The notes under the pieces were generated by a model. That model did not search any database. It saw only the letters and a program-made list of their open reading frames with translations, and was not told the DNA's origin. Shown here in pieces: positions 1 to 64,000 of a DNA stretch of 64,000 bases. The DNA comes from Intrasporangiaceae bacterium URHB0013 (GTDB lineage: Bacteria > Actinomycetota > Actinomycetes > Actinomycetales > Dermatophilaceae). The first letter of the stretch is position 1, and the number at the start of each line of letters is the position of its first letter. The translations under genes were made by a program, and so were the position numbers. The stretch is taken from contig JIBA01000015.1 in assembly GCA_000620545.1 (NCBI GenBank), positions 248,001-312,000 of the forward strand, given 5' to 3'.

Positions 1-1184
1 ACGACGCCGGCTCCGGGCGCGGCCGTGAACTTCAGGCGTACGGGGTCCTCACGACCGCCGATGCCGAGGGGGTGGATCTCGAGGCTCGGCTGACGCCCGG
101 CGATGGACGGGCAGACCTCGAGCATGTGGGCGCCGAGGATCTTCTCCTCCCCCGGCACGAGGTGGTAGGTGTAGTCCTCCATGAAGCTCGTGCCGCCGGG
201 CCGCCCCCCGGCCATGGCCTTGGCGGTGCGCAGCAGCACGGACGTCTTCCAGTCACCCTCGCCGCCGAAGCCGTAGCCGTCGGCCATGAGCCGCTGGACT
301 GCGAGGCCGGGCAGCTGGCGCAGTCCGCCGAGGTCCTCGAAGTTCGTCGTGAACGCCCGGAAGCCGCCGTCGGTGAGGAACGTCCGCAGACCCGCCTCGA
401 TGCGGGCGCCGTAGCGCAGCGACTCGTGGCGCTCACCGCCGCGACGCAGCTCGGGCACGACGGCATACGCCTGCTCGTACTCCGCGACGAGCGTGTCGAC
501 CTCCGCGTCGCTGACGGCGTCGACCACCTCGACGAGCTCGTTGACGCCGTACGTGTTGACGGAGACGCCGAACCGGAGCTGGGCCTCGACCTTGTCGCCC
601 TCGGTGACCGCGACGTCGCGCATGTTGTCGCCGAACCGCGCGAGTCTCAGGGTCCGCAGCTCGGAGACACCGGCGGCCGCGCGACCCCACGAGCCGATCC
701 GCTCGAGGACGGCGGGATTGCTCACGTGACCGGCGACGACCTTGCGCGCGATGCCCAGTCGCGCTCCGACGAAAGCGAACTCGCGGTCACCGTGGGCCGC
801 CTGGTTGAGGTTCATGAAGTCCATGTCGATGCTCGACCACGGCAGCTCGGCGCCGGCCTGGGTGTGCAGGTGCAGCATCGGCTTGCGCAGTGCGTCAAGG
901 CCAGTGATCCACATCTTCGCCGGGGAGAAGGTGTGCATCCAGGTGATGACCCCAATGCAGGAGCCGGTGGCGTTGGCCTCGAGGACGGCGGCGTGGATGG
1001 CCGCGGAGTCGGCGAGGATCGGCTTCCACACGACCCGGGCCGGCAGCACGGCGCTCGCGTCGATCTCCTTGGCGATCGTCTGGCTCTGGTCGGCCACCTG
1101 ACGCAAGGTCTCCTCGCCGTAGAGGTGCTGGCTCCCGGTGAGGAACCAGACCTCGCGCTGCTCGGGGCTGGGGCTCGTGGTCAT
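1..1184 (-). CDS. araA: L-arabinose isomerase, C-terminus beyond window
   Basis: Converts L-arabinose to L-ribulose in the cytoplasm, the first step of the araBAD route. The ATG at 1184-1182 gives a start reading [20 protein letters not shown]; the GSQHLYG motif is typical of the AraA N-terminus. Further family features are the HTFSPAKMW stretch, the [17 protein letters not shown] block and EGDWK near the window edge. About 394 codons are present, so roughly 100 residues of the usual 500 lie outside the window. The start overlaps the araD stop by four bases (ATGA), so it is the last visible gene of a coupled operon. Identification is firm from both sequence and context. Confidence 0.96.
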
Positions 1185-1867
1185 CGGGTGTCCTTCTGTC
1201 CGTAAACGTTCTGGTAGCGGTCGAAGAGGGAGTCGACGTCGCTGGGGTCGATGGTGATCGGCTGCCCGAGCTGTCGGGCGATGTGGACGGTGCGGGCGAC
1301 GTCCTCGCACATGACGGCCGCCTTGACGGCCGCACGGGCATCCGTGCCGATGGTGAAGACGCCGTGCTGCTTCATGAGGACGGCGGTGGAGCGGGAGGAG
1401 GTGAGCGTCTCGACGATCCCCCGGCCGATGGAGTCGTCGCCGATGAGCGCGAAGGGCCCCACGGGGATCTCGCCGCCGAACTCGTCCGCCTGCATCGTCA
1501 GGGCGCACGGGATGGGCTCGCCTCGACTCGCCCACGCCGTCGCATACGTCGAGTGGGTGTGCACGACGCCTCCGACGTGCGGCATGGACCGGTAGACGTA
1601 CGCCTGGGCGTCGGTGTCGGACGAGGGTGCGTGCTCACCCTCGAGCACCCGGCCGTGCAGGTCGCACAGCACCATGTTCTCCGGGGTGAGGTCGTCGTAA
1701 GAGACCCCGGACGGCTTGATGACCATGAGGTCGCGGTCCGGGACACGTGCCGAGACGTTGCCGGCTGTCCAGATGACGAGCTGGTAGCGGGTGAGCTCGG
1801 CGTGCAGGGCGCACACCTCACGCCGCAGGGACGTGATGGTCGCGTTCACATCCGTGGTCACGCTCAT
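1181..1867 (-). CDS. araD: L-ribulose-5-phosphate 4-epimerase
   Basis: Epimerises L-ribulose 5-phosphate to D-xylulose 5-phosphate, the last step of arabinose catabolism before the pentose phosphate pathway. The 228-residue protein is full length for a class II aldolase-fold epimerase. GNVSAR (36-41) and KPSG (51-54) form the phosphate-binding region. HTHS gives metal ligands His103 and His105, and QHGVF gives His168. The start overlaps araB by four bases (ATGA) and the end overlaps araA by four. L-fuculose-phosphate aldolases share the fold, but the araB/araA neighbours settle the call. Confidence 0.96.
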
Positions 1868-3666
1868 GCCGCCTCACCGCCCGCACTGGCCTCCCGAGGG
1901 GTCGCAGCGCCACGGGCGATGCCGTCGGCTGTCACCGTGACGACCTCGGACTTGCCCGCAATCGCCTTGCGGCGCAAGGCCTTGAGCCGTTTCATCACGT
2001 CGTTGCCACCACGGCCGAAGTGGTCGTGGAGGCGCACGTACTCCTCGAAGAGCGGGTCGTACGCCGCTGCGCCGGCCTCGTCTGGCACGAACGCCGCCCG
2101 CTGGACCCGACCCATTCGCTCCGCGGCCGAGGACACGTCGGGGTAGGCGCCGGCGGCGACGGCGGCGTGGATCGCCGACCCGAGCGCGGGACCCTGGGCC
2201 GAGCCGATGACCGAGAGCGGCAGCCGCGTGACGTCGGCATAGATCTGCATGAGCAGGTGGTTCTTCGTCAGACCACCTGCGATGACGAGCTCGGTGACCG
2301 GCACGCCGCTGTCACGGAACGCCTCGAGGATGACGCGCGTGCCGAAGGCCGTGGACTCCAGCAGCGCCCGGTAGGTGTCCTCCGGCCGTGTGGCGAGCGT
2401 CTGCCCGACGACGAGACCGGAGAGCTCATGGTCGACGAGGACCGAACGGTTGCCGCTGTGCCAGTCGAGCGCGACGAGGCCGTGCTCCCCGACCGCCTGC
2501 GCGGACGCCTTCTCCGTGAGGAGCTCGTGCAGCGACAAGCCGCGCAGCTCTGCCTCGGCGACGTAGTCCGCCGGCGCCGCCGTGCGGGTGAACCAGCCGA
2601 AGATGTCGCCGACGCCCGACTGGCCTGCCTCATAGCCGTAGAGGCCCTCGACGATGCCGCCGTCGACGACGCCACACATGCCCGGCACCTCGCGCAGCCG
2701 GTCGCTGCTCATGACGTGGCAGGTCGAGGTGCCCATGATCGCGACCATCTGGCCGGGGGCGGTCGCCTGCGCCGCGGGCGCGGTGACGTGAGCGTCCACG
2801 TTGCCAACCGCGACCGCGATGCCCTCGGGCAGCCCTGTCCACGAGGCGGCCTCGGCCGTGAGCGTCCCTGCAGCAGAGCCGAGCTCACCGATCGGCTGGT
2901 CGAGCTTGTCGGCGACGAAGTCGGCGAAGTCGGGATTGAGTGCGGCGAGGAACTCGCGCGACGGGTAGGCGCCGTCCTGTCTGATGCCCTTGTACCCGGC
3001 CGTGCACGCGTTGCGGACGTAGCGGCCGCACAGCTGCCACACGATCCAGTCAGCCGCCTCGACCCACCGGTCCGTGGCCGCATACACCGCAGGGTCCTCC
3101 TCGAGCACCTGGAGGGCCTTGGCGAACTCCCACTCCGAGCTGATCAGCCCCCCGTAGCGCGGGAGCCACGACTCGCCCCGGTCTGCAGCGATCGTGTTGA
3201 TCCGGTCGGCCTGGGCCTGCGCGGCGTGGTGGCGCCACAGCTTGACCCAGGCGTGGGGACGCCCGGACCACTCGGGGAGCTCGCAGAGCGGCACCCCCTC
3301 GGCCGTCGTCGGCAGGACCGTGCACGCCGTGAAGTCCGTCGCGATGCCGACGACGTCTGAGGGGTCGATCCCCGCCGCCGCGACCGCTTGGGGCACCGCG
3401 CGACGCAGCACGTCGCGGTAGTCCTGCGGCACCTGCAGGGCCCACTCCGGCGGCAGGGACGCACCCCCCTCGACCGGCAGCCGGTCGGTCACCACGGCGT
3501 GGGCGTACTCGTGCACCGCCGAGCCGAGCTCGGCGCCGTCGGACACCCGCACGACGAGGGCTCTCCCCGAAAGGGTCCCGTAGTCGACACCGACGACGTA
3601 CCGCGGTGAACCGTCCGTGCTGCCGGCGGCAGGCGCGGCCGTTTCGGGGGTGGAACCCTGAGTCAT
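1864..3666 (-). CDS. araB: Ribulokinase (FGGY family)
   Basis: Phosphorylates L-ribulose with ATP. The N-terminus carries the FGGY-kinase phosphate motif VGVDYGTLSGR (about residues 25-35). IVAGGL-type residues (VIAGGLTKN) and a C-terminal ATPase half follow. At 600 residues it is longer than the usual 560 or so. A basic, alanine-rich tail after the FGRGGNDVMKRLKALRRK segment accounts for most of the extra length and may be dispensable. The start ATG overlaps the stop of the LacI-type regulator (ATGA, 3663-3666), and its own end overlaps araD. Order in the transcript is regulator, araB, araD, araA. Confidence 0.96.
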   Translation of the reverse strand: MTQGSTPETAAPAAGSTDGSPRYVVGVDYGTLSGRALVVRVSDGAELGSAVHEYAHAVVTDRLPVEGGASLPPEWALQVPQDYRDVLRRAVPQAVAAAGIDPSDVVGIATDFTACTVLPTTAEGVPLCELPEWSGRPHAWVKLWRHHAAQAQADRINTIAADRGESWLPRYGGLISSEWEFAKALQVLEEDPAVYAATDRWVEAADWIVWQLCGRYVRNACTAGYKGIRQDGAYPSREFLAALNPDFADFVADKLDQPIGELGSAAGTLTAEAASWTGLPEGIAVAVGNVDAHVTAPAAQATAPGQMVAIMGTSTCHVMSSDRLREVPGMCGVVDGGIVEGLYGYEAGQSGVGDIFGWFTRTAAPADYVAEAELRGLSLHELLTEKASAQAVGEHGLVALDWHSGNRSVLVDHELSGLVVGQTLATRPEDTYRALLESTAFGTRVILEAFRDSGVPVTELVIAGGLTKNHLLMQIYADVTRLPLSVIGSAQGPALGSAIHAAVAAGAYPDVSSAAERMGRVQRAAFVPDEAGAAAYDPLFEEYVRLHDHFGRGGNDVMKRLKALRRKAIAGKSEVVTVTADGIARGAATPREASAGGEAA

Positions 3667-4694
3667 GTGGCTGTGCTCCTGGTCTGGCCGGGCGGCGCAC
3701 TGCTCGCCCGGACGATGAGTTCGGGGTCGATGAGGCTCGGGACCTGGTCGGTCTCACCGGAGATCGCGGCCGTGAGCATCGCGATCGCCGCGCGGCCGAT
3801 GGCGGCGAAGTCCTGGCGGACCGTCGTCAGCGGCGGGATGAGGTAGGCCGCCTCGGGCACGTCGTCGAAACCGACGACGCTGACGTCGTCGGGGACGGTG
3901 CGCCCGCTCTCGTGGAGCGCGCGCAGGACCCCGACGGCCATCTGGTCGTTGGCGGCGAACACCGCTGTCACGTCAGGGCTCTCCGCAAGGGCGAGACCCG
4001 CGCGGTAGCCGCTCTCGGCCGACCAGTCGCCCGGCACGGGCTCCATCGGGCGGTGGCCGGCAGCAACCATCTCGGCGCGCCAGCCCTCGAGCCGCGCGCG
4101 GGACTCGGCCCAGTCGAGCGGCCCGGTGACGTGGGCGACCTCGACGTGGCCGAGGTCGAGCAGGTGACGCGTGGCGAGACGGGCGCCGGCGACGTTGTCG
4201 ACGCCGACGGTCCGACGGGCGCGGGTCAGGTCGCCCTCGACGATGACGAAGGGCATCCGGGCGCTGCGCGACCTCGCGACCTCGAGCGCCTCGTCGTGCC
4301 CGGCGATGACGACGATGCCCTCCACGGCGAGCCGGTCGAGGTGGTCGACGGCGGCATCGAAGCCTTCGCGGGACATCTCGGCGAGGGACACCGAAGAGGC
4401 GAAGAACCCGGCCTCGCGCGCGGCCGTGTTGACGGTGCGGTGCACGCTCGTCGGGCCGAAGAGGGTCGACGCGGTCGTGATGATGCCGATCGTGGCCGAC
4501 CGTCCGCGCACGAGGGTGCGCGCCGCGGTGTTGGGCCGGTAGCCGAGGCGCTCGATGGCCTGGAGCACGCGGTCGCGTGTCTCGGGCCGGATGCTCGCCG
4601 CACCGTTGATGACGCGCGACACCGTCTGGTGCGAGACGCCGGCCAGCCGGGCGACGTCCTGCATGACGGGCGCCCGTGACGCGGTGTCGCTCAC
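3663..4694 (-). CDS. LacI-family regulator of the arabinose operon
   Basis: A 343-residue LacI/GalR-type repressor, normal length. The helix-turn-helix is at the N-terminus (MQDVARLAGVSHQTVSRVIN), with the hinge-helix region RPNTAARTLV, followed by a periplasmic-binding-protein-like sugar domain. The GTG at 4694 is preferred because an AGGAGG lies seven bases before it; it overlaps the last codons of the upstream permease gene (GTGA). It sits between transporter and kinase genes, so it likely senses L-arabinose or a derivative and represses this operon through the two related sites at 9766-9779 and 9843-9856. The effector is inferred. Confidence 0.93.
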   Translation of the reverse strand: MSDTASRAPVMQDVARLAGVSHQTVSRVINGAASIRPETRDRVLQAIERLGYRPNTAARTLVRGRSATIGIITTASTLFGPTSVHRTVNTAAREAGFFASSVSLAEMSREGFDAAVDHLDRLAVEGIVVIAGHDEALEVARSRSARMPFVIVEGDLTRARRTVGVDNVAGARLATRHLLDLGHVEVAHVTGPLDWAESRARLEGWRAEMVAAGHRPMEPVPGDWSAESGYRAGLALAESPDVTAVFAANDQMAVGVLRALHESGRTVPDDVSVVGFDDVPEAAYLIPPLTTVRQDFAAIGRAAIAMLTAAISGETDQVPSLIDPELIVRASSAPPGQTRSTAT

Positions 4695-5704
4695 GAGGTC
4701 CTCCTCATGAACAGCCGCTGCATCACGATGAAGAGCAGGAGCAGGGTTCCGATCGCGATCTTTGTCCACCATGAGCTCAGCGTGCCTTGGAACGAGATGA
4801 GTGTCTGGATGACACCCAGGACGAGCACCCCGAGGAGCGACCCGAGGACGTAGCCGACCCCACCCGAGAGCAGCGTCCCGCCGATGACGACCGAGGCGAT
4901 GGCGTCGAGCTCCATGCCGACGGCGTGCAGCCCGTAGCCTGAGAGCATGTAGACGGAGAAGAGGAGTCCGGCGATCGAGGCGCACAGCCCGCTGATGCCG
5001 TATGCCGCCACCTTGACGCGTCCGACGGCCAGCCCCATCAGCGTGGCCGAGCTCTCGCTGCCGCCGATGGCGTAGACGGTGCGCCCGAAGCGCGTGCGGT
5101 GGAGCACCCAGACGGCCGCCGCCACGATGGCGAGGGCGATGACGACGCTCCACGTGATGACGACGCCACCGGGGAGCTCGATGGTGCCCGTCGCGAGGGC
5201 CCGGAAGAAAGGGTCCTTGATCGAGATGGACTCGACCCCGATGACGAAGCAGAGACCCCGGGCGAGGAACATGCCCGCGAGCGTCACGATGAACGGCTGG
5301 ATCTCGAAGTGGTGGATCACCAGTCCCATGAGGACGCCGAGGCCGGTGCCGATGGCCAGGACCAGCAGGATCACGAGGGGCGCCGGGAGGCCTGCCTTGA
5401 GCGCGGTGGCCGCGACCATCGTCGAGAGCGCGACGACCGCGCCGACGGAGAGGTCGATGCCACCCGTGAGGATGACGAAGGTCATGCCGACCGCGAGGAC
5501 GATGAGGAACGCGTTGTCGATGAAGAGGTTCGCGAACACCTGACCCGAGGCAAAGCCCTCGTAACGGACCGAGCCGACCCCGAAGAGCAGGACGAAGAGC
5601 GCGAACGTCGCCACGACGGGCAGCACACGACCGGGAACGATCGGCCGGCGGGTGGCCGATCGGCGGCCGGTGGCGTCCGATCGGGTGGGTGCGGTCGTGG
5701 TCAT
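4691..5704 (-). CDS. Sugar ABC transporter permease (YjfF-like)
   Basis: Integral membrane subunit of a CUT2 ribose/arabinose-type ABC importer, 337 residues with about eight to ten hydrophobic segments. The signature TGGIDLSVGAVVALS occurs near residue 80; it is characteristic of the BPD_transp_2 (RbsC/AraH) family. The ATG at 5704 overlaps the stop of the other permease (ATGA) and was chosen over longer upstream readings for that reason. Two non-identical permeases with one ATPase recall the E. coli ytf/yjfF galactofuranose transporter. Here the operon context makes L-arabinose, perhaps its furanose form, the likely substrate. Confidence 0.93.
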   Translation of the reverse strand: MTTTAPTRSDATGRRSATRRPIVPGRVLPVVATFALFVLLFGVGSVRYEGFASGQVFANLFIDNAFLIVLAVGMTFVILTGGIDLSVGAVVALSTMVAATALKAGLPAPLVILLVLAIGTGLGVLMGLVIHHFEIQPFIVTLAGMFLARGLCFVIGVESISIKDPFFRALATGTIELPGGVVITWSVVIALAIVAAAVWVLHRTRFGRTVYAIGGSESSATLMGLAVGRVKVAAYGISGLCASIAGLLFSVYMLSGYGLHAVGMELDAIASVVIGGTLLSGGVGYVLGSLLGVLVLGVIQTLISFQGTLSSWWTKIAIGTLLLLFIVMQRLFMRRTS

Positions 5705-6888
5705 GACTGGGCCACCTTCTGCTTCGGTGCGGTCGAGGCGTTCGTTGCCGGCGCGGTGGCGGGTGACGCGTCCTGCCCGACGGGGTGGCCGGGAGCGGAA
5801 GGACCATCGGTGTCGGCGGACCACGAGGCCACGCCGGCCGTGGGCTCGGCCGGACCCGTGCGTCGGTGGCGCCGGAAACGCTCACGGACCTTGGGGGCCT
5901 GGAGAAGGCATACGGCGATGACGACGAGTGACTTGAAGACGAGCGTCACCTCGGGCGCGATGCCCATCGAGTAGACCGTCGTCGTCAGCGTCTGGATGAT
6001 GAGGGCACCGACGAGGGTCCCGGAGAGGGAGTACTTGCCGCCGGCGAGCGACGTCCCGCCGATGACGACGGCGAGGATGGCGTCCATCTCGATCCACAGT
6101 CCCGCGTTGTTGGCGTCGGCGGCGCTGACGTTCGAGCTGATCATCAGCCCGGCGAGGCCCGCGCAGAGCGCTGCGAAGACGTAGACGGTCCAGATGATGG
6201 TGCGCGACCGGAGGCCGGCGAGGCGGCTGGCCTCGGGGTTGATGCCGACCGACTCGATGAGCAGGCCCAACGCGCTGCGGCGCGTCACGAGCGCCACGGC
6301 GCCGAGCGCCGCGAGGGCGATGAGGATCGAGACGGGAAGGATCAGGAAGCCGGCGCCGATCTCGCGGAAGGCGTCGTTGCGCACCGTGATGATCTGGCCG
6401 TCGGTGATGAGCATGGCTATGCCGCGGCCGGCCGTCATGAGCACGAGCGTCGCGATGATGGGTTGGATGCCCAGCAGGGCGACGAGGAAGCCGTTCCACA
6501 GCCCGAGCACCAGGCACAGCACGAGGGCGAGGACGATTCCCCGGGTCACAGCGCCGGCACTGGTCGGGTCGGTGGTCCCCGCGATCGTCGTGCACGCGAC
6601 CGCGCCCGCGATCGCGGCGACGGCCCCGACCGAGAGGTCGATCCCCCGGGTCGCGATGACGAGCGTCATGCCGAGGGCGATGAGCAGCGTCGGCGCGCCG
6701 TTCTTGAGGATGTCGACGAGGCTGCCGTAGAGGTGCCCGTCCTGGAGCCGGATCGAGACGAAGCCAGGGTTGCGCGCGGCGTTCGCGACGACGAGGGCGA
6801 CGAGGGCGACGACCGGCCAGAGCAGTCGGCTCCCCCTCACGCGCTCGAGGACTCCGGGCGCCGTGGTGGTGCCGGGGACGGTGCTCAT
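5701..6888 (-). CDS. Sugar ABC transporter permease (YtfT-like)
   Basis: Second membrane subunit of the CUT2 importer, 395 residues. The signature TRGIDLSVGAVAAIAG lies near residue 85, and VVIGGTSLAGGKYSLSGT lies near residue 270. The C-terminal 50 or so residues after the last membrane span are hydrophilic and alanine/proline/threonine rich, longer than in most homologues, and face the cytoplasm by topology rules. The start overlaps the ATPase stop by four bases and the end overlaps the second permease by four. It presumably forms a heterodimer with that permease. Confidence 0.93.
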   Translation of the reverse strand: MSTVPGTTTAPGVLERVRGSRLLWPVVALVALVVANAARNPGFVSIRLQDGHLYGSLVDILKNGAPTLLIALGMTLVIATRGIDLSVGAVAAIAGAVACTTIAGTTDPTSAGAVTRGIVLALVLCLVLGLWNGFLVALLGIQPIIATLVLMTAGRGIAMLITDGQIITVRNDAFREIGAGFLILPVSILIALAALGAVALVTRRSALGLLIESVGINPEASRLAGLRSRTIIWTVYVFAALCAGLAGLMISSNVSAADANNAGLWIEMDAILAVVIGGTSLAGGKYSLSGTLVGALIIQTLTTTVYSMGIAPEVTLVFKSLVVIAVCLLQAPKVRERFRRHRRTGPAEPTAGVASWSADTDGPSAPGHPVGQDASPATAPATNASTAPKQKVAQS

Positions 6889-8549
6889 GAGGCCACCTGC
6901 TCGGTCAGGACGACGTCGTCGTGGGTGGATGAGGGCGATCGGCGGGTGGGGTCGGAGGGCCCGTCCGGGCCGGAGGGGTCGGTGGGGTCGGCGCCCTCCG
7001 CCGAGGCGATGAGCCGCATGATGTCGTCGACCGACGCGGAGCCGTCGAGCTCGGCGACCTTCGTGCGGTCCTTGAGGACGACGACGCGGTGCGAGAGCCG
7101 CGCGACCTCCTCGAGCTCGGCGGAGATGTACACGACCGCCATGCCCTCTGCAGCGAGCTGGGCCACGAGCTTCTGGATCTGCGCCTTGGCGCCGATGTCG
7201 ATGCCGCGGGTCGGTTCATCGAGGATGAGCAGACGGGGCTGCGTCACGAGCCAGCGGGCGAGCAGCACCTTCTGCTGGTTGCCGCCGGACAGCGTGCCGA
7301 CCAGGGCGTCGGGGTTGCTGGGACGGATGTCGAGCGCGGTCACCCACGTCTCTACGAGCTCGTCCTTGGTCCGCCTCGGGATCGGCCGCGCCCATCCCCG
7401 AGCCGCCTGCATGGCGAGCACGAGGTTGTCGCGGATGCTGAGGTCGGCGAGGATCCCCTCTCCCTTGCGGTCCTCGGAGCAGAACGCGATGCCGGCCGCG
7501 ATCGCCGAGCGCGGAGTCCGCAGGCTCAGGGCACGGCCGTCGACGCGTACCTCACCGGAGTCGGCCCGGTCGGCCCCGAAGAGCAGCCGCGCGAGCTCGG
7601 TGCGCCCGCTGCCGAGGAGGCCGGCCAGACCGACGACCTCGCCCGCCGCGATGCGCAGATCGAAGGGCGCGATCGAGCCTCGCCGGCCGAGGCCCGTCGC
7701 CTCGAGCACCGGGGTGCCGTCCACGTCGTCCGCGGCGGCGTCGGCGAGGCGCTCGACCTCCGCGAGGGCTCCGAGCTCGCGGCCGATCATCGCCGAGACG
7801 AGCTGGAGCCGTGTCAGGTCGGTCGTGAGGTACTCCCCGACGAGGCGTCCGTTGCGCAGCACCGTCATGCGGTCGGCGATCTCGTAGACCTGCTCGAGGA
7901 AGTGCGAGACGAAGAGGATCGCCACGCCCTCGTCGCGCAGGTGGCGCATGATCCGGAAGAGCTCGGCCACCTCGTCCTGGTCGAGGCTCGAGGTGGGCTC
8001 GTCGAGGATGAGCACCTGCGCGTCGACGGCGACGGCCCGCGCGATCGCCACCAGCTGCTGGATGGCGATGGGGTGCTCGGCGAGGATCGAGCCGGGGTCG
8101 ATGGTCAGCCCCATCCGCCCGAGCAGCTCGGCAGCGCGCGCCCGCGTCGCACCCATGTCGATCGAGCCGAAGCGGCGCGGCTCACGCCCGAGCAGGATGT
8201 TCTCGGCGACCGACAGGTTCGGACAGAGATTGACCTCCTGGTAGACCGTGCTGACGCCCGATGCCTGGGCTTCCCCGGGGCCGGAGAAGGCGATGCGCTC
8301 GCCGCGCAGCTCGGTCGTGCCGGACGTGGACGTGTACACGCCGGTCAGCACCTTGATGAGCGTCGACTTCCCGGCGCCGTTCTCACCCATGAGGGCGTGG
8401 ACCTCGCCGGGGAAGAGGCGGAAGTCGACGTCCTGCAGCGCTCGCACGCCGGGGAACTCCATCGTGATCGCCCGCATGGCCACCACGGGATCGGCGGCGC
8501 CGCCCGGCCCGTCCGGCTCGGCGACCGTCGTGCTCGACGTGTCGGTCAT
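6885..8549 (-). CDS. Sugar ABC transporter ATPase, two nucleotide-binding domains
   Basis: Energises the CUT2 importer. The 554-residue protein has two fused ABC domains, as in AraG/RbsA/YtfR. The first has Walker A GENGAGKST and Walker B ILILDEPTSSLD. The second has a degenerate P-loop-like GLLGSGRTE, signature LSGGNQQKV and Walker B LLILDEPTRGID. The ATG at 8549 is supported by an AAGGACAGGA stretch upstream; the region before it is a hairpin spacer and not coding. The C-terminal 30 residues are low-complexity Asp/Pro/Ser. It overlaps permease 1 by ATGA. Confidence 0.95.
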   Translation of the reverse strand: MTDTSSTTVAEPDGPGGAADPVVAMRAITMEFPGVRALQDVDFRLFPGEVHALMGENGAGKSTLIKVLTGVYTSTSGTTELRGERIAFSGPGEAQASGVSTVYQEVNLCPNLSVAENILLGREPRRFGSIDMGATRARAAELLGRMGLTIDPGSILAEHPIAIQQLVAIARAVAVDAQVLILDEPTSSLDQDEVAELFRIMRHLRDEGVAILFVSHFLEQVYEIADRMTVLRNGRLVGEYLTTDLTRLQLVSAMIGRELGALAEVERLADAAADDVDGTPVLEATGLGRRGSIAPFDLRIAAGEVVGLAGLLGSGRTELARLLFGADRADSGEVRVDGRALSLRTPRSAIAAGIAFCSEDRKGEGILADLSIRDNLVLAMQAARGWARPIPRRTKDELVETWVTALDIRPSNPDALVGTLSGGNQQKVLLARWLVTQPRLLILDEPTRGIDIGAKAQIQKLVAQLAAEGMAVVYISAELEEVARLSHRVVVLKDRTKVAELDGSASVDDIMRLIASAEGADPTDPSGPDGPSDPTRRSPSSTHDDVVLTEQVAS

Positions 8550-8583
8550 GGCGTCCTGTCCTTCGCTTCCGGGTGTGAGGTGG

Positions 8584-8623
8584 ACGACCCCCGCCACCAC
8601 ACCCGGAGGGTGGCGGGGGCCGT
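8584..8623 (-). terminator. Intercistronic hairpin after the binding-protein gene
   Basis: An 11-bp perfect GC stem (arms 8588-8598 and 8609-8619) is extended by three further pairs across one mismatch, with a loop of about ten bases. It lies between the binding-protein stop and the ATPase start. There is no T run. A stable hairpin here usually protects or partly terminates the upstream message, so that binding protein is made in excess over membrane subunits. Confidence 0.7.
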
Positions 8624-8680
8624 CGTTCTGGAGAGGCGGACCGCCCGGCGTGTGGGCACGGTCGCCTCGGGTGGGAGGGC

Positions 8681-9670
8681 TCAGTACTTCCGCTGGGGCA
8701 GGGCCGTCTTGGCCTGCTCCTGGGTGAAGGTGGTCTCCTCCGTGACGACGCGCTCGGGCACGGACTCACCGGCAACGACCTTCTTCGCGAGGTCCATGAG
8801 CTGGTCGCCGAGGAGCGGGCTGCACTCGACGATGTAGCTGATCTTGCCGTCGGCCAGGGCCTGCATGCCGTCGTGGACCGCGTCGACGGTGATGATCTTG
8901 ATGTCCTTGCCGGGCACCTTGCCAGCCGCCTCGATGGCCTCGATGGCACCGAGCCCCATGTCGTCGTTGTGGGCGTAGACGACGTCGATGTCGGGGTTGG
9001 ACTTGAGGAAGGCCTCCATGACCTGCTTGCCGCCGGAACGCGTGAAGTCGCCTGTCTGCGAGGCGATCACCTTGATCTGCGGGGCGGCCTTGATCGCCTC
9101 CGCGAAACCCTCCTTGCGGTCGATGGCCGGAGCGGCGCCCGTCGTGCCCTGGAGCTCGACGACGTTGACCGCGCTCTCGCCCTTGGAGTTCTCGACGAGC
9201 CACTCCCCGGCCTTCTTGCCCTCGAGCACGAAGTCCGAGCCGAGGAAGGTCTTGTAGAGGGTCTTGTCCTCGGAGTCGACCGCGCGGTCGGTGAGGATGA
9301 CCGGGATGTTGGCGCGCTTGGCCTCGAGCAGCACGGTGTCCCAGCCGGTCTCGACGACCGGGCTGAAGGCGATGACGTCGACCTTCTGCTGGATGTAGCT
9401 GCGGATCGCCTTGATCTGGTTCTCCTGCTTCTGCTGCGCGTCGGAGAACTTCAGCTCGATGCCGGCGGTCTTGGCCGACTCCTGGACGTTCTTCGTGTTC
9501 GCGGTGCGCCAGCCGCTCTCGGCGCCGACCTGGGCGAACCCCATGACGATCGCGTCGCCACCCGCGGCGGCGCCGGACGAGCCCGGCGCGGCCGCACTGC
9601 CGCTCCCGCAGGCGGAGAGGGCCGCGAGGGCGACGGCACTGACGGCCACGGGAAGGATCTTGTTCAGCAC
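8681..9670 (-). CDS. Sugar-binding lipoprotein of the ABC importer (YtfQ-like)
   Basis: Extracytoplasmic solute receptor of 329 residues. The signal peptide ends in a lipobox, LSAC, with Cys21 the predicted lipidation site. The mature part closely follows the YtfQ galactofuranose-binding family in motifs I recall: GFAQVGAESGWR, QQKQENQIKAIRS, VVELQGTTGAAPAIDRK and YAHNDDMGLGAIEAI. It is the first gene of the arabinose operon, read leftwards from the shared control region, and a hairpin separates it from the ATPase gene. Substrate by context is L-arabinose; galactofuranose or a side-chain sugar cannot be excluded. Confidence 0.94.
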   Translation of the reverse strand: MLNKILPVAVSAVALAALSACGSGSAAAPGSSGAAAGGDAIVMGFAQVGAESGWRTANTKNVQESAKTAGIELKFSDAQQKQENQIKAIRSYIQQKVDVIAFSPVVETGWDTVLLEAKRANIPVILTDRAVDSEDKTLYKTFLGSDFVLEGKKAGEWLVENSKGESAVNVVELQGTTGAAPAIDRKEGFAEAIKAAPQIKVIASQTGDFTRSGGKQVMEAFLKSNPDIDVVYAHNDDMGLGAIEAIEAAGKVPGKDIKIITVDAVHDGMQALADGKISYIVECSPLLGDQLMDLAKKVVAGESVPERVVTEETTFTQEQAKTALPQRKY

Positions 9671-9765
9671 TGGACTTCCTCCAACTTGTCGGACGCCGTC
9701 GTTGGCGCCGTGGTGCGGCCGACTACCTCGTCCGCCGTGACCGTCGGGTCACTTGAGGCAAGAGT

Positions 9766-9779
9766 GTGAGCGTTAACAT
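9766..9779. promoter_or_regulatory. Operator O1, LacI-type
   Basis: GTGAGCGTTAACAT is a LacI-family-like half-palindrome centred on a CG step, about 95 bases upstream of the binding-protein start. It matches the reverse complement of O2 in 13 of 14 positions. It is placed to control the leftward arabinose operon. The likely binder is the LacI-type regulator encoded in that operon. Confidence 0.72.
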
Positions 9780-9842
9780 TGCACTCCGTCAAGCCCCAGT
9801 CCACGACTTTCTGTTCGCGGCGGCTAGCGGGAGGTGGGTGCT

Positions 9843-9856
9843 ATGTTAGCGCTCAC
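9843..9856. promoter_or_regulatory. Operator O2, LacI-type
   Basis: ATGTTAGCGCTCAC is the inverted copy of O1, lying 30 bases upstream of the epimerase start, between its promoter and coding region. The two centres are 77 bases apart, compatible with one repressor controlling both divergent promoters or bridging them by a small loop. Confidence 0.72.
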
Positions 9857-9885
9857 TCGCTGGGAATCACCTCGCAGGAGCGCCG

Positions 9886-10884
9886 ATGTCCACCACCGTC
9901 CCCACGTCCGTCCACCTGGCCGCCGACGGCCTCCTGCTCGAGGTCCTCACCTCCGGCGCCGCCGTCCGTCGACTTGTCGTCACCGACGAAGACGGGGACA
10001 CCGACATCGTCCTCGGGCACGCGGACCCGATGACGTATGCGGTGAAGGGTGGCTACTTGGGTGCCACGATCGGACGCTTCGGCAACCGACTGTCCCGGGC
10101 ACGGTTCACCCTGGACGGGGCCGAGCACGCCGTGACCGCCAACGAGGGGGGCAATGCCCTGCACGGCGGCATCGACGGCTTCGACCGCCGCGACTGGACC
10201 ATCGAGGAGCAGGGCGGGTCCTACGTGCGCCTGGCGCTGCACAGCCCGGACGGTGACCAGGGATTCCCCGGCGCCCTCGACGTCACCGTGACCTACCGCG
10301 TCGAGCCGGGTCTCGTCCGCCTCGACTACACCGCCGCGACCGACGCCGACACCGTGGTCAACCTGACGAACCACACCTACTTCAACCTCGACGGCGAGGA
10401 CAGCGGCCCCATCGACGGGCACGAGCTGCGCCTGTCGGCCGACGCGTTCACGCCGACCGACTCCGAGCTGTTGCCGACGGGCGAGGTGCGGGACGTGAGT
10501 GGGACGGCCTTCGACCTGCGCCGGCCGACACTCCTGGGGCGGGCACTCGCGCGTGACGACGAGCAGCTCGCCTTCGGCAAGGGTCTCGACCACAACTTCG
10601 TCGTGGACGGGACGGGCCTGCGGCACGTCGCGACGCTGCGCGGCACGTCGGGACGCACCCTCGAGATCGAGAGTGACCAGCCCGGCGTACAGGTCTACAC
10701 CGGCGCCCACTTCGACGGCACGGTCGTTGGGAAATCCGGGACGGCATACCGCTCCAGGGCGGGAATCGCCTTGGAGACGCAAGGTTTTCCCGACGCGCCG
10801 AACCACCCACACTTCCCGTCGGCGCTGCTGCGCGTCGGCGAGGTCTACGCGAGCACGACGACCTGGCGACTGGCTCGGGACTGA
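9886..10884 (+). CDS. galM: Aldose 1-epimerase (mutarotase)
   Basis: Interconverts alpha and beta anomers of free aldoses in the cytoplasm. The 332-residue protein carries the family motifs NALHGG (catalytic His93), NHTYFNL (His163), DHNF, and ETQGFPDAPN with the catalytic-base Glu297. The start is preceded by CAGGAG. It is transcribed divergently from the arabinose operon and shares its operator pair, so its probable job is to supply the arabinose anomer required by AraA. Specificity beyond this is not visible. Confidence 0.94.
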   Translation: MSTTVPTSVHLAADGLLLEVLTSGAAVRRLVVTDEDGDTDIVLGHADPMTYAVKGGYLGATIGRFGNRLSRARFTLDGAEHAVTANEGGNALHGGIDGFDRRDWTIEEQGGSYVRLALHSPDGDQGFPGALDVTVTYRVEPGLVRLDYTAATDADTVVNLTNHTYFNLDGEDSGPIDGHELRLSADAFTPTDSELLPTGEVRDVSGTAFDLRRPTLLGRALARDDEQLAFGKGLDHNFVVDGTGLRHVATLRGTSGRTLEIESDQPGVQVYTGAHFDGTVVGKSGTAYRSRAGIALETQGFPDAPNHPHFPSALLRVGEVYASTTTWRLARD

Positions 10885-10899
10885 GCCGCCGTTCCTGAG

Positions 10900-11232
10900 T
10901 CAGCTCTGGTGACGGCGGAAGTGACCGCGGTCCTCGTGGAGCTCGGGATGGACGTCCTCGGGCAGCTCCTCACGCTCGGCACCCTCACCAGGCCGGGCGA
11001 CACCCCAGCCCTCGGCTGTGATGGTGTCGACCGGTGGGTTGCCGACGAGGTGCGAGCGCTCCGCCCCCTCCGGGTGGTCACGCCGCGCCTGCTCGGTGGC
11101 GTCACGGTGTGAGTTGACGGACTCGCTCCCGTCGCGTCCGCCGCGCGCGCGCCGGGGTCCGACGACCAGCAGGCCGATGACGAGGATCACCACGACCGCC
11201 AGCATGACGATGAGACCTACACGATCACCCAT
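10900..11232 (-). CDS. Small single-span membrane protein, paralogue 1
   Basis: Function not recognised. The 110-residue product starts MGDRVGLIVMLAVVVILVIG, one membrane span at residues 5-24. A basic stop-transfer RRARGGR and a hydrophilic tail containing LVGNPPVDT follow. The start has a GGAGGTG ribosome site. The next gene encodes a related protein with the same MGDRVGL start and the same LVGNPPVDT motif, so the pair arose by tandem duplication. The conserved tail motif is presumably cytoplasmic. Confidence 0.72.
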   Translation of the reverse strand: MGDRVGLIVMLAVVVILVIGLLVVGPRRARGGRDGSESVNSHRDATEQARRDHPEGAERSHLVGNPPVDTITAEGWGVARPGEGAEREELPEDVHPELHEDRGHFRRHQS

Positions 11233-11304
11233 GGCACCTCCAGGGTCCGCTGCGTACTCCTGACGGTACTCCGGTGGGCCGGGCTCGGACGCGAAAGGCG
11301 GAGG

Positions 11305-11625
11305 TCAGCGCTGGTCCGTGGGGTCCCCGTCACCGGACGACGAGCGCAGTGCGTCGCGGGCGTCGCTCGTGCGGCCCCCGGCCCCGGCGCCCGGCACGGC
11401 GGTGCCCTCGCCGGACGTCGAGACGGTGTCGACCGGCGGGTTGCCCACGAGCCGATCGGCGTCGGGCCTCGCGACCGGTCCCCCGGGTGCGGCCTCGACC
11501 TCCGGGTTCAGCGTCTCCTGCTCGGCGTCGCTGCCGGTGCGCCGCCGGGGTCTCATGACGAAGAGGATCCCTCCGAGCACGATCAGAACGGCCAGCATGA
11601 CGAGAAGTCCTACGCGGTCACCCAT
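11305..11625 (-). CDS. Small single-span membrane protein, paralogue 2
   Basis: Function not recognised. It encodes 106 residues from the ATG at 11625, which has GAGGGAG upstream and matches the start of its neighbour exactly (MGDRVGL). One membrane span (residues 5-23) is followed by RPRRR and an acidic, glycine-rich tail containing LVGNPPVDT. A longer reading upstream runs through the 16-bp repeats and is not supported. It is likely co-transcribed with paralogue 1. Confidence 0.7.
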   Translation of the reverse strand: MGDRVGLLVMLAVLIVLGGILFVMRPRRRTGSDAEQETLNPEVEAAPGGPVARPDADRLVGNPPVDTVSTSGEGTAVPGAGAGGRTSDARDALRSSSGDGDPTDQR

Positions 11626-11678
11626 GGGTCTCCCTCGGTCGGTGTCGGCAGGCGCGTACCCAGTCGGCGGGTCGTCGA

Positions 11679-11749
11679 CGCGGGCCCGAGCTGACGCGGG
11701 GCCGAGGTGACGCGGGGCCGAGCTGACGCCGGCCCGAGCTGACGCCGGC
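11679..11749. repeat. Tandem 16-bp repeat, four copies plus a partial
   Basis: The unit CGCGGGGCCGAGCTGA recurs at 11679, 11695, 11711 and 11727 with one to three substitutions, then a partial copy. It lies just upstream of the second small membrane protein gene. No coding function is supported; it may be a simple expansion or a protein-binding array. Confidence 0.8.
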
Positions 11750-11802
11750 ACGGCGAACCACGGCGCGGGCGTCCCGGCCAGCCCGTCGATCCCGGCGTTC
11801 GG

Positions 11803-11982
11803 TCAGCTCGACTCGCGTGCGGCGCGCGCGGCCGCAACCTTGGCGGCACGCTCGCGCTCGAGACGCGACACGGGGTCGTTGCCCTCGCCGAGCTGCGCCG
11901 GCCCGAAGATGGTCAGGGCCACCATGCGGAACCGGTAGCCGATGCGGTAGCCGATGGACAGGCCCTTGCTGGACTTCGACAC
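11803..11982 (-). CDS. 59-residue hypothetical protein
   Basis: Too short for most gene finders but well supported. A GTG start at 11982 has GAGAGG eight bases upstream. The product begins MSKSSKGLSIGYRIGYRFRM, contains TIFGPAQLGEGNDPV, and ends in a charged helix of Arg, Glu and Ala. Strong third-position GC bias supports coding. It is divergent from the MarR regulator and the palindrome at 12000-12015 lies just before it, so it is probably a member of that regulon. No function is known to me. Confidence 0.68.
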   Translation of the reverse strand: MSKSSKGLSIGYRIGYRFRMVALTIFGPAQLGEGNDPVSRLERERAAKVAAARAARESS

Positions 11983-11999
11983 GATGGGCGCCTCTCAAT

Positions 12000-12025
12000 A
12001 GTTAGTGCACTAACTGTTAGTGTAC
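12000..12025. promoter_or_regulatory. MarR-type operator
   Basis: A perfect 16-bp palindrome, AGTTAGTGCACTAACT (12000-12015), is followed at once by a second half-site-like GTTAGTGTAC. It sits between the divergent 59-residue gene and the MarR-family gene and is notably AT-rich for this genome. The expected binder is the adjacent regulator, giving autoregulation and control of the divergent gene. Confidence 0.78.
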
Positions 12026-12058
12026 AGGCAAAGCCACCGCACTCCGAGACAGGGCGAC

Positions 12059-12577
12059 ATGACGGCACACGACGCGATGACGGCGACCACCTCCGCGGCT
12101 CCCATCGGGGCACCCTCCGGCGCGACCACCGGGATGAGGTCGCCCGGTGACCTGCTGAAGCTCGACCAGCAGGTCTGCTTCGCCCTCGCGGTGGCTGCAC
12201 GCAACGTCATCGGGCTCTACCGCCCGGTGCTCGAGCCCCTCGGCCTCACCCATCCGCAGTACCTCGTCATGCTCGCGCTCTGGGAGGGTTCACCCCTGAC
12301 CGTCCGCGAGCTCGGCCAGCTGTTGAGCCTCGAGCCGGCCACGCTGTCCCCGCTGCTGAAGCGCCTCGAGGCGGCGGGTCTCGTCACGCGCGAGCGTCAC
12401 CCTGACGACGAGCGCGCCCTGGCCATCACCCTGACCGAGGACGGCCGGCGACTGCGCACCCAGGCCCTCGAGGTCCCGCCGCAGATCGTCGAGCGCCTCG
12501 GGATGCCCCTCGAGGACCTCGGTGCGCTGCGCGACGCGTTGACCCGCGTCATCGCCGCGGCGTCCCCGACCGCCTAG
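12059..12577 (+). CDS. MarR-family regulator, OhrR-like
   Basis: Winged-helix repressor of 172 residues. LDQQVCFAL places a cysteine (Cys40) where OhrR proteins carry the peroxide-sensing cysteine. LEPLGLTHPQYLVMLALWE and the LSLEPATLSPLLKRLE recognition region follow the OhrR pattern. An N-terminal Ala/Thr extension of about 30 residues is unusual. An earlier in-frame GTG at 12020 lies within the operator, so the ATG at 12059 is preferred. No ohr gene is adjacent; the natural target seems to be itself and the divergent small gene. Sensing of organic peroxides is inferred from Cys40. Confidence 0.88.
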   Translation: MTAHDAMTATTSAAPIGAPSGATTGMRSPGDLLKLDQQVCFALAVAARNVIGLYRPVLEPLGLTHPQYLVMLALWEGSPLTVRELGQLLSLEPATLSPLLKRLEAAGLVTRERHPDDERALAITLTEDGRRLRTQALEVPPQIVERLGMPLEDLGALRDALTRVIAAASPTA

Positions 12578-12601
12578 GGACCAGGCGCGCCGGACCCCGT
12601 C

Positions 12602-14323
12602 CTACCGGCTCTCGATGACCTCCTTGGCCTTGGCAACGGCGAAGCCCCAGCCCTGCGCGACCTTGGGCTTCGGTGGGATGGCCACCTCCTCCGCGTTCGT
12701 GATGACGTCGAGCAGCACCGGACCCTCGGCGGCGAGCGCCCACGAGACGGCGTCGTCGAGCTGGTCTGCCTCGGTGACCCGGCGGCTCTGCAGCCCCATG
12801 GCGGCCGCGACTGCCGCGAGGTCGGGATTGTCGAGCTCGGTCCCGAACTCGGGCAACCCACCCTGCTCCTGCTCGAGCTTGACCATGCCGAGCTGCCCGT
12901 TGTCGAAGACCACGACGACGACCGGCAGCCGGTAGGTCACGGCGGTGCGCAGGTCACCGAGCAGCATCATGAGTCCGCCGTCCCCTGCGAGGGCGACCAC
13001 GGGGCGGCTGCGGTCGAGGGCCTGCGCGCCCAGCGCCATCGGGAGGGCGTTGGCCATCGAGCCAAGGTTGTAGGAGCCGACGAGCCGGCGGGTGCCGCGC
13101 ATCGTCACGAACCGCGCGAGCCATGCGGTCGACATGCCGGTGTCGCTCGTGAAGATGGTCGTGTCGGGCGCGAGCCGGTCGACGGCAGCGGCAACGGCCT
13201 CGGGGCGGATGCGCTGGTCGGGGTTGTCGAGGACGGCACGCGCGCGCCCGAGCAGCGTCCGGTCATGCCCCGGGTCGAGCAGGGAGCGTTGCCCTTCCCG
13301 CCACGCGTCGTATGCCGTCACGGCCGCTTCGAGGTGCGCGCGGTCCGTGCGCCGCGCGAGGAGCGGGACGAGCTGGTCCAGCGTCGCTGCGGCGTCGCCG
13401 ACGAGGGCATGCTGCACGGGGGTGCGCCGGCCGACGTGCTCGCCTCGTGCGTCGAGCTGGATGACCGTCTTCCCGGTGGGGTACCAGTCGCGGTAGGGGA
13501 AGTCGGTGCCGACGAGGAAGAGCACCTCGCAGTCGTCCATGGCATACGCGGCCGCGGGGTTGCCGATGAGACCCGACTGGCCGACCTCGAAGGGGTTGTC
13601 CTGCTCCAGGCCCTCCTTCCCCTTGAGGGTCAGCACCATCGGGGCCGCGAGGACGTCGGCCAGATCGAGCACCTGCGAGCGGGCCCCACGCGCTCCACAG
13701 CCGACGAGCAGCGTCACCGGCAGGTCGTTCGCCAGTGCCGCGACGGCGGCCTCCACCTGGGCGGTGGGCGCCGGGGCCGGCACTCCCGTGGGTGCGAACG
13801 TCGCGGGCCGCACACCCTTGTCCAGCGCGAGGTCGCCGACGTCTCCTGGAAGAGTCAGCACCGCGACGCCACGCAGCGACTGCGCTGCGTTGACGGCCTG
13901 CTCGAGCAGGTAGGGCAGCTGTTCGGTCGACATCAGGGTCTGGGACCACACCGAGACGTCCGCGAAGAGAGCGTTGTTGTCGACCTCCTGGAAGAAGTCG
14001 GTGCCAATCTCGGGACCGGGCACCTGCCCGCAGATCGCGAGAACGGGCGCGTGCGACTTCTTCGCGTCGTAGAGACCGTTGAGCAGGTGGATCGAGCCCG
14101 GCCCGACCGTGCCCATGCACACCCCCACAGTGCCGGTCAGCTGCGCCTGTGCACTGACGGCGAAGGCCGCGACCTCCTCGTGGCGCACGCCCACCCACTC
14201 GATGCGCTCCTCCGTGCGGATCGCGTCGGTCAGCGGGTTGAGGGCGTCGCCGACGACGCCCCAGACCTGGGTCACGCCCATGTCGGCCAACGAGGTGATG
14301 ATGTGTTCGGCGACGGTGGTCAT
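12602..14323 (-). CDS. poxB: Pyruvate dehydrogenase (quinone), thiamine diphosphate enzyme
   Basis: Oxidatively decarboxylates pyruvate to acetate and CO2, passing electrons to membrane quinone. The 573 residues match the length of E. coli PoxB (572). The N-terminal domain has the catalytic-type glutamate in GVRHEEVAAFAA-like sequence (VRHEEVAAF). The middle FAD-binding domain has LVGCGAR, and the C-terminal thiamine-diphosphate motif is GDGG plus FDNGQLGMV. The ATG at 14323 is preceded by GGAAGGA. It converges on the MarR gene. Acetolactate synthase and glyoxylate carboligase are relatives, but PoxB-like motifs and length favour this call. Confidence 0.88.
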   Translation of the reverse strand: MTTVAEHIITSLADMGVTQVWGVVGDALNPLTDAIRTEERIEWVGVRHEEVAAFAVSAQAQLTGTVGVCMGTVGPGSIHLLNGLYDAKKSHAPVLAICGQVPGPEIGTDFFQEVDNNALFADVSVWSQTLMSTEQLPYLLEQAVNAAQSLRGVAVLTLPGDVGDLALDKGVRPATFAPTGVPAPAPTAQVEAAVAALANDLPVTLLVGCGARGARSQVLDLADVLAAPMVLTLKGKEGLEQDNPFEVGQSGLIGNPAAAYAMDDCEVLFLVGTDFPYRDWYPTGKTVIQLDARGEHVGRRTPVQHALVGDAAATLDQLVPLLARRTDRAHLEAAVTAYDAWREGQRSLLDPGHDRTLLGRARAVLDNPDQRIRPEAVAAAVDRLAPDTTIFTSDTGMSTAWLARFVTMRGTRRLVGSYNLGSMANALPMALGAQALDRSRPVVALAGDGGLMMLLGDLRTAVTYRLPVVVVVFDNGQLGMVKLEQEQGGLPEFGTELDNPDLAAVAAAMGLQSRRVTEADQLDDAVSWALAAEGPVLLDVITNAEEVAIPPKPKVAQGWGFAVAKAKEVIESR

Positions 14324-14438
14324 GTGCGGGTCCTTCCGTTGTGGCCGGCGTCGGACTGCACGGCCGATGGGGCGCCTCCGGGATCCCGGCGTCTGCGAGC
14401 GGGTCTCTGGCCGGCGCACACGCTCCAGCGACGCCCGC

Positions 14439-15053
14439 TCAGCCCTCGTCGGACGGCGGGTACGTGTGGCCGGACAGGAGCCGCGCCAGGTGCGCGGCGT
14501 TCGCCGCCAACGTCCGGGTCGTGCTCGCGACGCTGTCCGGGGTCGACTCGAGATCCTTGTAGTCCGTCCCGTGCATGGCCTCGCCGTTCCAGTAGGTGAC
14601 GCCACCGGCGGGAATCGTGAAACCGACGTCGTTGAGGGCCTGGAACGCGACCGCGCTGATGTGGTGCGCGCCGTCCTCGTTGCCGACGACGACGACGACC
14701 GCGACCTTCCCGTAGGTCAGCAGACGACCTGCCTCGTCCGTCTCCGACAGCTCCGCATCCAGGCGCTCGAGGACCCGCTGGCACACGCTGCTGTGCTGGC
14801 CCAGCCAGGTGGGCGTGGCGAGCACGAGGATGTCGCTGGCCATGACCTGCTCGCGGATCGAGGGCCATGCATCCCCGTCTCCCATGTCGAGCAGGACGCC
14901 CGGTCGCACGTCGTGGTCCACGACACGCACCATCGAGCCGGTCACGTCGTGCTCCGACAGGGCGTCGAGGACCTGCTGCGCGAGCAGCCCGGTGCTCGAG
15001 TCCGCCGGCGACGCGTTGAGCGTGCAGTTGAGGGCGAGCGCGGTCAGTGGCAT
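14439..15053 (-). CDS. Flavodoxin-like NAD(P)H-dependent FMN reductase
   Basis: A 204-residue flavoprotein of the NADPH-dependent FMN reductase type. The start PLTALALNCTLNASP corresponds to the first beta strand and phosphate loop. ATPTWLGQHSS is the ribityl/isoalloxazine region, and VVVGNEDGAHH a later flavin contact. The ATG at 15053 has GAGAGGTG upstream. It lies behind poxB and is divergent from the zinc dehydrogenase. Its electron acceptor is not evident; quinones or nitro-compounds are usual for the family. Confidence 0.83.
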   Translation of the reverse strand: MPLTALALNCTLNASPADSSTGLLAQQVLDALSEHDVTGSMVRVVDHDVRPGVLLDMGDGDAWPSIREQVMASDILVLATPTWLGQHSSVCQRVLERLDAELSETDEAGRLLTYGKVAVVVVVGNEDGAHHISAVAFQALNDVGFTIPAGGVTYWNGEAMHGTDYKDLESTPDSVASTTRTLAANAAHLARLLSGHTYPPSDEG

Positions 15054-15174
15054 GGGGCACCTCTCGGGGTCGAGGATCCGGGACTCGCATGGCACGTACC
15101 CGGAAGCCGCGCACCGCTGCGGGCACCCGCATCCTCACGTTTTTCGCGTGACGGGGCTGGGTACGAGCCGACGT

Positions 15175-16356
15175 ATGAAGGCCTTGACCTGGCACGGCAT
15201 CGAGGACGTCCGGGTGACCGAGGTGCCCGATCCCGTCATCACCCACACCACCGACGCGATCGTGCGCGTCACCTCGACGGCCATCTGCGGCTCGGACCTG
15301 CATCTCTACCGGGTGCTCGCCCCCTACCTGCAGCCGGGCGACGTGCTCGGCCACGAGTTCATGGGCATCGTCGAGGAGGTCGGCTCGGATGTCGCCACGC
15401 TCGCCGTCGGTGACCGCGTCGTCGTGCCCTTCAACATCTCCTGCGGACGCTGCTGGATGTGTCAGCGCGGACTCTTCGCTCAGTGCGAGACGACCCAGAA
15501 CACGGAGACGGGCAAGGGCGCCAGCCTCTTCGGCTACACCAGCCTCTACGGCTCCGTGCCGGGCGGGCAGGCCGAGTACGTCCGCGTGCCCCACGCCGAC
15601 TTCGGTCCCATCGTCATCCCGGAGGACCACCCGGACGAGCGATACCTCTACCTCTCCGACATCCTCCCGACCGCCTGGCAGGCGGTGGACTACGCCGGCG
15701 TCAACGGCAACGACACGCTGGCCGTCCTCGGCCTGGGGCCCGTGGGGCAGCTCGCCGTCCGCTCGGCCGTGCACCGCGGTGTGGGCCGGGTGATCGGCGT
15801 GGACCTCGTCCCCGACCGCATCGAGCTGGCTCGCGCACACGGAGCCGAGGTGGTCGACGCGTCCGACACCGACGTGGCGCAGGCTCTGATCGACCTGACG
15901 GAGGGGCGGGGCCCCGATGCAGTCATCGATGCGGTTGGCATGGAGGCGCACGGGAACCCCTTGTCCGAGAAGGTGATCGGGGCAGCGAGCCGACTCCCGA
16001 AGCCGGTCGCACGAGGTGCCGTCGAGCGCTTCGGCATCGACCGGCTGGCGGCCCTGCACACAGCCGTGGCGGCCGTGCGTCGCGGCGGCACCCTGTCGAT
16101 CAGCGGTGTCTACGGAGGGTCGGCCGACCCGATGCCGATGATGGATCTCTTCGACAAGGGGCTGACGATCCGGATGGGTCAGTGCCACGTGCGTCGCTGG
16201 AGCGACGAGCTGCTCGACATCGTCCGCACCGATGACGACGTGCTGGGGCTCGAGGGTCTCGCCACGCACCACGCCGGTCTCGACGAGGCCCCCGACCTCT
16301 ACCGCGTCTTCCAGGCGAAGCAGGACGAGTGCCTCAAGGTCGTGCTCCGGCCCTGA
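15175..16356 (+). CDS. Zinc-dependent dehydrogenase, formaldehyde dehydrogenase-like
   Basis: A 393-residue medium-chain dehydrogenase. CGSDLHLY and GHEFMG hold the catalytic zinc ligands. The structural zinc cysteines are in CGRCWMCQRGLFAQC. The Rossmann motif is GLGPVGQLAV. The insertion RYLYLSDILPTAWQAV and overall length follow the glutathione-independent formaldehyde dehydrogenase subgroup. The ATG at 15175 reads MKALTWHGIEDVRV, the standard start for the group; its ribosome site is weak. The usual physiological role is oxidation of aldehydes or alcohols with NAD. Confidence 0.88.
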   Translation: MKALTWHGIEDVRVTEVPDPVITHTTDAIVRVTSTAICGSDLHLYRVLAPYLQPGDVLGHEFMGIVEEVGSDVATLAVGDRVVVPFNISCGRCWMCQRGLFAQCETTQNTETGKGASLFGYTSLYGSVPGGQAEYVRVPHADFGPIVIPEDHPDERYLYLSDILPTAWQAVDYAGVNGNDTLAVLGLGPVGQLAVRSAVHRGVGRVIGVDLVPDRIELARAHGAEVVDASDTDVAQALIDLTEGRGPDAVIDAVGMEAHGNPLSEKVIGAASRLPKPVARGAVERFGIDRLAALHTAVAAVRRGGTLSISGVYGGSADPMPMMDLFDKGLTIRMGQCHVRRWSDELLDIVRTDDDVLGLEGLATHHAGLDEAPDLYRVFQAKQDECLKVVLRP

Positions 16357-16411
16357 GTCCCGGGCGGCCCGGGGCCGGGCGCCGTCCGGGCGTGACCGAG
16401 CCGGGCACGCC

Positions 16412-17053
16412 TCAGCCGATGAGCTCCCGGACGACGGACAGGTCGGCCACGAGCGCGGCCAGGTCCTCGTCGCGCTGACGCGATCGCAGCACGGCTGACG
16501 GGTGGGCCGTCGCCACCAGCCAGACCGGCGGCCGCCGGAGCGCGAAGCGGTCCGCCGGCCACTCGAGACGTCGGCCCCGTTGGGCCCCGACCCGGAAGCT
16601 CGGCCCGAGGATGGCCTTCCCCGCCGTCGCGCCCAGGACGACGACACCGGTGGGCGCGACCGCCTCGAGCTCACCGAGCAACCAGGGCTCGCACGCGGCG
16701 ACGTGCCAGGTGGACGGGGTCTTGTGGATCCGCTTCCCGGCACCGCGCTCGTGCCGGAAGTGCTTGACGACGTTGGTGCGGTAGGCCGGCACCTCGGCGA
16801 GCCCGGACGCCGCCAACGCCTCGTCGAGGAGCCGACCCGCCGGGCCCACGAAAGGCCGCCCCTCGCCGTCCTCCCGGTCGCCGGGTTGCTCGCCGAGAAG
16901 CATCAGGGCGGCACCGGACGGGCCGTCGCCCATGACCGCGTGCGTCGCGTCCCGGTAGAGCTCGCACCCGCGGCAGTCCTGCACCGCTGCGTGCAGGCTG
17001 GGCACCGTCGGATGCGGCGGGACCCACGCCTGCGCCCCGTCGCCCTCGTGCAC
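16412..17053 (-). CDS. udgX: Uracil-DNA glycosylase superfamily, UdgX type
   Basis: Binds and excises uracil in DNA. The UdgX subgroup is known to become covalently attached to the abasic site through a histidine. The 213 residues show GEQPGDREDGEGRPFVGPAG (54-73) as the active-site A motif. RTNVVKHFRHE precedes the UdgX-specific loop GKRIHKTP with the candidate covalent His110, and TAHPSAVLR is motif B. Cys27 and Cys30 form the first Fe-S pair and Cys121 a third ligand. The usual fourth position, about 18 residues on, is Val139, so the cluster would be incomplete. It starts at GTG 17053, 11 bases after the SDR gene. Confidence 0.9.
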   Translation of the reverse strand: MHEGDGAQAWVPPHPTVPSLHAAVQDCRGCELYRDATHAVMGDGPSGAALMLLGEQPGDREDGEGRPFVGPAGRLLDEALAASGLAEVPAYRTNVVKHFRHERGAGKRIHKTPSTWHVAACEPWLLGELEAVAPTGVVVLGATAGKAILGPSFRVGAQRGRRLEWPADRFALRRPPVWLVATAHPSAVLRSRQRDEDLAALVADLSVVRELIG

Positions 17054-17064
17054 CCGCGATCCGG

Positions 17065-17967
17065 TCAGAACACCGCACCCCCGCCCGTGACGCCGAGGAC
17101 GGTGCCCGAGACGTAGCTCGCGTCCGCCGGGGAGGCGAGGAAGACGTATGCCGGAGCAACCTCACCGGGCTGGCCGGCTCGCCCCAAGGGGGTGTCCGCA
17201 CCGAACGTCTCGATCTTCTTGCTCTCCCGCGTCGCCGGCTGGAGTGGCGTCCAGATCGGACCGGGAGCGACGGCGTTCACGCGGATCCCCCTGGGCCCCA
17301 GGGAGGCCGCGAGGTTGACCGTGAGGTTGTTGAGCGCCGCCTTGGTCGCGGCGTAGTCGAGCAGGGCCGGTGACGGGTCGTAGGCCTGGATCGAGGTGGT
17401 GTTGATGATCGCCGAGCCGGGCTGGAGGTACGGCAGCGCCGCCTGGCACAACCAGATCACGGCGTGCAGGTTGGTGCGCATGACGCGCTCGACGTGTTCC
17501 GGCTGGAGCCCCTCGAGCCCCTCGGGCCCGCGGTCCCAGTGGTATCCGGCGTTGTTGACGAGGATGTCGAGTCCGTCCAGACCGCGCACCGCGTCCGCGA
17601 CGACCTGCATGCACGCCTGACGCTCGACCAGGTCCCCCGGCACGAGCACGCCTGTCACGCCGGCCTTCTCGACCCACGCGAGCGTGTCCTCCGCGTCGGA
17701 CTGCTCACTCGGTAGGTAGCTGATGGCGACGCCTGCCCCCTCGCGGGCGTAGGCGATGGCAACGGCCCGTCCGATTCCCGAGTCCCCTCCGGTGATGAGC
17801 GCTCGCAGGCCCTTGAGCTTGCCGTGCCCGACATAGGTCTCCTCCCCGTGGTCCGGCACGGGGTCCATCCTGCTCGTCAGGCCCGGCGGCTCCTGCTGCT
17901 GGGCGGGAAACCCGCCCTGGTCGTCATGGCGCACCATGCTTTCGGCGCGGTCGGCAATCTCGGACAC
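17065..17967 (-). CDS. Short-chain dehydrogenase/reductase, general-stress type
   Basis: A 300-residue SDR of the YhdF/YdaD-like group. An N-terminal extension with FPAQQQEPPG precedes the Rossmann fold. TGGDSGIGRA (about 59-68) binds NAD(P), NNAG is present, and the catalytic triad is Ser (TTSIQAY) with YAATK. A GTG start has GGAGGG upstream. Family members elsewhere are induced by osmotic and general stress. The closeness to UdgX and a SigB/F-like gene fits a stress regulon but does not prove it. Confidence 0.88.
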   Translation of the reverse strand: MSEIADRAESMVRHDDQGGFPAQQQEPPGLTSRMDPVPDHGEETYVGHGKLKGLRALITGGDSGIGRAVAIAYAREGAGVAISYLPSEQSDAEDTLAWVEKAGVTGVLVPGDLVERQACMQVVADAVRGLDGLDILVNNAGYHWDRGPEGLEGLQPEHVERVMRTNLHAVIWLCQAALPYLQPGSAIINTTSIQAYDPSPALLDYAATKAALNNLTVNLAASLGPRGIRVNAVAPGPIWTPLQPATRESKKIETFGADTPLGRAGQPGEVAPAYVFLASPADASYVSGTVLGVTGGGAVF

Positions 17968-18178
17968 GGCTCATCCCTCCATCCGTGGCGGTCGTCCCAC
18001 CTTCCCTACCCATTCGGCTGCCGGGAGGACGGGATCGGCGACCCACGCGCCACCACCACCGTGCACCGATTTCGGTGGCCGGTCGTCGTTGCGCCACCGG
18101 CTCCGGCGTGACAAGGTCGGAGCGTCTGAGCGGTCCAACTACAGCGCCGACTCCGTCACCGCACTCCGGAGATGAGTC

Positions 18179-19000
18179 ATGACGCAACCCCCTCGGCTCT
18201 CCCAGCACCCCCACCTGACGTTCGCCGACCGCGACGCAGAGACGTCCGAGCTCTTCCGACGTCTCGCCGCCGCCGTGCACCCGCACGAGTCCCAGCAGGT
18301 CGTCGACCAGCTCGTCCACCTCTACCTCGACGTGTGCTCGACGATGGCGGGACGCTACGACGGCCGCAGCATCGAGCACGACGACCTCGTCCAGGTCGCC
18401 CGACTGGCCCTCGTCAAGGCGATCCGCCGCTATGAGCCCGGCCATGCCCCGTCCTTCGCGGCCTACGCCGTGCCGATGATCTCCGGGGAGCTCAGGCGCT
18501 GGTTGCGCGACCGCGGCTGGGTCGTGCGCCCGACCGACGACGAGCGGCCGGGCCTCACGCGCTTCCCCGTGACCGAGGACCGGGAGCTGGTAGGCGCCGA
18601 CGACCGCGTGTGCCTCGCCGACGCGCTCACCGAGCTCGACGACGACGAGCGCGAGCTGCTCCTCCGGCGCTACGTCGCGGGCATGACGCAGCGCGACATC
18701 GGTGAGGTGCAGGGTGCGGGCCAGACGCAGGTGTCATGCACCGTGCCGCGGATCACGGTGCACCTGCACGACCATCTGGCAGAGCAGGTCGAGCCCTCCC
18801 CGGAGATGAGCACCGCCTTCTCGAGCAACGCCCCCTCGAGGCAGGAGCCGGCGCGCTCAGTCCGCGGCGGACTCCCGCCGGCGCTCGCCCCCGAGCGGCG
18901 GCAGGGCGCCGGTCTCGGCCACCTCGCGGGCGATCTCGTGGAGCTTGCGGTTGGAGTTCTGGCTGGACAGCCTCAGCAGCCCGAAGGCCTGCTCACGTGA
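18179..19000 (+). CDS. SigB/SigF-like sigma factor lacking region 3
   Basis: Group 3 sigma factor. Region 2 (about 56-117) has HDDLVQVARLALVKAIRRYEP and the region 2.4-like SFAAYAVPMISGELRRWLRD. Region 4 (about 141-200) has LDDDERELLLRRYVAGMTQRDI. Only about 23 residues join them where related SigF proteins carry a region 3 of some 70-80. The usual recognition helix VSQMQVSR-like motif is altered to AGQTQVSCTVPRI. The last 48 codons overlap the opposing GAF-ANTAR gene and look like run-on. The ATG at 18179 has GGAGATG upstream. It may be a specialised or decaying sigma factor. Confidence 0.8.
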   Translation: MTQPPRLSQHPHLTFADRDAETSELFRRLAAAVHPHESQQVVDQLVHLYLDVCSTMAGRYDGRSIEHDDLVQVARLALVKAIRRYEPGHAPSFAAYAVPMISGELRRWLRDRGWVVRPTDDERPGLTRFPVTEDRELVGADDRVCLADALTELDDDERELLLRRYVAGMTQRDIGEVQGAGQTQVSCTVPRITVHLHDHLAEQVEPSPEMSTAFSSNAPSRQEPARSVRGGLPPALAPERRQGAGLGHLAGDLVELAVGVLAGQPQQPEGLLT

Positions 19001-19624
19001 CACGTGGTGCCGGGCCATGAGCACGCCCATCGCGATGCCGATCTCGCGGTTGGAGAGCAGTGCCTTCTGGAGGTTCTCCACTCGCTCCTGGTTGGCGGTG
19101 ACGGCGACCGCCAGCGCACCGTGCGTCGCCAGCATCAGGCCGATGAGCTCCGAGCGCTCGTCGAAGGCACCCACCTCGTCGGAGTAGATGTTGAGCCCGT
19201 CGACCCGGTCGCCGACCTCGTGGCCCAGCCGGTAGGACAGCATGCTGCGCATCCCGAGCTCGGTCGAGACCCGCTCGCCGAACTCGGGCCACCGGCCGTC
19301 GTGACGCAGGTCGTGCGGGCGGTAGAGGGTGTCCTCGACGATGGCGTCGATGCAGGGGCCCGACCCGACGGCGTACTGGATGGCGTCGGCCCGACGGGCG
19401 ATGTCGTCGGTCGCGGCGACGGTGTGGAAGTGGTCGTGGTCCAGGCTCGTGACGCTGGCCCACCTCGCCCCCGGAACGCGCTCGACAGCAGCCCGGGCGA
19501 CGGCGGCAAGCGTGTCGCCGGGGCGCATGGAGTCGAGCTCCGATCCCAGCCTGGAGAAGGTCTCCGCGACGACGCGGAGGTCGTCGTCCTGGGACCGCTC
19601 GTCCACGCTCATGGCATCCACCAC
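18857..19624 (-). CDS. GAF-ANTAR RNA-binding response regulator
   Basis: A 255-residue cytoplasmic regulator. A GAF sensor domain (about 20-165) contains the SGPCIDAIVED stretch. It is followed by a short coiled segment and an ANTAR domain (about 175-240: LQKALLSNREIGIAMGVLM and REQAFGLLRLSSQNSNRKLHEIA). ANTAR domains bind paired hairpins in nascent RNA and prevent termination. A GTG at 19624 has AGAGGGG upstream; an in-frame ATG at 19612 is a possible alternative. The signal and RNA targets are not visible. The end overlaps the opposing sigma-factor gene by 144 bases. Confidence 0.88.
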   Translation of the reverse strand: MVDAMSVDERSQDDDLRVVAETFSRLGSELDSMRPGDTLAAVARAAVERVPGARWASVTSLDHDHFHTVAATDDIARRADAIQYAVGSGPCIDAIVEDTLYRPHDLRHDGRWPEFGERVSTELGMRSMLSYRLGHEVGDRVDGLNIYSDEVGAFDERSELIGLMLATHGALAVAVTANQERVENLQKALLSNREIGIAMGVLMARHHVSREQAFGLLRLSSQNSNRKLHEIAREVAETGALPPLGGERRRESAAD

Positions 19625-19723
19625 GCATCCCCTCTCCCTGTCGACCGTATCTCGGGGCGTGCGGCGTGGCGAGGGCCCGAGTGCTGCAGATCCGGTTGCG
19701 GCGCATGCTCGCTCGGAGGTGCA

Positions 19724-19954
19724 ATGGACTCAGCGTGCCACGTGTCCCGGGGCGCCTGCCACGTAGTTCTGCCGGCCGAACAAGGTGCCGGCAGGCCGCG
19801 TGGGCGGAACAAGCAGGTGGGCGGCCCGACGGGTCGACGTCGTGCGCCCGAAGCCGTCGGGCACCGCGCGATCGGCGGGCTACCGTCGCGGGTAGGTCAT
19901 CAGGAGCCCACCTCGAGGAGCAGCCCCCGCATGTCGTCATGTCGATCAACCTGA
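19724..19954 (+). CDS. Possible 76-residue leader ORF overlapping the antiporter start
   Basis: An ATG at 19724 lies three bases after a perfect CGGAGGTG ribosome site. The reading frame (starting MDSACHVSRGACHV) ends at 19954, sixteen bases inside the antiporter gene. Third-position GC bias is weak, so the peptide may not matter. Its translation could deliver ribosomes to the antiporter ATG, whose own ribosome site is 18 bases away. The 8-bp inverted repeat CTGCCGGC/GCCGGCAG (19769-19794) lies within it. Confidence 0.25.
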   Translation: MDSACHVSRGACHVVLPAEQGAGRPRGRNKQVGGPTGRRRAPEAVGHRAIGGLPSRVGHQEPTSRSSPRMSSCRST

Positions 19955-21321
19955 TCTACCTCATCGCCGGTCTGGCGATGTTGCTCGCAGCCGTGCTCCC
20001 GTCCCTGCTCGACCGGTATGCCGTGTCCGCGGCGATGGTCCTGCTCCTGCTCGGCATGGGCATCGGGCTGCTGCCACTGCCCGAGGGGATGCGCCTGGAC
20101 CCCGTGGCGATCCGCCCGCAGGTCGAGCGGGTCACCGAGTTCACGATCCTCGTCGCGCTGATGGGCGTCGGCCTCGCGATCGACCGCTCGCTCGACTGGC
20201 GCAGCCGCTCTGCCTGGGCGTCGTGGTCCCCGACGTGGCGGCTGCTCGCCGTCGCCATGCCGTTGACGATCGCGTCGGTCGCCCTGCTCGGGTGGGGTCT
20301 CGGGATCGCGCCGGCCGCTGCCCTGCTCCTCGGCGCCGTGCTGGCGCCGACGGACCCGGTGCTCGCGAGCGACGTGCAGGTCGAGGGCCCGCGGGTCGGA
20401 GGCGCCGGCGCGAGCACCTCGGGAGGGCCCTCCGACGACAGTGCCGATGCCGATGCCGATGCCGAGGCCGTGGCCGACGACGAGCTCGTCGACGAGCAGG
20501 ACGACGTCCGCTTCGCGCTCACCTCCGAGGCCGGTCTCAACGACGGGCTGGCGTTCCCGTTCGTCACGGCCGCCATACTGCTCGCCTCGGCCGGCAGCGT
20601 GACGTCGTGGGGCCTGCACTGGCTGGCCTGGGACGTCGTCGGCAAGGTCGTCGTCGGCGTGCTCGTCGGCGTGGCCGTCGGCCGCGGGCTGGCGAGGGTT
20701 GCCTTCCGCTCGCCACGCCGCTCCCTCCGTCTCGCCGAGCAGGGTGAGCCGCTCCTCGCCCTGGCTGCCCTCGTCATGACCTACGGTCTGAGCCAGCTCG
20801 TCGGCGGCTACGGCTTCCTGTCGGTCTTCGCGTGCGGCATGACGTTGCGCGCCGCTGAGCGCAACCACCACTACCACCGCTCGATGCACGAGGTCGTCCA
20901 GCGCCTCGAGCGTCTGCTGACCCTCATCATCCTGCTGATGCTCGGCATGGCGATGACCAAGGGCGTGCTCGGCTCCCTCGACTGGCGCGGTGTCGTCATC
21001 GCGCTTGCGCTCGTCTTCGTCGTGCGCCCCCTGTCCGGCTGGGTGAGCCTGCGCCTGCGGGCCCGCCCCGCCGGGCTACCGGGCGGTCTCGGCCCGCGAG
21101 AGACGCTCGCGACCGCGTTCTTCGGCGTGCGCGGCGTCGGCTCGATCTACTACCTCGCCTTCGCGGCCGGCGAGCACGCCTTCGTGGAAGAGCGCTGGCT
21201 GTGGTCGACGATCGCGTTCACCATCCTCCTGTCGGTCATGGTGCACGGCACGCTCGCGACCCCCGTGATGAGCTACCTCGAGCGACGGCGGGAGCGGGCC
21301 GCGGCGGCCGAGCCCGCCTGA
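19939..21321 (+). CDS. CPA1-family Na+(K+)/H+ antiporter
   Basis: Membrane antiporter of 460 residues with about 11-12 hydrophobic segments. The conserved ion-site regions are APTDPVLASDVQ and SEAGLNDGLAFPFV, the latter carrying the Asn-Asp pair. FFGVRGVGSIYYLAFA near the C-terminus is also typical. An acidic cytoplasmic insert (about residues 158-190) contains an Ala-Asp run encoded by GCCGAT repeats. It probably exports Na+ or K+ in exchange for protons in pH and salt balance. The ATG at 19939 is the first in frame; its ribosome site is distant. Confidence 0.88.
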   Translation: MSINLIYLIAGLAMLLAAVLPSLLDRYAVSAAMVLLLLGMGIGLLPLPEGMRLDPVAIRPQVERVTEFTILVALMGVGLAIDRSLDWRSRSAWASWSPTWRLLAVAMPLTIASVALLGWGLGIAPAAALLLGAVLAPTDPVLASDVQVEGPRVGGAGASTSGGPSDDSADADADAEAVADDELVDEQDDVRFALTSEAGLNDGLAFPFVTAAILLASAGSVTSWGLHWLAWDVVGKVVVGVLVGVAVGRGLARVAFRSPRRSLRLAEQGEPLLALAALVMTYGLSQLVGGYGFLSVFACGMTLRAAERNHHYHRSMHEVVQRLERLLTLIILLMLGMAMTKGVLGSLDWRGVVIALALVFVVRPLSGWVSLRLRARPAGLPGGLGPRETLATAFFGVRGVGSIYYLAFAAGEHAFVEERWLWSTIAFTILLSVMVHGTLATPVMSYLERRRERAAAAEPA

Positions 21322-21368
21322 CGGCATACGGCCTGTAACGCAAGAGCGAGCGTCCCGATGGTGCGAGT

Positions 21369-21404
21369 GAGGCGGCACCCGATCCCCCGAGCGGGTGCCG
21401 TCTC
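21369..21404 (+). terminator. Terminator-like hairpin after the antiporter gene
   Basis: A 13-bp stem with one G-U pair has arms 21369-21381 and 21392-21404 and a ten-base loop. It lies 48 bases past the antiporter stop. There is no T run, as is common in GC-rich actinobacteria. The following 220 bases up to the ANTAR gene show no gene. Confidence 0.65.
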
Positions 21405-21628
21405 GCCCTGTGCCCGGCGCGGGAGGCGACGTCACCGCCGCCCCTGCGTGGTTGAAGAACGACGATGCCGCCAGCTCACGAGTACCCAGCCATCGCCAGG
21501 CCAGTCGGTGCACCGTCCCGGCCGGCCGATCTGCTCACCACCACGGGTCGGGCCGGCCCCCTAGGCTGGTCGCGTGCCGGTTGCGGTCGAGCAGAGGCCT
21601 CCGGCTCGGTACCAGTAGGAGTCTTCGC

Positions 21629-21964
21629 ATGGAGCCACACGGTGTCACGGGCACCTCGCCCAGAGACGGGGTCGACGCGGTCTTCGGGGCAGCGCAGGGG
21701 AACGACCAGCTGACACCTGTCGAGTCCTACCTCCTGGAGACCCTCGAGCGCCTCGACGCCGCGGACTCGCGTTCGCACCACCTCGAGGCCGCTCTCGCCC
21801 ACAGCCGCGACATCGGCGCCGCCATCGGCATCCTCATGGCGTTGCGCCGGCTGACCCGCGAGCAGGCGTTCGACGAGCTGCGTCGGGCCAGCATGGCCCG
21901 CAATGTCAAGCTGCACGTGCTCGCCCTGGAGGTCGTCGAGACCGGTTCGATCGACTGGGCCTGA
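21629..21964 (+). CDS. Short ANTAR-domain protein
   Basis: A 111-residue protein with AGGAG eight bases before its ATG. The C-terminal half is an ANTAR RNA-binding domain (LEAALAHSRDIGAAIGILMA and REQAFDELRRASMARNVKLHVLALEVVE). It lacks a GAF or receiver domain, so sensing must come from a partner or the 40-residue N-terminus. It resembles the C-terminal part of the GAF-ANTAR protein 2 kb upstream. Confidence 0.85.
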   Translation: MEPHGVTGTSPRDGVDAVFGAAQGNDQLTPVESYLLETLERLDAADSRSHHLEAALAHSRDIGAAIGILMALRRLTREQAFDELRRASMARNVKLHVLALEVVETGSIDWA

Positions 21965-22058
21965 CCAGCACGGCCTCGCACCACGGTCGTCGGCTGGCGC
22001 ACGACGATCACCGAGAACCTGACGGACGCTCCGTGATCGGTCTCCCCGGCTGAGCCGC

Positions 22059-23492
22059 CTAGGTCAGGTCGAGCACGCTGGGGTGGTCCCGCCAGATCTG
22101 TCGGGAGACCTGCTCGGGGTAGTCCGTCACGACGGGGACCGCGTCGAAGAGCCGCGTCGCACCGGTGTCGTAGGTGGGCCAGCCCGGGTCGCCGCTGGTC
22201 GCGAACGCCGTCCACGCGCCGCGCATCTGCTCCGACACCGCCGCTGCCTCCGCTGTGGGTTCACCGATCAACATGGCCGGCTGACCCGCGCTCAGGTTGC
22301 CGAAGACCAAGGGCACGTCCAGTCCGTGGCAGGCGCCGAGCACGCCGCCCATCCCCGGGGCGGGCCAGGTCAGCTCGTAGAGGTGGGCCCGACCGCCCGC
22401 CTCCAGCTGCGCCTCGGCGAGGTGCAGGGACGGCATACGGAAGAGCCAGTCCGAACGCACCACGTCGTAGCGCTCCTCGGGGTCGGGGAAGCTCCGCTGG
22501 TACTGCTGCGGATCTGGCCCGAAGAGCTCCGCCGCCTCGGTCGCCTGGGCCTCGGTGATCTCACCCAGCAGTCCGCCGAGCGCTGTGAGCAGGCGTTGCT
22601 CGTGGCGCGTGTGCCCGACCATCAGCTCGACCTTGCCCGTCAGTCCGAGCCACGGTGTCGTCGGGAGCACCTCGCCGTCGACCACCGGTGCGAACGGGAC
22701 GAGCGCGTGGGCGGCGAGACCCCACCGGTCCGCGAACTGCGACATCGACGCCGCCACGGCATCAGCGGCGCCCGGCAGGGTCCGGGCGTCGGCGGACGGC
22801 AGCTCGCCGGGTTCGAGGCCCAGCTCCACGGCGCACGCACGCGTGATGTCACCGGCCAGCCGAGGGGTGAAGTACGTACCCGGCATGCTCTGCACGATCG
22901 CGCGGTGGAACAGCCCGGCCGCCCGCGGCATCGCGAGCAGGGCCGCCACCGATCCCCCGCCCGCGGACTGGCCGAAGACGGTGACCCGGCTCGGGTCGCC
23001 GCCGAACGCGTCGATGTTGTCGCGGACCCACTCGAGGGCTGCGACCTGGTCGAGCAGGCCACGGTTCGCCGGCGTTCCCTCGACGTGGCCGAAGCCGTCC
23101 AGACCGACCCGGTAGTTGAAGGTCACCACGACCACGCCGTCGAGCGCGAGGTTGGTGCCGTCGTACTCGGGCAGGCCCGACATGCCGAAGACGTAGGCAC
23201 CGCCCTGGATCCAGACCATCACCGGCAACCCGCCGCCGAGGTCGGGCGACCACACGTTGAGGGTCAACCAGTCGTCGCCCTCCTCGCCGAGGGCGTCCAT
23301 GCCGAAGGCGCCCGACTGCGGAGGAGGGGGCCCGTACCTCAGGGCCGGCCGGACGCCGCTCCAGGGCCGCACCGGCTCCGGCGCAGCGAACGGGACGGGT
23401 GGCGCCGCGTACGGGATGCCTCGGAAGACCGCGAGGCCACCGTCGGTGCCGCCGCGGACGGCGCCACCCGTGACCTCGACGTCGATGTCCAC
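22059..23492 (-). CDS. Type B carboxylesterase
   Basis: An alpha/beta hydrolase of 477 residues. FRGIPYAAPP and the oxyanion segment QGGAYVFG precede the nucleophile elbow GQSAGGGS (Ser176). The acid is expected around the LMVGHTRHE region and the catalytic His is in GACHGLDVPLVF. It hydrolyses carboxylic esters; substrate unknown. There is no signal peptide, so it is cytoplasmic. A GTG start at 23492 gives the standard N-terminus but has a weak ribosome site. It seems to stand alone. Confidence 0.9.
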   Translation of the reverse strand: MDIDVEVTGGAVRGGTDGGLAVFRGIPYAAPPVPFAAPEPVRPWSGVRPALRYGPPPPQSGAFGMDALGEEGDDWLTLNVWSPDLGGGLPVMVWIQGGAYVFGMSGLPEYDGTNLALDGVVVVTFNYRVGLDGFGHVEGTPANRGLLDQVAALEWVRDNIDAFGGDPSRVTVFGQSAGGGSVAALLAMPRAAGLFHRAIVQSMPGTYFTPRLAGDITRACAVELGLEPGELPSADARTLPGAADAVAASMSQFADRWGLAAHALVPFAPVVDGEVLPTTPWLGLTGKVELMVGHTRHEQRLLTALGGLLGEITEAQATEAAELFGPDPQQYQRSFPDPEERYDVVRSDWLFRMPSLHLAEAQLEAGGRAHLYELTWPAPGMGGVLGACHGLDVPLVFGNLSAGQPAMLIGEPTAEAAAVSEQMRGAWTAFATSGDPGWPTYDTGATRLFDAVPVVTDYPEQVSRQIWRDHPSVLDLT

Positions 23493-23641
23493 CGGGCCAT
23501 TGTCGCCATCATCCCGAGCGGGGGCGAGCCATTTCGGTCAGGCCCGGTTCCACCGGTCGGGGGTGCCCGCAGCGGGGACTGACCTCCGTCGCGGACGACG
23601 GGACCGCGACGCCGCGCGCGCACCACGGGCGCGACGTGCGC

Positions 23642-23848
23642 TCAGTCCGGGAGGCGACGCAGCTCGAGGAGCGTGAAGCCGAGGTCCTGGAAGCGGTCGA
23701 GGATGCCGTGCAGGTGCGGCCCGTCCACCACGTCGCCGTACATGACAGAGCCTGTGGTGCCCGTCTGGATGATCGACTCCTCGAGCTCGGGCAGTGCCGC
23801 TCGGGCGACGTCGGGGATCTGCTCGGCGAGGATGAAGGCGTAGCGCAC
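23642..23848 (-). CDS. 68-residue hypothetical protein
   Basis: Small cytoplasmic protein of an actinobacterial family I recognise by pattern but not by function. It starts RYAFILAEQ, has TGTTGSVMYGDVVDGPHLHGIL, and ends LLELRRLPD. The GTG at 23848 has GAGAGGGGG upstream and fits the family start; a longer reading from 23911 is less likely. It lies immediately downstream of the LuxR regulator gene's divergent end, with no clear operon partner. Confidence 0.72.
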   Translation of the reverse strand: MRYAFILAEQIPDVARAALPELEESIIQTGTTGSVMYGDVVDGPHLHGILDRFQDLGFTLLELRRLPD

Positions 23849-23938
23849 GCCGCCCCCTCTCGGGTCCTTCCGCATGCGAAACCGTTGCTCCGATCGTCCC
23901 GCTACGGCCACGCCGTGGCGTCACCCGGGGCGGGTGAC

Positions 23939-26900
23939 TCAGAGAATCCCGAGGCGGCGGGCTGCGGCCACGGCATCACGCCGGGATCCGACGCCGAGCT
24001 TCTGGAAGAGCGAGCGCAGCTGCGTCTTGACGGTGTTGCGGCTCACGGCCCGGGCCTCGGCGATCTCGGCAACGGTCAGCAGCGACGGCAGCTCGCGCAG
24101 CAGGCTCAGCTCGCGCGCGCTGAGCGCCACGTCGAGGAGCGGTTCGGCGCGGGGCTCGCTGAGGTCGCGCCCGTGGTCGCGCAGCTCGAGCGCGAAGGAC
24201 TCGAGCTCACCGAGCCGGCCGGCGCCGAGGGCGAGGATGTCGGCGACGTCGGGTGCGACCTCGAGGACGGTACGCAGGGCCCGCTGCGGGGCAGCCCGGG
24301 TGAGGGCGACGACGAGGCCGTCGTGGGCCACGGCCGGTTGGGCGTTGCGGTGTGCGACCACCGCCTTGACCAGGTGCGCCTTGACCGCAGCGCGCAGCGG
24401 CAGCGCCATCGGGTCGAGGGCCAGCAGGGGGATGACGGCCGACCGGGCCGCGACGTCGGCACCAGCCCGGAGGTGGCGAGCGGCCGTCATCACCGCAGTC
24501 TCGACCTGGCTACCGGGAAGCGCCGCACACAGCTGCTCGATCTCGATCGCGAGCCGCGGGAAGCCGGCGAGGAGCACGATCTGGTGGCACCTGGACAGCT
24601 CTGTCATCGCCATCACCGGAGTCATCGACAGGCGACTCACGGCCCGGGCGTCGACCATGACCCTGGCGGCGATGTCGTGCCGGGCACCTGGCTCGTCAGC
24701 CGCCTCGTCGAGGTCGAGCTGCACCTCGAGCAACCTCGCCAGCCGCGCCAGCTGCCCCAGGGCCCGGGCGGCCGTGGACGTCGTGTCGCTGCCGTCCCCG
24801 GTGTCCCTCTCAGGAGCGTCGAGCGCGGGCATCCTCGCCGTGACGGCGGCGACGATCCGCAGGGCAGCCCGGTTGCGCTCGCGCGCGGTCGTGTCGTCGA
24901 GCACGTTGAACGCTCCCCACGCCGCGAGGACATGGGCGGGAAGGAGCCGGGGCGACATCGCCCAAGGCGTGCCCCGGGATTCGGCGATCACCCGCTCGGA
25001 CCACGCGCTCATCTGGACGATCTCCTCCTGTCCAGCGGCGACCGAGGCGAGGCCGACCATGGCCTGCAGGGCCGACAGGGCGTGGCCCGACTCGCGGGCG
25101 GTCCCCAGGGCGGCGTCGTAGGCCGCCCTCGCCTCGTCGAACCGACCTGCACCGAGCAGGACCTCGCCGCTCGTCAGCTCGTCGAGCAACGTGAGGTCGG
25201 CCTGGGCGTGCGGCGCGCTCCCCACCTGCCGAGTCTGCTCCGGGACGCCCTCGGAAGCAGAGGAACTGGTCGAGACGTCCTCGGCGGACAGCGCGTCCGC
25301 GGCTCGCGCGGGCCGGGCGACCGACCAGGTCCGGAACGTGGAGGAGCGCTCGGCGGCGAGGCCGTCGGCGACCCTCTCGTCACCGGTGGGGTGGCCACCG
25401 GACCCAGCCGCGGAGGCGCCCGCCTGAGGACGACGCCCGGAGTCGTGACCGGCGAAGGAGAGCCAGCGCAGACCCACGGCCAGAAGCCGCTCGAGTGGAA
25501 GCGCAGCGGCGTCGTCGGAGTCGTCGATCGTCGAGTCGTCGCCGGATCCACCCGAGAGCCACGTCCCGGGCTGGGTCGCGAGTGACGCCAGCTGCACCCG
25601 AGCGGCCTCCGGGTCGGCGAGGTCGAGGCTCGCGAGGGCCGCGACGGCCGTCATGACCGGGTCACCGTCGTCGACGGTGCGCACGGCCGCGTCGACGTCG
25701 GCGGCCCTGCCGTCGAGCAGCAGGTGGAGCGCATGGTGCTGGATGACGTCGCTCATGAGGTCGAGGTCGCCCGCCGCCTCGGCGTGACGCAGCGCCTGAC
25801 CGGGGACGTCGTGGGCGGCATACCACTGCGCTGCGCGGGCGTGGACCTCTCGGGCACCGCGGAGGCTCCTGGCCTCGAGCATCGCGCCGAGGTAGCTGCG
25901 CAGGAGCACGTGGTAGCGGTAGGTCGGGGTGCCGACCCGGTCGACGGTGACCATGGCGTTGTCGGCGGAGAGCGACTCGAGGAGCGCACCGGCGTCGTCG
26001 CGCCCCGTCACGGCCTCGGCGAGATCGGGCGTCAGGTCCTCGAGGACCGAGGTCGACACGAGGAAGTCACGCGTCGACTCGTCGAAGCTCGCGAGCACCT
26101 CCTCGACGAGGTAGCCGGACATGGCACGGTGGCTGCGTGCGAACTCGCGCAAAAAGGCGTCGGCGTCACGACCGCGCGCGAGTGAGACGGCAGCGAGGGC
26201 CACGCCCGCGGCCCAGCCCTCGGTCAGCGCCTGCAGGTGGCGCACCTGCTCGTCGTCGAGGGCGACGTCGTGCCGGGACAGCAGCTCACGCGTGTCGTCG
26301 ATCGAGAAACGGAGCTCCTGCTCGCGTACCTCGACCAGCCGCTCCTCGAGGCGCAGCCGCGACAGGTGCAGACCGGGGTCGGCGCGCGTACCGATGACGA
26401 CATGCAGGTGGGCCGGTGCCCAGCGCACGAGCAGCTCGACGAGCTCGACGCAGCGCCGGTCACGAACGAGGTGCAGGTCGTCGAGGACCAGCCACGTGTC
26501 CGCCGGCGCATCCCCGGTGAACCCGATGAGGCGGGCGACGAACGCGTGTCCGACCCTGCTCGGCACGGTGTCCTCGAGGATCGCCGGGACGTGTGGCCCC
26601 ACGGCTGCCTGGACGGCGCCGAGCAGGGTCTCGCCCATGACCTGGGGATCGTTGTCCTCGCGGTCCAGCGAGGTCCAGCCGACGAGGTCACCCCGCCTCG
26701 CCAGCTCGCCCGACCAGTCCGCGAGCAGCGTCGTCTTGCCCGTCCCCACGGACCCGGCGACCAGCACGAGAGTGCCACTGGACCGCTCGCTGGCCGAGGT
26801 CAGGGGCACCGGGGCGGGGATCCTCGCGCGGCGCACGGTGCGGACCGTCAGGCCCGGCGGTCGGTGCTTGGGCGAGGTGCGGGAGGCGACGAAGCGACGA

Positions 26901-26944
26901 TCGCCGATGAGCTCGCCGGTCGTCTTCGCGTTCCCCGAGTGCAC
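23939..26944 (-). CDS. Large LuxR-family ATPase regulator (MalT/LAL type)
   Basis: A 1001-residue transcription activator of the STAND/LAL class. The P-loop is GSVGTGKTTLL (about 64-74) and the Walker B region is WLVLDDLHLV. GTRAD, the winged-helix-like segment and a long helical repeat (TPR-like) region follow. The C-terminal LuxR-type helix-turn-helix is ARELSLLRELPSLLTVAEIA through SRNTVKTQLRSLFQKLGVGS. Around residues 440-560 a low-complexity Ser/Gly/Pro linker interrupts the repeats. A GTG start is used. Such proteins switch on genes after binding ATP and an inducer; targets are not evident. It is divergent from nothing close, with 277 bases upstream to the aldo/keto reductase stop. Confidence 0.9.
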   Translation of the reverse strand: MHSGNAKTTGELIGDRRFVASRTSPKHRPPGLTVRTVRRARIPAPVPLTSASERSSGTLVLVAGSVGTGKTTLLADWSGELARRGDLVGWTSLDREDNDPQVMGETLLGAVQAAVGPHVPAILEDTVPSRVGHAFVARLIGFTGDAPADTWLVLDDLHLVRDRRCVELVELLVRWAPAHLHVVIGTRADPGLHLSRLRLEERLVEVREQELRFSIDDTRELLSRHDVALDDEQVRHLQALTEGWAAGVALAAVSLARGRDADAFLREFARSHRAMSGYLVEEVLASFDESTRDFLVSTSVLEDLTPDLAEAVTGRDDAGALLESLSADNAMVTVDRVGTPTYRYHVLLRSYLGAMLEARSLRGAREVHARAAQWYAAHDVPGQALRHAEAAGDLDLMSDVIQHHALHLLLDGRAADVDAAVRTVDDGDPVMTAVAALASLDLADPEAARVQLASLATQPGTWLSGGSGDDSTIDDSDDAAALPLERLLAVGLRWLSFAGHDSGRRPQAGASAAGSGGHPTGDERVADGLAAERSSTFRTWSVARPARAADALSAEDVSTSSSASEGVPEQTRQVGSAPHAQADLTLLDELTSGEVLLGAGRFDEARAAYDAALGTARESGHALSALQAMVGLASVAAGQEEIVQMSAWSERVIAESRGTPWAMSPRLLPAHVLAAWGAFNVLDDTTARERNRAALRIVAAVTARMPALDAPERDTGDGSDTTSTAARALGQLARLARLLEVQLDLDEAADEPGARHDIAARVMVDARAVSRLSMTPVMAMTELSRCHQIVLLAGFPRLAIEIEQLCAALPGSQVETAVMTAARHLRAGADVAARSAVIPLLALDPMALPLRAAVKAHLVKAVVAHRNAQPAVAHDGLVVALTRAAPQRALRTVLEVAPDVADILALGAGRLGELESFALELRDHGRDLSEPRAEPLLDVALSARELSLLRELPSLLTVAEIAEARAVSRNTVKTQLRSLFQKLGVGSRRDAVAAARRLGIL

Positions 26945-27221
26945 GACGTCAGCCCTGGCCGGCGAACCCGCCCGGTCCTCCGGAGCCGGCTGGGGGCTCG
27001 CTCGAAGGGCTGCTGGCGATGGGTCGGGCTGGGAGGGTCATCACGGTGCACTTTCGTGAGGGGTCACGCCTGCGACACGTTCGGGCCGACCACTCGACCG
27101 CCGACCCCGCGCGGAGATCGGCCGCTCGGCCCAGTTTTCACCGTACCTCCGCTCCGACCCACCGTTCAGGATTCGGGGATTCCTCCTCGATCCGTCCACG
27201 GGTTGGTCCTGACCGTTCGGC

Positions 27222-28061
27222 TCACATCTCCTCGTGGGTGTCCGGATCGCCGCCGAAGAGGCGACCGTCCTCGCGCCCGAGCGCGGAGATCGCGGCGACC
27301 TCCTCCCGGTCCAGCTCGAAACCGAAGACGTCGAGATTGCCCCGCTGCCGCTCGGGGTCCGACGACTTCGGCAGCGGCACGACGCCCAGCTGCACCTGCC
27401 AGCGCAGGATCACCTGGGCCGGCGTGACGCCGTGCGCCTCGGCGGCCGCAGCCACCGGGTCGGCTGCGAAGGGCGCGTTGCGCTTGCCGAGCGGGCTCCA
27501 CGCCTCAGTGACGATCCCGAGTCGCTCGTGCGCCGCTCGCAGCTGCTCCTGCGGGAAGAGCGGGTGCAGCTCGACCTGGTTGAGCACCGGCGTGACCCCT
27601 GTCGCCTCGATGACGTCGGCGAGGTGCTGCTCGGTGAAGTTGCTGACGCCGACCGACCGCACGAGCCCGCGCTCACGGCACTCGACGAGCGCCCGGTAGG
27701 CGTCGACGTAGAGCCCGACGCTCGGGTTGGGCCAGTGGATGAGGACGACGTCGACCCGCTCGAGGCCAAGGCGCTCCAGCGACCCCTCGACGGAGGCGAT
27801 GGCACGGTCGTACGCGTGGTCCCGGCCGGGCACCTTCGTCTGGACGACGAGCTCGTCGCGGGGAACGCCGGACCTGCGGATCGCTTCGCCCACCTCGGCC
27901 TCGTTGCCGTAGTTGACCGCCGTGTCCAGCAGGCGGTAGCCCGCCTCGAGGGCCGAGACCATGGCGCGTATGCCGTCCTCTCCCGTGAGGGGGTACGTGC
28001 CGAAGCCGGTGGCCGGGATGGTCGTGCCGTCGCCGAGAGTGCGTGTCGGAGCCTGCGTCAT
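27222..28061 (-). CDS. Aldo/keto reductase
   Basis: NADPH-dependent carbonyl reductase of 279 residues. The catalytic tetrad is visible: Asp46 (LLDTA), Tyr51 (NYGNE), Lys76 (QTKV) and His109 (IHWPNP). The C-terminal coenzyme-binding motif is PLPKSSDPERQRGN. It is similar in length and motifs to 2,5-diketo-D-gluconate reductase-type members. The ATG at 28061 follows GGGA. Substrate is unknown. Confidence 0.9.
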   Translation of the reverse strand: MTQAPTRTLGDGTTIPATGFGTYPLTGEDGIRAMVSALEAGYRLLDTAVNYGNEAEVGEAIRRSGVPRDELVVQTKVPGRDHAYDRAIASVEGSLERLGLERVDVVLIHWPNPSVGLYVDAYRALVECRERGLVRSVGVSNFTEQHLADVIEATGVTPVLNQVELHPLFPQEQLRAAHERLGIVTEAWSPLGKRNAPFAADPVAAAAEAHGVTPAQVILRWQVQLGVVPLPKSSDPERQRGNLDVFGFELDREEVAAISALGREDGRLFGGDPDTHEEM

Positions 28062-28262
28062 GGGTCCCAACCTAGGGACTCGACGGGCGCGGGGCGAGAG
28101 CCGACGCGATGACGCGGCCGCACCCTCGTGCACGTGACCCGCGAGGGCGGTCCCCGGTCAGCCAGTGCCACGAGACGAGGCGACCACCGCTGGGGGATGA
28201 TCGGTACGGGACCCCGCCATCGGGCAGGGTCCCCGATGACAGCCGAGGAGGACGACGGACCG

Positions 28263-28628
28263 ATGGCCGAGGACCGCGGACGCTTCCCCCGCTCCGTGTT
28301 CGAGGAGGGCGAGGACCCGGACCCCCGCTTCAGCCTCGCCAACGAGCGCACCTTCCTCGCCTGGATCCGCACCGGTCTGGCCTTCGTGGCCGCCGGGGTC
28401 GCCGTGGAGGCGCTGCAGCTGCCCCTGACCGCGTGGCTGCGCGCCACGATCTCGGTCCTGCTCGTCCTCGCGGGCATCGCCGCCACCGCACAGGCCTGGC
28501 TCGCGTGGGTGCGCACCGAGCGCGCGATGCGCCGCCTCGCCCCCCTGCCGTCGTCGGGACTCAAGCTGCCCATCGCGCTGCTGCTCGGGCTCGTGGGCCT
28601 CGCCGTCGTCGTCGGGCTGTTGCTGTGA
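28263..28628 (+). CDS. DUF202 membrane protein, YidH-like
   Basis: A 121-residue inner-membrane protein with three hydrophobic segments. It has the DUF202 signature DPRFSLANERTFLAWIRTGLAF near the N-terminus. AGGAGG lies 11 bases before the ATG at 28263, though an in-frame ATG at 28236 is possible. It is coupled by GTGA overlap to a second DUF202 gene. Such pairs (YidH-YidG) are common; function is unknown. Confidence 0.86.
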   Translation: MAEDRGRFPRSVFEEGEDPDPRFSLANERTFLAWIRTGLAFVAAGVAVEALQLPLTAWLRATISVLLVLAGIAATAQAWLAWVRTERAMRRLAPLPSSGLKLPIALLLGLVGLAVVVGLLL

Positions 28629-28966
28629 CCTCGCCGGCCGACCCGGGCCTGCAGGCCGAACGCACGTCGCTCGCCTGGCGCCGCACGGCGCTCTCGGTCG
28701 CGGTCGGCTCGCTCGTCGGCCTGCGCATCCTCCCGCCGCAGCTGGGACCGCTGGGCTACGCCGTGTCAGCCCTCGGCCTGGTGTGGAGCCTCGACCTCGC
28801 TCTGACGGCACGACGCCGCTACCGCGACGGCAGCCGCGTCCTGCGCGCCCGGGACGCCATGGACGGCCGCGCTGTGGTCGCCCCGACGCTGGCCCGGACG
28901 GCCGGGGCCGCCGCCGTCGTCGCGCTCGCGGCACTGGCCTTCGTCGTCGTGGTCGCGGGCACCTGA
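28625..28966 (+). CDS. DUF202 membrane protein, YidG-like
   Basis: A 113-residue protein with three membrane spans. GLQAERTSLAWRRTALS is the diverged DUF202 signature, with Trp-Arg-Arg in place of Trp-Ile-Arg. The GTG at 28625 overlaps the previous stop (GTGA). It is probably a hetero-oligomer partner of the upstream protein. It converges on the MMPL exporter gene. Confidence 0.84.
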   Translation: MTSPADPGLQAERTSLAWRRTALSVAVGSLVGLRILPPQLGPLGYAVSALGLVWSLDLALTARRRYRDGSRVLRARDAMDGRAVVAPTLARTAGAAAVVALAALAFVVVVAGT

Positions 28967-29011
28967 CGGCGCGGCACTGCACGCCGAGCGCTCGGTCGCG
29001 CAGCGTCTGCC

Positions 29012-31228
29012 TCAGGAGGCGGGGTGGCCGACCGACGGCTCGGAGACCGCAGCGCCGGCGGACTCGCTGGTGGGCCGGAGCTTCTCGCCCTCGATGTCGA
29101 CATCGGGCATCGCCCGGTCGAGCCGCCGGGGCAACCACCACGCCCTGTCGCCGAGGAACGACATGACCGCCGGCACGAGCGAGAGGCGCACGACGAACGC
29201 GTCCACCGCCACGCCGAACGCGAGCGCAAAGCCCATCGACTTGATGATCGGGTCCTCGACGAGGATGAAGCCGGCGAAGACCGACATCATGATGAGCGCG
29301 GCCGCCACGACCACCCGGGCGCCGTGGCCGACGCCGGCGACGACCGCCTCGCGAGCCGTGTCGCCGTGCACGAAGTCCTCGCGCATCCGGGAGACGAGGA
29401 AGACCTCGTAGTCCATGGCCAGGCCGAAGAGGATGCCGATCAGCAGGATCGGCAGGAAGCTGACGAGCGGCCCTGCGGTGTCGAGGCCGACGAGTGACGA
29501 CAGCCAGCCCCACTGGAAGATCGCGACGGTCGCCCCGAACGCTGCGCCGATTGTCAGGAGGAAGCCGAGGGTCGCCGTGAGCGGCACGAGCAGCGAGCGG
29601 AACATGAGCATGAGCAGCACGAAGCCGAGCCCGACGACGACGAGCAGGTAGACCGGGAGCGCGGCGGCAAGCTTGTCGGACACGTCCACACCGACGGCTG
29701 TCACGCCGGTGACCGAGATCTCGACCCCGGTCGCGGCCGACGTCGCGGCGAGGGCCGAGCGCAGGTCGCGCACGAGGTCGACGGTGGCCTCGGCGGTCGG
29801 TCCCGACTTGGGGATGACGGCGAGGATGGTCGTGCGCCCGTCCGCGCTGGACTGCCCCGGGGCGACGGCCAGCACGCCGCCCAGGCCGGCCGCCGCCTTG
29901 GCGGCACCGGCCGTGGCCTGCTGCACCTGCTGCTGCGTGTCGCCGTGGACCACCATGACGAGTCGCCCGTTGAAGCCCTCGCCGAAGCCCTCCGAGATGA
30001 GGTCGTACGCGAGGCGCTTGCTGCTCGTGACCGGCGCCGTGCCGTCGTCGGGCAGTGCGAGACGCATGTCGGCGGCGGGGAGCGCGACCGCGCCGAGGAC
30101 GACGACGCCGGCGAGGAGCACCGGCACCCGGCGACGTACCGTGAAGCGGCCCCAGGCGAACCCGTGGTTGCCGGTCCGCTCGTCGGGGTCCGTCCCGGCC
30201 TCCTCGTTGAGGTCTCCCCGACGCTGTCGGCGGGACAGGACCCGGTCACCGGCGAAGCCGAGGAGCGCCGGCAGCAGCGTCACCGCCACGAGGACTGCCA
30301 CGAGGACGGTTCCGGCGGCGGCGAGGCCCATCGCCGTGAGGAACGGGATGCCGACGACGGACAGGCCGGCCAAGGCGATGATGACGGTGAGGCCGGCGAA
30401 GACGACGGCGGTGCCGGCGGTACCCACGGCACGGCCTGCTGCTTCCTGCCGGTCGAGGCCGAGGGCGAGGTTGTGCCGGTAGCGCGAGGTGATGAACAGC
30501 GAGTAGTCGATGCCGACGGCGAGTCCGAGCATGAGCGCGAGCACCGGGGTGACGCTGGAGAGCTCGACCGCGTGCCCGACGATGAGCAGGCCGATCATGC
30601 CGACACCGACACCGACGAGCGCGTTGACCATCGTCATGCCGGCCGCGACGAGCGAGCCGAAGGTGATGACGAGCACCACGAGGGCCACGAGCACGCCGAT
30701 GCCCTCGGTGGAGCCGATCTCCGGGGTGGCGAGCAGGGGTTCGCCACCGGCGGCCACGGCCCATCCGGCCGGGGCACCGTCGCCGAGAGCCTCGTAGGCG
30801 GCGCGCTGTGCGGCGCTCAGCTCGTCAGCCGGCGCGTCGAACTGCACCGTGACGAGGCCGTAGCGACCGTCGGGGCTGATCGCCTTGGTGTCGAAGGGAC
30901 TCAGTGCACCCACGACGCCGGGGACCCGTGCCGCCCGGGCCACGACACCGTCGACGACGGCCTTGGAGGCGGGAGCGACGACGGTCTGCCCCTCGGGCGC
31001 CCGGATCACGACGGACCCGGACGCGCCGCTGGCCTGCGGGAACTCCTGGGCGAGCGCCTCGAGCGCGCGCTGGGACTCGGTGCCCGGGATCGTCACGCTC
31101 GAGGTGGGAGCGCTGCCGAGCGTCAGCAGCACCGCGGCCAGCACGGCGAGCAGGACAAGCCAGGCGGATGCGACGAGGCCGCGACGACCGAACGCGAAGC
31201 GTCCGATCCGGTGGAGCAGGGTGGCCAT
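29012..31228 (-). CDS. MMPL/RND-family exporter
   Basis: A 738-residue proton-driven transporter with a duplicated layout: one span, an extracellular porter loop and five or more spans, repeated. GIDYSLFITSRYRHN and the second copy AMDYEVFLVSRMRED are the paired MMPL signatures in the fourth-helix region, each with Asp-Tyr for proton relay. The ATG at 31228 has GGAGA upstream. The divergent TetR gene and the operator between them indicate local repression. Actinobacterial relatives export lipids, pigments or drugs; the cargo is not evident. Confidence 0.92.
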   Translation of the reverse strand: MATLLHRIGRFAFGRRGLVASAWLVLLAVLAAVLLTLGSAPTSSVTIPGTESQRALEALAQEFPQASGASGSVVIRAPEGQTVVAPASKAVVDGVVARAARVPGVVGALSPFDTKAISPDGRYGLVTVQFDAPADELSAAQRAAYEALGDGAPAGWAVAAGGEPLLATPEIGSTEGIGVLVALVVLVITFGSLVAAGMTMVNALVGVGVGMIGLLIVGHAVELSSVTPVLALMLGLAVGIDYSLFITSRYRHNLALGLDRQEAAGRAVGTAGTAVVFAGLTVIIALAGLSVVGIPFLTAMGLAAAGTVLVAVLVAVTLLPALLGFAGDRVLSRRQRRGDLNEEAGTDPDERTGNHGFAWGRFTVRRRVPVLLAGVVVLGAVALPAADMRLALPDDGTAPVTSSKRLAYDLISEGFGEGFNGRLVMVVHGDTQQQVQQATAGAAKAAAGLGGVLAVAPGQSSADGRTTILAVIPKSGPTAEATVDLVRDLRSALAATSAATGVEISVTGVTAVGVDVSDKLAAALPVYLLVVVGLGFVLLMLMFRSLLVPLTATLGFLLTIGAAFGATVAIFQWGWLSSLVGLDTAGPLVSFLPILLIGILFGLAMDYEVFLVSRMREDFVHGDTAREAVVAGVGHGARVVVAAALIMMSVFAGFILVEDPIIKSMGFALAFGVAVDAFVVRLSLVPAVMSFLGDRAWWLPRRLDRAMPDVDIEGEKLRPTSESAGAAVSEPSVGHPAS

Positions 31229-31328
31229 CGGGGTGTCTCCAGGGGCTCGGGGGCGGCTCGCCCACGGGTGGGTGCGAGCTCGCCGTGGTGGTGGTGGCCG
31301 GCCGGGCACCGCTGACCGGCGCGAACCA

Positions 31329-31348
31329 AGTTATCCGATCGGCTAACT
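31329..31348. promoter_or_regulatory. TetR-type operator between exporter and regulator
   Basis: A 20-bp near-perfect palindrome has half-sites AGTTA and TAACT flanking a CCGATCGG core. Only one base pair breaks the symmetry. It lies between the divergent exporter and TetR genes, within the likely promoter zone of both. Confidence 0.8.
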
Positions 31349-31486
31349 GAGGACCAAGCCGGTCGGCCGGCTTCGCTAGGGTGGCGCCGACCGCTGCCTC
31401 GGCCCGAGCGCACCCATCGCCGCCGTGCCAGGCAGCACACGGCATACGACACGTCCCCCGGGACACCGGAGAAGAAGGAGGCGGCC

Positions 31487-32047
31487 ATGGCTCGACCCCA
31501 GTCTCCGCGGGGCCACGGTCGTCGCCGCGTCATCGATGCCGCAGTCGAGCTCTTCGCCGAGCACGGGGTCTCCGGCACGTCGCTGCAGATGATCGCCGAC
31601 CACCTCGGCGTGACCAAGGCAGCCGTCTACTACCAGTTCCACGCCAAGGAGGACATCGTCCTCGCGGTCCTGGAGGAGGCACTGGTCGACATGTCGGCGT
31701 TCGTGACCGCCGCGGAGGCCGAGCCCTCGCCCGACGCGGCCGCGATGGCTGCCCTGCACGGGCTCGTCGACCTCATGATCGGTCACCGCCAGGTCGTCGC
31801 GGCGCTGATGCGCGACCCCGAGGTCGAGCGGATCATGGCTGCGCACGACGACCTCAACTCGCTCATCGGTCGACTCACCGCGCTGCTCCTCGGGCCCTCC
31901 CCCGACCTGCGTCGCCGCGTCGCCGTCTCCGTGGTGGGGGCCGGCGTGGCCCAGGCCGGCATCGACCCGATGCTCTCCGACGTCGACGACGAGACCCTGC
32001 GCGCCGAGCTGCTCGGCCTCGGGCCGGCGATGCTTCCCCGCGCCTGA
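31487..32047 (+). CDS. TetR-family repressor of the adjacent exporter
   Basis: A 186-residue TetR protein. The N-terminal helix-turn-helix is VIDAAVELFAEHGVSGTSLQ with TKAAVYYQFHAKEDI as the recognition helix. The C-terminal ligand domain is helical and alanine-rich. AGGAGG precedes the ATG. Divergent arrangement and the palindrome at 31329-31348 make it the probable repressor of the MMPL exporter and itself. The ligand is unknown. Confidence 0.92.
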   Translation: MARPQSPRGHGRRRVIDAAVELFAEHGVSGTSLQMIADHLGVTKAAVYYQFHAKEDIVLAVLEEALVDMSAFVTAAEAEPSPDAAAMAALHGLVDLMIGHRQVVAALMRDPEVERIMAAHDDLNSLIGRLTALLLGPSPDLRRRVAVSVVGAGVAQAGIDPMLSDVDDETLRAELLGLGPAMLPRA

Positions 32048-32157
32048 GGGCAGCGGCGCACGGGTTGACGTGGGCATCCGAGGCCGGCGCCCCGCGCGAC
32101 GAGCACGTCCGCGGCGACGCTGACGAGCCCCCACGGCGTGCGCACGACAGCCGGGCG

Positions 32158-34122
32158 TCACGCGAAGACGCCCTCCCGGAACTGCTCGCGAACGCGGACC
32201 GCGGCCTGGATGGCGTGCATCTGCTCGTCGGAGCACTTCAGGCCGTAGACGTCGCGGATGAACTCGGGCAGGTCGGCCCGGTAGTCGTGGGCCCAGGCCC
32301 GGAACTCGCCGGGTACCTGCGCGTTCTTCATGTCGATGAGGGTCTGGAAGAACGTCGTGACGGGACGCCACCGCATCTCGGCCGGTATGCCGCGTGGTGA
32401 CCGCGGCGGCACGTCCTCGCGGCGCGGTCGGTCGGGCCCCAGCCAGGCAGGCCTGCGGTTGAGCAGGTCGGGGCCGAACTTCGTGACGCCGTCGTTGTCG
32501 TGGCTGAGCAGCACGTAGCGCAGGCGGTCCCGGGCCTCCTGACCCAGGGCCATGTACTGCTCGTGGTCGTTGACGACGGCAACGAGGCTCGGGTTGACGT
32601 CGGGCCGCGGGGCCCCGGTGACCTCGTGCATCCATTTGCTCGCACCGGGCGTGCCGATCCACAGGGCCCGGTCGATGCCGAGCGCCTGCGGTCCGAGGGT
32701 TCCCCAGCCGAGCAGCACGTCCTGGCTCGTGTGCGCGCCGAGCGACTCCCCGAAGAGCACGACCTCGGGCCGCTCGTCCGGGGGCATGGCGCGGACCCGC
32801 TGGAGGATGCTCAGCCACAGGAGCCGGTTCTGTTCCCGGGCGTCGCGGACCTTCCCGAGCGACAACGGCGAGGGGCGCTTCGAGTACTGCATCGTGACGC
32901 TCGCGACGTCACCGCGGGTGAGGTACTGCGCTGCGGCCATCGCGACGTAGTTGACGTAGCCGGTGCCGGTCGGCGACACGAGCATGAGCATCGACCGGGA
33001 CCAGGCGTCGGTGCGGTCCAGCTCGGCCACCGCGAGCTCGACGCGCTCGGTGGGGGTCGCCCCGCTGTCCAGTCCGACGAACACCTGCACCGGGTGCGCG
33101 CGGGCGGGCTCACCCATGACGGTCGGGATGGACAGGTCGGGGGGGATCCTGCCGTCGGAGAGCGCCTGTGGGTGCGCGATGGGTTCGGGACGCACGAACG
33201 TGACGGCGTGGCGGCGGCCCTCTCGCCCGAGAGAGTCCCAGGACACGAGGCTCGCCGGGTCGCCACTCATCATCGGGTGGGTCCACACACCGGGTGCAGC
33301 GCGCATCCACGGGTCCACCGACGTGGTCACCGCCTCGATCCGCTGCATGGCGCGGGTCCAGAGCGCGCTGACGGCGACGCCCGCGCCGGCCACGAAGACG
33401 GCGTGGGAGGCCAGCTGCCAGGCGAGGCCAGCACCGGGCGACTGCCCGGGGGCGAGGCGCCGGACCTGCTCGGCGGTCCATCGCTCGCCCCAGCTGGCTC
33501 CGTAGAGCAGCGCGAGGACGCCGCCGCCGGCAGCCAGTCCCCGGAGGGTGGGCACGTCGTCCAGGGTGTCGACCCCGGAGTCGAACGCGGACCGGCGCAC
33601 ACGCTCGACGACCGCCGACGTCGCGAGACCGACCGGGATCGACAAGGGCAGGGCCGCGAGGCGTCCGCCGGCGCCGATGGCCCGGTCCAGGGTCCGCACC
33701 CCGGCCGTCGCCCCGATGAGGGCCGAGCCGCAGAGTGCCGTGGCACCCATCCGCCACGCCGCCTGGCGCAGCAGGCCTTCCCTCGCCGTCGACACGCCGC
33801 GTCGGTCGAGGTAGGCGGCGGCACCGAGTCCCAGCGGGGCCATGGCCAGCTCGGACCCCATGACGGCGACGGACCTGCGTCGCTGGTCGGACCATTCGTC
33901 GGGGAAGACACCCCAGGTGGCCACGGCGCGGGCCAGGACGTCGATGACGTCCTGCGCCGTCAGCGCCAGCAGGTAGCTCGAGCCGGTCGAGAGTCCGGTG
34001 ATGATGCCCTGGTCCTTCCAGGAGCGCTTGGACAGGGACGGTGCGAGCGTCGGCGGCGTGACTCCCGCCGCCATGACGAGGCCTGCCTTCTGCCCCGTGT
34101 GGACGAAGTCCGAATGCTCCAT
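32158..34122 (-). CDS. Membrane alpha/beta hydrolase (Abhydrolase_9 family)
   Basis: A 654-residue protein. The N-terminal 270 or so residues hold several hydrophobic segments. A cytoplasmic or extracellular alpha/beta-hydrolase-like domain follows, with SPTGTGYVNYVA and nucleophile elbow FGESLGAHTS (Ser near residue 457). HDNDGVTKFGPDLL is a conserved late motif. The layout matches the PF15420 and PF10081 domain pair of actinobacteria, from memory. The start has GGGAGGG upstream. Substrate is unknown; lipid or cell-envelope esters would fit the membrane location. Confidence 0.85.
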   Translation of the reverse strand: MEHSDFVHTGQKAGLVMAAGVTPPTLAPSLSKRSWKDQGIITGLSTGSSYLLALTAQDVIDVLARAVATWGVFPDEWSDQRRRSVAVMGSELAMAPLGLGAAAYLDRRGVSTAREGLLRQAAWRMGATALCGSALIGATAGVRTLDRAIGAGGRLAALPLSIPVGLATSAVVERVRRSAFDSGVDTLDDVPTLRGLAAGGGVLALLYGASWGERWTAEQVRRLAPGQSPGAGLAWQLASHAVFVAGAGVAVSALWTRAMQRIEAVTTSVDPWMRAAPGVWTHPMMSGDPASLVSWDSLGREGRRHAVTFVRPEPIAHPQALSDGRIPPDLSIPTVMGEPARAHPVQVFVGLDSGATPTERVELAVAELDRTDAWSRSMLMLVSPTGTGYVNYVAMAAAQYLTRGDVASVTMQYSKRPSPLSLGKVRDAREQNRLLWLSILQRVRAMPPDERPEVVLFGESLGAHTSQDVLLGWGTLGPQALGIDRALWIGTPGASKWMHEVTGAPRPDVNPSLVAVVNDHEQYMALGQEARDRLRYVLLSHDNDGVTKFGPDLLNRRPAWLGPDRPRREDVPPRSPRGIPAEMRWRPVTTFFQTLIDMKNAQVPGEFRAWAHDYRADLPEFIRDVYGLKCSDEQMHAIQAAVRVREQFREGVFA

Positions 34123-34302
34123 GGGCCCTCCCGGCGCTGGACCGGCAACGAGTGGACCTGCTGTCGCACTCGCTCCGTCACTCGAGCATGGTCACGTCCG
34201 GAGGCGTTGCGCTCACCCGTCCGGGGTGATCTTCGGTCGCGTCAGGAGTCCTGTCTGCGTCGAGAAGGCCCACGAGGTGCCAACGGTGAGCATCATGGAT
34301 CC

Positions 34303-35712
34303 ATGGCTGCCAACCTCGAGGTCGACCCCTCGGCGCTCACCACCCGCCTCGACTCGCCGGACGGGAGGTCGTTCGTCGTGCGGGGCCCGGCGAGCGAGCG
34401 CCCGATGGCGGGCGACTACCTCGAGCTCGAGGGCGAGGGCGGCATGCTCGCCTTCGTCGAGGACGTGGCTGTCGACGCCGGCGACACCGTCTTCTCGGCC
34501 ACTGGCACGTTGGTGCCGGTCGGCGACGGCTCCGGAGCGGCGGGACGGCCGGTGGACTCGGCGTGGCACGCCGTCGCGGTGCGCACGACCCACCCGGACG
34601 CCGTCGCACGTCTGCTGTCGGGGACCGACCCCGAGCTGCACCTCGGCCAGCTCGCGGGTCACGACTCGGTGGGCGTTGCCCTCGTGCCCAACCGACTCAA
34701 CCGGCACACCTTCTGGTGCGGGCAGAGCGGCTCCGGCAAGACGTACGCCCTGGGCGTGCTCCTCGAGCGCATTCTCCTGAGCACGCGCCTGCCCATGGTC
34801 GTCTTCGACCCCAACAGTGACTTCGTCCGGCTGCACGAGCAGGCCGTCGCACCCGCCTCGGACCAGGCGCGGGCACTGCGGGAGCGGGAGGTCGTCATCC
34901 TGCGGCCCGATGACGCGGAGTCACCGCTTCGGGTGCGCTTCACCGAGCTCACCGCACGCGCCAAGGCGGCGGTGCTGCGCCTGGACCCGATCGTCGACCG
35001 TGCGGAGTACAACGCCTTGCTGCGCCTCTTCGACAGCGACTTCGACACCGTCGACGCGGAACGGATCGTGCCGTACCTGCGGTCGCTCGGGGACCCGGAC
35101 GCCGAGGCCCTCGCCCAGCGCCTCGAGAACCTCGGGGTCGTCGAGTGGAGGACGACGTGGGCGTTCGGCGCGACGCCCGCGACCGAGGTCATCGCCGGCC
35201 GGCCGGCGGCGACCGTGCTCGACCTCGGCGGCTACGACCGCTCCGAGGAGCAGCTCGCCGTCGCGCTCGCCGTCCTCGACGACCTGTGGGCTCGCCGGGG
35301 CGAGCGCCGGCCCCTGCTCATCGTCGTCGACGAGGCCCACAACCTGTGCCCGCCCGACCCGGAGACCCCGCTCGGCGTCGCGGTGCGCGACCGGCTCATC
35401 CAGATCGCCGCCGAGGGCCGCAAGTACGGACTGTGGCTGCTCCTGTCGACCCAGCGTCCGTCGAAGGTGCACCCGGGCATCGTGTCCCAGTGCGACAACC
35501 TCACGCTGATGCGGATGAACTCGCGCGACGACCTCGACCAGCTCGCGTCCGTCTTCGGGTTCGTGCCCCGGGGGCTCCTCGCGCAGGCCGCCCGCTTCCG
35601 CCAGGGCGAGGCCCTGCTGGCCGGCGGGTTCGTGACGATGCCGAGCATCGTGCGAGTGCGCGGACGCGTCACGCCGCAAGGCGGCACCGACGTGCCCGTG
35701 CCGATGCCCTGA
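34303..35712 (+). CDS. HerA/DUF87-type ATPase
   Basis: A 469-residue ATPase. An N-terminal beta-rich domain of about 110 residues (HAS-barrel-like) leads to Walker A GQSGSGKTY (near residue 140), Walker B LLIVVDEAHNL (near 342) and the sensor-type LLSTQRPSKV. Such proteins are hexameric DNA pumps or translocases in the FtsK/HerA superfamily. No nuclease (NurA or SIR2-like) gene is adjacent, so there is no sign of a defence cassette. The first in-frame ATG is 34303; the ribosome site is poor. Confidence 0.86.
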   Translation: MAANLEVDPSALTTRLDSPDGRSFVVRGPASERPMAGDYLELEGEGGMLAFVEDVAVDAGDTVFSATGTLVPVGDGSGAAGRPVDSAWHAVAVRTTHPDAVARLLSGTDPELHLGQLAGHDSVGVALVPNRLNRHTFWCGQSGSGKTYALGVLLERILLSTRLPMVVFDPNSDFVRLHEQAVAPASDQARALREREVVILRPDDAESPLRVRFTELTARAKAAVLRLDPIVDRAEYNALLRLFDSDFDTVDAERIVPYLRSLGDPDAEALAQRLENLGVVEWRTTWAFGATPATEVIAGRPAATVLDLGGYDRSEEQLAVALAVLDDLWARRGERRPLLIVVDEAHNLCPPDPETPLGVAVRDRLIQIAAEGRKYGLWLLLSTQRPSKVHPGIVSQCDNLTLMRMNSRDDLDQLASVFGFVPRGLLAQAARFRQGEALLAGGFVTMPSIVRVRGRVTPQGGTDVPVPMP

Positions 35713-35742
35713 CCGCTCCGCAGTCGGTTCCCGGATGCGGGC

Positions 35743-37002
35743 TCAGGCGCTCGGCGGCGCCAAGGGCTCCGAGCCTCCCGGAGGCGTCTCAGGCTCCTGG
35801 GGCACCGGGGGGAAGGCGATCGCCTCGCCCTCGATGCGCAGCCGTAGCTCGGTGCCCTTCGCGGCGATGAACGCGTTGGAGTGCCGGATGCTGATGATCT
35901 CAACGTCGCGCGCGAGCACCGCTGTCTCGCAACCCGGCTCACGGCCCGAGGTCAGCTCGAGCCGGACGGTGCTCTCGGGTCCGAAGTAGTCGGTGTCGAC
36001 GACGACGCCGCGGATGGGCCCCTGCTCGTCGACGCGGATCTGCTCGGGTCGCAGCATGAGCTGGACGCGGCCCCGATGGGTCGTCGGCGCGATCGGCACG
36101 GCTCCCAGCGAGCACGTGGCGGTGTCTCCGTCCACCCACGCCTCGAGCATGACGGCGTCGCCGAGGAACTCGGCCGTGGCCCGGTCGACCGGTCGGGTGT
36201 AGACCTCCAGGGGGCTGTCGACCTGGGCGAGCAGGCCGTCTCGCATCACGGCGACCTGGTCGGCGAAGCTCAGCGCCTCTGCCTGGTCGTGGGTCACGAG
36301 GACCGTCGTGATTCCGGCGTCGTGCAGCACCTTGGCGACGGTGCGCCGGGTCGCGACCCGCAGGCCCGCGTCCAGGGCAGAGAACGACTCGTCGAGGAGC
36401 ATGAGCTCGGGCTCGCGGGCGAGGGCCCGCGCGAGCGCCACCCGCTGCTGCTGGCCGCCCGAGATCTCGTGCGGGCGTCGGGCCGCGAGCGCGCTGTCGA
36501 GCGAGACCATCTCGAGCAGCTCGGCGACGCGGGCCCTCGTGGCACGTCGACCCCCTGACAGGGACCGGGTGTCGATGCCGAAGGCGATGTTCTGGCCGAC
36601 GGTGAGGTGTGGGAAGAGTGCCCCGTCCTGGGCGACGTAGCCGACGTCGCGGTGGTGCGCCGGGACCCAGGCGTCGCCGTCGGCGAGCGCACGCCCGCTC
36701 AGCGTGACTGACCCCGCGTCGGCACGCTCGAAGCCCGCGATGAGCCGCAGCAACGTCGTCTTGCCCGATCCCGACGGGCCGACGATGGCCGTCGTGCTGC
36801 CGGGGTCGACCGAGAGGGTTACCCCGCGCAGCACCTGCTGCGGGCCGAAGCTCTTGACCAGGCCGCTGACCTCGAGTCGGCCACCCGATGCGGGGTCGTG
36901 GCGGTCGACCCGTGACGTCGCGAGGGTCCGGGAGGACCGCTTGGTCGACGAGGTCGGCTTGGTCGACGAGGTCGACGAGGTCGACGGGGATGTCGGGGTC
37001 AT
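35743..37002 (-). CDS. Ferric iron ABC transporter ATPase (FbpC-like)
   Basis: The 419-residue ATPase energises an Fbp-type Fe3+ importer. Walker A is GPSGSGKTT, the signature is [16 protein letters not shown] and Walker B is [12 protein letters not shown]; the C-terminal TOBE-like domain has MLRPEQIRV. The N-terminal 50 residues are a Thr/Ser-rich tail encoded by 9-bp tandem repeats and are absent from typical FbpC. The start overlaps the permease stop (ATGA). The fbp order and the iron box upstream support Fe3+ over spermidine or other metals. Confidence 0.92.
36943..36987. repeat. 9-bp tandem repeat inside the ATPase gene
   Basis: Five units of GGTCGACGA, with changes in the second and fifth, encode the Ser-Ser-Thr-rich N-terminal tail of the ATPase. 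Units are a whole number of codons, so copy-number change would keep the frame. Confidence 0.85.
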
Positions 37003-38615
37003 TGTCCGGCCGCTTTCTTCGACTGCTGGAAGAGGAGGTAGGTCATCGGAGCCGAGAGCACGACCATGAGCAGCGCGTACGGCGCCGCGCCGGCGTAGTC
37101 GATCTCGCTGCTCTTGGCCCAGAACTCGGTCGCGAGGGTGCGGGTCCCGTTCGGCGAGAGCAGCAGCGTCGCCGTCAGCTCGTTGACGATGGCGAGGAAG
37201 ACGAGGGCCGCTCCCCCGGCCGCCGCCGGCGCCGTGAGGCGGAGCGTCACCCGGACGAAGGCAAGGAAGGGGCGGACGCCGAGGGCCTGCGCGGCCTCCT
37301 CGAGCTCCCGCGGCGCCTGTGCCAGCCCGGAGCGCAGGCTGACGAGAGCCCGGGGCAGGAAGAGCAGGACGTAGGCCGCGACGAGCACGACGGACGTCTG
37401 GTAGAGCGCCGGCAGGAACCGGATGCTCACGGTGACGAAGGCGAGGCCGACGACGATGCCGGGCATCGAGCTCGTGACGTAGTTGGACAGCTCGAGCGAG
37501 CGGGTGAACCAGCTGGTCCGGCGCACGGCGAGGAAGGCCATGGGGAAGGCGACGAGCGTCGTCGCCGCGGCACCGGCCATGCCGTAGAGCAGCGTCTGCA
37601 GCAAGGCCGGCACCAGCTCGTCGGGCGCCCAGATCTCGGAGCCGCCGAGCACCAGCCACCGCAGGACGAACCACATCGGCACCCCGACGGCGAGCACGAC
37701 GAGGAGCAGGAGCGCGAGCTGCGCCGGCACGTGGAGTCGGCCGAGCGGCATACGCCCCGGGGCTGCCTGGCCACCGGAGCCGATGCGGGAGTAGCGCGCG
37801 GTACCCCGGCTGCGCACCTCGGCCACGAGCAGGAGCAGGCACAGGACGACGAGCACGCTGGCGAGCATGTTGCCCGCGGCGCCGTTGAAGGTGGACTGGT
37901 ACTGCACCATGATCGCGGTCGTGAAGGTGTCGAAGCGGACCATCGCGAACGCGCCGTACTCCGCGAGCAGGTGCAGCCCGACGAGCAGTGCGCCGCCGGT
38001 CATCGCGAGCCGCAGCTGCGGGAGCACGACCCTGCGGAAGACCTGCCACGGGCCGAGCCCGAGCGAGGCCGCCGACTCCTCGAGCGACGGGTCGAGCCGG
38101 CTCAGCGTCGCTGCGGCCGGGATGTAGACGAGCGGGAAGTAGGACAGCACCGAGATGAGCACGCCCGACCAGAGACCGGCGAGAGACGGGACCGCAGACA
38201 CCCAGCCGTAGCTGTTGACGAATGCCGGGATGGCGAGCGGCGCTGCCAGCGCGAGAGCCCAGAGCTTGTTGCCGCGCAGACGGGTTCGCTCGACGAGCCA
38301 GGCGCCTCCCACTCCGAGGACGAGGCACAGGGGCACCGAGACGAGCATCAGCAGGATGGTGTTGAGCAGCAGCTCGCCCACGCGCGCCCGGAAGATCAGG
38401 CCCACCGCGGTGTCCCAGCCGGTGGCCACGGTCATCGCGATGACGTAGCCGAGCGGCATGAGCGAGAAGAGCGCGATGAGCACGGCGATGACCGCCAGCA
38501 CGGGCGGTCGCCGACGCCCGGGCGCCGGGCCCGGGCGGGTGCCCGGGCCCGGCGTGGGGGCCGTGCCGGTGCCGGTCGCTCGGTCGGCGCCCGGTGCGGT
38601 GAGGTTGGTGGTCAC
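36999..38615 (-). CDS. Ferric iron ABC transporter permease (FbpB-like)
   Basis: A 538-residue membrane protein of 12 or so spans made of two fused permease halves. Each half carries the EAA-loop-type sequence: [21 protein letters not shown] in the first and [21 protein letters not shown] in the second. The arrangement is that of FbpB/SfuB. The GTG start at 38615 lies eight bases after the binding-protein stop, so translation is probably coupled. It forms the membrane channel with the downstream ATPase. Confidence 0.92.
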
Positions 38616-38622
38616 CGGAGAA

Positions 38623-39684
38623 CTACAGCAGACCAGCCTTGGTCATCAGATCGGTGACCGTGGCGGAGTTGAGCTTGGCGGGGTCGACGGTCGGCGCCTG
38701 GAGGTCCTTCAGGGGCACGAGCGCCGGGTTCGCGGGCACGTCGGAGGCGATGGCGTACTCGAAGGACGTGCCCTTCTGCAGCACCTCCTGGCCGGCCTTG
38801 CCGGTGATGAACCTGAGGAGCGACTGCGCGGCCGCGGCATTCTTCGACGACGTGAGCACACCACCACCGGACACCGAGACGAAGGCGCCAGGGTCCTGGT
38901 TCTTGAAGTAGTGGGTCCCGACGTTGACCGAGTTCTCGCCGGTCTTCGCCTGGTCGCCGTAGAAGTAGTAGTGGTAGATCAGTGCGGTCTCGACCTCCCC
39001 TGAGTTGACGGCCTTCATCGCTGTGCTGTTGCCCTTGTAGACCTTGGCGTTGGTCTTCATCGCGGTCAGCCACTCGTTCGTGGCGGCCTCGCCCTTGAGC
39101 TCGAGCAGCGCCGAGACGATCGCCTGGAAGTCGGCACCCGACGGCGACGCGGCCCAGCGGCCCTTCCACTCGGGCTTGGCGAGGTCGAGCATCGAGGCGG
39201 GGAGCTGGTTCTCCTGCACCTTGCGCTTGTCGTAGACCAGGACCGTCGAGCGGGCGGCGATGCCGGTCCACTTGCCCGTCGAGGGGCGGAAGCCGGCGGG
39301 CACCTGGTCGAGCGTGGCCTTGTCGACGTCGGCGAAGAGGCCGGCATTCTCGACCTGCGTCATGGCGGGGCTGTTCTCGGTGAGGAAGACGTCGGCCGGG
39401 GACGCCTCGCCCTCCTGCACGATCTGGTTGGACAGCTCGGTGTCGGAACCGTTGCGCACGGTGACCTTGATGCCGGTCTGCTTGGTGAACGCGTCGACCC
39501 ACTCCTGGGTGAGGCTCTCGTGCTGGGCGTTGTAGACGGTGATGCTGCCCGAGCCGCTCGAGCCGTTGCCGGCGCTGGAGCCGCTGTCGGCGGAGGCGCC
39601 GGAGCCGCAGGCCGCCAGGACCAGGGCGCTGGCCGCGGCGACGGCGACGGCGACGCCGACGGAGGTGTGGGGGCGGGAGACCAT
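38623..39684 (-). CDS. Ferric iron-binding lipoprotein (FbpA-like)
   Basis: A 353-residue extracytoplasmic receptor. The signal peptide ends in LAAC, with Cys26 the lipidation site. The mature protein starts [20 protein letters not shown]. The paired tyrosines in [11 protein letters not shown] are the usual Fe3+ ligands of the class. It is the first gene of the operon, with a DtxR/IdeR-type box 58 bases upstream. Imports free or weakly chelated ferric iron under iron limitation (inferred). Confidence 0.93.
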
Positions 39685-39741
39685 GTGAGCTGCCTTCGTG
39701 ATCCGGAGGAGGCGCGTCGGTCTCGTCGAACGGCACGCCTG

Positions 39742-39760
39742 CTAGGTAAGGCTTACCTTA
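39742..39760. promoter_or_regulatory. DtxR/IdeR iron box
   Basis: CTAGGTAAGGCTTACCTTA is a 19-bp interrupted palindrome close to the known consensus TTAGGTTAGGCTAACCTAA. It lies 58 bases before the ferric-iron binding-protein gene. Repression by iron-loaded IdeR/DtxR is the expected mechanism. Confidence 0.88.
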
Positions 39761-39859
39761 CACAGGTCGGGGCCGTGCTCGGACCATCCGTTCGAGGCAG
39801 ACCGGCCACGCGCGGGCACGCTGTGCGGCGCACGGGCGGCGGCCCACTACGCTCGGGCC

Positions 39860-40207
39860 ATGCGCCAGACCATCGTCTCCCTCGTCGACGACCTCGACGG
39901 AAGCGAGGCCGCCGAGACCGTCAGCTTCGGGATCGACGGGGTGGCGTACGAGATCGACCTGTCGGCCGCCCATGCCCTCGCGCTGCGCTCGACGGTCGAC
40001 ACCTGGGTGACGCGGGCGCGGCCCGCCGGCGAGGAGCACCGCGGCGAGCCGACGCGTGTCACGCGCCTGACGACCGTGCTGCCGGCGGTCGGGGAGTCCC
40101 GCAACGCCCTCATTCGCGCATGGGCGGCAGAGACGGGGCAGCACGCCCCCGCGCGAGGGCGCCTCCCGCAGGCCGTCGTCAACGCGTACGACTCGGCCCA
40201 TCGGTAG
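39860..40207 (+). CDS. lsr2: Lsr2-type nucleoid protein
   Basis: A 115-residue histone-like protein. The N-terminal dimerisation half is VSLVDDLDGSEAAETVSFGIDGVAYEIDLS. The C-terminal DNA-binding half is ESRNALIRAWAAETGQ followed by RGRLPQAVVNAY, the RGR minor-groove hook. Such proteins bridge AT-rich DNA and silence acquired genes. The middle linker is typically basic; here it is short and mixed. It starts at ATG 39860 with little ribosome-site sequence. Confidence 0.9.
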   Translation: MRQTIVSLVDDLDGSEAAETVSFGIDGVAYEIDLSAAHALALRSTVDTWVTRARPAGEEHRGEPTRVTRLTTVLPAVGESRNALIRAWAAETGQHAPARGRLPQAVVNAYDSAHR

Positions 40208-40252
40208 GAGGTTGGGGGCGCAGGGGCGCTTGCTGACCGGGGCGCCGTGCGC

Positions 40253-40471
40253 TCACCGGGGCGCCGTGCGCTCGCGGTACTCCTGCTCCGTGACCTGCTT
40301 CCCGTGGACCCAGTACTGCACGGAGCCGTCCTCGGCCTCGACGGCAGGGCCGTCCAGACGATGCAGCCGCGCCGCGGTGAAGTACAGCGTGTCCCCTCGC
40401 GCCACGATCACCTTGTCGTAGCCGCCGGTGGGGTGGGGGGTTCCGCTTCTCCAGTCGGGCTGCGACGTCAC
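40253..40471 (-). CDS. 72-residue hypothetical protein
   Basis: Function not recognised. It starts at GTG with MTSQPDWRSGTPHP, then GGYDKVIVARGDTLYFT, LHRLDGPAVEAEDGSVQYWV and HGKQVTEQEY. The DGPAVE...YWVHGK pattern recalls the short DGPA repeats of proteins fused to MORN-like repeats. Converges on lsr2. Coding bias supports a real gene. Confidence 0.62.
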   Translation of the reverse strand: MTSQPDWRSGTPHPTGGYDKVIVARGDTLYFTAARLHRLDGPAVEAEDGSVQYWVHGKQVTEQEYRERTAPR

Positions 40472-40649
40472 GGTGGTGGTGGCTCCGGATCTGCTGGTGG
40501 ACGGTCAGGGCGAACACGACAGGCTACCGGTCGACCCGACCGGTATGAGGATGCGGCGACCAAGTCGCTCGCGACGACGTGACGCCGGCTCCCCGGGCGG
40601 TCGGGCCACCCGGGGAGCCAGCAGCGGGGCGAGTCGGGCCGTCCTGGCC

Positions 40650-41027
40650 TCACCGGCTCCGCTCGCCTCGAGGAGGGAGGCGCGGGCACGCCGGTCGGAG
40701 GCCGACGTGCCCCCGGGTCCGCGGCGGCGAACGCTCCCGACCGCGCGCGCGTGACCTCACTCCGCGCGTCGCCCGATGGGGCGCCGCACGTCCTCGCGCA
40801 GGGTCGGTGATGCCCCGCCGCGCCGGTCCGCGAGGCGCCGGCGGTGGCGGTTCCGGCGGGACTGGCGGGGGCCACCCCGCTCCGACGATCGCCTCGAACT
40901 CGGCCAGGAGCAGCTCGTCGTCGGAGCACACCAGGTCCATGAAGGCCGCGTCGACGTCGCCGGCGAGCTCCCGCTCATCGACCACCGGCTCCTCGAGGAC
41001 GTCAAGCCCCTGTAGCGCTGTGACCAT
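40650..41027 (-). CDS. Hypothetical protein with acidic N-terminus and Arg-rich tail
   Basis: The first 52 or so residues (MVTALQGLDVLEEPVVDE to DLVCSDDELLLAEFEAIVGAGW) look like a genuine acidic helical protein. The rest is Pro- then Arg-rich and may be non-native. ATG at 41027 and GTG at 41036 are both possible; GAGGG precedes them. It begins 14 bases after the Hsp20 stop and is probably co-transcribed. Function unknown. Confidence 0.5.
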   Translation of the reverse strand: MVTALQGLDVLEEPVVDERELAGDVDAAFMDLVCSDDELLLAEFEAIVGAGWPPPVPPEPPPPAPRGPARRGITDPARGRAAPHRATRGVRSRARGRERSPPRTRGHVGLRPACPRLPPRGERSR

Positions 41028-41041
41028 GGCCGGCACGTCCC

Positions 41042-41485
41042 TCAGGCGGTGATGGCCTGCCGGTCGTCGGTCTCATGAGAGATGGCGATCTTGCGTGGCT
41101 TGGCCCGCTCCGCCACCGGGATGGCCAGACGGAGGACGCCCGCCTCGTAGCCGGCCCGGATGTGCTCCGTGTCGAGGCTGTCGCCGAGCACCAGCTGACG
41201 ACTGAACACGCCCCTCGGCCGCTCGGCGGCGATGAGGTCGGCATCGCTCGCACGGGTGGGGCGCTCGGCCTTGACCGTGACCACGTTTCGCTCGACGTCG
41301 AGGTCGATGGACGCCGGGTCGACCCCGGGCAGGTCCAGCTCGACGTGGAAGGTGTCGCCGTCACGCCAGGCGTCCATCGGCATCGCCGAGGGCCGGGCCA
41401 GGGTCCCGTTCGATCCCAGGGCCAGCTGGGCCACGCGATCGAGCTCGCGGAAGGGGTCACGGAAAGGGTCGGTGCGCATCAGCAT
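41042..41485 (-). CDS. Hsp20-family small heat-shock protein
   Basis: A 147-residue alpha-crystallin chaperone that holds unfolding proteins. The crystallin domain spans about residues 35-130: [21 protein letters not shown], then [12 protein letters not shown] and the GVLRLAIPV motif (the GVL of the family). The start is the ATG at 41485, with GGAGGTG nine bases upstream; an earlier ATG at 41500 overlaps that site and is less likely. Divergent MerR/HspR-like regulator adjacent suggests heat-type control. Confidence 0.92.
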
Positions 41486-41525
41486 CGTCTTCACCTCCAT
41501 CGTGTCAGGTGATGCTCCACGGTGG

Positions 41526-41551
41526 CCACGATCGCATCTCACGATCTGTGG
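41526..41551. promoter_or_regulatory. Inverted repeat between hsp20 and its MerR-like neighbour
   Basis: Arms CCACGATCG and CGATCTGTGG (one extra base in the right arm) flank CATCTCA. It lies in the divergent promoter region between the small heat-shock gene and the MerR/HspR-like gene. It is not the classical HAIR sequence of HspR, so the assignment is tentative. Confidence 0.45.
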
Positions 41552-41634
41552 CATGCGCTGTAGATTTTTTGTAGCACCGATGGGACTCTGAGGGCAAGAC
41601 ATGATTTGCGCGAGCGCCGAAGGGAGGGCCGATC

Positions 41635-41949
41635 GTGACGGAAGACGCGCCGACCCCGGACGACGACCACGGCGTCTACGGCATCACGGTGGCCGCAGAG
41701 CTCGTCGGCATGGAGGTCCAGAGCCTGCGGCTCTACGAGTCCCGAGGCCTGCTCCGGCCCTCCCGCACGAGCGGCGGCACCCGTCGCTACAGCGCGAACG
41801 ACCTCACGCGCCTGCGCCGCATCGCCGCCCTCATCGCGGACGGCGTCAACCTCACCGGCATCCGGCTGCTGCTGGAGCTGCAGGACGAGAACCGGCGACT
41901 GCGCGCCCAGCTCGCTCGTCGACCCCACGGTGCCGCCTCTCGCGGATAG
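41635..41949 (+). CDS. MerR-family, HspR-like regulator
   Basis: A 104-residue MerR protein. The N-terminal helix-turn-helix and wing are [20 protein letters not shown] with [11 protein letters not shown] and [17 protein letters not shown]. The C-terminal coiled coil [11 protein letters not shown] would mediate dimerisation; no effector domain is present. A GTG start has GGGAGGG upstream. Size, no sensor domain and divergence from hsp20 all fit an HspR-type repressor. Confidence 0.86.
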
Positions 41950-42047
41950 GCCACGGACGCGGCCGACGCCGGGCGACCCACAGGGACGGCATCCGCCCGC
42001 TGGACCGTTCGCTGGTCCCCACCGGCGAAGCAGGCCACGATGGGGCC

Positions 42048-42332
42048 ATGGCGAAGTCTGGGGGCGGTCCGCGGTTCTTCAGACGACGCGGTGACGAGCT
42101 GACGGTCAAGGACGCCGAGGGACACAAGCTCCACGCCACCCTCGAGCGGGTCGACGCTGACAGCACGCACGAGGACGGGTCGTTCGTCATCGGCTACTGC
42201 AAGAGCTGCGACTGGACGGGCCCGGCGCGGCGGGCGCGGGACAAGGCTCGCAAGGACGCGCTCTCCCACGCGGATGAGTGCCCCAGCAAGGGCAAGGTGC
42301 GGCTCGGGGTGGGCGAGGACGAGCTCCGCTAG
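42048..42332 (+). CDS. Small protein with zinc-ribbon-like cysteines
   Basis: Function not recognised. The 94 residues are basic, starting MAKSGGGPRFFRRRGDELTV. IGYCKSCDWTGP supplies a CxxC and a later cysteine (ADECPSKGK) with nearby His. A small zinc knuckle binding nucleic acid is possible but unproven. Its stop lies 48 bases from the phosphopantetheinyl transferase stop, so the two converge. Confidence 0.62.
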   Translation: MAKSGGGPRFFRRRGDELTVKDAEGHKLHATLERVDADSTHEDGSFVIGYCKSCDWTGPARRARDKARKDALSHADECPSKGKVRLGVGEDELR

Positions 42333-42380
42333 TCCTTCGGGGCGTGCGCGGTCGAGGACACGTCAGGCGCGCACGTCAGC

Positions 42381-43064
42381 TCAGTGGCGTCGCACCCTGA
42401 CTTGGTGCGAATCATCCACGAGCGCAATGGCGCCCGCGCACCCGACCGGCGTGTCGATGTCGACGACCGTCACCGCCGGCATACCCGGGACGACGGCTGC
42501 ACAGACGCCGGCCGGCGGCGTGCGAAACGTTGTCGGGTCGACGCGCAGTCCCGGACCGAGAGCCTTGAGCACGGCCTCCTTGCGCACCCAGGCCGTGGCG
42601 TCGGCGACACGTGTCCCGCGCCCCTCGCGTTCGCCCGGGTGGAGCGCCACCCTCGCGAAGCCGGCGAACCCCGTCCTGTCGATCTGCTCGACGTCGATGC
42701 CGACCGGACCGGAGCGGCTCACCGCGAGGGCGACGAGGGGGCCGGTGCGACTCAGGGACAGATGGAGGCCCGGGTCGTCGAGGAGTCGCGGGCGTCCGTG
42801 CTGCCCGCCGCAGTCCGCACACGTGCGGTCGAAGCGCAGGGACTGCGGCGCTCGACCCAGGAGCCGGGCGATCTCGGACCGCGCCAGGTGGTGGAGGGCC
42901 AAATAGCTCCCCGCTGCTCCCCTGTCGTGGAACCCCCTCCATCGCTCGCGCTCGTGCTCGTCGAGCCCCAGCGTGGTCGGCGTCGGTTCTCCGGCGTCTG
43001 CTGCCGACGTGCCGCCGGGGAGGGACGTGTCGCGGACCCAGACGTCGACGAGCGCGTCAGTCAT
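42381..43064 (-). CDS. 4'-phosphopantetheinyl transferase, Sfp-like
   Basis: Activates carrier proteins of polyketide, peptide or fatty-acid synthesis. The 227 residues include FDRTCADCGGQHGRPRL (78-94), GIDVEQID with Mg2+ ligands Asp124 and Glu126, and WVRKEAVLKALG with Lys162-Glu163. The length is that of the Sfp group, not AcpS. The ATG at 43064 has no clear ribosome site. No carrier protein or synthase lies nearby, so its client is elsewhere. Confidence 0.88.
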   Translation of the reverse strand: MTDALVDVWVRDTSLPGGTSAADAGEPTPTTLGLDEHERERWRGFHDRGAAGSYLALHHLARSEIARLLGRAPQSLRFDRTCADCGGQHGRPRLLDDPGLHLSLSRTGPLVALAVSRSGPVGIDVEQIDRTGFAGFARVALHPGEREGRGTRVADATAWVRKEAVLKALGPGLRVDPTTFRTPPAGVCAAVVPGMPAVTVVDIDTPVGCAGAIALVDDSHQVRVRRH

Positions 43065-43201
43065 CCACGGCCACGGGTCCAGCGGTCCACGGCTCAAGGA
43101 TCGGGGCGTCGCGTCGCTGCCGCAAGGTCGGAGAGCGCCCCGAACGGACCTGTCTCCAGTGGACTCGAGATCCGGGCGGTGCCAGCCAGCCTCGCTGGGC
43201 G

Positions 43202-43315
43202 CTAGCCGCTCCTCGTACGGGCGCGGGTGTCGTCCCCCAGCCAGGCCTCGACGCGTTGGAGTACCACCATCAGCACCAGGCCGCCGAGTGGTGTCGTGAG
43301 CGTCAGCAGCGTCAT
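43202..43315 (-). CDS. 37-residue single-span membrane peptide
   Basis: A small ORF starting MTLLTLTTPLGGLVLMVVLQ, then RVEAWLGDD and a basic end. AAGGAC lies eight bases before the ATG. One hydrophobic segment and a positively charged tail suggest an inner-membrane peptide. It is upstream of and divergent from the stressosome operon start. Function is unknown. Confidence 0.6.
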   Translation of the reverse strand: MTLLTLTTPLGGLVLMVVLQRVEAWLGDDTRARTRSG

Positions 43316-43418
43316 GTCCGGTCCTTCCGTCTGGGACCCGTGCAACGTGGGTCACCAGAGACGACGTCCGTCGGCGGCGGCCATGACGTGGTCGGCGAGC
43401 CGTGGGTAGGCTTTCGAG

Positions 43419-44501
43419 GTGAGCGCAGCCGAGCGCGCCGGGCAGACGCCCGGTCACAGCGCGGAGGATGTCGCGGACCTGATGCCCATGGTTCGTCGGA
43501 TCGTCCACGCCCGCGTCGGCGCCCACCCGTCGGCGGACGACCTCGTCCAGGAGACCCTGACGCGCGTGCTCGCGGCCTCCGCCACGATCGAGCCGGGCAT
43601 GCTGGAGCCGTATGCCATCGTCACGGCCCGCAACGTCGTTGCCTCCATGTGGCGCGATGCCGACCGCAAGCGGCGCAACCAGCACCGCGTCCTCGACCTC
43701 AGCACGCCCGATGCCCCCGAGACGCAGATCGTCCAGGGCGAGGAGCAGTCGGCGATGGCCACGGCGCTGGCGCGGCTGAGCGAGCGCGAGCGCCGCACCC
43801 TGCTCGATCATGAGGTCGCCGGCACCGACACGCGTACGCTCGCGGAGCGTGAGGGCAGCTCGGCGGGTGCCGTGGCCGCCCAGCTCAACCGGACCCGCGC
43901 GCGCCTGCGCGTCGAGTACCTCCTGGCCCTCGAGCAGGTGCAGCCGCCGACGGAACGATGCCGCCCCGTCCTCATCGCGCTCAGCAGTGGTGACCAGCGC
44001 CGTCAGCGCGAGGTCCACGCCGCCCAACACCTCCTCGAGTGCGACCCGTGTGCACGGCTGAGCCGGCCATTGCTGGAGCGCGGCCAGCAGCGTGACGACA
44101 CCTTGCGCATCCCGGTGACCGGGGACCCTGACATCGTCGCCGCCCGAGTCGCTGCCCGCGAGCTCGCTGCGCGCCTCCGGTTCGGCACGAGCGACCTCAC
44201 GCTCATCGCGACGGCGGTCTCGGAGGTGTGCCGCAACATCGTGCGGTTCGCAGGCTCGGGCGAGGTGGTCGTGGAGCTGCTCGAGACGCCGCGACGCGGC
44301 ATCCGGGTCGTGGCCCGCGACGGAGGGCCCGGCATCCCCGACGTGGAGCGGGCGCTCGACGACGGGTTCAGCACGTACGGCGGACTGGGGCTGGGGCTGC
44401 CCGGTGCGCGTCGGCTCATGGACGAGTTCGCCATCGTGAGCGAAGCCGGGCACGGGACGACCGTGACCATGACGAAGTGGGAGAGGACGAACGATGGATG
44501 A
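43419..44501 (+). CDS. ECF sigma factor fused to zinc motif and RsbT-type kinase
   Basis: A 360-residue fusion. Residues 15-95 form an ECF-like sigma region 2: ADDLVQETLTRVLAAS, then RNVVASMWRDADRKRRNQHR. Residues 115-165 form region 4, with LARLSERERRTLLDHEVA as the helix-turn-helix start. Residues 181-213 hold Cys181, His200/His204, Cys208 and Cys211, resembling a zinc-binding anti-sigma motif. Residues 230-355 are a GHKL kinase of the RsbT class: N-box Glu269/Asn273, DGGPGIP (301-307), GGLGLGLPGARRLMDEF. A GTG start is used. It overlaps RsbR. The fusion would tie promoter selection directly to RsbT partner switching. Confidence 0.9.
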   Translation: MSAAERAGQTPGHSAEDVADLMPMVRRIVHARVGAHPSADDLVQETLTRVLAASATIEPGMLEPYAIVTARNVVASMWRDADRKRRNQHRVLDLSTPDAPETQIVQGEEQSAMATALARLSERERRTLLDHEVAGTDTRTLAEREGSSAGAVAAQLNRTRARLRVEYLLALEQVQPPTERCRPVLIALSSGDQRRQREVHAAQHLLECDPCARLSRPLLERGQQRDDTLRIPVTGDPDIVAARVAARELAARLRFGTSDLTLIATAVSEVCRNIVRFAGSGEVVVELLETPRRGIRVVARDGGPGIPDVERALDDGFSTYGGLGLGLPGARRLMDEFAIVSEAGHGTTVTMTKWERTNDG

Positions 44502-45411
44502 CCGACTCGAGGAGCGCCCGGACCTGACGGCGAGCGCTGCCGACCTGGCGCTGCAGCACCCGGCGGACGGGGAGCACCTGCTCTCGCAGCTCGTGGCCCA
44601 CCTGCGCGAGCACCGGACCCGTCTGCGGCACGAGTGGGCCGAGCGCATCCAGCAGGCGCATCTGCTGACGGCGATGACGCCGCAGGAGGTCTCGGCCGAG
44701 ACCACGTCGGTCTACGACAACTACGTCGAGGTGCTCGAGACCGGCAGTGTCGAGGCTCTCCAGCACTACGCACGTGACCTCTCCGAGCGGATCATCCCGC
44801 GCGGCGTCGAGACGCACGAGGTCGTGGGTATCGTGCTGCTGCTCCGCGACGTGCTGGCCCGGTCGCTCTTCGAGAAGTACCAACGCGACTTCGCGCTGCT
44901 CAACGAGGTGCTGGACGCGTACGAGCCGGCCGCGAACCGGATCGCCAACACGGTGGCCGTGAGCTTCGTCGACGAGCGTGAGCGAGTCATCCGTCAGCAG
45001 CAGGACGCCATCCGCGAGCTGTCGACGCCGGTGCTGCCGGTGCGGGAGCGCCTGCTCATCCTGCCCATCATCGGCGTGCTCGACAGCGAGCGCGCCCGGC
45101 AGCTGACCGAGCAGCTGCTGACCGGCATACGCAGGCATCGGGCGCGGGTGGTCGTCATCGACATCACCGGCTCGCCGGACGTCGACGAGTCGGTGGCGAA
45201 CCACCTGGTGCAGACCGTGGACGCGTCACGTCTCATGGGTGCGAGCGTCATCATCACCGGGCTGTCGCCCAAGATCGCGCAGACGCTGGTCACCATCGGC
45301 GTCGACCTCGGCAAGATGAACACGATCGGCGACCTGCAGGGGGGCCTCGAAGAGGCCGAGAGGCTGCTCGGCTACACCGTGACCCGGAAGGGAGGCAGCA
45401 CCAGCTCGTGA
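44494..45411 (+). CDS. rsbR: RsbR-type stressosome protein
   Basis: A 305-residue protein with an N-terminal RsbR-type sensory domain (about 25-165, helical) and a C-terminal STAS domain (about 176-290). ELSTPVLPVRERLLILPIIG leads into the domain. IDITGSPDVDE carries Thr225 where the RsbR phosphorylation threonine is expected. It would form the stressosome core with RsbS and hold the RsbT kinase. It overlaps the sigma-kinase fusion by eight bases and RsbS by GTGA. Confidence 0.9.
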   Translation: MDDRLEERPDLTASAADLALQHPADGEHLLSQLVAHLREHRTRLRHEWAERIQQAHLLTAMTPQEVSAETTSVYDNYVEVLETGSVEALQHYARDLSERIIPRGVETHEVVGIVLLLRDVLARSLFEKYQRDFALLNEVLDAYEPAANRIANTVAVSFVDERERVIRQQQDAIRELSTPVLPVRERLLILPIIGVLDSERARQLTEQLLTGIRRHRARVVVIDITGSPDVDESVANHLVQTVDASRLMGASVIITGLSPKIAQTLVTIGVDLGKMNTIGDLQGGLEEAERLLGYTVTRKGGSTSS

Positions 45412-45821
45412 ACGGCGGACCGGCACTGGTGTCCATCCTGCGGCAGGGATCGAACCTGATCGCCTCGGTCCACACTGCCCTCGACGACTCGCAGCTCGTC
45501 CGGTTCGAGCACGACCTCGTCGAGCAGATCGGTGAGCACCGGTCGCAGGGGGTCATCATCGACGTGGCCGCGCTCGACGTCATCGACTCGTTCGCCGCCC
45601 TGACGCTGCGCCGCATCGCCGAGATGGCGCGTCTGAGCGGTGCGCGGACGGTCATCGTGGGCATCCCACCCGACGTGGCCTTCACCATGGCGCGACTGGG
45701 GATGGGCACCGCCGAGGTCCCGACCGCCCTCGACCTCGAAGAGGGGCTGCGCCTGCTGGCGGAGCACGCCACGGGCAGCCACCCGACCCACTCTCCCTCC
45801 GGCGCGGAGCCCGACTGGTGA
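45408..45821 (+). CDS. rsbS: RsbS-type stressosome scaffold
   Basis: A 137-residue STAS protein. VAALDVIDSFAALTLRRIAE includes Ser61, corresponding to the serine that RsbT phosphorylates in RsbS. IVGIPPDVAFTMARLGM is the later conserved part. A short Ser/Pro/His tail follows the domain. The GTG overlaps the RsbR stop. Phosphorylation of Ser61 by the upstream kinase domain would release that kinase, and here the attached sigma factor. Confidence 0.9.
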   Translation: MNGGPALVSILRQGSNLIASVHTALDDSQLVRFEHDLVEQIGEHRSQGVIIDVAALDVIDSFAALTLRRIAEMARLSGARTVIVGIPPDVAFTMARLGMGTAEVPTALDLEEGLRLLAEHATGSHPTHSPSGAEPDW

Positions 45822-46123
45822 CCGGATCAGGGGCCCGGTCGCCGCTGGGCGACCTGATGCAGGACTACCGCACCACGCTGATGCGCTTCCTGCCCCGGCG
45901 GGACGAGGCGGCGCGTGAGTCCGCCTACGAGCTGGGACGCCGTGCCTTCGCCGCCGGCATCAGCCTGCTCGACGTCTGCCGGGTGCACCACGAGGTAGCT
46001 CTGGAGCTGTTGGGTGATGCCGTGCCGGAGGACTTCCTGGACATCACGAGGAGCGCGGGCGAGCTGCTGCTGGACGTCCTGGCCGCCTACGAGGTGACCC
46101 ACCGGAGCCTGCTCGAGCCATGA
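45818..46123 (+). CDS. Stand-alone RsbU N-terminal-type domain
   Basis: A 101-residue, all-helical protein starting at a GTG that overlaps the RsbS stop. It matches the N-terminal RsbT-binding domain of RsbU by pattern: MQDYRTTLMRFLPRRDEAARESAYELGRRAFAAGISLLDVCRVHHE. The PP2C phosphatase that normally follows is absent; the reading stops at 46123. It may be a competitive partner for the kinase domain. No similar protein is named. Confidence 0.8.
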   Translation: MTGSGARSPLGDLMQDYRTTLMRFLPRRDEAARESAYELGRRAFAAGISLLDVCRVHHEVALELLGDAVPEDFLDITRSAGELLLDVLAAYEVTHRSLLEP

Positions 46124-46335
46124 CGTCCGGCGAACGCCTTGACCCCGCCTCCATGACGCGAGACCGGCTTGTCGCGTCTCGGCTGCACCACCGGCCGCGT
46201 GCTGGGACCGCGCGGCACCACGGGTCAGACCGGCGCCCACTCCCGCGACTGCCACGTCATGCCGGACGGGGAAGGTCTCTCCAAGGGTGACCGACCGCCC
46301 ACGAGGCCGTCTGCACCGATCAAGGAGGTCTCACG

Positions 46336-46500
46336 CTGAAGCTCACGACCGAGCTCTACGCAACCGGAGCCACCCGGCGACGGCTGCGACCTTCGGGCTC
46401 GTGCCTGCGAGCGCTGCATCCACGGCGCACCCGTGCACGGCTCCACCACCTGCTCGGTCTCGGACCGACACCTCGCCCCGCTGCGGGGGCCCGGGCCTGA
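46336..46500 (+). pseudogene. Possible relic of a DUF1905-like ORF
   Basis: An AAGGAGG ribosome site precedes, by seven bases, a CTG codon followed by KLTTELYATGA, which resembles the start of DUF1905/YdeI proteins. The frame then turns Arg-rich and stops at 46500, so only the first 12 codons look genuine. A CTG start or a decayed ATG would explain it. Poorly supported. Confidence 0.25.
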
Positions 46501-46512
46501 TCCCACCCGGGC

Positions 46513-46551
46513 AACGATGGCGCCGACCCCTCCCTCGTCGGCGCCATCGTT
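46513..46551. terminator. Strong hairpin downstream of the stressosome operon
   Basis: A perfect 15-bp stem has arms 46513-46527 and 46537-46551 and a nine-base C/T loop. No gene overlaps it; flanking sequence is non-coding apart from the possible relic. It lies about 390 bases past the last operon gene and 150 before the MerR gene, and most likely isolates the two units. Confidence 0.75.
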
Positions 46552-46663
46552 CGTGGCGCTTCGACGCGTCTGGTCAGGGACATCCGGCACGCCGCCGTCG
46601 ATGCGAGTGGGGCGACCGTCCCGGCCCCCTCCAGACCGACGACGGTGGGCGCCGGCCTCGGCT

Positions 46664-46701
46664 TTGACTTCAAGTGCTCGAAGTTCCTACCGTCGAAGAG
46701 G
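46664..46701 (+). promoter_or_regulatory. MerR-type promoter, leaderless
   Basis: A TTGACT -35 element (46664-46669) and TACCGT -10 element (46688-46693) are 18 bases apart. The inverted repeat ACTTC-N8-GAAGT (46667-46684) lies in the spacer, as in MerR-regulated promoters. The GTG at 46701 begins about eight bases after the -10 element, so transcription probably starts at or next to the start codon. Confidence 0.72.
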
Positions 46702-47162
46702 TGAGCACTCGCACGACTCGACGCACGTACACGATCAAGGAAGCAGCCACCCTGACCGGCCTGCCGGCCAGCACGCTGCGCTACTACGAGACGATCGGGG
46801 TGATCCCGCCCATCGGCCGTGGGGCCAGCAGCCGGCACCGTGTCTACGACGAGGACGACCTGGACCAGCTGATGTGGGTCGCCTGCCTCGCCGCCACGGG
46901 CATGTCCGTCAGCGACATGCGGCGCTACGTCGCGAACGGCCGGCTCGGCGCGGGCGCCGCGGGCGAGCAGATCGAGCTGCTCACGGCCCAACGACGTCGC
47001 CTCGAGCTGGAGGCGGAGCACATCGCCCTGCGCCAGCGCTACGTCGGGCTCAAGGTCGACTACTGGCACGCGGTCGAGGCCGGCGACACCGAGCGAGCGG
47101 ACCTTCTGTCCGGCGAGGCCCGGGCACTCGCCGACGCGCTCAAGCGAGCCAAGGAGCACTGA
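46701..47162 (+). CDS. MerR-family regulator
   Basis: A 153-residue MerR protein. The helix-turn-helix and wing are YTIKEAATLTGLPASTLRYY and ETIGVIPPIGRGASSRHRVY, with DDLDQLMWVACLAATGMSVS. A C-terminal coiled coil and short helical tail follow. The GTG at 46701 agrees with the leaderless promoter; the longer reading from 46674 would start inside the -35 region. It precedes a cupin and an alcohol dehydrogenase, which it likely activates along with itself. Confidence 0.88.
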   Translation: MSTRTTRRTYTIKEAATLTGLPASTLRYYETIGVIPPIGRGASSRHRVYDEDDLDQLMWVACLAATGMSVSDMRRYVANGRLGAGAAGEQIELLTAQRRRLELEAEHIALRQRYVGLKVDYWHAVEAGDTERADLLSGEARALADALKRAKEH

Positions 47163-47265
47163 CTGCACCGACCCACCCCGCGACGCGACCGCGGCGAGCC
47201 CTGCCAGTCCGCCCGCCGCATACGCCATCACGAATGCCTTCCACGCAGCCAAGGAGAGAGAACCC

Positions 47266-47676
47266 ATGCAGATCACCCGCAGCTCGTCGGACACCGTCAA
47301 GGGCCCGTCCGACTGGTTCACCGGTGACGTCTACATCGACGCCGTGGCCGCCGCGCCGTCGCCGTCACGCATGACCGCCAACCTCGTGCACTTCATGCCG
47401 GGGGCCCGCACGCACTGGCACCGCCACCCGCTCAGCCAGACCGTCTTCGTCACCGAGGGTGTCGGCCTCTGCCAGCGGCGCGGCGGCCCCGTCGAGGTCA
47501 TCCGCCCCGGTGACCGCGTCCTCTTCGAGGCCGATGAGGAGCACTGGCACGGCGCCACGCCCAACCGTCTCATGGTCCACCTCGCCATCAACGAGGGCGA
47601 CGAGGAGCACGACGTCGTGCACTGGCTCCAGCCCGTAACAGACGACGACTACACAGCCGCACCCCTGCAAAGCTGA
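47266..47676 (+). CDS. Cupin-domain protein
   Basis: A 136-residue single-domain cupin. [20 protein letters not shown] is cupin motif 1 with metal-binding histidines and glutamate. [20 protein letters not shown] is motif 2. AAGGAGAG precedes the ATG. Homologues adjacent to alcohol dehydrogenases and MerR regulators are common, from memory; the substrate is unknown. Cytoplasmic; likely co-transcribed with the dehydrogenase. Confidence 0.88.
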
Positions 47677-47740
47677 CCGGTCTGCGTCCGCAGGCCCCCT
47701 ACCGAGACCCGAACCACCACCTTCGAAGGAGCACCACCAC

Positions 47741-48781
47741 ATGCGCGTGAACGCCTACGCCGCCCCAGCCGCCGGCCAACCGCTGGCACCCACCACCATC
47801 GAGCGCCGAGAGGTCGGACCCAACGACGTCCTCATCGAGATCCAGTACGCCGGCATCTGCCACTCCGACATCCACACCGTCAACGGCGACTGGGGCCCGC
47901 AGCCCTTCCCCGTCGTGCCGGGCCACGAGATCGTCGGCACCGTGACGTCCGTCGGATCCGACGTCTCCCGCCACCAGGTCGGTGACCGTGTCGGTGTCGG
48001 CTGCATGGTGAACTCCTGCGGCGAGTGCACCAACTGCCGCAACGGCGACGAGCAGTACTGCCTCGAGGGCATGGTCGGCACGTATGCCGCCACGGACCGT
48101 GACGGCACCACGACCCAGGGCGGCTACTCCACCCACGTGGTCGTCGACGCCGACTACGTCCTGTCCGTCCCCGACGGCATCGACCCGGCCCAGGCCGCGC
48201 CCCTGCTGTGCGCCGGCATCACCACCTACGCGCCGTTGCGCAAGTGGGGTGCCGGCCCGGGCAAGAGGGTCGCCGTCGTCGGGCTCGGCGGTCTCGGCCA
48301 CATGGCCGTGAAGATCGCCCACGCCCTGGGCGCCGAGGTGACGGTCCTGTCCCAGTCGCTGAAGAAGCAGGAGGACGGCCTGCGGCTCGGGGCCGACCAC
48401 TACTTCGCCACGTCGGACCCCAGCACGTTCGAGCAGCTCGCCGGCCGGTTCGACCTCATCGTCAACACGGTCAGCGCGGCGATCGACGTCGACGCCTACC
48501 TCGGCCTGCTCGCCGTCGACGGGACCCTGGTCAACGTCGGGGCCCCGGCCGAGCCGCTCAGCCTGAACGTGTTCTCGCTCATCGGTGCCCGCCGGTCCTA
48601 TGCCGGCTCGATGATCGGCGGCATCGCGCTGACCCAAGAGATGCTCGACTTCTGCGCCGAGCACCAGCTCGGCGCCGAGGTCGAGGTCATCTCCGCCGAC
48701 CAGGTCAACGAGGCATACGAGCGCGTGCTCGCCTCGGACGTGCGCTATCGCTTCGTCATCGACACCGCGACGCTCGCCTGA
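47741..48781 (+). CDS. Zinc-dependent alcohol dehydrogenase, YahK-like
   Basis: A 346-residue NAD(P)-dependent aldehyde/alcohol dehydrogenase. Catalytic zinc ligands lie in GICHSDIHT and GHEIVG, and the structural site in [15 protein letters not shown]. The Rossmann motif is [11 protein letters not shown]; the Ser-Gln-Ser after it (VLSQSLKK) favours NADP. It resembles cinnamyl-type and YahK broad-range dehydrogenases. GAAGGAG precedes the ATG. A hairpin terminator follows. Confidence 0.9.
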
Positions 48782-48850
48782 CTCGTTCCTGCCCACCGGC
48801 AGGCGGACCGTCGACCGGTAGCACGTCGCCGGCCGCGCCATGACGTAGCA

Positions 48851-48886
48851 GGGCCTCTGGCCAGCATCACTGCTGGCCAGAGGCCC
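48851..48886. terminator. Bidirectional terminator
   Basis: A perfect 16-bp stem (48851-48866 and 48871-48886) with a TCAC loop is followed by TTCT on the plus side. It lies between the converging alcohol dehydrogenase and multicopper oxidase genes and would serve both. Confidence 0.9.
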
Positions 48887-48936
48887 TTCTGCGTCCTCGG
48901 CACGTGACCTCGCCGAGGGCAACCGCGCGTCCGGCG

Positions 48937-51900
48937 TCAGCAGGTGCTGCCGTCGACGCGCAGGATCGGACAGGTCGGCGAGGCGAACGGCAGGACCCGC
49001 TGCAGGCCCCAGACGCCGGCCGCGGTGAACGGCCGCCTCAGGTCCCCGTAGAAGTAGTCGCCCGCCGCCGCGCGGGTGCCCCCGGCACCACCGACGACCT
49101 CGAGGTCGAACGACTCCCACGGCCCCATCCCCTGGGCGGTCGTCGAGTCGGAGTCGCCCGTGTGCCGATCCTGCGGCCAGCGCAGTCCGCCGAGACCGAA
49201 CACGTGCGCGCTCTCGCTCCCCGGCGCCACGAGCACGTGCACGACCTCCGGGTCGCCGGCGTATGCCGTCAGCAGCGGCACCTGCCCCGGGTCACGGAAC
49301 GCGGTGGGCCCGTCGCCGGCCGGCGCCACCCGGTAGTTGACCAGGGACCGGCCGGTGCGGGCGTTCGTCGGGTAGGGCATGAAGTCCTGGCCGATCTGCG
49401 GGTCGTCGTCGGCGATGAGCACCGTGAAGTCCCGGTAGTCCTGTACTTCCGCCCCGGGCACGTGCACGATGACCTGGGCCCCGATGTCGCGTGCGAGACC
49501 GGAGACGGGGTCACTGAACTCCGTGCGGAGCCCCTCGACCGAGGAGGCCGGAGCGACGACGAGCGCACCGTAGAGACCGTCCTTGGCCGACTCCGGCGAG
49601 GCGAGGTCGCTGATGACGGCCGTGCCGAGCCGGTCGGTCGGGGCGTAGTACGTGTAGGTGCGCACGGCGCCCGGGGCCACGTTCTGCTCCGGCGCGAAGC
49701 CGACGTCGACGCCGCCGGAGTCGGAGGCGCGGTCCAGCTTGCCCACCGAGAAGCCCACCGCGGTGGTCAGCAGGTTGGTGAGGCGCACGGAGACGCACTC
49801 GCCGGCCACGACGTGCAGCACGAGCGGCACCGGCTTCTTCAGGCCCTTCTTGATGTTCTGCACGTCACCGTCCGGCACGAACGCCGTGCGGTTGCCGTTG
49901 AGGTCCTGCGACTTGTCCATGGCGCTCAGCGCAAAGCTGCGCGTCGGGGCAGAGGTGGGGCAGGGACTCTCCTGCGGCTCTGCCGTCGGAGGCAAGCCGC
50001 CCGTGGACGCCGGGGGGACGTACGAGGTGGCGGGCGACCCCACCCCGGGCAGGGGAAGGAGGTCGTCGACCGCGCCGGGCAGGATCCGCACGACACCCCA
50101 GGCGCCCTGCTGGGTGTGCAGCTCGACCCCGTTCGCGTAGAGGTAGTCACCCGGCCGCATCCGCATGTCAGGTGCGGAGCCGTTGAAGATCAGCGTGAAC
50201 TTCTCGCTGATGCCGTAGTGGATGCTGTCGATGATGGAGCCGGCCGGAGTCGGGCCCGAGCCGTCGTCGTGCGTGTAGCGCGGCTCCAGCAGGGTGCGGC
50301 CGCCCTGCAGGTGCAGGGTGTCGACGGTCGGTGAGATGCTGATGGTGCGCACGACCAGCGGGTCGTCGGGATAGAGCCGAGGCAGGGGTGTCACCGGGTC
50401 GCCGTAGGTCCACGAGCTGAACTGATGGGCGGTGTCCGGACGGTCGGCGAGCGGGTTCGCCTTGAGGTTGAGGGTGGAGTAGTCCCCGGAGTCGTTGTCG
50501 TTGATGGCCCAGAGGGCCAGCTCGCGGAAGCTCCCCTCCACGAGTCCGGGTGACAGGGTCGAGTTGGTGTGGATGTCCACGAGGGTCCCCGAGTCGACCT
50601 CGGCGCCGGTCTTCGGGTCGTGGTAGGTCGAGCCCCATGGCTCGACGATGAGCTGCCCGACGAGTCCGTGTCCCCACCCGTGGATGCCGTCGACGTGGTC
50701 GTGCCAGAAGACGTTGTCGAGCAGCGCGTCGGGATACCAGCGGTACTGGATGAACTCGGTTCCGGCGTACTCACCGGCAGCGTGGCTCGTGAGGATCGGG
50801 GTGTCGAGCGTCACCGTCTTGTTGGTCTGGTCCACCGCGACGACCTGGTGGATCTCGATCGACTCGAGTCCCTCCCCCACCGCGAGGAAGGGCCTCGTGG
50901 CCTTGCCGTTGGCGTCCTTGCCGACGAACTTCGCGACATCGGACAGGGGCAGCGTGCGGGTCCCGCGCGCGACGGCGTTGCGCAGCCGCGGGTCGAGGAT
51001 CCCGTACGGCCGCACAGAGTGCTCGAAGGCGAAGCCGACGCTGACACCGTCGGACCCCTGCACGTCGAACTGGACGTGATGGATGTGCATCGAGGTCTTG
51101 GAGACCTTGTCGAAGGCCGAGGCGTCGGGGATCTCGTTGGTGAGCGTGATCGCGACGCAGTCACCCTGGTTGGCGCGGATCGCCAGCGGATCCGACCGCT
51201 TCGGGTCGTTCAGCACCGCTTGCTTGTCCTTCGCCAGGACGAACAGCTTGCCTTCCGGGTCGGACAGGGTCGGGGTCCGCTGGACCGTCTTGCCGATCGT
51301 GACGACGTTGAACGTGCGCACCCGCCGTCCCTGCGGGCAGAGTGCGTCCTTGCGATTCGCCCACGGACTGGTCGTCGAGGACGTCTGGTTCGTGGTGTTA
51401 CCGAGCCACGGCGTGCCAGTGTGGCCTGCGGGCGTGAAGGGGGGCCGTTTTCCGATGTGGGTGCGGAACATCGGGTACGCCGGGCGGCCGTTGACCGGGT
51501 TGAACAAGATCGTGGGCCGGCCGCTCACGATGCGGTTGGCGTCGACGAGCAGCAGGTTGGGCTGACCCGCGAGGACCTTCGGAGAGTCGGGGAAGACCGT
51601 CGGGTCGGCGGGCGCCCCCAGATAGAGCTGCTGCGAGCCCGTTCCGGTCACCATCCAGTTCCAGACGGTGGCGTCCTGCCCGTTGCCCGGGATGCCTGCA
51701 GGGGGCAGCTGGGGCCTGATCCACGAGTCCAGATTGGTCGCGGTGATGGTGGTGCCGTTGATGGTGCGCCCGATGAGACCTCGGGAGTCGACCGCCGTGG
51801 GCGGTGCCTTGCGGTCGGCGATGGGCACGAGGTCCGGCTGGCGCGTGTCGTAGACGCGCCAGACTCCCCACATGCCGGAGTTGTAGTGCTTGGCGATGTG

Positions 51901-53604
51901 GCAGTGGAAGAGGAAGTCGCCGGCGGACTGCTGGACGCCGCCTGCGCCGCCCTCGATCTCGAGGTCGTAGGACTCACCGGGGCCGATGGACTGCGAGTCG
52001 AGCCGCTGGGAGGGCGACAGGACGGTGTCGGGGTCCTTCTTGAGGCCCGTCATCGCGTAGTTGAAGGTCGTGTCGGCCACCGGGTTGAACCGCCACCGGT
52101 CGCCGCCACCGTGGAGGTGGAAGACGTGGAACTTCTCGCTGCCCACGTGCATGAGCCGGATCTTGGTGGGGTCGGCGAGGTAGCCGCGCATCATCGGGGT
52201 GGCCGGCTCGCCGAAGGTGTACGAGCTGTAGGCGTGGGCCTTCTCCCTCGGGAAGGCGAGCAGGCGGTTGCGGAAGGGCTCGGACCGGTAGTTGAGGGCG
52301 AAGGCGCCGGGTCGGTACGACCCCGTCGTGTTGTCGACGAGCGGGAGGTCGAGACCTGCCTTGTCCTTGAGCACCTCGTTGTCGTTGCCGATCTCGTGGT
52401 GCAGGAGGGCTGCCTCACGGAAGCCGCACGTCGGCGTGGCGCCCGTCGGCACGCACGCCACGCCGACGCCGGCGGGCTTGATGATGGCCTCCCAGCCGGA
52501 CTCGAGGGCCTGCCCCGCGACGGACGCGTTCCAGTACGTGGACCCCGGCGGCTCGACGATCAGCGCTCCGAAGAGGCCGTGGGATACGGCAGCCCGGTTG
52601 CCCGGACCCGGGTGGATGTAGTGACCACCCTCCAGCCTGCGGTCCAAGGGGATCGCGAAGCGGTAGGTCCGGCTCTGCCCGGCTGCCACGTCGGACGCCG
52701 CGTTCTGGCCCACGGCGTCACCGGACGAGCCGAGGTCGAACTCGAGACCGTCGATGTGCATCCCGAAGGGACCGCCGGTGGCGATGTTGGTGAGGCGGAC
52801 CTCGACGCAGTCGCCTTCGTTCGCACGGATCACGAGCGGCTGGATGGCGTCGTCGCGGAGGCCGACCGACACCTTCTGCGAGGTCTGCTGCGCGCGCACG
52901 GCTGCCAGTCGAGAGGTCAGCACGTACATCTTGCCCTTGGGGTCGTGGTCGCCGAACCGGTTGATCGGGATGTTGACGTCCGTGGCCGTGACGTCGTAGT
53001 AGCGGTCGACCCCTCCGCCGTCCAGGCAGGAACCCGTGGCCGACGGGGTGGCGGCCGTCGGCGCGGACGCCTGGGCGACCGGGGCAAGCGCCACCATCGC
53101 GAGCGCGACGCCGGCGGCGAGGGCGCTGCCGGCGACGGCGCGCACGCGCTGAGCGCTGCTGGCGCCGGAGCGCATCCGACCCCAGGCGCGCAGCACCGCG
53201 AGGACGGCCACCACGACCGGAAGCACCGTCACCGCGTCACCGAAGAGGTCGAGCACGGGCAGGCCGGTCCCGGCGTCGTCGAGCGCGACGAGACGCAGCT
53301 GGTTGCCCACTGCGAGCGCCGCCGCCGCCGCGAGCGCACAGCGCAGCAGGGCGGCCGAACCGCTCGAGCCGCGCAGGGCCGCCGACGTCACCGGGAGAAT
53401 CGCCAGCACCGGCGGCAGCGTGAACGCCAGGACGGTGGTCGAATGACCCACGGGCCCCTGGGCCACGCCGCCGGCACCTGCGTGCAGGTCGAGCCAGGAG
53501 AGCCAGAGGCCGCCGGCCAGGCCCACCACGATCGCCGCCGCGAAGTCGGTCACGGTCACGTGCCGGTGCAGCCCGGCTCGGGTACGTCGCGAACGAGGGT
53601 TCAT
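48937..53604 (-). CDS. Giant membrane-anchored multicopper oxidase, MnxG-like
   Basis: A 1555-residue oxidase. The first 180 or so residues hold about five membrane spans. Three tandem two-cupredoxin modules follow, each opening with a segment like GKMYVLTSRL or GKLFVLAKDK and a GDCV-type strand. Module 1 has HVFHLHGGGDRW (near 492) and FHCHIAKHYNSGMWG (near 566). Module 2 has SMHIHHVQFD (near 838) and WHDHVDGIHGWGHG (near 968). The third has lost these histidines. The layout recalls MnxG-type Mn(II) oxidases. AAGGACA precedes the ATG, ten bases after the upstream gene. Confidence 0.85.
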   Translation of the reverse strand: MNPRSRRTRAGLHRHVTVTDFAAAIVVGLAGGLWLSWLDLHAGAGGVAQGPVGHSTTVLAFTLPPVLAILPVTSAALRGSSGSAALLRCALAAAAALAVGNQLRLVALDDAGTGLPVLDLFGDAVTVLPVVVAVLAVLRAWGRMRSGASSAQRVRAVAGSALAAGVALAMVALAPVAQASAPTAATPSATGSCLDGGGVDRYYDVTATDVNIPINRFGDHDPKGKMYVLTSRLAAVRAQQTSQKVSVGLRDDAIQPLVIRANEGDCVEVRLTNIATGGPFGMHIDGLEFDLGSSGDAVGQNAASDVAAGQSRTYRFAIPLDRRLEGGHYIHPGPGNRAAVSHGLFGALIVEPPGSTYWNASVAGQALESGWEAIIKPAGVGVACVPTGATPTCGFREAALLHHEIGNDNEVLKDKAGLDLPLVDNTTGSYRPGAFALNYRSEPFRNRLLAFPREKAHAYSSYTFGEPATPMMRGYLADPTKIRLMHVGSEKFHVFHLHGGGDRWRFNPVADTTFNYAMTGLKKDPDTVLSPSQRLDSQSIGPGESYDLEIEGGAGGVQQSAGDFLFHCHIAKHYNSGMWGVWRVYDTRQPDLVPIADRKAPPTAVDSRGLIGRTINGTTITATNLDSWIRPQLPPAGIPGNGQDATVWNWMVTGTGSQQLYLGAPADPTVFPDSPKVLAGQPNLLLVDANRIVSGRPTILFNPVNGRPAYPMFRTHIGKRPPFTPAGHTGTPWLGNTTNQTSSTTSPWANRKDALCPQGRRVRTFNVVTIGKTVQRTPTLSDPEGKLFVLAKDKQAVLNDPKRSDPLAIRANQGDCVAITLTNEIPDASAFDKVSKTSMHIHHVQFDVQGSDGVSVGFAFEHSVRPYGILDPRLRNAVARGTRTLPLSDVAKFVGKDANGKATRPFLAVGEGLESIEIHQVVAVDQTNKTVTLDTPILTSHAAGEYAGTEFIQYRWYPDALLDNVFWHDHVDGIHGWGHGLVGQLIVEPWGSTYHDPKTGAEVDSGTLVDIHTNSTLSPGLVEGSFRELALWAINDNDSGDYSTLNLKANPLADRPDTAHQFSSWTYGDPVTPLPRLYPDDPLVVRTISISPTVDTLHLQGGRTLLEPRYTHDDGSGPTPAGSIIDSIHYGISEKFTLIFNGSAPDMRMRPGDYLYANGVELHTQQGAWGVVRILPGAVDDLLPLPGVGSPATSYVPPASTGGLPPTAEPQESPCPTSAPTRSFALSAMDKSQDLNGNRTAFVPDGDVQNIKKGLKKPVPLVLHVVAGECVSVRLTNLLTTAVGFSVGKLDRASDSGGVDVGFAPEQNVAPGAVRTYTYYAPTDRLGTAVISDLASPESAKDGLYGALVVAPASSVEGLRTEFSDPVSGLARDIGAQVIVHVPGAEVQDYRDFTVLIADDDPQIGQDFMPYPTNARTGRSLVNYRVAPAGDGPTAFRDPGQVPLLTAYAGDPEVVHVLVAPGSESAHVFGLGGLRWPQDRHTGDSDSTTAQGMGPWESFDLEVVGGAGGTRAAAGDYFYGDLRRPFTAAGVWGLQRVLPFASPTCPILRVDGSTC

Positions 53605-53614
53605 GATCTGTCCT

Positions 53615-54265
53615 TCAAGGTGTGCTCGGACGCAGGCCCGCCGATGGCGGGCCCAGAGTGGCCGACGCGGTCGGCGTCACGGTCGGCGTCGGAGACCCGG
53701 CGGCGCCCGGGTCCTGTGGTTCGTCGTGTGCGTGACCACCACGGCCGTCCGTGGTCGACACGTAGAGCAGCGGGACGGAGCGCTCCCCGGCGCCCGAGCC
53801 CAGCACGATGTGAGCGCCGTTGCGCGGCACCACGTAGGAGAGCGAACCCTCGAGGTGGGAGTGCGCTGCCAGCCGACCCCGCAGGGGCAGGGATCCGGCG
53901 ATCGGTGCGGTGGCGGAGGTGGTCGGCGCGCCCGCGGCGCTCGCCGTCAGACCCGTCGCGTCGTAGGTCGTGTCCGAGTCCCCGGCGGTCACCGTCACGG
54001 CGACCCGGATGAGGGCCCGGTCATTGCTGACGAGGCTCTGGACGCCGTGGGACATCCCGCCGAGGTCGGCGTCGGACAGACCGGTCACCTCCAGCGCCTC
54101 CGAGACCCGGAACGTCACGTCGCCGACCGTCAGGCTCATCGGGTCGGGTGGCTCCGCCAGCATCGCGTGCGCGCGCCAGCCACCGAGGACCACACCGGCG
54201 GCGACGATGATGCACAGCATCAAGGTCCGGCCCGCACGGGCAGCAGTAGGTGTCGCAGTGCTCAT
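53615..54265 (-). CDS. Secreted or anchored protein with His/Met-rich stretches
   Basis: Function not recognised. The 216 residues have an N-terminal membrane segment (about 14-34: LMLCIIVAAGVVLGGW). An extracytoplasmic domain contains SLTVGDVTFRVSEALEV and HSHLEGSLSYVVPRNGAHIV, and a Pro/Thr tail ends it. GGMSHG and GGHAHDE could bind copper. It is directly upstream of the oxidase gene with ten bases between, so it is likely its partner or metal-delivery protein. Confidence 0.72.
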   Translation of the reverse strand: MSTATPTAARAGRTLMLCIIVAAGVVLGGWRAHAMLAEPPDPMSLTVGDVTFRVSEALEVTGLSDADLGGMSHGVQSLVSNDRALIRVAVTVTAGDSDTTYDATGLTASAAGAPTTSATAPIAGSLPLRGRLAAHSHLEGSLSYVVPRNGAHIVLGSGAGERSVPLLYVSTTDGRGGHAHDEPQDPGAAGSPTPTVTPTASATLGPPSAGLRPSTP

Positions 54266-54418
54266 GAGTCCAGCGTGACGGGCCCACCTTCGACCTACCT
54301 TTTGCTGGCGCCGGCGCCGGGCACGGTCCCGGCAGCCCCGGCGCGCAGGCCATTTCGGCTCACGAGGCAGCCCAGTCAATCTCGCCCGCACCGGGGGCGG
54401 CCCGCCTACGCTCGGAGT

Positions 54419-56182
54419 ATGACGACGGGCGGACTCCGCTCGAGCGGCGGCCCGGGACGGGGCTCGGGCGCGCGCCGACGGGGTGCGGCCGCCGCTCTGC
54501 TGATGGTCCTTGCCGTGCTCGTCACCGCAGGGTCCGCAGCGGCCCACGCCCGCCTCAAGTCGTCCGACCCGCCAGCAGGGTCCGTCGTCGCCACGGCGCC
54601 GTCGTCCGTCACGCTGGTCTTCACCGAGCCCATCGGTCCGGGCGACGGCGCGGCCCGCGTCTACGACGACCACTACGAGCCCGTCGACGCCGGCGACGCC
54701 GTCACTGCGGGCGGGACGTCGGACCGGCTCCGGGTCCCCCTGCGCCCAGGGCTCGCCGACGGCACCTATGTCGTCGTGTGGCGGGCCAGCTCCGCCGACA
54801 CGCACCCCGTGACGGGCACGTTCCGCTTCTCCGTGGGGGCGCCGAGCCTCGTCGAGGGGACACCCCCCGACACCAGCCACAACGACGTCGCCGGCGCCAT
54901 CATGGGCCCCCTGAGGTGGCTTGGGTACACCGGGCTGGTCCTGTGCCCCGGCGTGCTCCTCACGCTCCTCTGGCTCTGGCCCGAGGGCCTGACCTCGAGG
55001 AGGATCCGTCGGGTGCTGGTCGCCGGCGCGGTCGTCCTGGGGGTGAGCACCGTCGGCAGCATGCTGGTCCAGGGGGCGTATGCGAGTGGCCAGCCCCTCA
55101 GCGCCCTCTGGACGGCGCCGGGCTCCCTCGACACCCAGTCCCGCACGTTCGACACCGTCCACGCGGTGCGTGCCTTCCTCCTCGTCGGCCTCGTCGGCCT
55201 GCTCGTCGGCGCCCTGGTCTTCGGTCCGGATGCCCGTGCCCGGGTCAGGCGGGCCCTGGCCGCCGGCGCGGCGCTCCTCACCCTGGCCCTGACGATGACC
55301 TGGCCGCTCGCGGGCCACGCGGCTGCCGGCGGCATCCCGGCGCTCACCCTGACCCTCAACCTCACGCACACCCTGGCGATGGTGGTGTGGCTCGGCGGTC
55401 TGGTCGCCGTGCTCGTCGGCTCCGGCGAGACCGACCAGCACGAAGCGCTCGCTCGCGTGCTCCCCCGCTTCTCGACGACGGCTCTCGTCTGCGTGTCCGC
55501 GCTGGTGGGAACGGGCGTCCTGCTCGCCTGGGCGGAGGTGGGCGCCCTGGCGGCGATCACGCCCACGGAGTACGGGCGCGTCCTGCTGGCCAAGGTCGGT
55601 GGCGTCGTCGTCCTCGTCGTGCTCGGCAACCTCGCCCGCGTCTGGGTCGAGCGCCACCGCCGCCCGGCCGGTGCGGCAGAGCAGGTCGGCGCGACCACGT
55701 CGCCGGGCCCGATGGTCGAACCCGATGCCGTCGGGTCGCCGGCGCTCCGGCTCGGGCTCGTCGGTGAGACGGTCGTTGCCGGTGGCGTGCTCGCCCTCAC
55801 GGCAGCCCTCGTGGTGATCGTTCCCGCCCGCGCCGACTACGTGGAGCCGTGGAGTCGCGTCATCGCGGCGGACGGCGCGACAGTGTCGGTCGAGGTGCCG
55901 CGGCCACGTGTCGGCGACACCGTCGCTGTCGTGAGACTCGCGGCGCCCGGCGGTTCACGGACGATCTCGTCGGTCACGGGTTCGGTCAGCCGTCCGGGCG
56001 CAGCTGCCGCGCCGGTGCGGCTCCCGCTCGCCCCTGACGGGACGACCACGGGCGACACCACCGAGGTGGGTCTGACGTTCGAGGCCGCCGGCTCGTGGCT
56101 CGTCCGCCTCACCCTCACCCCGACGACGGGATCCCCCACGACCGTCACGTTCACCGTCCCGGTGCTCGCCGACGAGGCGTGA
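54419..56182 (+). CDS. CopC-CopD fusion, copper uptake/resistance membrane protein
   Basis: A 587-residue fusion. The signal peptide ends in SAAA before HARLKSSDPPAGS, the CopC start whose first His binds Cu(II). A CopC beta-barrel (about 45-140) follows, with SADTHPVTG carrying more His/Asp ligands. CopD has about eight spans, including LTHTLAMVVWLGGL, ALVGTGVLLAWAE and LLAKVGGVVVLVVLGN. A C-terminal extracellular Ig-like domain of about 110 residues follows. It is divergent from the oxidase operon and suits copper supply for it. Confidence 0.9.
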   Translation: MTTGGLRSSGGPGRGSGARRRGAAAALLMVLAVLVTAGSAAAHARLKSSDPPAGSVVATAPSSVTLVFTEPIGPGDGAARVYDDHYEPVDAGDAVTAGGTSDRLRVPLRPGLADGTYVVVWRASSADTHPVTGTFRFSVGAPSLVEGTPPDTSHNDVAGAIMGPLRWLGYTGLVLCPGVLLTLLWLWPEGLTSRRIRRVLVAGAVVLGVSTVGSMLVQGAYASGQPLSALWTAPGSLDTQSRTFDTVHAVRAFLLVGLVGLLVGALVFGPDARARVRRALAAGAALLTLALTMTWPLAGHAAAGGIPALTLTLNLTHTLAMVVWLGGLVAVLVGSGETDQHEALARVLPRFSTTALVCVSALVGTGVLLAWAEVGALAAITPTEYGRVLLAKVGGVVVLVVLGNLARVWVERHRRPAGAAEQVGATTSPGPMVEPDAVGSPALRLGLVGETVVAGGVLALTAALVVIVPARADYVEPWSRVIAADGATVSVEVPRPRVGDTVAVVRLAAPGGSRTISSVTGSVSRPGAAAAPVRLPLAPDGTTTGDTTEVGLTFEAAGSWLVRLTLTPTTGSPTTVTFTVPVLADEA

Positions 56183-56338
56183 GCCGGCAGGCTGGGACCC
56201 GGGGCGGGAATCGAGTTCGGGCCACGGACCCAGCGGGACGGCATACCGAGGCACTGCACCCGGAGGCCAAGCGGCACTTGAGCGCACGCTCCCGCCCCTC
56301 ATCCACGCCGACGGACACACCGGACCGGGACGCCCGAC

Positions 56339-56455
56339 CGTCGGCGCCTGAACCGCGGCGGGGGCAACCGCGGCGGGCAGCCGCGCGGGACAACCGCGGC
56401 GGGACAACCGCGGCGGGACAACCGCGGCGGGGCGATCGTCGGCGCCTGAACCGCG
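56339..56455. repeat. Repeat block in a gene-free gap
   Basis: A 19-bp direct repeat, CGTCGGCGCCTGAACCGCG, at 56339-56357 and 56437-56455 flanks about five imperfect copies of AACCGCGGCGGGAC. It lies in a 470-base gap between the CopC-CopD gene and the peroxidase terminator. No spacer structure, so it is not a CRISPR array. Confidence 0.8.
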
Positions 56456-56604
56456 ACGGGTGACCGTGCCGGGTGACCGCTGCCCCTCACCCCGGGACCA
56501 ACTTTCGGCACCGGTACGGTGCCTGTCTCTGTGCTTGGTCCGAGGCCTGCTCCGACAAGCGCCTGGACGCGGCGGAGGACCGGCAGACGGAGGCGGGACG
56601 ACGA

Positions 56605-56639
56605 CGAGGGGTGGTGGCCGTTGTGGCCACCACCCCTCG
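56605..56639 (-). terminator. Terminator after the peroxidase gene
   Basis: A perfect 15-bp stem (56605-56619 and 56625-56639) has a GTTGT loop. It lies 16 bases past the peroxidase stop, read on the minus strand. Confidence 0.9.
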
Positions 56640-56654
56640 CCCGGTTGGTTCGGG

Positions 56655-59600
56655 CTACCGCCCGGCCACCAGGTTGGAGCGCGCCGACTGGGCGCCGCCT
56701 CCGACTGCGTTGACCGCCTGCACGGTGAACCGGTAGTTACCGGTCACGGGCAGCGTCATCACGAGCGACCTTGCGGTGGCAGGCTGCACGGCCGAGGTGG
56801 TCGTCGCGAGGACGGCCCCCGCAGCACTCATGCGCAGTCCTCGCACCACGTAACCGGTGATCACTGAACCACCCGTCGTGGCCGGCGGGGTCCACCGTGC
56901 CGTCGCGTTGATCGGAGCACCCGCCGCCGCACCTGCGGATGCCAGCCCGATGACGGGAGCTCCCGGAACGGTGGCCGGTGTGACCGTGTTGGACAGCGCC
57001 GAGAAGGCACTCGTCCCGACTGCGTTGACCGCGGCGACCTGGAAACGGTATGCCGTTCCGTTGGTCAGTGCCGTGATCACCGTGGACCGCGCGGTCCCGG
57101 GGGTGACGGTCACCGTCCGGACGAGCGCGTTGGTTGCTGCCGTGCGCACCTGCACTCGCCACGAGGTGATCGAGCTGACCGGCGCCAGCGGGGCCGCGTT
57201 CGCGGTCCACGTGACGGTCGCCGAGGCGTTGCCCCGGGTGGCCGTGCCGATCGTCGGTGCTGCCGGTGCGGTCGGAGCGACTGGAGTCGCCGTCGCGGAC
57301 ACCGAGGGACCGGTGCCGAACTGGTTCACCGCGGCCAGCGTGAAGGTGTAGAGCGTGCCGTTGGTGAGACCGGTGACCACACGGGACGTCGCGGTGCGCG
57401 CGATCCCCGTGATGGTCTGGACGGGAGCAACCGCCGTGTTGGTGCCGGCGAAGACCCTGAGCGTCAGGCTGGTCGCGTTGGCAGGAGCGGTGAAGTTGAC
57501 CGTTGCCGATGCGTTGCCTGGAACCACGCTCGTGATGCTGGGTGCAGCCGGAACCGCCACGGACACCGTTGCGTCGGTGAACCGGAGCTGCTCCATGTTC
57601 CACACGGTGTCGATGCCGTCGGCGCCGCCGTTGCTGTCGACGGTGATGCTGCCGTTGGCGTTCGACGTGATCGTGTAGCCCGCGACCGCCCCGGTGAAGA
57701 CCGCGACGTCGCAGTTGACCGCTGCGGCTCCGAGGGCGCAATCGCTTGCGGCGCCGGTGGCTGCGGTGGTGCCCATGCCGGTGATCTCACGGACCGCGAC
57801 CAGGTTGCCCGAGTCAGCCAGTCCGGCGAAGACCGCCTGCTGGAGGGTCATGCCGGTGGTGCCGGTCCCCCACGGGTTCGGGGTGGTGGCGGGCACGGCC
57901 TTGTTCTCCATCAGGTCCGTCGTCCCGGTCTGGGACGCGGGGTCGACCGGGTTGGTGCGGTAGCTGAGCCGCACCGACACGGCGTGGTCGCCGTCGATGA
58001 TGTCATCGGCGCCCCGGCCGGTGATGGTGTCACTGCCACCGCCACCGAGCAGGATGTCGCCCTGACCCCAGACCGTTCCGGTTCCGGGAACCGTCCCGCC
58101 GAGACCCGTGAGCGGGCAGTAGCCGGCTGCGGAGTTCGCGACGATGGGTGCCAGCGGGCTCGGGAAGGTCGAGACCAGGCGGTTGAGTCCGGCGATGCGG
58201 CCGACGCCGGTGGGGTCGAGTGCGTTGCACCCGGTGAACCCGGCACCGCCCACGGCCGCGGGAGCGTCCTCGTGACCCCTGATGACGTCGTTGAAGTTCG
58301 AGCCGGAGTCGGCCTCGACCTCCTGCCAACGGTCGCGGTTCACGACGAGCTGGACGGGGACGCCGACGAGGTTGTTGTTGATCTCCATGTCGTCGTCACC
58401 ACCCACGGTGTCGTACTGGTGGAAGGCCCAGTCGAACCCACCGGAACCAGCGTTGCGGTCGACGGCCGCGTTCTGCGACATGAGGTCGTCTCCGCCCTCG
58501 GCGTCGTAGTCGTTCTCGCCGACCTGGCCGACCATGATCTCGTTGCCGGGCGCGGTCTGGGCCGGGTCGTCGAAGAACGGTGCCCCGTGGTCGCCCATGA
58601 GCAGGTCCTGCCCCGAGCCACCCTCGATCCAGTCGTCGCCACCGTCTCCGAAGACGGCGTCGGCACCCTGGCCGGCGATGACGAAGTCATTGCCGGGGCC
58701 CGCGAAGGTCTCGTTGTCCTGGGCTCCACCGTTGATGAAGTCCTGACCCTCGTTGCCCATCGGGATGTCGTCGCCGATTCCGCCGTCGATGGCGTCGTCG
58801 CCGGGACCGCCCTTGGGCACGTCCGCACCTCCGAGGTCGGTGAGGATGTCGTCACCCTCGCCGCCGAGCGCCACGTCGTCGCCGCCGTTGCCCTCGATCC
58901 GGTCGTTGCCCGCGCCACCCCAGAAGGTGTCGTTGTCGTTGCCGCCGGCGATCCGGTCGACAGCGGCGGTGCCGTTGTAGACCGACTGGCCGTTGATGCC
59001 GGACGGGTCCACCGTGTTGATCTGACGGTAGGAGATCGTGCCGTCTGCCTTCTTCAGCAGCAGCAGGTTCTCGTCACAGTCGGTGGCGGGGTCGTCCTTG
59101 ACCGTTCCGGCACCGGTCAGGCTTGCCGGCACGGTCGGAGTCGCTTCGCGCACCAGCGTGTTCGGAGCGTTCAGCGGGTCGTTGAGGAACGACATCTGGA
59201 ACTTGCAGTCAGCCGTGCCGAAGGCGTCGGCCTTGAGCGTGTTCGTCCCCTCGGTGTTGCGCTGGATCATCTCGGCGAAGGAGTTGCCCTCCAGCTGGGT
59301 GCGGAGGTTCATCCCCGGCGTCCGAGCCAGGTAGTAGAACCGGTCGCCGTCCTGCAGGCTCTCCAGCTGCGTCTGGAAGACGTAGTTGAAGGTCGACCCG
59401 AGCAGGCCTCCGAAGAGGTTCGTCATCTCGGCGAGGCCGCCGACCCAGAGGTCGATGTCGTCGACGCCCGTGGTGGTGCGTCCGCCGGCGTTGACCCAGC
59501 TTCCGGTGCCGAACATGAAGTCCGCCGCGTCAGCCGGCGGGACGTCCCCGGCAATCGGGTTGACGATCGCGCGCGCTGCCGCACGCTTGGCGGCTGCTGT

Positions 59601-62024
59601 CGTGGCGCCGGTGATCGACGGGTGCAGACCGTAGGCGGCCACGAAGTTGATCAGCGACTCGGGGTGCTTGAGGTGCTGACCGAAGTCCGTCCAGTCGGTG
59701 TAGGGCGCCAGCTGGCCGTCATTGGTCTGCGCGTTGATCTGTCGGCGCAGGTCGTTGAGCCGCGGGATGCCCGCGTCCCTGGCACGCGCCATGTTGATCG
59801 TCGGCAGGTCGAGCGGCAGGCCGAGCAGGTTGTTGCGCAGGGTCTCGGTCACGAACTCGTCGATCTCGTTGCCGGCCTGGTCGGAGGAGCCCATGAAGAT
59901 GGCACCCGCGGCCTCCTGCGCGGTGTAGAACGTCGGACTCGCCCCGTGCGTCTTGGCGAAGTACTCCGGCGGGTTGAGGAAGGCGGTCAGCAGCGGCAAG
60001 GAGTTGTCGCTCTTGACCCCCGTCGGGCTCGTCGTTGTGCGCGCGACCTCGTCGTCGAGCATGGAGTGCCCGAAGCGGTAGACGGCGTGGGCGAACTCGG
60101 CCTGGATGGCCGGGTTCATGTCCGGCGAGTACACGTGGAAGAGCCGGACGCCAGGCGACACCTTGCGTGCGAACTCCTCGAAGACCAGGTGCTGGTACTC
60201 CATCTCCGTGACGAAGCGCGCGGCCTGGAAGAGGCGACCGCCGAACCCGTAGCTGACGTTCGCGGTGCCCACGGTGTGCGGGGCCAGGTAGTCAGCGAGG
60301 AGGGCGGGGTTGTTGTTCAACGTGTTGGTGATGTCGTCGACCAGGCGGTTGTGCTCCGAGTGGAACACCTGGTGGATGGACGACAGGGCGATGTTCTCGT
60401 TGCACCGACCGTCACCGCAGATGAAGTGCGCGTTGAGCAGCTCGTCGTCGTACGTGCCGACGGGCTGGCTGTTGAAGTCGGCCGAGGGGACGGTGTCCGC
60501 GTCGGGCGTCAGCGAACCTGTCGGCTCCGCGTTGTGCGCGATGTCGGTGAGGAACGGCGTGTCGAAGTGCAGCACGTTCGCCGGCGCTGGGACGGGGCCC
60601 GTGCAACCGACGGTCGCGACCTTGCAGCCCTCGACGAGTCCGGTGGCCGTCACGTACTGCGGCAGCCCTCGGGCCGGGCCCGGGAGGAAGTTGCCGTAGG
60701 GGTCGGCGGCGATCATCGGGATGTTGAGGACGTCCTTGTCGACGAGGCGCAGGCCGAGCACGTCGGCCGCCTGCTTCTTGATGCCGGCCCACGTGGCCAG
60801 GCCACCGCTGCCGTCGGGCGAGCCCGGGTAGGCCTCGCCGACCGGACCTCCGTCGAGGAAGCGGCCGTTGGAGACGGGGCGTCCGCCGACGGTCGTGTAC
60901 TCGCGCAGGAAGACCTGGTGCGAGCTGTGCGACGTGTACGTCTGGGACTGGTCGACCCAGGGGCTGTCGGTGTTGTCGGCGTTCTGGATGTCGTCAGCCG
61001 ACTCGTCCACGGCCGTGGTCGCCGGGTTGTCCCCGAGGATCCCGTCAGGCCCGGGCTGGTTCTGCGCGCGGGTCAGCACCATGAAGGCCTGGTTGTCCGG
61101 GACCTCGTCACCGTTGCCGGCGATGCCGTCCGGACCCACCAGACGCAGCGGGTCGTCGGCCCGCAGCGGGACGAAGATCGTGCCGCCGCTCTTGACCGTC
61201 TGGTCGACGCCGTGGTCGAAGAACTGGCCGAAGAACGTGAAGATCGAGTTGAACGGCGGGGAGAGCCCGACGTCCGTCGTGACGTTCTCGATGAAGAGCG
61301 TCTTGTGGGACGGCACGCAGTCGTCCGGCGTCCCGTTGGGGTCGGCCGGTGTCGGGTCCGTCGTGCAGGCGAGGACCTTGTTGCCGCCCTGGGAACGCAG
61401 CGGGAACTCCGCCGCCTGGATGGCGGCCGGGTTGGTCGAGGTCTGGTCGACGATGAGGTTGCTGACCAGGCGCGGCTGGCTGTCGAAGACGTTGCCCTTC
61501 TTCTGGGCGTACGACGACCCCACCGGGGGCCCGAACAGGGGCGGGTTGCTCTCCGCCGTCCGGAACTCAGGCGTCGTCAGCCGCGGGAACGGCTCGTCGG
61601 CCGCCGCGAACGTCTCCCTGCCGGCGAAGAGGTTGTTGCACGAGCCGTCGACCGTGCGCAGCCCGTAGGTGGTCAAGCGGTCGGGGACCTGGTCCACGCC
61701 GGGACCCACCAACGTGCCGCAGCGGTTCGCGGGCGACTGGGTGGCCGAGTGTGCCTCGGCGATCTTGATCTGCTTGAGGATGAACGCGATGTCCGAGGCG
61801 GTCACCACGAATCCGTTACCGGCAGGTGCCGGGGCCGCCTGCGCGGAGTTGACCGCGAGCGGGACGACCATCGCGAACGGAACGACGAAGGCCACTCCGG
61901 CGGTTACCCACCGAAAGCGGGCCGCGAGTGCAGGCCGCACCCCTTTGGGCGCGGACCGGCGAGCGGCCACGTCGACGAACCGGGCGCGAATTCGCCCGGG
62001 AGACTTGCCGGTTGAGCGTTTCAT
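56655..62024 (-). CDS. Secreted animal-type heme peroxidase with RTX-like and FnIII repeats
   Basis: A 1789-residue exported peroxidase. A long basic N-terminus and hydrophobic core (about 38-62) form the signal, ending near SAQAAPAP. The peroxidase domain has GQFFDHGVD (distal His near 271), FHSEHNRLV (near 550) and YRFGHSML with the proximal His near 651. Residues about 1015-1155 hold nonapeptide-like calcium repeats of GGxGxD type (GGNDND, WGGAGNDR, GGEGDD). Three fibronectin III domains end the protein (about 1485-1789). It resembles MopA-type peroxidases; the FnIII tail is unusual for them. GAGGTAGG precedes the ATG. Confidence 0.9.
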   Translation of the reverse strand: MKRSTGKSPGRIRARFVDVAARRSAPKGVRPALAARFRWVTAGVAFVVPFAMVVPLAVNSAQAAPAPAGNGFVVTASDIAFILKQIKIAEAHSATQSPANRCGTLVGPGVDQVPDRLTTYGLRTVDGSCNNLFAGRETFAAADEPFPRLTTPEFRTAESNPPLFGPPVGSSYAQKKGNVFDSQPRLVSNLIVDQTSTNPAAIQAAEFPLRSQGGNKVLACTTDPTPADPNGTPDDCVPSHKTLFIENVTTDVGLSPPFNSIFTFFGQFFDHGVDQTVKSGGTIFVPLRADDPLRLVGPDGIAGNGDEVPDNQAFMVLTRAQNQPGPDGILGDNPATTAVDESADDIQNADNTDSPWVDQSQTYTSHSSHQVFLREYTTVGGRPVSNGRFLDGGPVGEAYPGSPDGSGGLATWAGIKKQAADVLGLRLVDKDVLNIPMIAADPYGNFLPGPARGLPQYVTATGLVEGCKVATVGCTGPVPAPANVLHFDTPFLTDIAHNAEPTGSLTPDADTVPSADFNSQPVGTYDDELLNAHFICGDGRCNENIALSSIHQVFHSEHNRLVDDITNTLNNNPALLADYLAPHTVGTANVSYGFGGRLFQAARFVTEMEYQHLVFEEFARKVSPGVRLFHVYSPDMNPAIQAEFAHAVYRFGHSMLDDEVARTTTSPTGVKSDNSLPLLTAFLNPPEYFAKTHGASPTFYTAQEAAGAIFMGSSDQAGNEIDEFVTETLRNNLLGLPLDLPTINMARARDAGIPRLNDLRRQINAQTNDGQLAPYTDWTDFGQHLKHPESLINFVAAYGLHPSITGATTAAAKRAAARAIVNPIAGDVPPADAADFMFGTGSWVNAGGRTTTGVDDIDLWVGGLAEMTNLFGGLLGSTFNYVFQTQLESLQDGDRFYYLARTPGMNLRTQLEGNSFAEMIQRNTEGTNTLKADAFGTADCKFQMSFLNDPLNAPNTLVREATPTVPASLTGAGTVKDDPATDCDENLLLLKKADGTISYRQINTVDPSGINGQSVYNGTAAVDRIAGGNDNDTFWGGAGNDRIEGNGGDDVALGGEGDDILTDLGGADVPKGGPGDDAIDGGIGDDIPMGNEGQDFINGGAQDNETFAGPGNDFVIAGQGADAVFGDGGDDWIEGGSGQDLLMGDHGAPFFDDPAQTAPGNEIMVGQVGENDYDAEGGDDLMSQNAAVDRNAGSGGFDWAFHQYDTVGGDDDMEINNNLVGVPVQLVVNRDRWQEVEADSGSNFNDVIRGHEDAPAAVGGAGFTGCNALDPTGVGRIAGLNRLVSTFPSPLAPIVANSAAGYCPLTGLGGTVPGTGTVWGQGDILLGGGGSDTITGRGADDIIDGDHAVSVRLSYRTNPVDPASQTGTTDLMENKAVPATTPNPWGTGTTGMTLQQAVFAGLADSGNLVAVREITGMGTTAATGAASDCALGAAAVNCDVAVFTGAVAGYTITSNANGSITVDSNGGADGIDTVWNMEQLRFTDATVSVAVPAAPSITSVVPGNASATVNFTAPANATSLTLRVFAGTNTAVAPVQTITGIARTATSRVVTGLTNGTLYTFTLAAVNQFGTGPSVSATATPVAPTAPAAPTIGTATRGNASATVTWTANAAPLAPVSSITSWRVQVRTAATNALVRTVTVTPGTARSTVITALTNGTAYRFQVAAVNAVGTSAFSALSNTVTPATVPGAPVIGLASAGAAAGAPINATARWTPPATTGGSVITGYVVRGLRMSAAGAVLATTTSAVQPATARSLVMTLPVTGNYRFTVQAVNAVGGGAQSARSNLVAGR

Positions 62025-62093
62025 TGCACACCTACCTCATGAGTTGTCGTGTAATCGCAAACGGTCCTGCATGCGCCTTCTGGAAACCTTTGG

Positions 62094-62136
62094 GCGCCTG
62101 CACCCCTCCCGGGTGCGGGACGTCTCGTGCAGGCGC
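62094..62136 (-). terminator. Inverted repeat between regulator and peroxidase genes
   Basis: GCGCCTGCAC (62094-62103) and GTGCAGGCGC (62127-62136) form a perfect 10-bp stem around a 23-base loop. It is 18 bases past the SARP stop. It may be that gene's terminator or a control element for the peroxidase, whose promoter must lie in 62025-62093. Confidence 0.55.
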
Positions 62137-62153
62137 GCCGACCACCGCCCATG

Positions 62154-63152
62154 TCAGGCGGTGGCGGAGTGGATGAGTCGGGGTTGCGTGCCTGCGGCGT
62201 CGTGCAGCAGGGCACTCAACGCCCGGCGGGCGTTTTCCAGCGACAGACCGGGTCGGGAGGACCCTCCGGGGTGGGCGTCGCCGGTCGCGCGGTGCAGCCG
62301 GATCACGGCCTCGATGAGCTGCTCGAGGTCCTGGTCGGCGTGGTGGGCGTCGCCGAGCAGGCGACCGTACATCTCCTGCAGCCTCGTCCCCGGCGCGCAT
62401 CCGAGCTCCTCTGCGAAGGTGCGACGGCAGCTGTCGTAGGCGCGCAGGCCCTCAGCCGTACGTCCGCCGATCACCTTGCTGAGGAGGTAGACGTGCCAGG
62501 CGCTCTCGTCGAGCGGATCGGCGTCGATGACCTGCCGAGCCCATTGCGCCGCCTCGTCCGGCGCAACGGCCACGACCTTCTCCGCGGCGTTGACGAGCCA
62601 CTCCCGCGTGACCTGCTCGTGCTTGCGGCGTGCTGCGTCGAGCCAACGGCCCCCTTGCTCGTCGGGGAGCAGCGGCACCCCGGCGGGGAGCAGTGCCTGG
62701 CGCAGGAGCGGCAGTGCTGCCTGCGCCGACATGCTGGGGTGGAGGGCGCGGCTCACATCGCGAGCCGCCGACACGAGGTCGAGGTCCACCCTGCTCATGT
62801 CGAGTGAGTAGCAGCCGGCCCGAGTCTCGATCGGGCCGCCGCGCACGGTGGTGGACGTCTGGAGGTGCTTGCGCAGCACGCAGACGTAGGTCTCGATGGT
62901 CGCGGCGCAGGCCACGGGCCGCACGTCGTCCCACAGGATCGACACGAGCCGCTCCTTGGACACCGGAAGACCTCGAGCAAGGGCAAGGGCGATGAGCAGG
63001 TGCCGGGGCTTTGCCCCGCCCAGCTGCCGGGGCCCGAGGACCTTGGATCCCACCTGGACGCGCAGCCCGCCGATGAGGTCGATCCGGAGGGTGTCCGGAC
63101 CTGCGAACCCGAGGTCGGTCACCACCGTGGTGTCTGCCGCGACGGTGGTCAC
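62154..63152 (-). CDS. SARP-type transcription activator
   Basis: A 332-residue stand-alone SARP. An OmpR-like winged-helix domain (about 22-115: VSKERLVSILWDD, then AATIETYVCVLRKHL) precedes the BTAD bacterial activation domain (about 120-270: WLDAARRKHEQVTREWL, RTAEGLRAYDSCRRTFAEELG). A further 60 residues end it. A GTG start is used. SARPs bind direct heptamer repeats overlapping -35 elements. It lies upstream of and co-directional with the peroxidase gene, a possible target. Confidence 0.88.
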   Translation of the reverse strand: MTTVAADTTVVTDLGFAGPDTLRIDLIGGLRVQVGSKVLGPRQLGGAKPRHLLIALALARGLPVSKERLVSILWDDVRPVACAATIETYVCVLRKHLQTSTTVRGGPIETRAGCYSLDMSRVDLDLVSAARDVSRALHPSMSAQAALPLLRQALLPAGVPLLPDEQGGRWLDAARRKHEQVTREWLVNAAEKVVAVAPDEAAQWARQVIDADPLDESAWHVYLLSKVIGGRTAEGLRAYDSCRRTFAEELGCAPGTRLQEMYGRLLGDAHHADQDLEQLIEAVIRLHRATGDAHPGGSSRPGLSLENARRALSALLHDAAGTQPRLIHSATA

Positions 63153-63613
63153 GGTCGGACCTCGACCCTCGTGGTGGAGGTGACCGTGCCGGTCGGGTTA
63201 ACAGTGGGCCGGTCAGGTCGACGACACGGTCGTCGGCCTGACCGGCCACCGCGGGGCTCCCGCGTGGGGGTTGCAGCTGGGCGTGACGCGACGTGGCCGT
63301 CACATCGAGAACGGGCGGGGGAGATTGAGCCGCCTGTCGTCAGAACGCCGTGTGCCGCGGGAGTCACGATCGAGGGTCCGCCGGTCCGCGTGCGGACGGG
63401 TGCTGCGACGGACCGGACGGCTGCCGGGCCGAGGGGTCTGCATGAAGATGGACTGGCCGGGTGACAGGCACGTCGACCCGTGTGGCGCCCCCCGGTGACG
63501 CAGTCGTCGGTCGCGTCGCACCGGCCAGCGGCACGCGCCCATCCCCATCCACCCCTAGCAATCCCCATGACATCAATCGTGTCGGGCGGCCTTGTGCCAC
63601 AACAGCGCCGAAC
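63153..63613. other. Gene-free gap
   Basis: I see no convincing gene on either strand in these 461 bases. Several readings are open but are Arg/Pro-rich shadow frames. The right end leads into the two GC-rich hairpins. The left end holds the likely promoter of the SARP gene. GATCGAG and CATCGAGAACG stretches show no clear operator. Confidence 0.5.
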
Positions 63614-63669
63614 GGGGGGTGCCTCACACCCCCCTCGGCGGGCGCCGGCAGACCCCCCATCTGGGGGGT
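63614..63669 (-). terminator. Double G/C hairpin after the sensor kinase
   Basis: Hairpin A has GGGGGGTG (63614-63621) and CACCCCCC (63627-63634). Hairpin B has ACCCCCC and GGGGGGT arms (63652-63669) with a four-base loop. Both lie just past the kinase stop on the minus strand. The repeated six-C runs on alternating strands are unusual and could do more than terminate. Confidence 0.7.
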
Positions 63670-63685
63670 GCGGCCGAGAGGAGCT

Positions 63686-64000
63686 TCAGCGCGCCCAGGA
63701 CCAGACGAACATCTGGGGGAACCGCGCCATGAGGCAGGCTCCGCCCAGATCGGAGGCGCCGAGGGTGACACTGCCTCCGATGTCGGCGACGTCGTCCTCG
63801 AGCAGCCGGATGCCCAGATGGCCTTCAGGGGTGGCACCGAGCGTCGGCGCGCGCCCGTCGTCGTCGACGGCCACGACGACATCGTCTCCCTCGGAGACCG
63901 CTCGGATCCGTACCGAGGTCGGGCTCTGGGCATGCTTCACCACGTTGCGGACGCCTTCGCGCACGACCTGGTAGGCGAACTGCGTCGCCTCGGAGGAGAC
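63686..64000 (-). CDS. NarL-family sensor histidine kinase, C-terminal part
   Basis: The last 104 codons of a sensor kinase; the start lies beyond the window. VVREGVRNVVKHAQ is the N-box of HisKA_3/NarX-type kinases. VVVAVDDDGRAP with GHLGIRLLEDDVADIGGSV gives the G-box region, with LGI in place of the usual Gly-rich run. It would phosphorylate a LuxR-type response regulator; none is in view. Confidence 0.85.
   Translation of the reverse strand, partial: VSSEATQFAYQVVREGVRNVVKHAQSPTSVRIRAVSEGDDVVVAVDDDGRAPTLGATPEGHLGIRLLEDDVADIGGSVTLGASDLGGACLMARFPQMFVWSWAR

Follow-up and report, generated by a model that had tools for sequence, protein, structure and literature searches.

Stressosomes are widespread, and detailed knowledge of how they reach transcription comes mainly from the RsbU-RsbV-RsbW-SigB relay. 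In the portions of two studies on which we draw, the N-terminal domain of RsbU (RsbU_N) marks targets that are switched on by RsbT (PMC12143880, PMC9237108), and R19 and R23 of RsbT are named as contacts of RsbU (PMC12143880). Here we examined a window of 64,000 nucleotides (the whole stretch of DNA analysed) from Intrasporangiaceae bacterium URHB0013, contig JIBA01000015.1, and identified a four-gene operon (Table 1), the first product of which, a single chain of 360 residues, carries a conserved CHCC segment between an ECF sigma factor and an RsbT-class kinase. We consider it probable that this is a stressosome operon with the kinase-borne sigma factor as its output.

Table 1. Features of the operon and of the region upstream of it, in positions of the window
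Feature	Position	Strand	Remarks
Small gene behind the candidate promoter	43202..43315	-	37 residues, hydrophobic stretch
Candidate promoter CGTCAT-N17-GTCGTC	43360..43388	-	30 bases upstream of the operon, reads away from it
Sigma - zinc-type segment - RsbT fusion gene	43419..44501	+	360 aa, GTG start
Sigma region 2, residues 20-83	43476..43667	+	PF04542 Sigma70_r2, E 6.6e-10, above cut-off
Sigma region 4, residues 113-163	43755..43907	+	PF08281 Sigma70_r4_2, E 5.4e-5
Putative zinc anti-sigma (ZAS-like) segment, residues 181-222	43959..44084	+	C-x22-H-x3-C-x2-C
RsbT-class kinase domain, residues 227-355	44097..44483	+	HATPase_c_2
rsbR, N-terminal sensor-like domain and STAS	44494..45411	+	STAS E 1.8e-13; 8-base overlap with the fusion gene
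rsbS, single STAS	45408..45821	+	STAS E 4.3e-12; 4-base overlap with rsbR
Stand-alone RsbU_N gene, without effector domain	45818..46123	+	101 aa; PF08673 E 6e-10

Composition of the sigma-kinase fusion

An earlier note on this DNA had proposed that an ECF-like sigma factor and an RsbT-class kinase are joined in this product, and had suggested a search for sigma70_r2, sigma70_r4 and HATPase_c in one chain; the Pfam and NCBIfam results and the identity to RsbT bore out this reading. A single open frame runs through the sigma and kinase parts, and the three domains were detected together not only in the window's protein but also in 56/56 aligned relatives (E up to 1). The sigma part has regions 2 and 4 only, as in ECF (group IV) factors, and scored 63.0 bits with the NCBIfam sigma70-ECF model, the cut-off of which is 42.9. 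Residues D41, Q44, E45, Y65 and T69 of region 2 are invariant in alignment A2. The Sigma70_r4_2 match of the window protein lay slightly under its cut-off (23.2 vs 25.7 bits), and this domain was present in all 56 aligned relatives at E up to 1.

The kinase part matched HATPase_c_2 over residues 240-353 (Pfam, E 1.2e-14, above the cut-off), its residues E269, N273 and D301 are invariant among the 56 aligned fusions, and over 131 aa it is 47% identical to B. subtilis RsbT. Membership in the HATPase_c_2 family, together with SpoIIAB and RsbW as the closest solved folds, would also suit a kinase domain that holds the sigma part of the same chain in cis, like the anti-sigma factors RsbW and SpoIIAB, until RsbS as anti-anti-sigma factor sets it free. 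We regard this as improbable, since the identity to SpoIIAB/RsbW chains was 24-30%, the NCBIfam RsbW/SpoIIAB models stayed far under their cut-offs (51.0 vs 135 and 26.1 vs 145 bits), RsbR is present in the operon and the chain has a CHCC segment of its own.

That segment lies between the two parts. The Cys/His motif to which the earlier note had pointed was upheld for C181, H204, C208 and C211, which are invariant in 56/56 fusions, and was not upheld for His200, which was ruled out as a zinc ligand since residue 200 is His in 3 of the 56 only. The ZAS pattern, H-x3-C-x2-C preceded by a Cys or His, was found in 56/56 fusions and in 42/42 rows of alignment A4. The segment formed four helices in the AlphaFold2 model; its best PDB profile match was 3hug_B (RslA), at a non-significant E of 0.24, and a fold search with the isolated segment gave no meaningful match. 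The zf-HC2 family was absent among 25 listed families, out of 31, for the 56 fusions, and it matched 1 of 42 rows at E 0.15.

No Cys residues other than the three in the CHCC set are shared by all 56 fusions, and the ligand pattern of this set is one known from RsrA. Both points would agree with a protein switched mainly by redox or zinc status, read through the CHCC segment, and only placed or tuned by the stressosome. As the kinase motifs and Ser61 of RsbS are equally invariant, however, we find a switch of this kind hard to credit.

After the zinc-type segment the fusion shows no transmembrane helix, with a top 19-residue hydropathy of 1.14 vs 1.68-2.35 in the TM-type frames used for comparison (15 frames, two of them identical). 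A tree in which two unrelated ECF rows served as outgroup gave two changes for the fusion rows, with 0% of bootstrap trees giving one; this tree was discarded because the outgroup branches were 8-10 long, and it was rebuilt after the two ECF outgroup rows and one of the two identical TM-type rows had been removed.

The downstream genes and conservation of the operon

Of 186 genomes in the family, 26 have the full-length fusion, the window's own genome counted, and the fusion lies in one frame in 69 of the 71 named fusion loci, which rules out a frameshift or assembly artefact. The fusion is split over two frames in L127 and L134, and in L113 it is in one frame that is cut by the contig end. 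In all 67 loci with sufficient contig reach the four-gene order was kept, with the RsbU_N gene directly after rsbS. The same fusion beside rsbR and rsbS, which the earlier note had suggested looking for in other genomes, was recovered, and, judged by sequence, the kinase that would leave the stressosome is in many actinobacteria the same protein as the sigma factor.

The two genes coupled to the fusion gene had been taken for RsbR and RsbS, and their products matched solved stressosome RsbR (PDB 9o4h, E 7.7e-37) and RsbS (PDB 6jhk, E 1.8e-22), so that RsbR and RsbS STAS proteins share one operon with an RsbT-class kinase, as in stressosome RsbRST modules. Ser61 of RsbS (codon 45588-45590; equivalent to S59), previously proposed as the phospho-acceptor position, is invariant (69/69). 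The pair of phosphorylated Thr residues of RsbR (T171 and T205 of B. subtilis) was not found as such: the Thr171 equivalent is Ser/Thr in only 48/70 relatives, while the second site is Glu in 55/70 and never Ser/Thr. In the window this Glu is Glu232 (45187-45189), which aligns with the Thr at position 209 of a Listeria RsbR chain, the phospho-sites of which are numbered T175/T209. Glu232 as a replacement of Thr171 was ruled out by the same alignment, in which it falls on the Thr205 equivalent.

The fourth gene, which the earlier note had overlooked, overlaps the end of rsbS and encodes the RsbT-binding N-terminal domain of RsbU, the profile of which matched B. subtilis RsbU (1w53, E 4e-5). The protein stops after this domain, with no PP2C phosphatase, and in the 65 loci counted the frame tail after RsbU_N is at most 39 aa. 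It is the only RsbU_N in the window's genome, where no RsbU-type phosphatase was found; three SpoIIE phosphatases are encoded elsewhere, none of them with RsbU_N, all of them larger proteins, and no RsbX was recognised. The equivalents of RsbT R19 and R23 in the fusion are R243 and R247 (invariant, 56/56), and that of RsbU E24 in the stand-alone RsbU_N is E30 (invariant, 52/52). A further RsbT contact, Tyr28 of RsbU, is not conserved there, the RsbU linker helix is missing, and the equivalent of RsbT N24 is Glu in 49/56 fusions.

Since the RsbU_N gene is conserved, a second partner probably remains, and the cascade of one step that the earlier note had proposed may be too simple. Perhaps RsbU_N is a brake, which, in the manner of a small anti-sigma adaptor, would bind the released sigma-RsbT protein and keep it inactive or terminate the response. 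It is the fastest-evolving of the four genes (median identity to the window's copy 45% vs 89% for RsbR), is without an effector and is encoded last, as might be expected of a brake; on the other hand, the described systems, going by the cited portions of PMC12143880 and PMC9237108, have RsbU_N on targets that RsbT switches on, and we think a brake rather unlikely.

A promoter-like motif beside the operons

A promoter-like motif, CGTCAT-N17-GTCTTC, was detected beside the fusion operons, ahead of unrelated small genes. It was derived from upstream regions (n=29) of two small gene families outside the operon, and since the fusion loci are related, the motif counts are not independent. As [CG]GTCAT-N17-GTCTTC it matched 36 times at up to 2.5 kb from the operons and twice further out in the same loci, where the same half-sites at spacers 14-16, 18, 20 and 21 gave none; 95 permuted patterns reached a near-operon mean of 0.03 and a maximum of 1, vs the 36 of the true motif. 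In the 43 loci that had not been used for motif discovery, [CG]GTCA-N17..19-GTCTTC was found within 2.5 kb of the operon in 20, and the 29 free-RsbT loci (104 kb) had no match to the motif. Over whole genomes, it occurred in 16/26 with the fusion vs 10/160 without, a comparison that is partly circular, and all 186 genomes together gave 34 matches vs 3 for the reversed pattern. The TM-type relatives were also considered as users of the same motif, which was unsupported, since their 14 loci (88 kb) contained a single strict match.

The strict motif is absent from the window's own genome, and a looser form had 5 matches there, 4 of them without a ribosome-site-led gene close behind. The candidate promoter in the window is the best match within 35001-55000, with a score of 21.7 vs a lowest training score of 22.2, and L064, L067, L068 and L078 have similar sites in the corresponding place. 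The first frame led by a ribosome site lies 44 bases past the motif and is the small gene of Table 1, which had no Pfam match and whose start is resembled by those in L064, L068 and L078.

We also searched the regions upstream of the operons themselves (71 regions, coding strand), which had no common motif over the shuffled control (top 9 vs 8); thus, autoregulation is not general. Single cases are possible, as L107 has the motif about 100 bases before the fusion gene. A consensus scan of 43100-46800 revealed neither sigma-70 promoters nor terminators.

We infer that CGTCAT-N17-GTCTTC is the promoter of the fused sigma factor, the two being tied by place and co-occurrence only, and the motif beside the operon would fit a working sigma factor. 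Weak PhyR_sigma2 matches in 41/56 fusions would instead suit a PhyR-type decoy, in which another sigma factor, the owner of the motif, is freed when the sigma-like domain binds an anti-sigma factor elsewhere. This seems highly improbable to us, given that Sigma70_r2 scored 39.1 vs 20.4 bits for PhyR_sigma2, region 4 is conserved, no receiver domain was detected at E up to 1, and the motif goes with the fusion operon.

Proposed mechanism and relation to known systems

A stressosome sensor that elsewhere acts via a long relay may here release a gene switch directly. Following the B. subtilis pathway, the RsbT part would be held by the RsbR-RsbS shell in unstressed cells and the sigma part kept from RNA polymerase; upon stress, the kinase part would phosphorylate Ser61 of RsbS and the whole sigma-RsbT protein would be let go. 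Once freed, it would bind core RNA polymerase and read CGTCAT-N17-GTCTTC promoters, many of which would lie before small secreted proteins and some before PRC-barrel stress proteins. Less certainly, the zinc-type segment might act in cis to keep the sigma part closed, and the freed protein might bind an RsbU_N dimer via the first RsbT helix (R243, R247), which sits close behind that segment; this binding might keep sigma-RsbT off the stressosome and help to open the sigma part. Reset would need a phosphatase encoded elsewhere.

Taken in full, this would amount to an inverted polarity, in which the effector has been transferred from RsbU to RsbT, RsbU_N, separated from its enzyme and now a stand-alone activator, docks on the first RsbT helix and pulls the zinc segment off the sigma part, and a promoter class of its own is read before small surface and stress proteins, with a possible redox input through the zinc segment. 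We put forward this full version tentatively, with more doubt than confidence. In favour of our best explanation speak the open and conserved fusion frame, the constant four-gene order, the invariant kinase residues and RsbS Ser61, the lone RsbU_N of the genome, the contact residues R243, R247 and E30, and the motif counts. Against it stand the zinc-type segment without a significant profile or fold match, the changes at RsbU Tyr28, the linker helix and RsbT N24, the lack of a recognised RsbX, the incomplete conservation at RsbR Thr171, the strict motif missing from the own genome and the lack of a common motif upstream of the operons.

If true, a stressosome kinase with a sigma factor of its own would give the shortest path of this kind to transcription, and the candidate promoter would offer a direct reporter, by which the output of the stressosome could be followed in a laboratory host using four genes and one promoter. 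The stand-alone RsbU_N poses the question of what RsbT binding does without an enzyme behind it. Signalling modules also appear to have been swapped, with a membrane-like part attached to some related sigma-zinc units and RsbT to others. The earlier note knew of no described system with this arrangement, and our full-text literature search agreed, as the fusion was not described within its scope, outside which lay the texts of the ECF classification (Casas-Pastor 2021) and of the Pane-Farre stressosome reviews.

The operon resembles RsbR-RsbS-RsbT with RsbU of B. subtilis and Listeria in that its RsbR and RsbS match solved chains, it retains the RsbT motifs and the phospho-serine of RsbS, and an RsbU_N domain follows. 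It differs in that RsbT bears an ECF sigma factor, RsbU is cut to its N-terminal domain, the gene order is T-R-S-U and RsbR has Glu at the second Thr site. Actinobacterial rsbR-S-T operons with a free RsbT (L046-L054, L056 and L159-L163) have RsbS and RsbT homologous to those of the window, and the RsbR of L046-L054 and L056 (n=10) is 75-81% identical, whereas RsbT is separate there and, in the three RsbU_N proteins scanned, those of L049, L161 and L163, RsbU_N is attached to PAS or GGDEF. PhyR likewise joins a sigma-like domain to a signalling domain, but in the fusion the receiver domain is missing and the sigma regions look intact. In ECF48, ECF52 and ECF53, as far as the cited portion of PMC8999054 describes them, sigma2-sigma4 is also followed by a zinc-type segment in the same chain, and in the fusion the RsbT kinase replaces their membrane and extracytoplasmic part. 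The RsbT-controlled GGDEF and histidine-kinase systems, in the cited portions of PMC12143880 and PMC9237108, likewise have a stressosome wired to another output; their output is on the RsbU_N side, whereas here it is on the RsbT side.

The four-gene operon and its distribution

The earlier note had read the first gene of the operon as a sigma factor joined to an RsbT-class kinase in one protein. Pfam confirmed this with matches to sigma region 2 (residues 20-83), region 4 (residues 113-163, slightly below the curated cut-off for the window protein alone) and HATPase_c_2 (240-353), and NCBIfam placed the N-terminal half above its cut-off in the ECF superfamily. The next two genes proved to be rsbR and rsbS, as that note had it, and a fourth gene that it had missed encodes a 101-residue product consisting of an RsbU_N domain (the RsbT-binding part of RsbU) and nothing else. 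The host genome comprises 4.57 Mb on 17 contigs. The divergent Hsp20 and MerR-type genes 1.5 kb upstream of the operon are likely a heat-shock pair.

Features in the window and in related loci (locus coordinates for the latter)
Feature	Source	Position	Strand	Remarks
Hsp20 and MerR-type regulator genes	window	41042-41602 and 41635-41949	- and +	divergent
37-residue hydrophobic frame	window	43202-43315	-	downstream of the GTCGTC site, which points toward it; similar starts in L064, L068, L078
Fusion gene	window	43419-44501	+	open frame; 8-base overlap with rsbR
rsbR	window	44494-45411	+	match to RsbR of solved stressosomes; 4-base overlap with rsbS
rsbS	window	45408-45821	+	match to RsbS of solved stressosomes; 4-base overlap with RsbU_N gene
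RsbU_N gene	window	45818-46123	+	PF08673 E 6e-10; RsbU 1w53 E 4e-5
1555-residue protein	window	48937-53604	-	multicopper oxidase matches at 258-353 and 488-586; remainder repeated-looking by eye, yet nothing more reported at E 0.001
Lone RsbT-like domain	L011 (G006)	1501-1893		62% identical to fusion kinase part
Lone RsbT-like domain	L031 (G147)	1501-1872		76% identical to fusion kinase part
Fusion piece at contig start	L135 (Nocardioides pelophilus)	6-945		RsbU_N directly after
Extra rsbS frame	L126	10333-10872		about 0.6-0.7 kb downstream of RsbU_N gene
Extra rsbS frame	L133	11380-11811		about 0.6-0.7 kb downstream of RsbU_N gene
Small-family gene	L132	10761-11294		example
Small-family gene	L102	10742-11041		example

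The fusion is real and occurs widely, though with a patchy distribution. Full-length copies occur in 7 of the 9 genomes of the genus, own genome included (the two misses are 100% and 74% complete), and in 26 of 186 family genomes, again with its own; a 27th, G147, holds an RsbT piece only. Even samples of the order, class and phylum, searched at E up to 1e-40 or 1e-45 with the own genome and family included, gave the fusion in 9/396, 4/394 and 4/396 genomes, respectively, and a tenth match in the order covered the sigma-zinc part only. In a scan of named genomes, the best 80 of 334 relatives yielded 78 loci, 71 of which (L064-L134, the first being Terrabacter tumescens) carry the fusion, many of them in genomes already counted in the family scan. 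The hosts include Terrabacter, Pedococcus, Phycicoccus, Knoellia, Humibacillus, Janibacter, Geodermatophilus, Blastococcus, Modestobacter, Cellulomonas, Nakamurella, Marmoricola and uncultured Nocardioidaceae.

The association of the fusion with rsbR and rsbS, which the earlier note had proposed to look for in other genomes, extends to them: rsbR, rsbS and a stand-alone RsbU_N follow it in the same order and strand in all 67 named loci that reach far enough (L077, L086 and L113 stop before the fourth gene, L127 is cut within, and the nearer of two rsbS genes was used in L133). The tail after the RsbU_N match is at most 39 residues, with a median of 5, in 65 loci, and 11 and 10 residues in L133 and L134, which lie outside those 65. 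In three loci of the same scan with an RsbT free of any sigma factor (L139, L140 and L141), the tail after RsbU_N measures 187, at least 529 and 158 residues, and three RsbU_N proteins of such free-RsbT loci in other genomes have PAS or GGDEF domains attached. Median identity to the window proteins is 89% for RsbR, 72% for RsbS, 71% for the fusion and 45% for RsbU_N.

Lone RsbT-like domains were seen in two genomes, with no rsbR, rsbS or RsbU_N match within the 3.4 kb loci; they are possibly remnants or spare partners. Likewise, rsbR and rsbS had no match in the 8.6 kb locus of N. pelophilus.

Small neighbouring genes and a candidate promoter

Genes for small proteins that look secreted from their hydrophobic starts adjoin the operon on either side and either strand and belong to two unrelated families. 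In 72 loci, made up of the 71 named fusion loci and a 20 kb piece of the window, tblastn (E up to 1e-5) located 'secA' in 24 and 'secB' in 18, never together in any locus. Both are absent from the window piece at that threshold, and neither had a Pfam match at E 0.05. Besides the two examples in the table, such genes occur in 40 further loci, often behind a promoter-like motif.

CGTCA-N19-TCTT was found exactly in 22 of the 29 regions upstream of 13 secA and 16 secB genes (3-4 in shuffles of either set), and a position matrix of 40 sites gave a candidate -35 element CGTCAT(G), 17 bases and a -10 element GTCTTCA, then often GTG. For the strict form, [CG]GTCAT-N17-GTCTTC, 36 matches were counted no more than 2.5 kb from the operons (518 kb, 35 loci), against 2 in the rest of those loci (584 kb); all other spacers from 13 to 22 together gave one near match, and 95 permuted patterns a near mean of 0.03 (maximum 1). 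It has no match in 29 free-RsbT loci (104 kb) and one in 14 loci (88 kb) of TM-type proteins, sigma-zinc proteins with a hydrophobic stretch. With [GC]TC[TG]TC as -10, 58 matches were near versus 3 far, those near being spread over 47 of the 72 loci, the window among them. Of the 72 loci, 29 served to learn the motif; among the other 43, 20 have [CG]GTCA-N17..19-GTCTTC within 2.5 kb.

Genes beginning 29-95 bases downstream of the motif are secA 15 times, secB 10 times and PRC-barrel/DUF2382 three times (L077, L090, L111), the remaining sites standing before different small proteins or lacking a clear gene. Where the first frame behind the motif ran antisense to RsbU_N, as it did at some sites, it was dismissed as meaningless. 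Small proteins at five sites (L073 10607, L082 7530, L094 7512, L097 10612, L109 7515) have a common pattern like AAVLxERAxxRR; the sole match of the L097 protein was a sub-threshold one to DUF2383 (E 0.022). Members of the Terrabacter group (window 43388, L064, L067, L068, L078) have a site with GTCGTC as -10, located 26-36 bases upstream of the fusion and pointing away from it; in the window it faces the 37-residue frame. A second site, downstream of the operon and ahead of secA, is found in L064, L065, L067, L068 and L078 and is not present in the window.

In the family set of 186 genomes, CGTCAT-N17-STCTTCA is present in 16 of the 26 that have a full-length fusion and in 10 of the other 160 (Fisher p 3e-10, kinship ignored), a test which is partly circular because some of these genomes had contributed to the pattern. 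There were 34 matches versus 3 for the reversed pattern, and each of those 16 fusion genomes has one no further than about 3 kb from its operon. The strict motif has no match in the window's own genome. CGTCAT-N17-STCKTC, picked after seeing the Terrabacter sites, has five there (reversed control 0), and none of the four that lie away from the operon is closely followed by a gene with a ribosome site.

The zinc segment and the origin of the fusion

Modelled in full with AlphaFold2 (mean pLDDT 86.7, pTM 0.54), the fusion has well-defined domains, but their mutual arrangement is not defined; its Foldseek matches were SpoIIAB, RsbW and ECF sigma factors. The zinc segment (residues 181-222) is modelled as four helices and had no match in the fold search. 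Its ligand pattern, its best PDB profile match (3hug_B, E 0.24), isolated weak hits to NCBIfam anti-sigma models, those of RseA and ChrR among them, and a zf-HC2 match in 1 of 42 tentatively hint at an anti-sigma domain. Four of the putative zinc ligands that the earlier note had named, C181, H204, C208 and C211, are invariant among 56 aligned fusions, as are E269, N273 and D301 of the kinase part; the fifth, His200, fell away, with His at this residue in 3/56.

The sigma-zinc half (to about residue 221) recurs with a hydrophobic, TM-like stretch and a further C-terminal part in the TM-type proteins (L040, L041, L044, L045, L055, L136-L138 and L152-L158; 15 frames, L138 = L158), four near-full-length frames of which matched sigma regions only in Pfam. 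The stretch begins 70-78 residues past the first Cys in 11 of the 15 frames, at 45 in L152 and beyond 250 in L155-L157; since its position varies, these proteins are not all surely membrane anchors. Several have a motif like ADEGFWV, and frames that look PRC-barrel-like by eye adjoin three of the genes (L040, L044, L045).

In a sigma-zinc tree of 60 fusions and 14 TM-type rows, one branch separates the groups (95/88; 95% of 200 bootstrap trees). The RsbR of rsbR-S-T operons with free RsbT at ten loci (L046-L054, L056) shares 75-81% identity with the RsbR encoded here. The simplest history, as judged from these sequences, would be that a sigma-zinc unit was joined once to the RsbT of an rsbR-S-T operon and that the effector behind RsbU_N was lost.

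Proposed mechanism and comparison with known stressosomes

In B. subtilis, RsbT phosphorylates RsbS, exits the stressosome and then binds RsbU via the RsbU_N dimer and linker. No RsbU enzyme was found in the present genome, where the stand-alone RsbU_N is the sole RsbU_N, so release of the RsbT part from the stressosome would be release of the sigma factor. The three SpoIIE matches of the genome are on other contigs, and no second RsbT or RsbR was found in it at E 0.001. RsbU_N might open, hold or shut the released protein, and its presence in 67/67 loci argues that it matters. With 20 HATPase_c_2 matches in the genome, 9 above the cut-off, cross-talk is possible.

Over 131 residues, the kinase part and B. 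subtilis RsbT share 47% identity. RsbT R19 and R23, described as RsbU contacts in PMC12143880, correspond to R243 and R247 in 56/56 fusions; the N24 equivalent is Glu in 49/56. In the model, strand 228-233 is followed by a helix (236-250) bearing both arginines about 14 residues behind the zinc segment, and because it is so near, binding of RsbU_N or RsbS could act on that segment. E30, the equivalent of RsbU Glu24, is invariant in 52/52 RsbU_N, the position of RsbU Tyr28 is not conserved in them, and the linker helix (82-112) present in RsbU is missing.

RsbS Ser61 is kept in 69/69 (L113, without rsbS, and L133 excluded). RsbR differs from that of Bacillus: the Thr171 equivalent is Ser/Thr in 48/70 and Arg in 14/70, and the Thr205 equivalent is Glu in 55/70, Gln in 9, Ala in 4, Val in 1 and Gly in 1. 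In the window, this second phosphorylation site is Glu232 (codon 45187-45189). Glu or Gln there resembles permanent phosphorylation. Among solved chains, the position is Glu in 9o4h (Listeria), Thr in 9o3o and Ala in 9o3z; engineered variants are presumably involved.

Full-text literature searches, with the Casas-Pastor 2021 ECF classification outside their reach, gave no description of a sigma-RsbT fusion, and its novelty is limited to the literature so covered. PMC8103513 gave no hit for RsbT, HATPase, stressosome or ATPase. The operon-figure abbreviations of PMC9237108 include a sigma domain. Between them, PMC8999054, PMC12143880, PMC9237108, PMC8115616, PMC3944199 and PMC9237128 describe ECF sigma factors to which zinc and membrane segments are fused, and stressosomes coupled to phosphatases, GGDEF proteins and histidine kinases.
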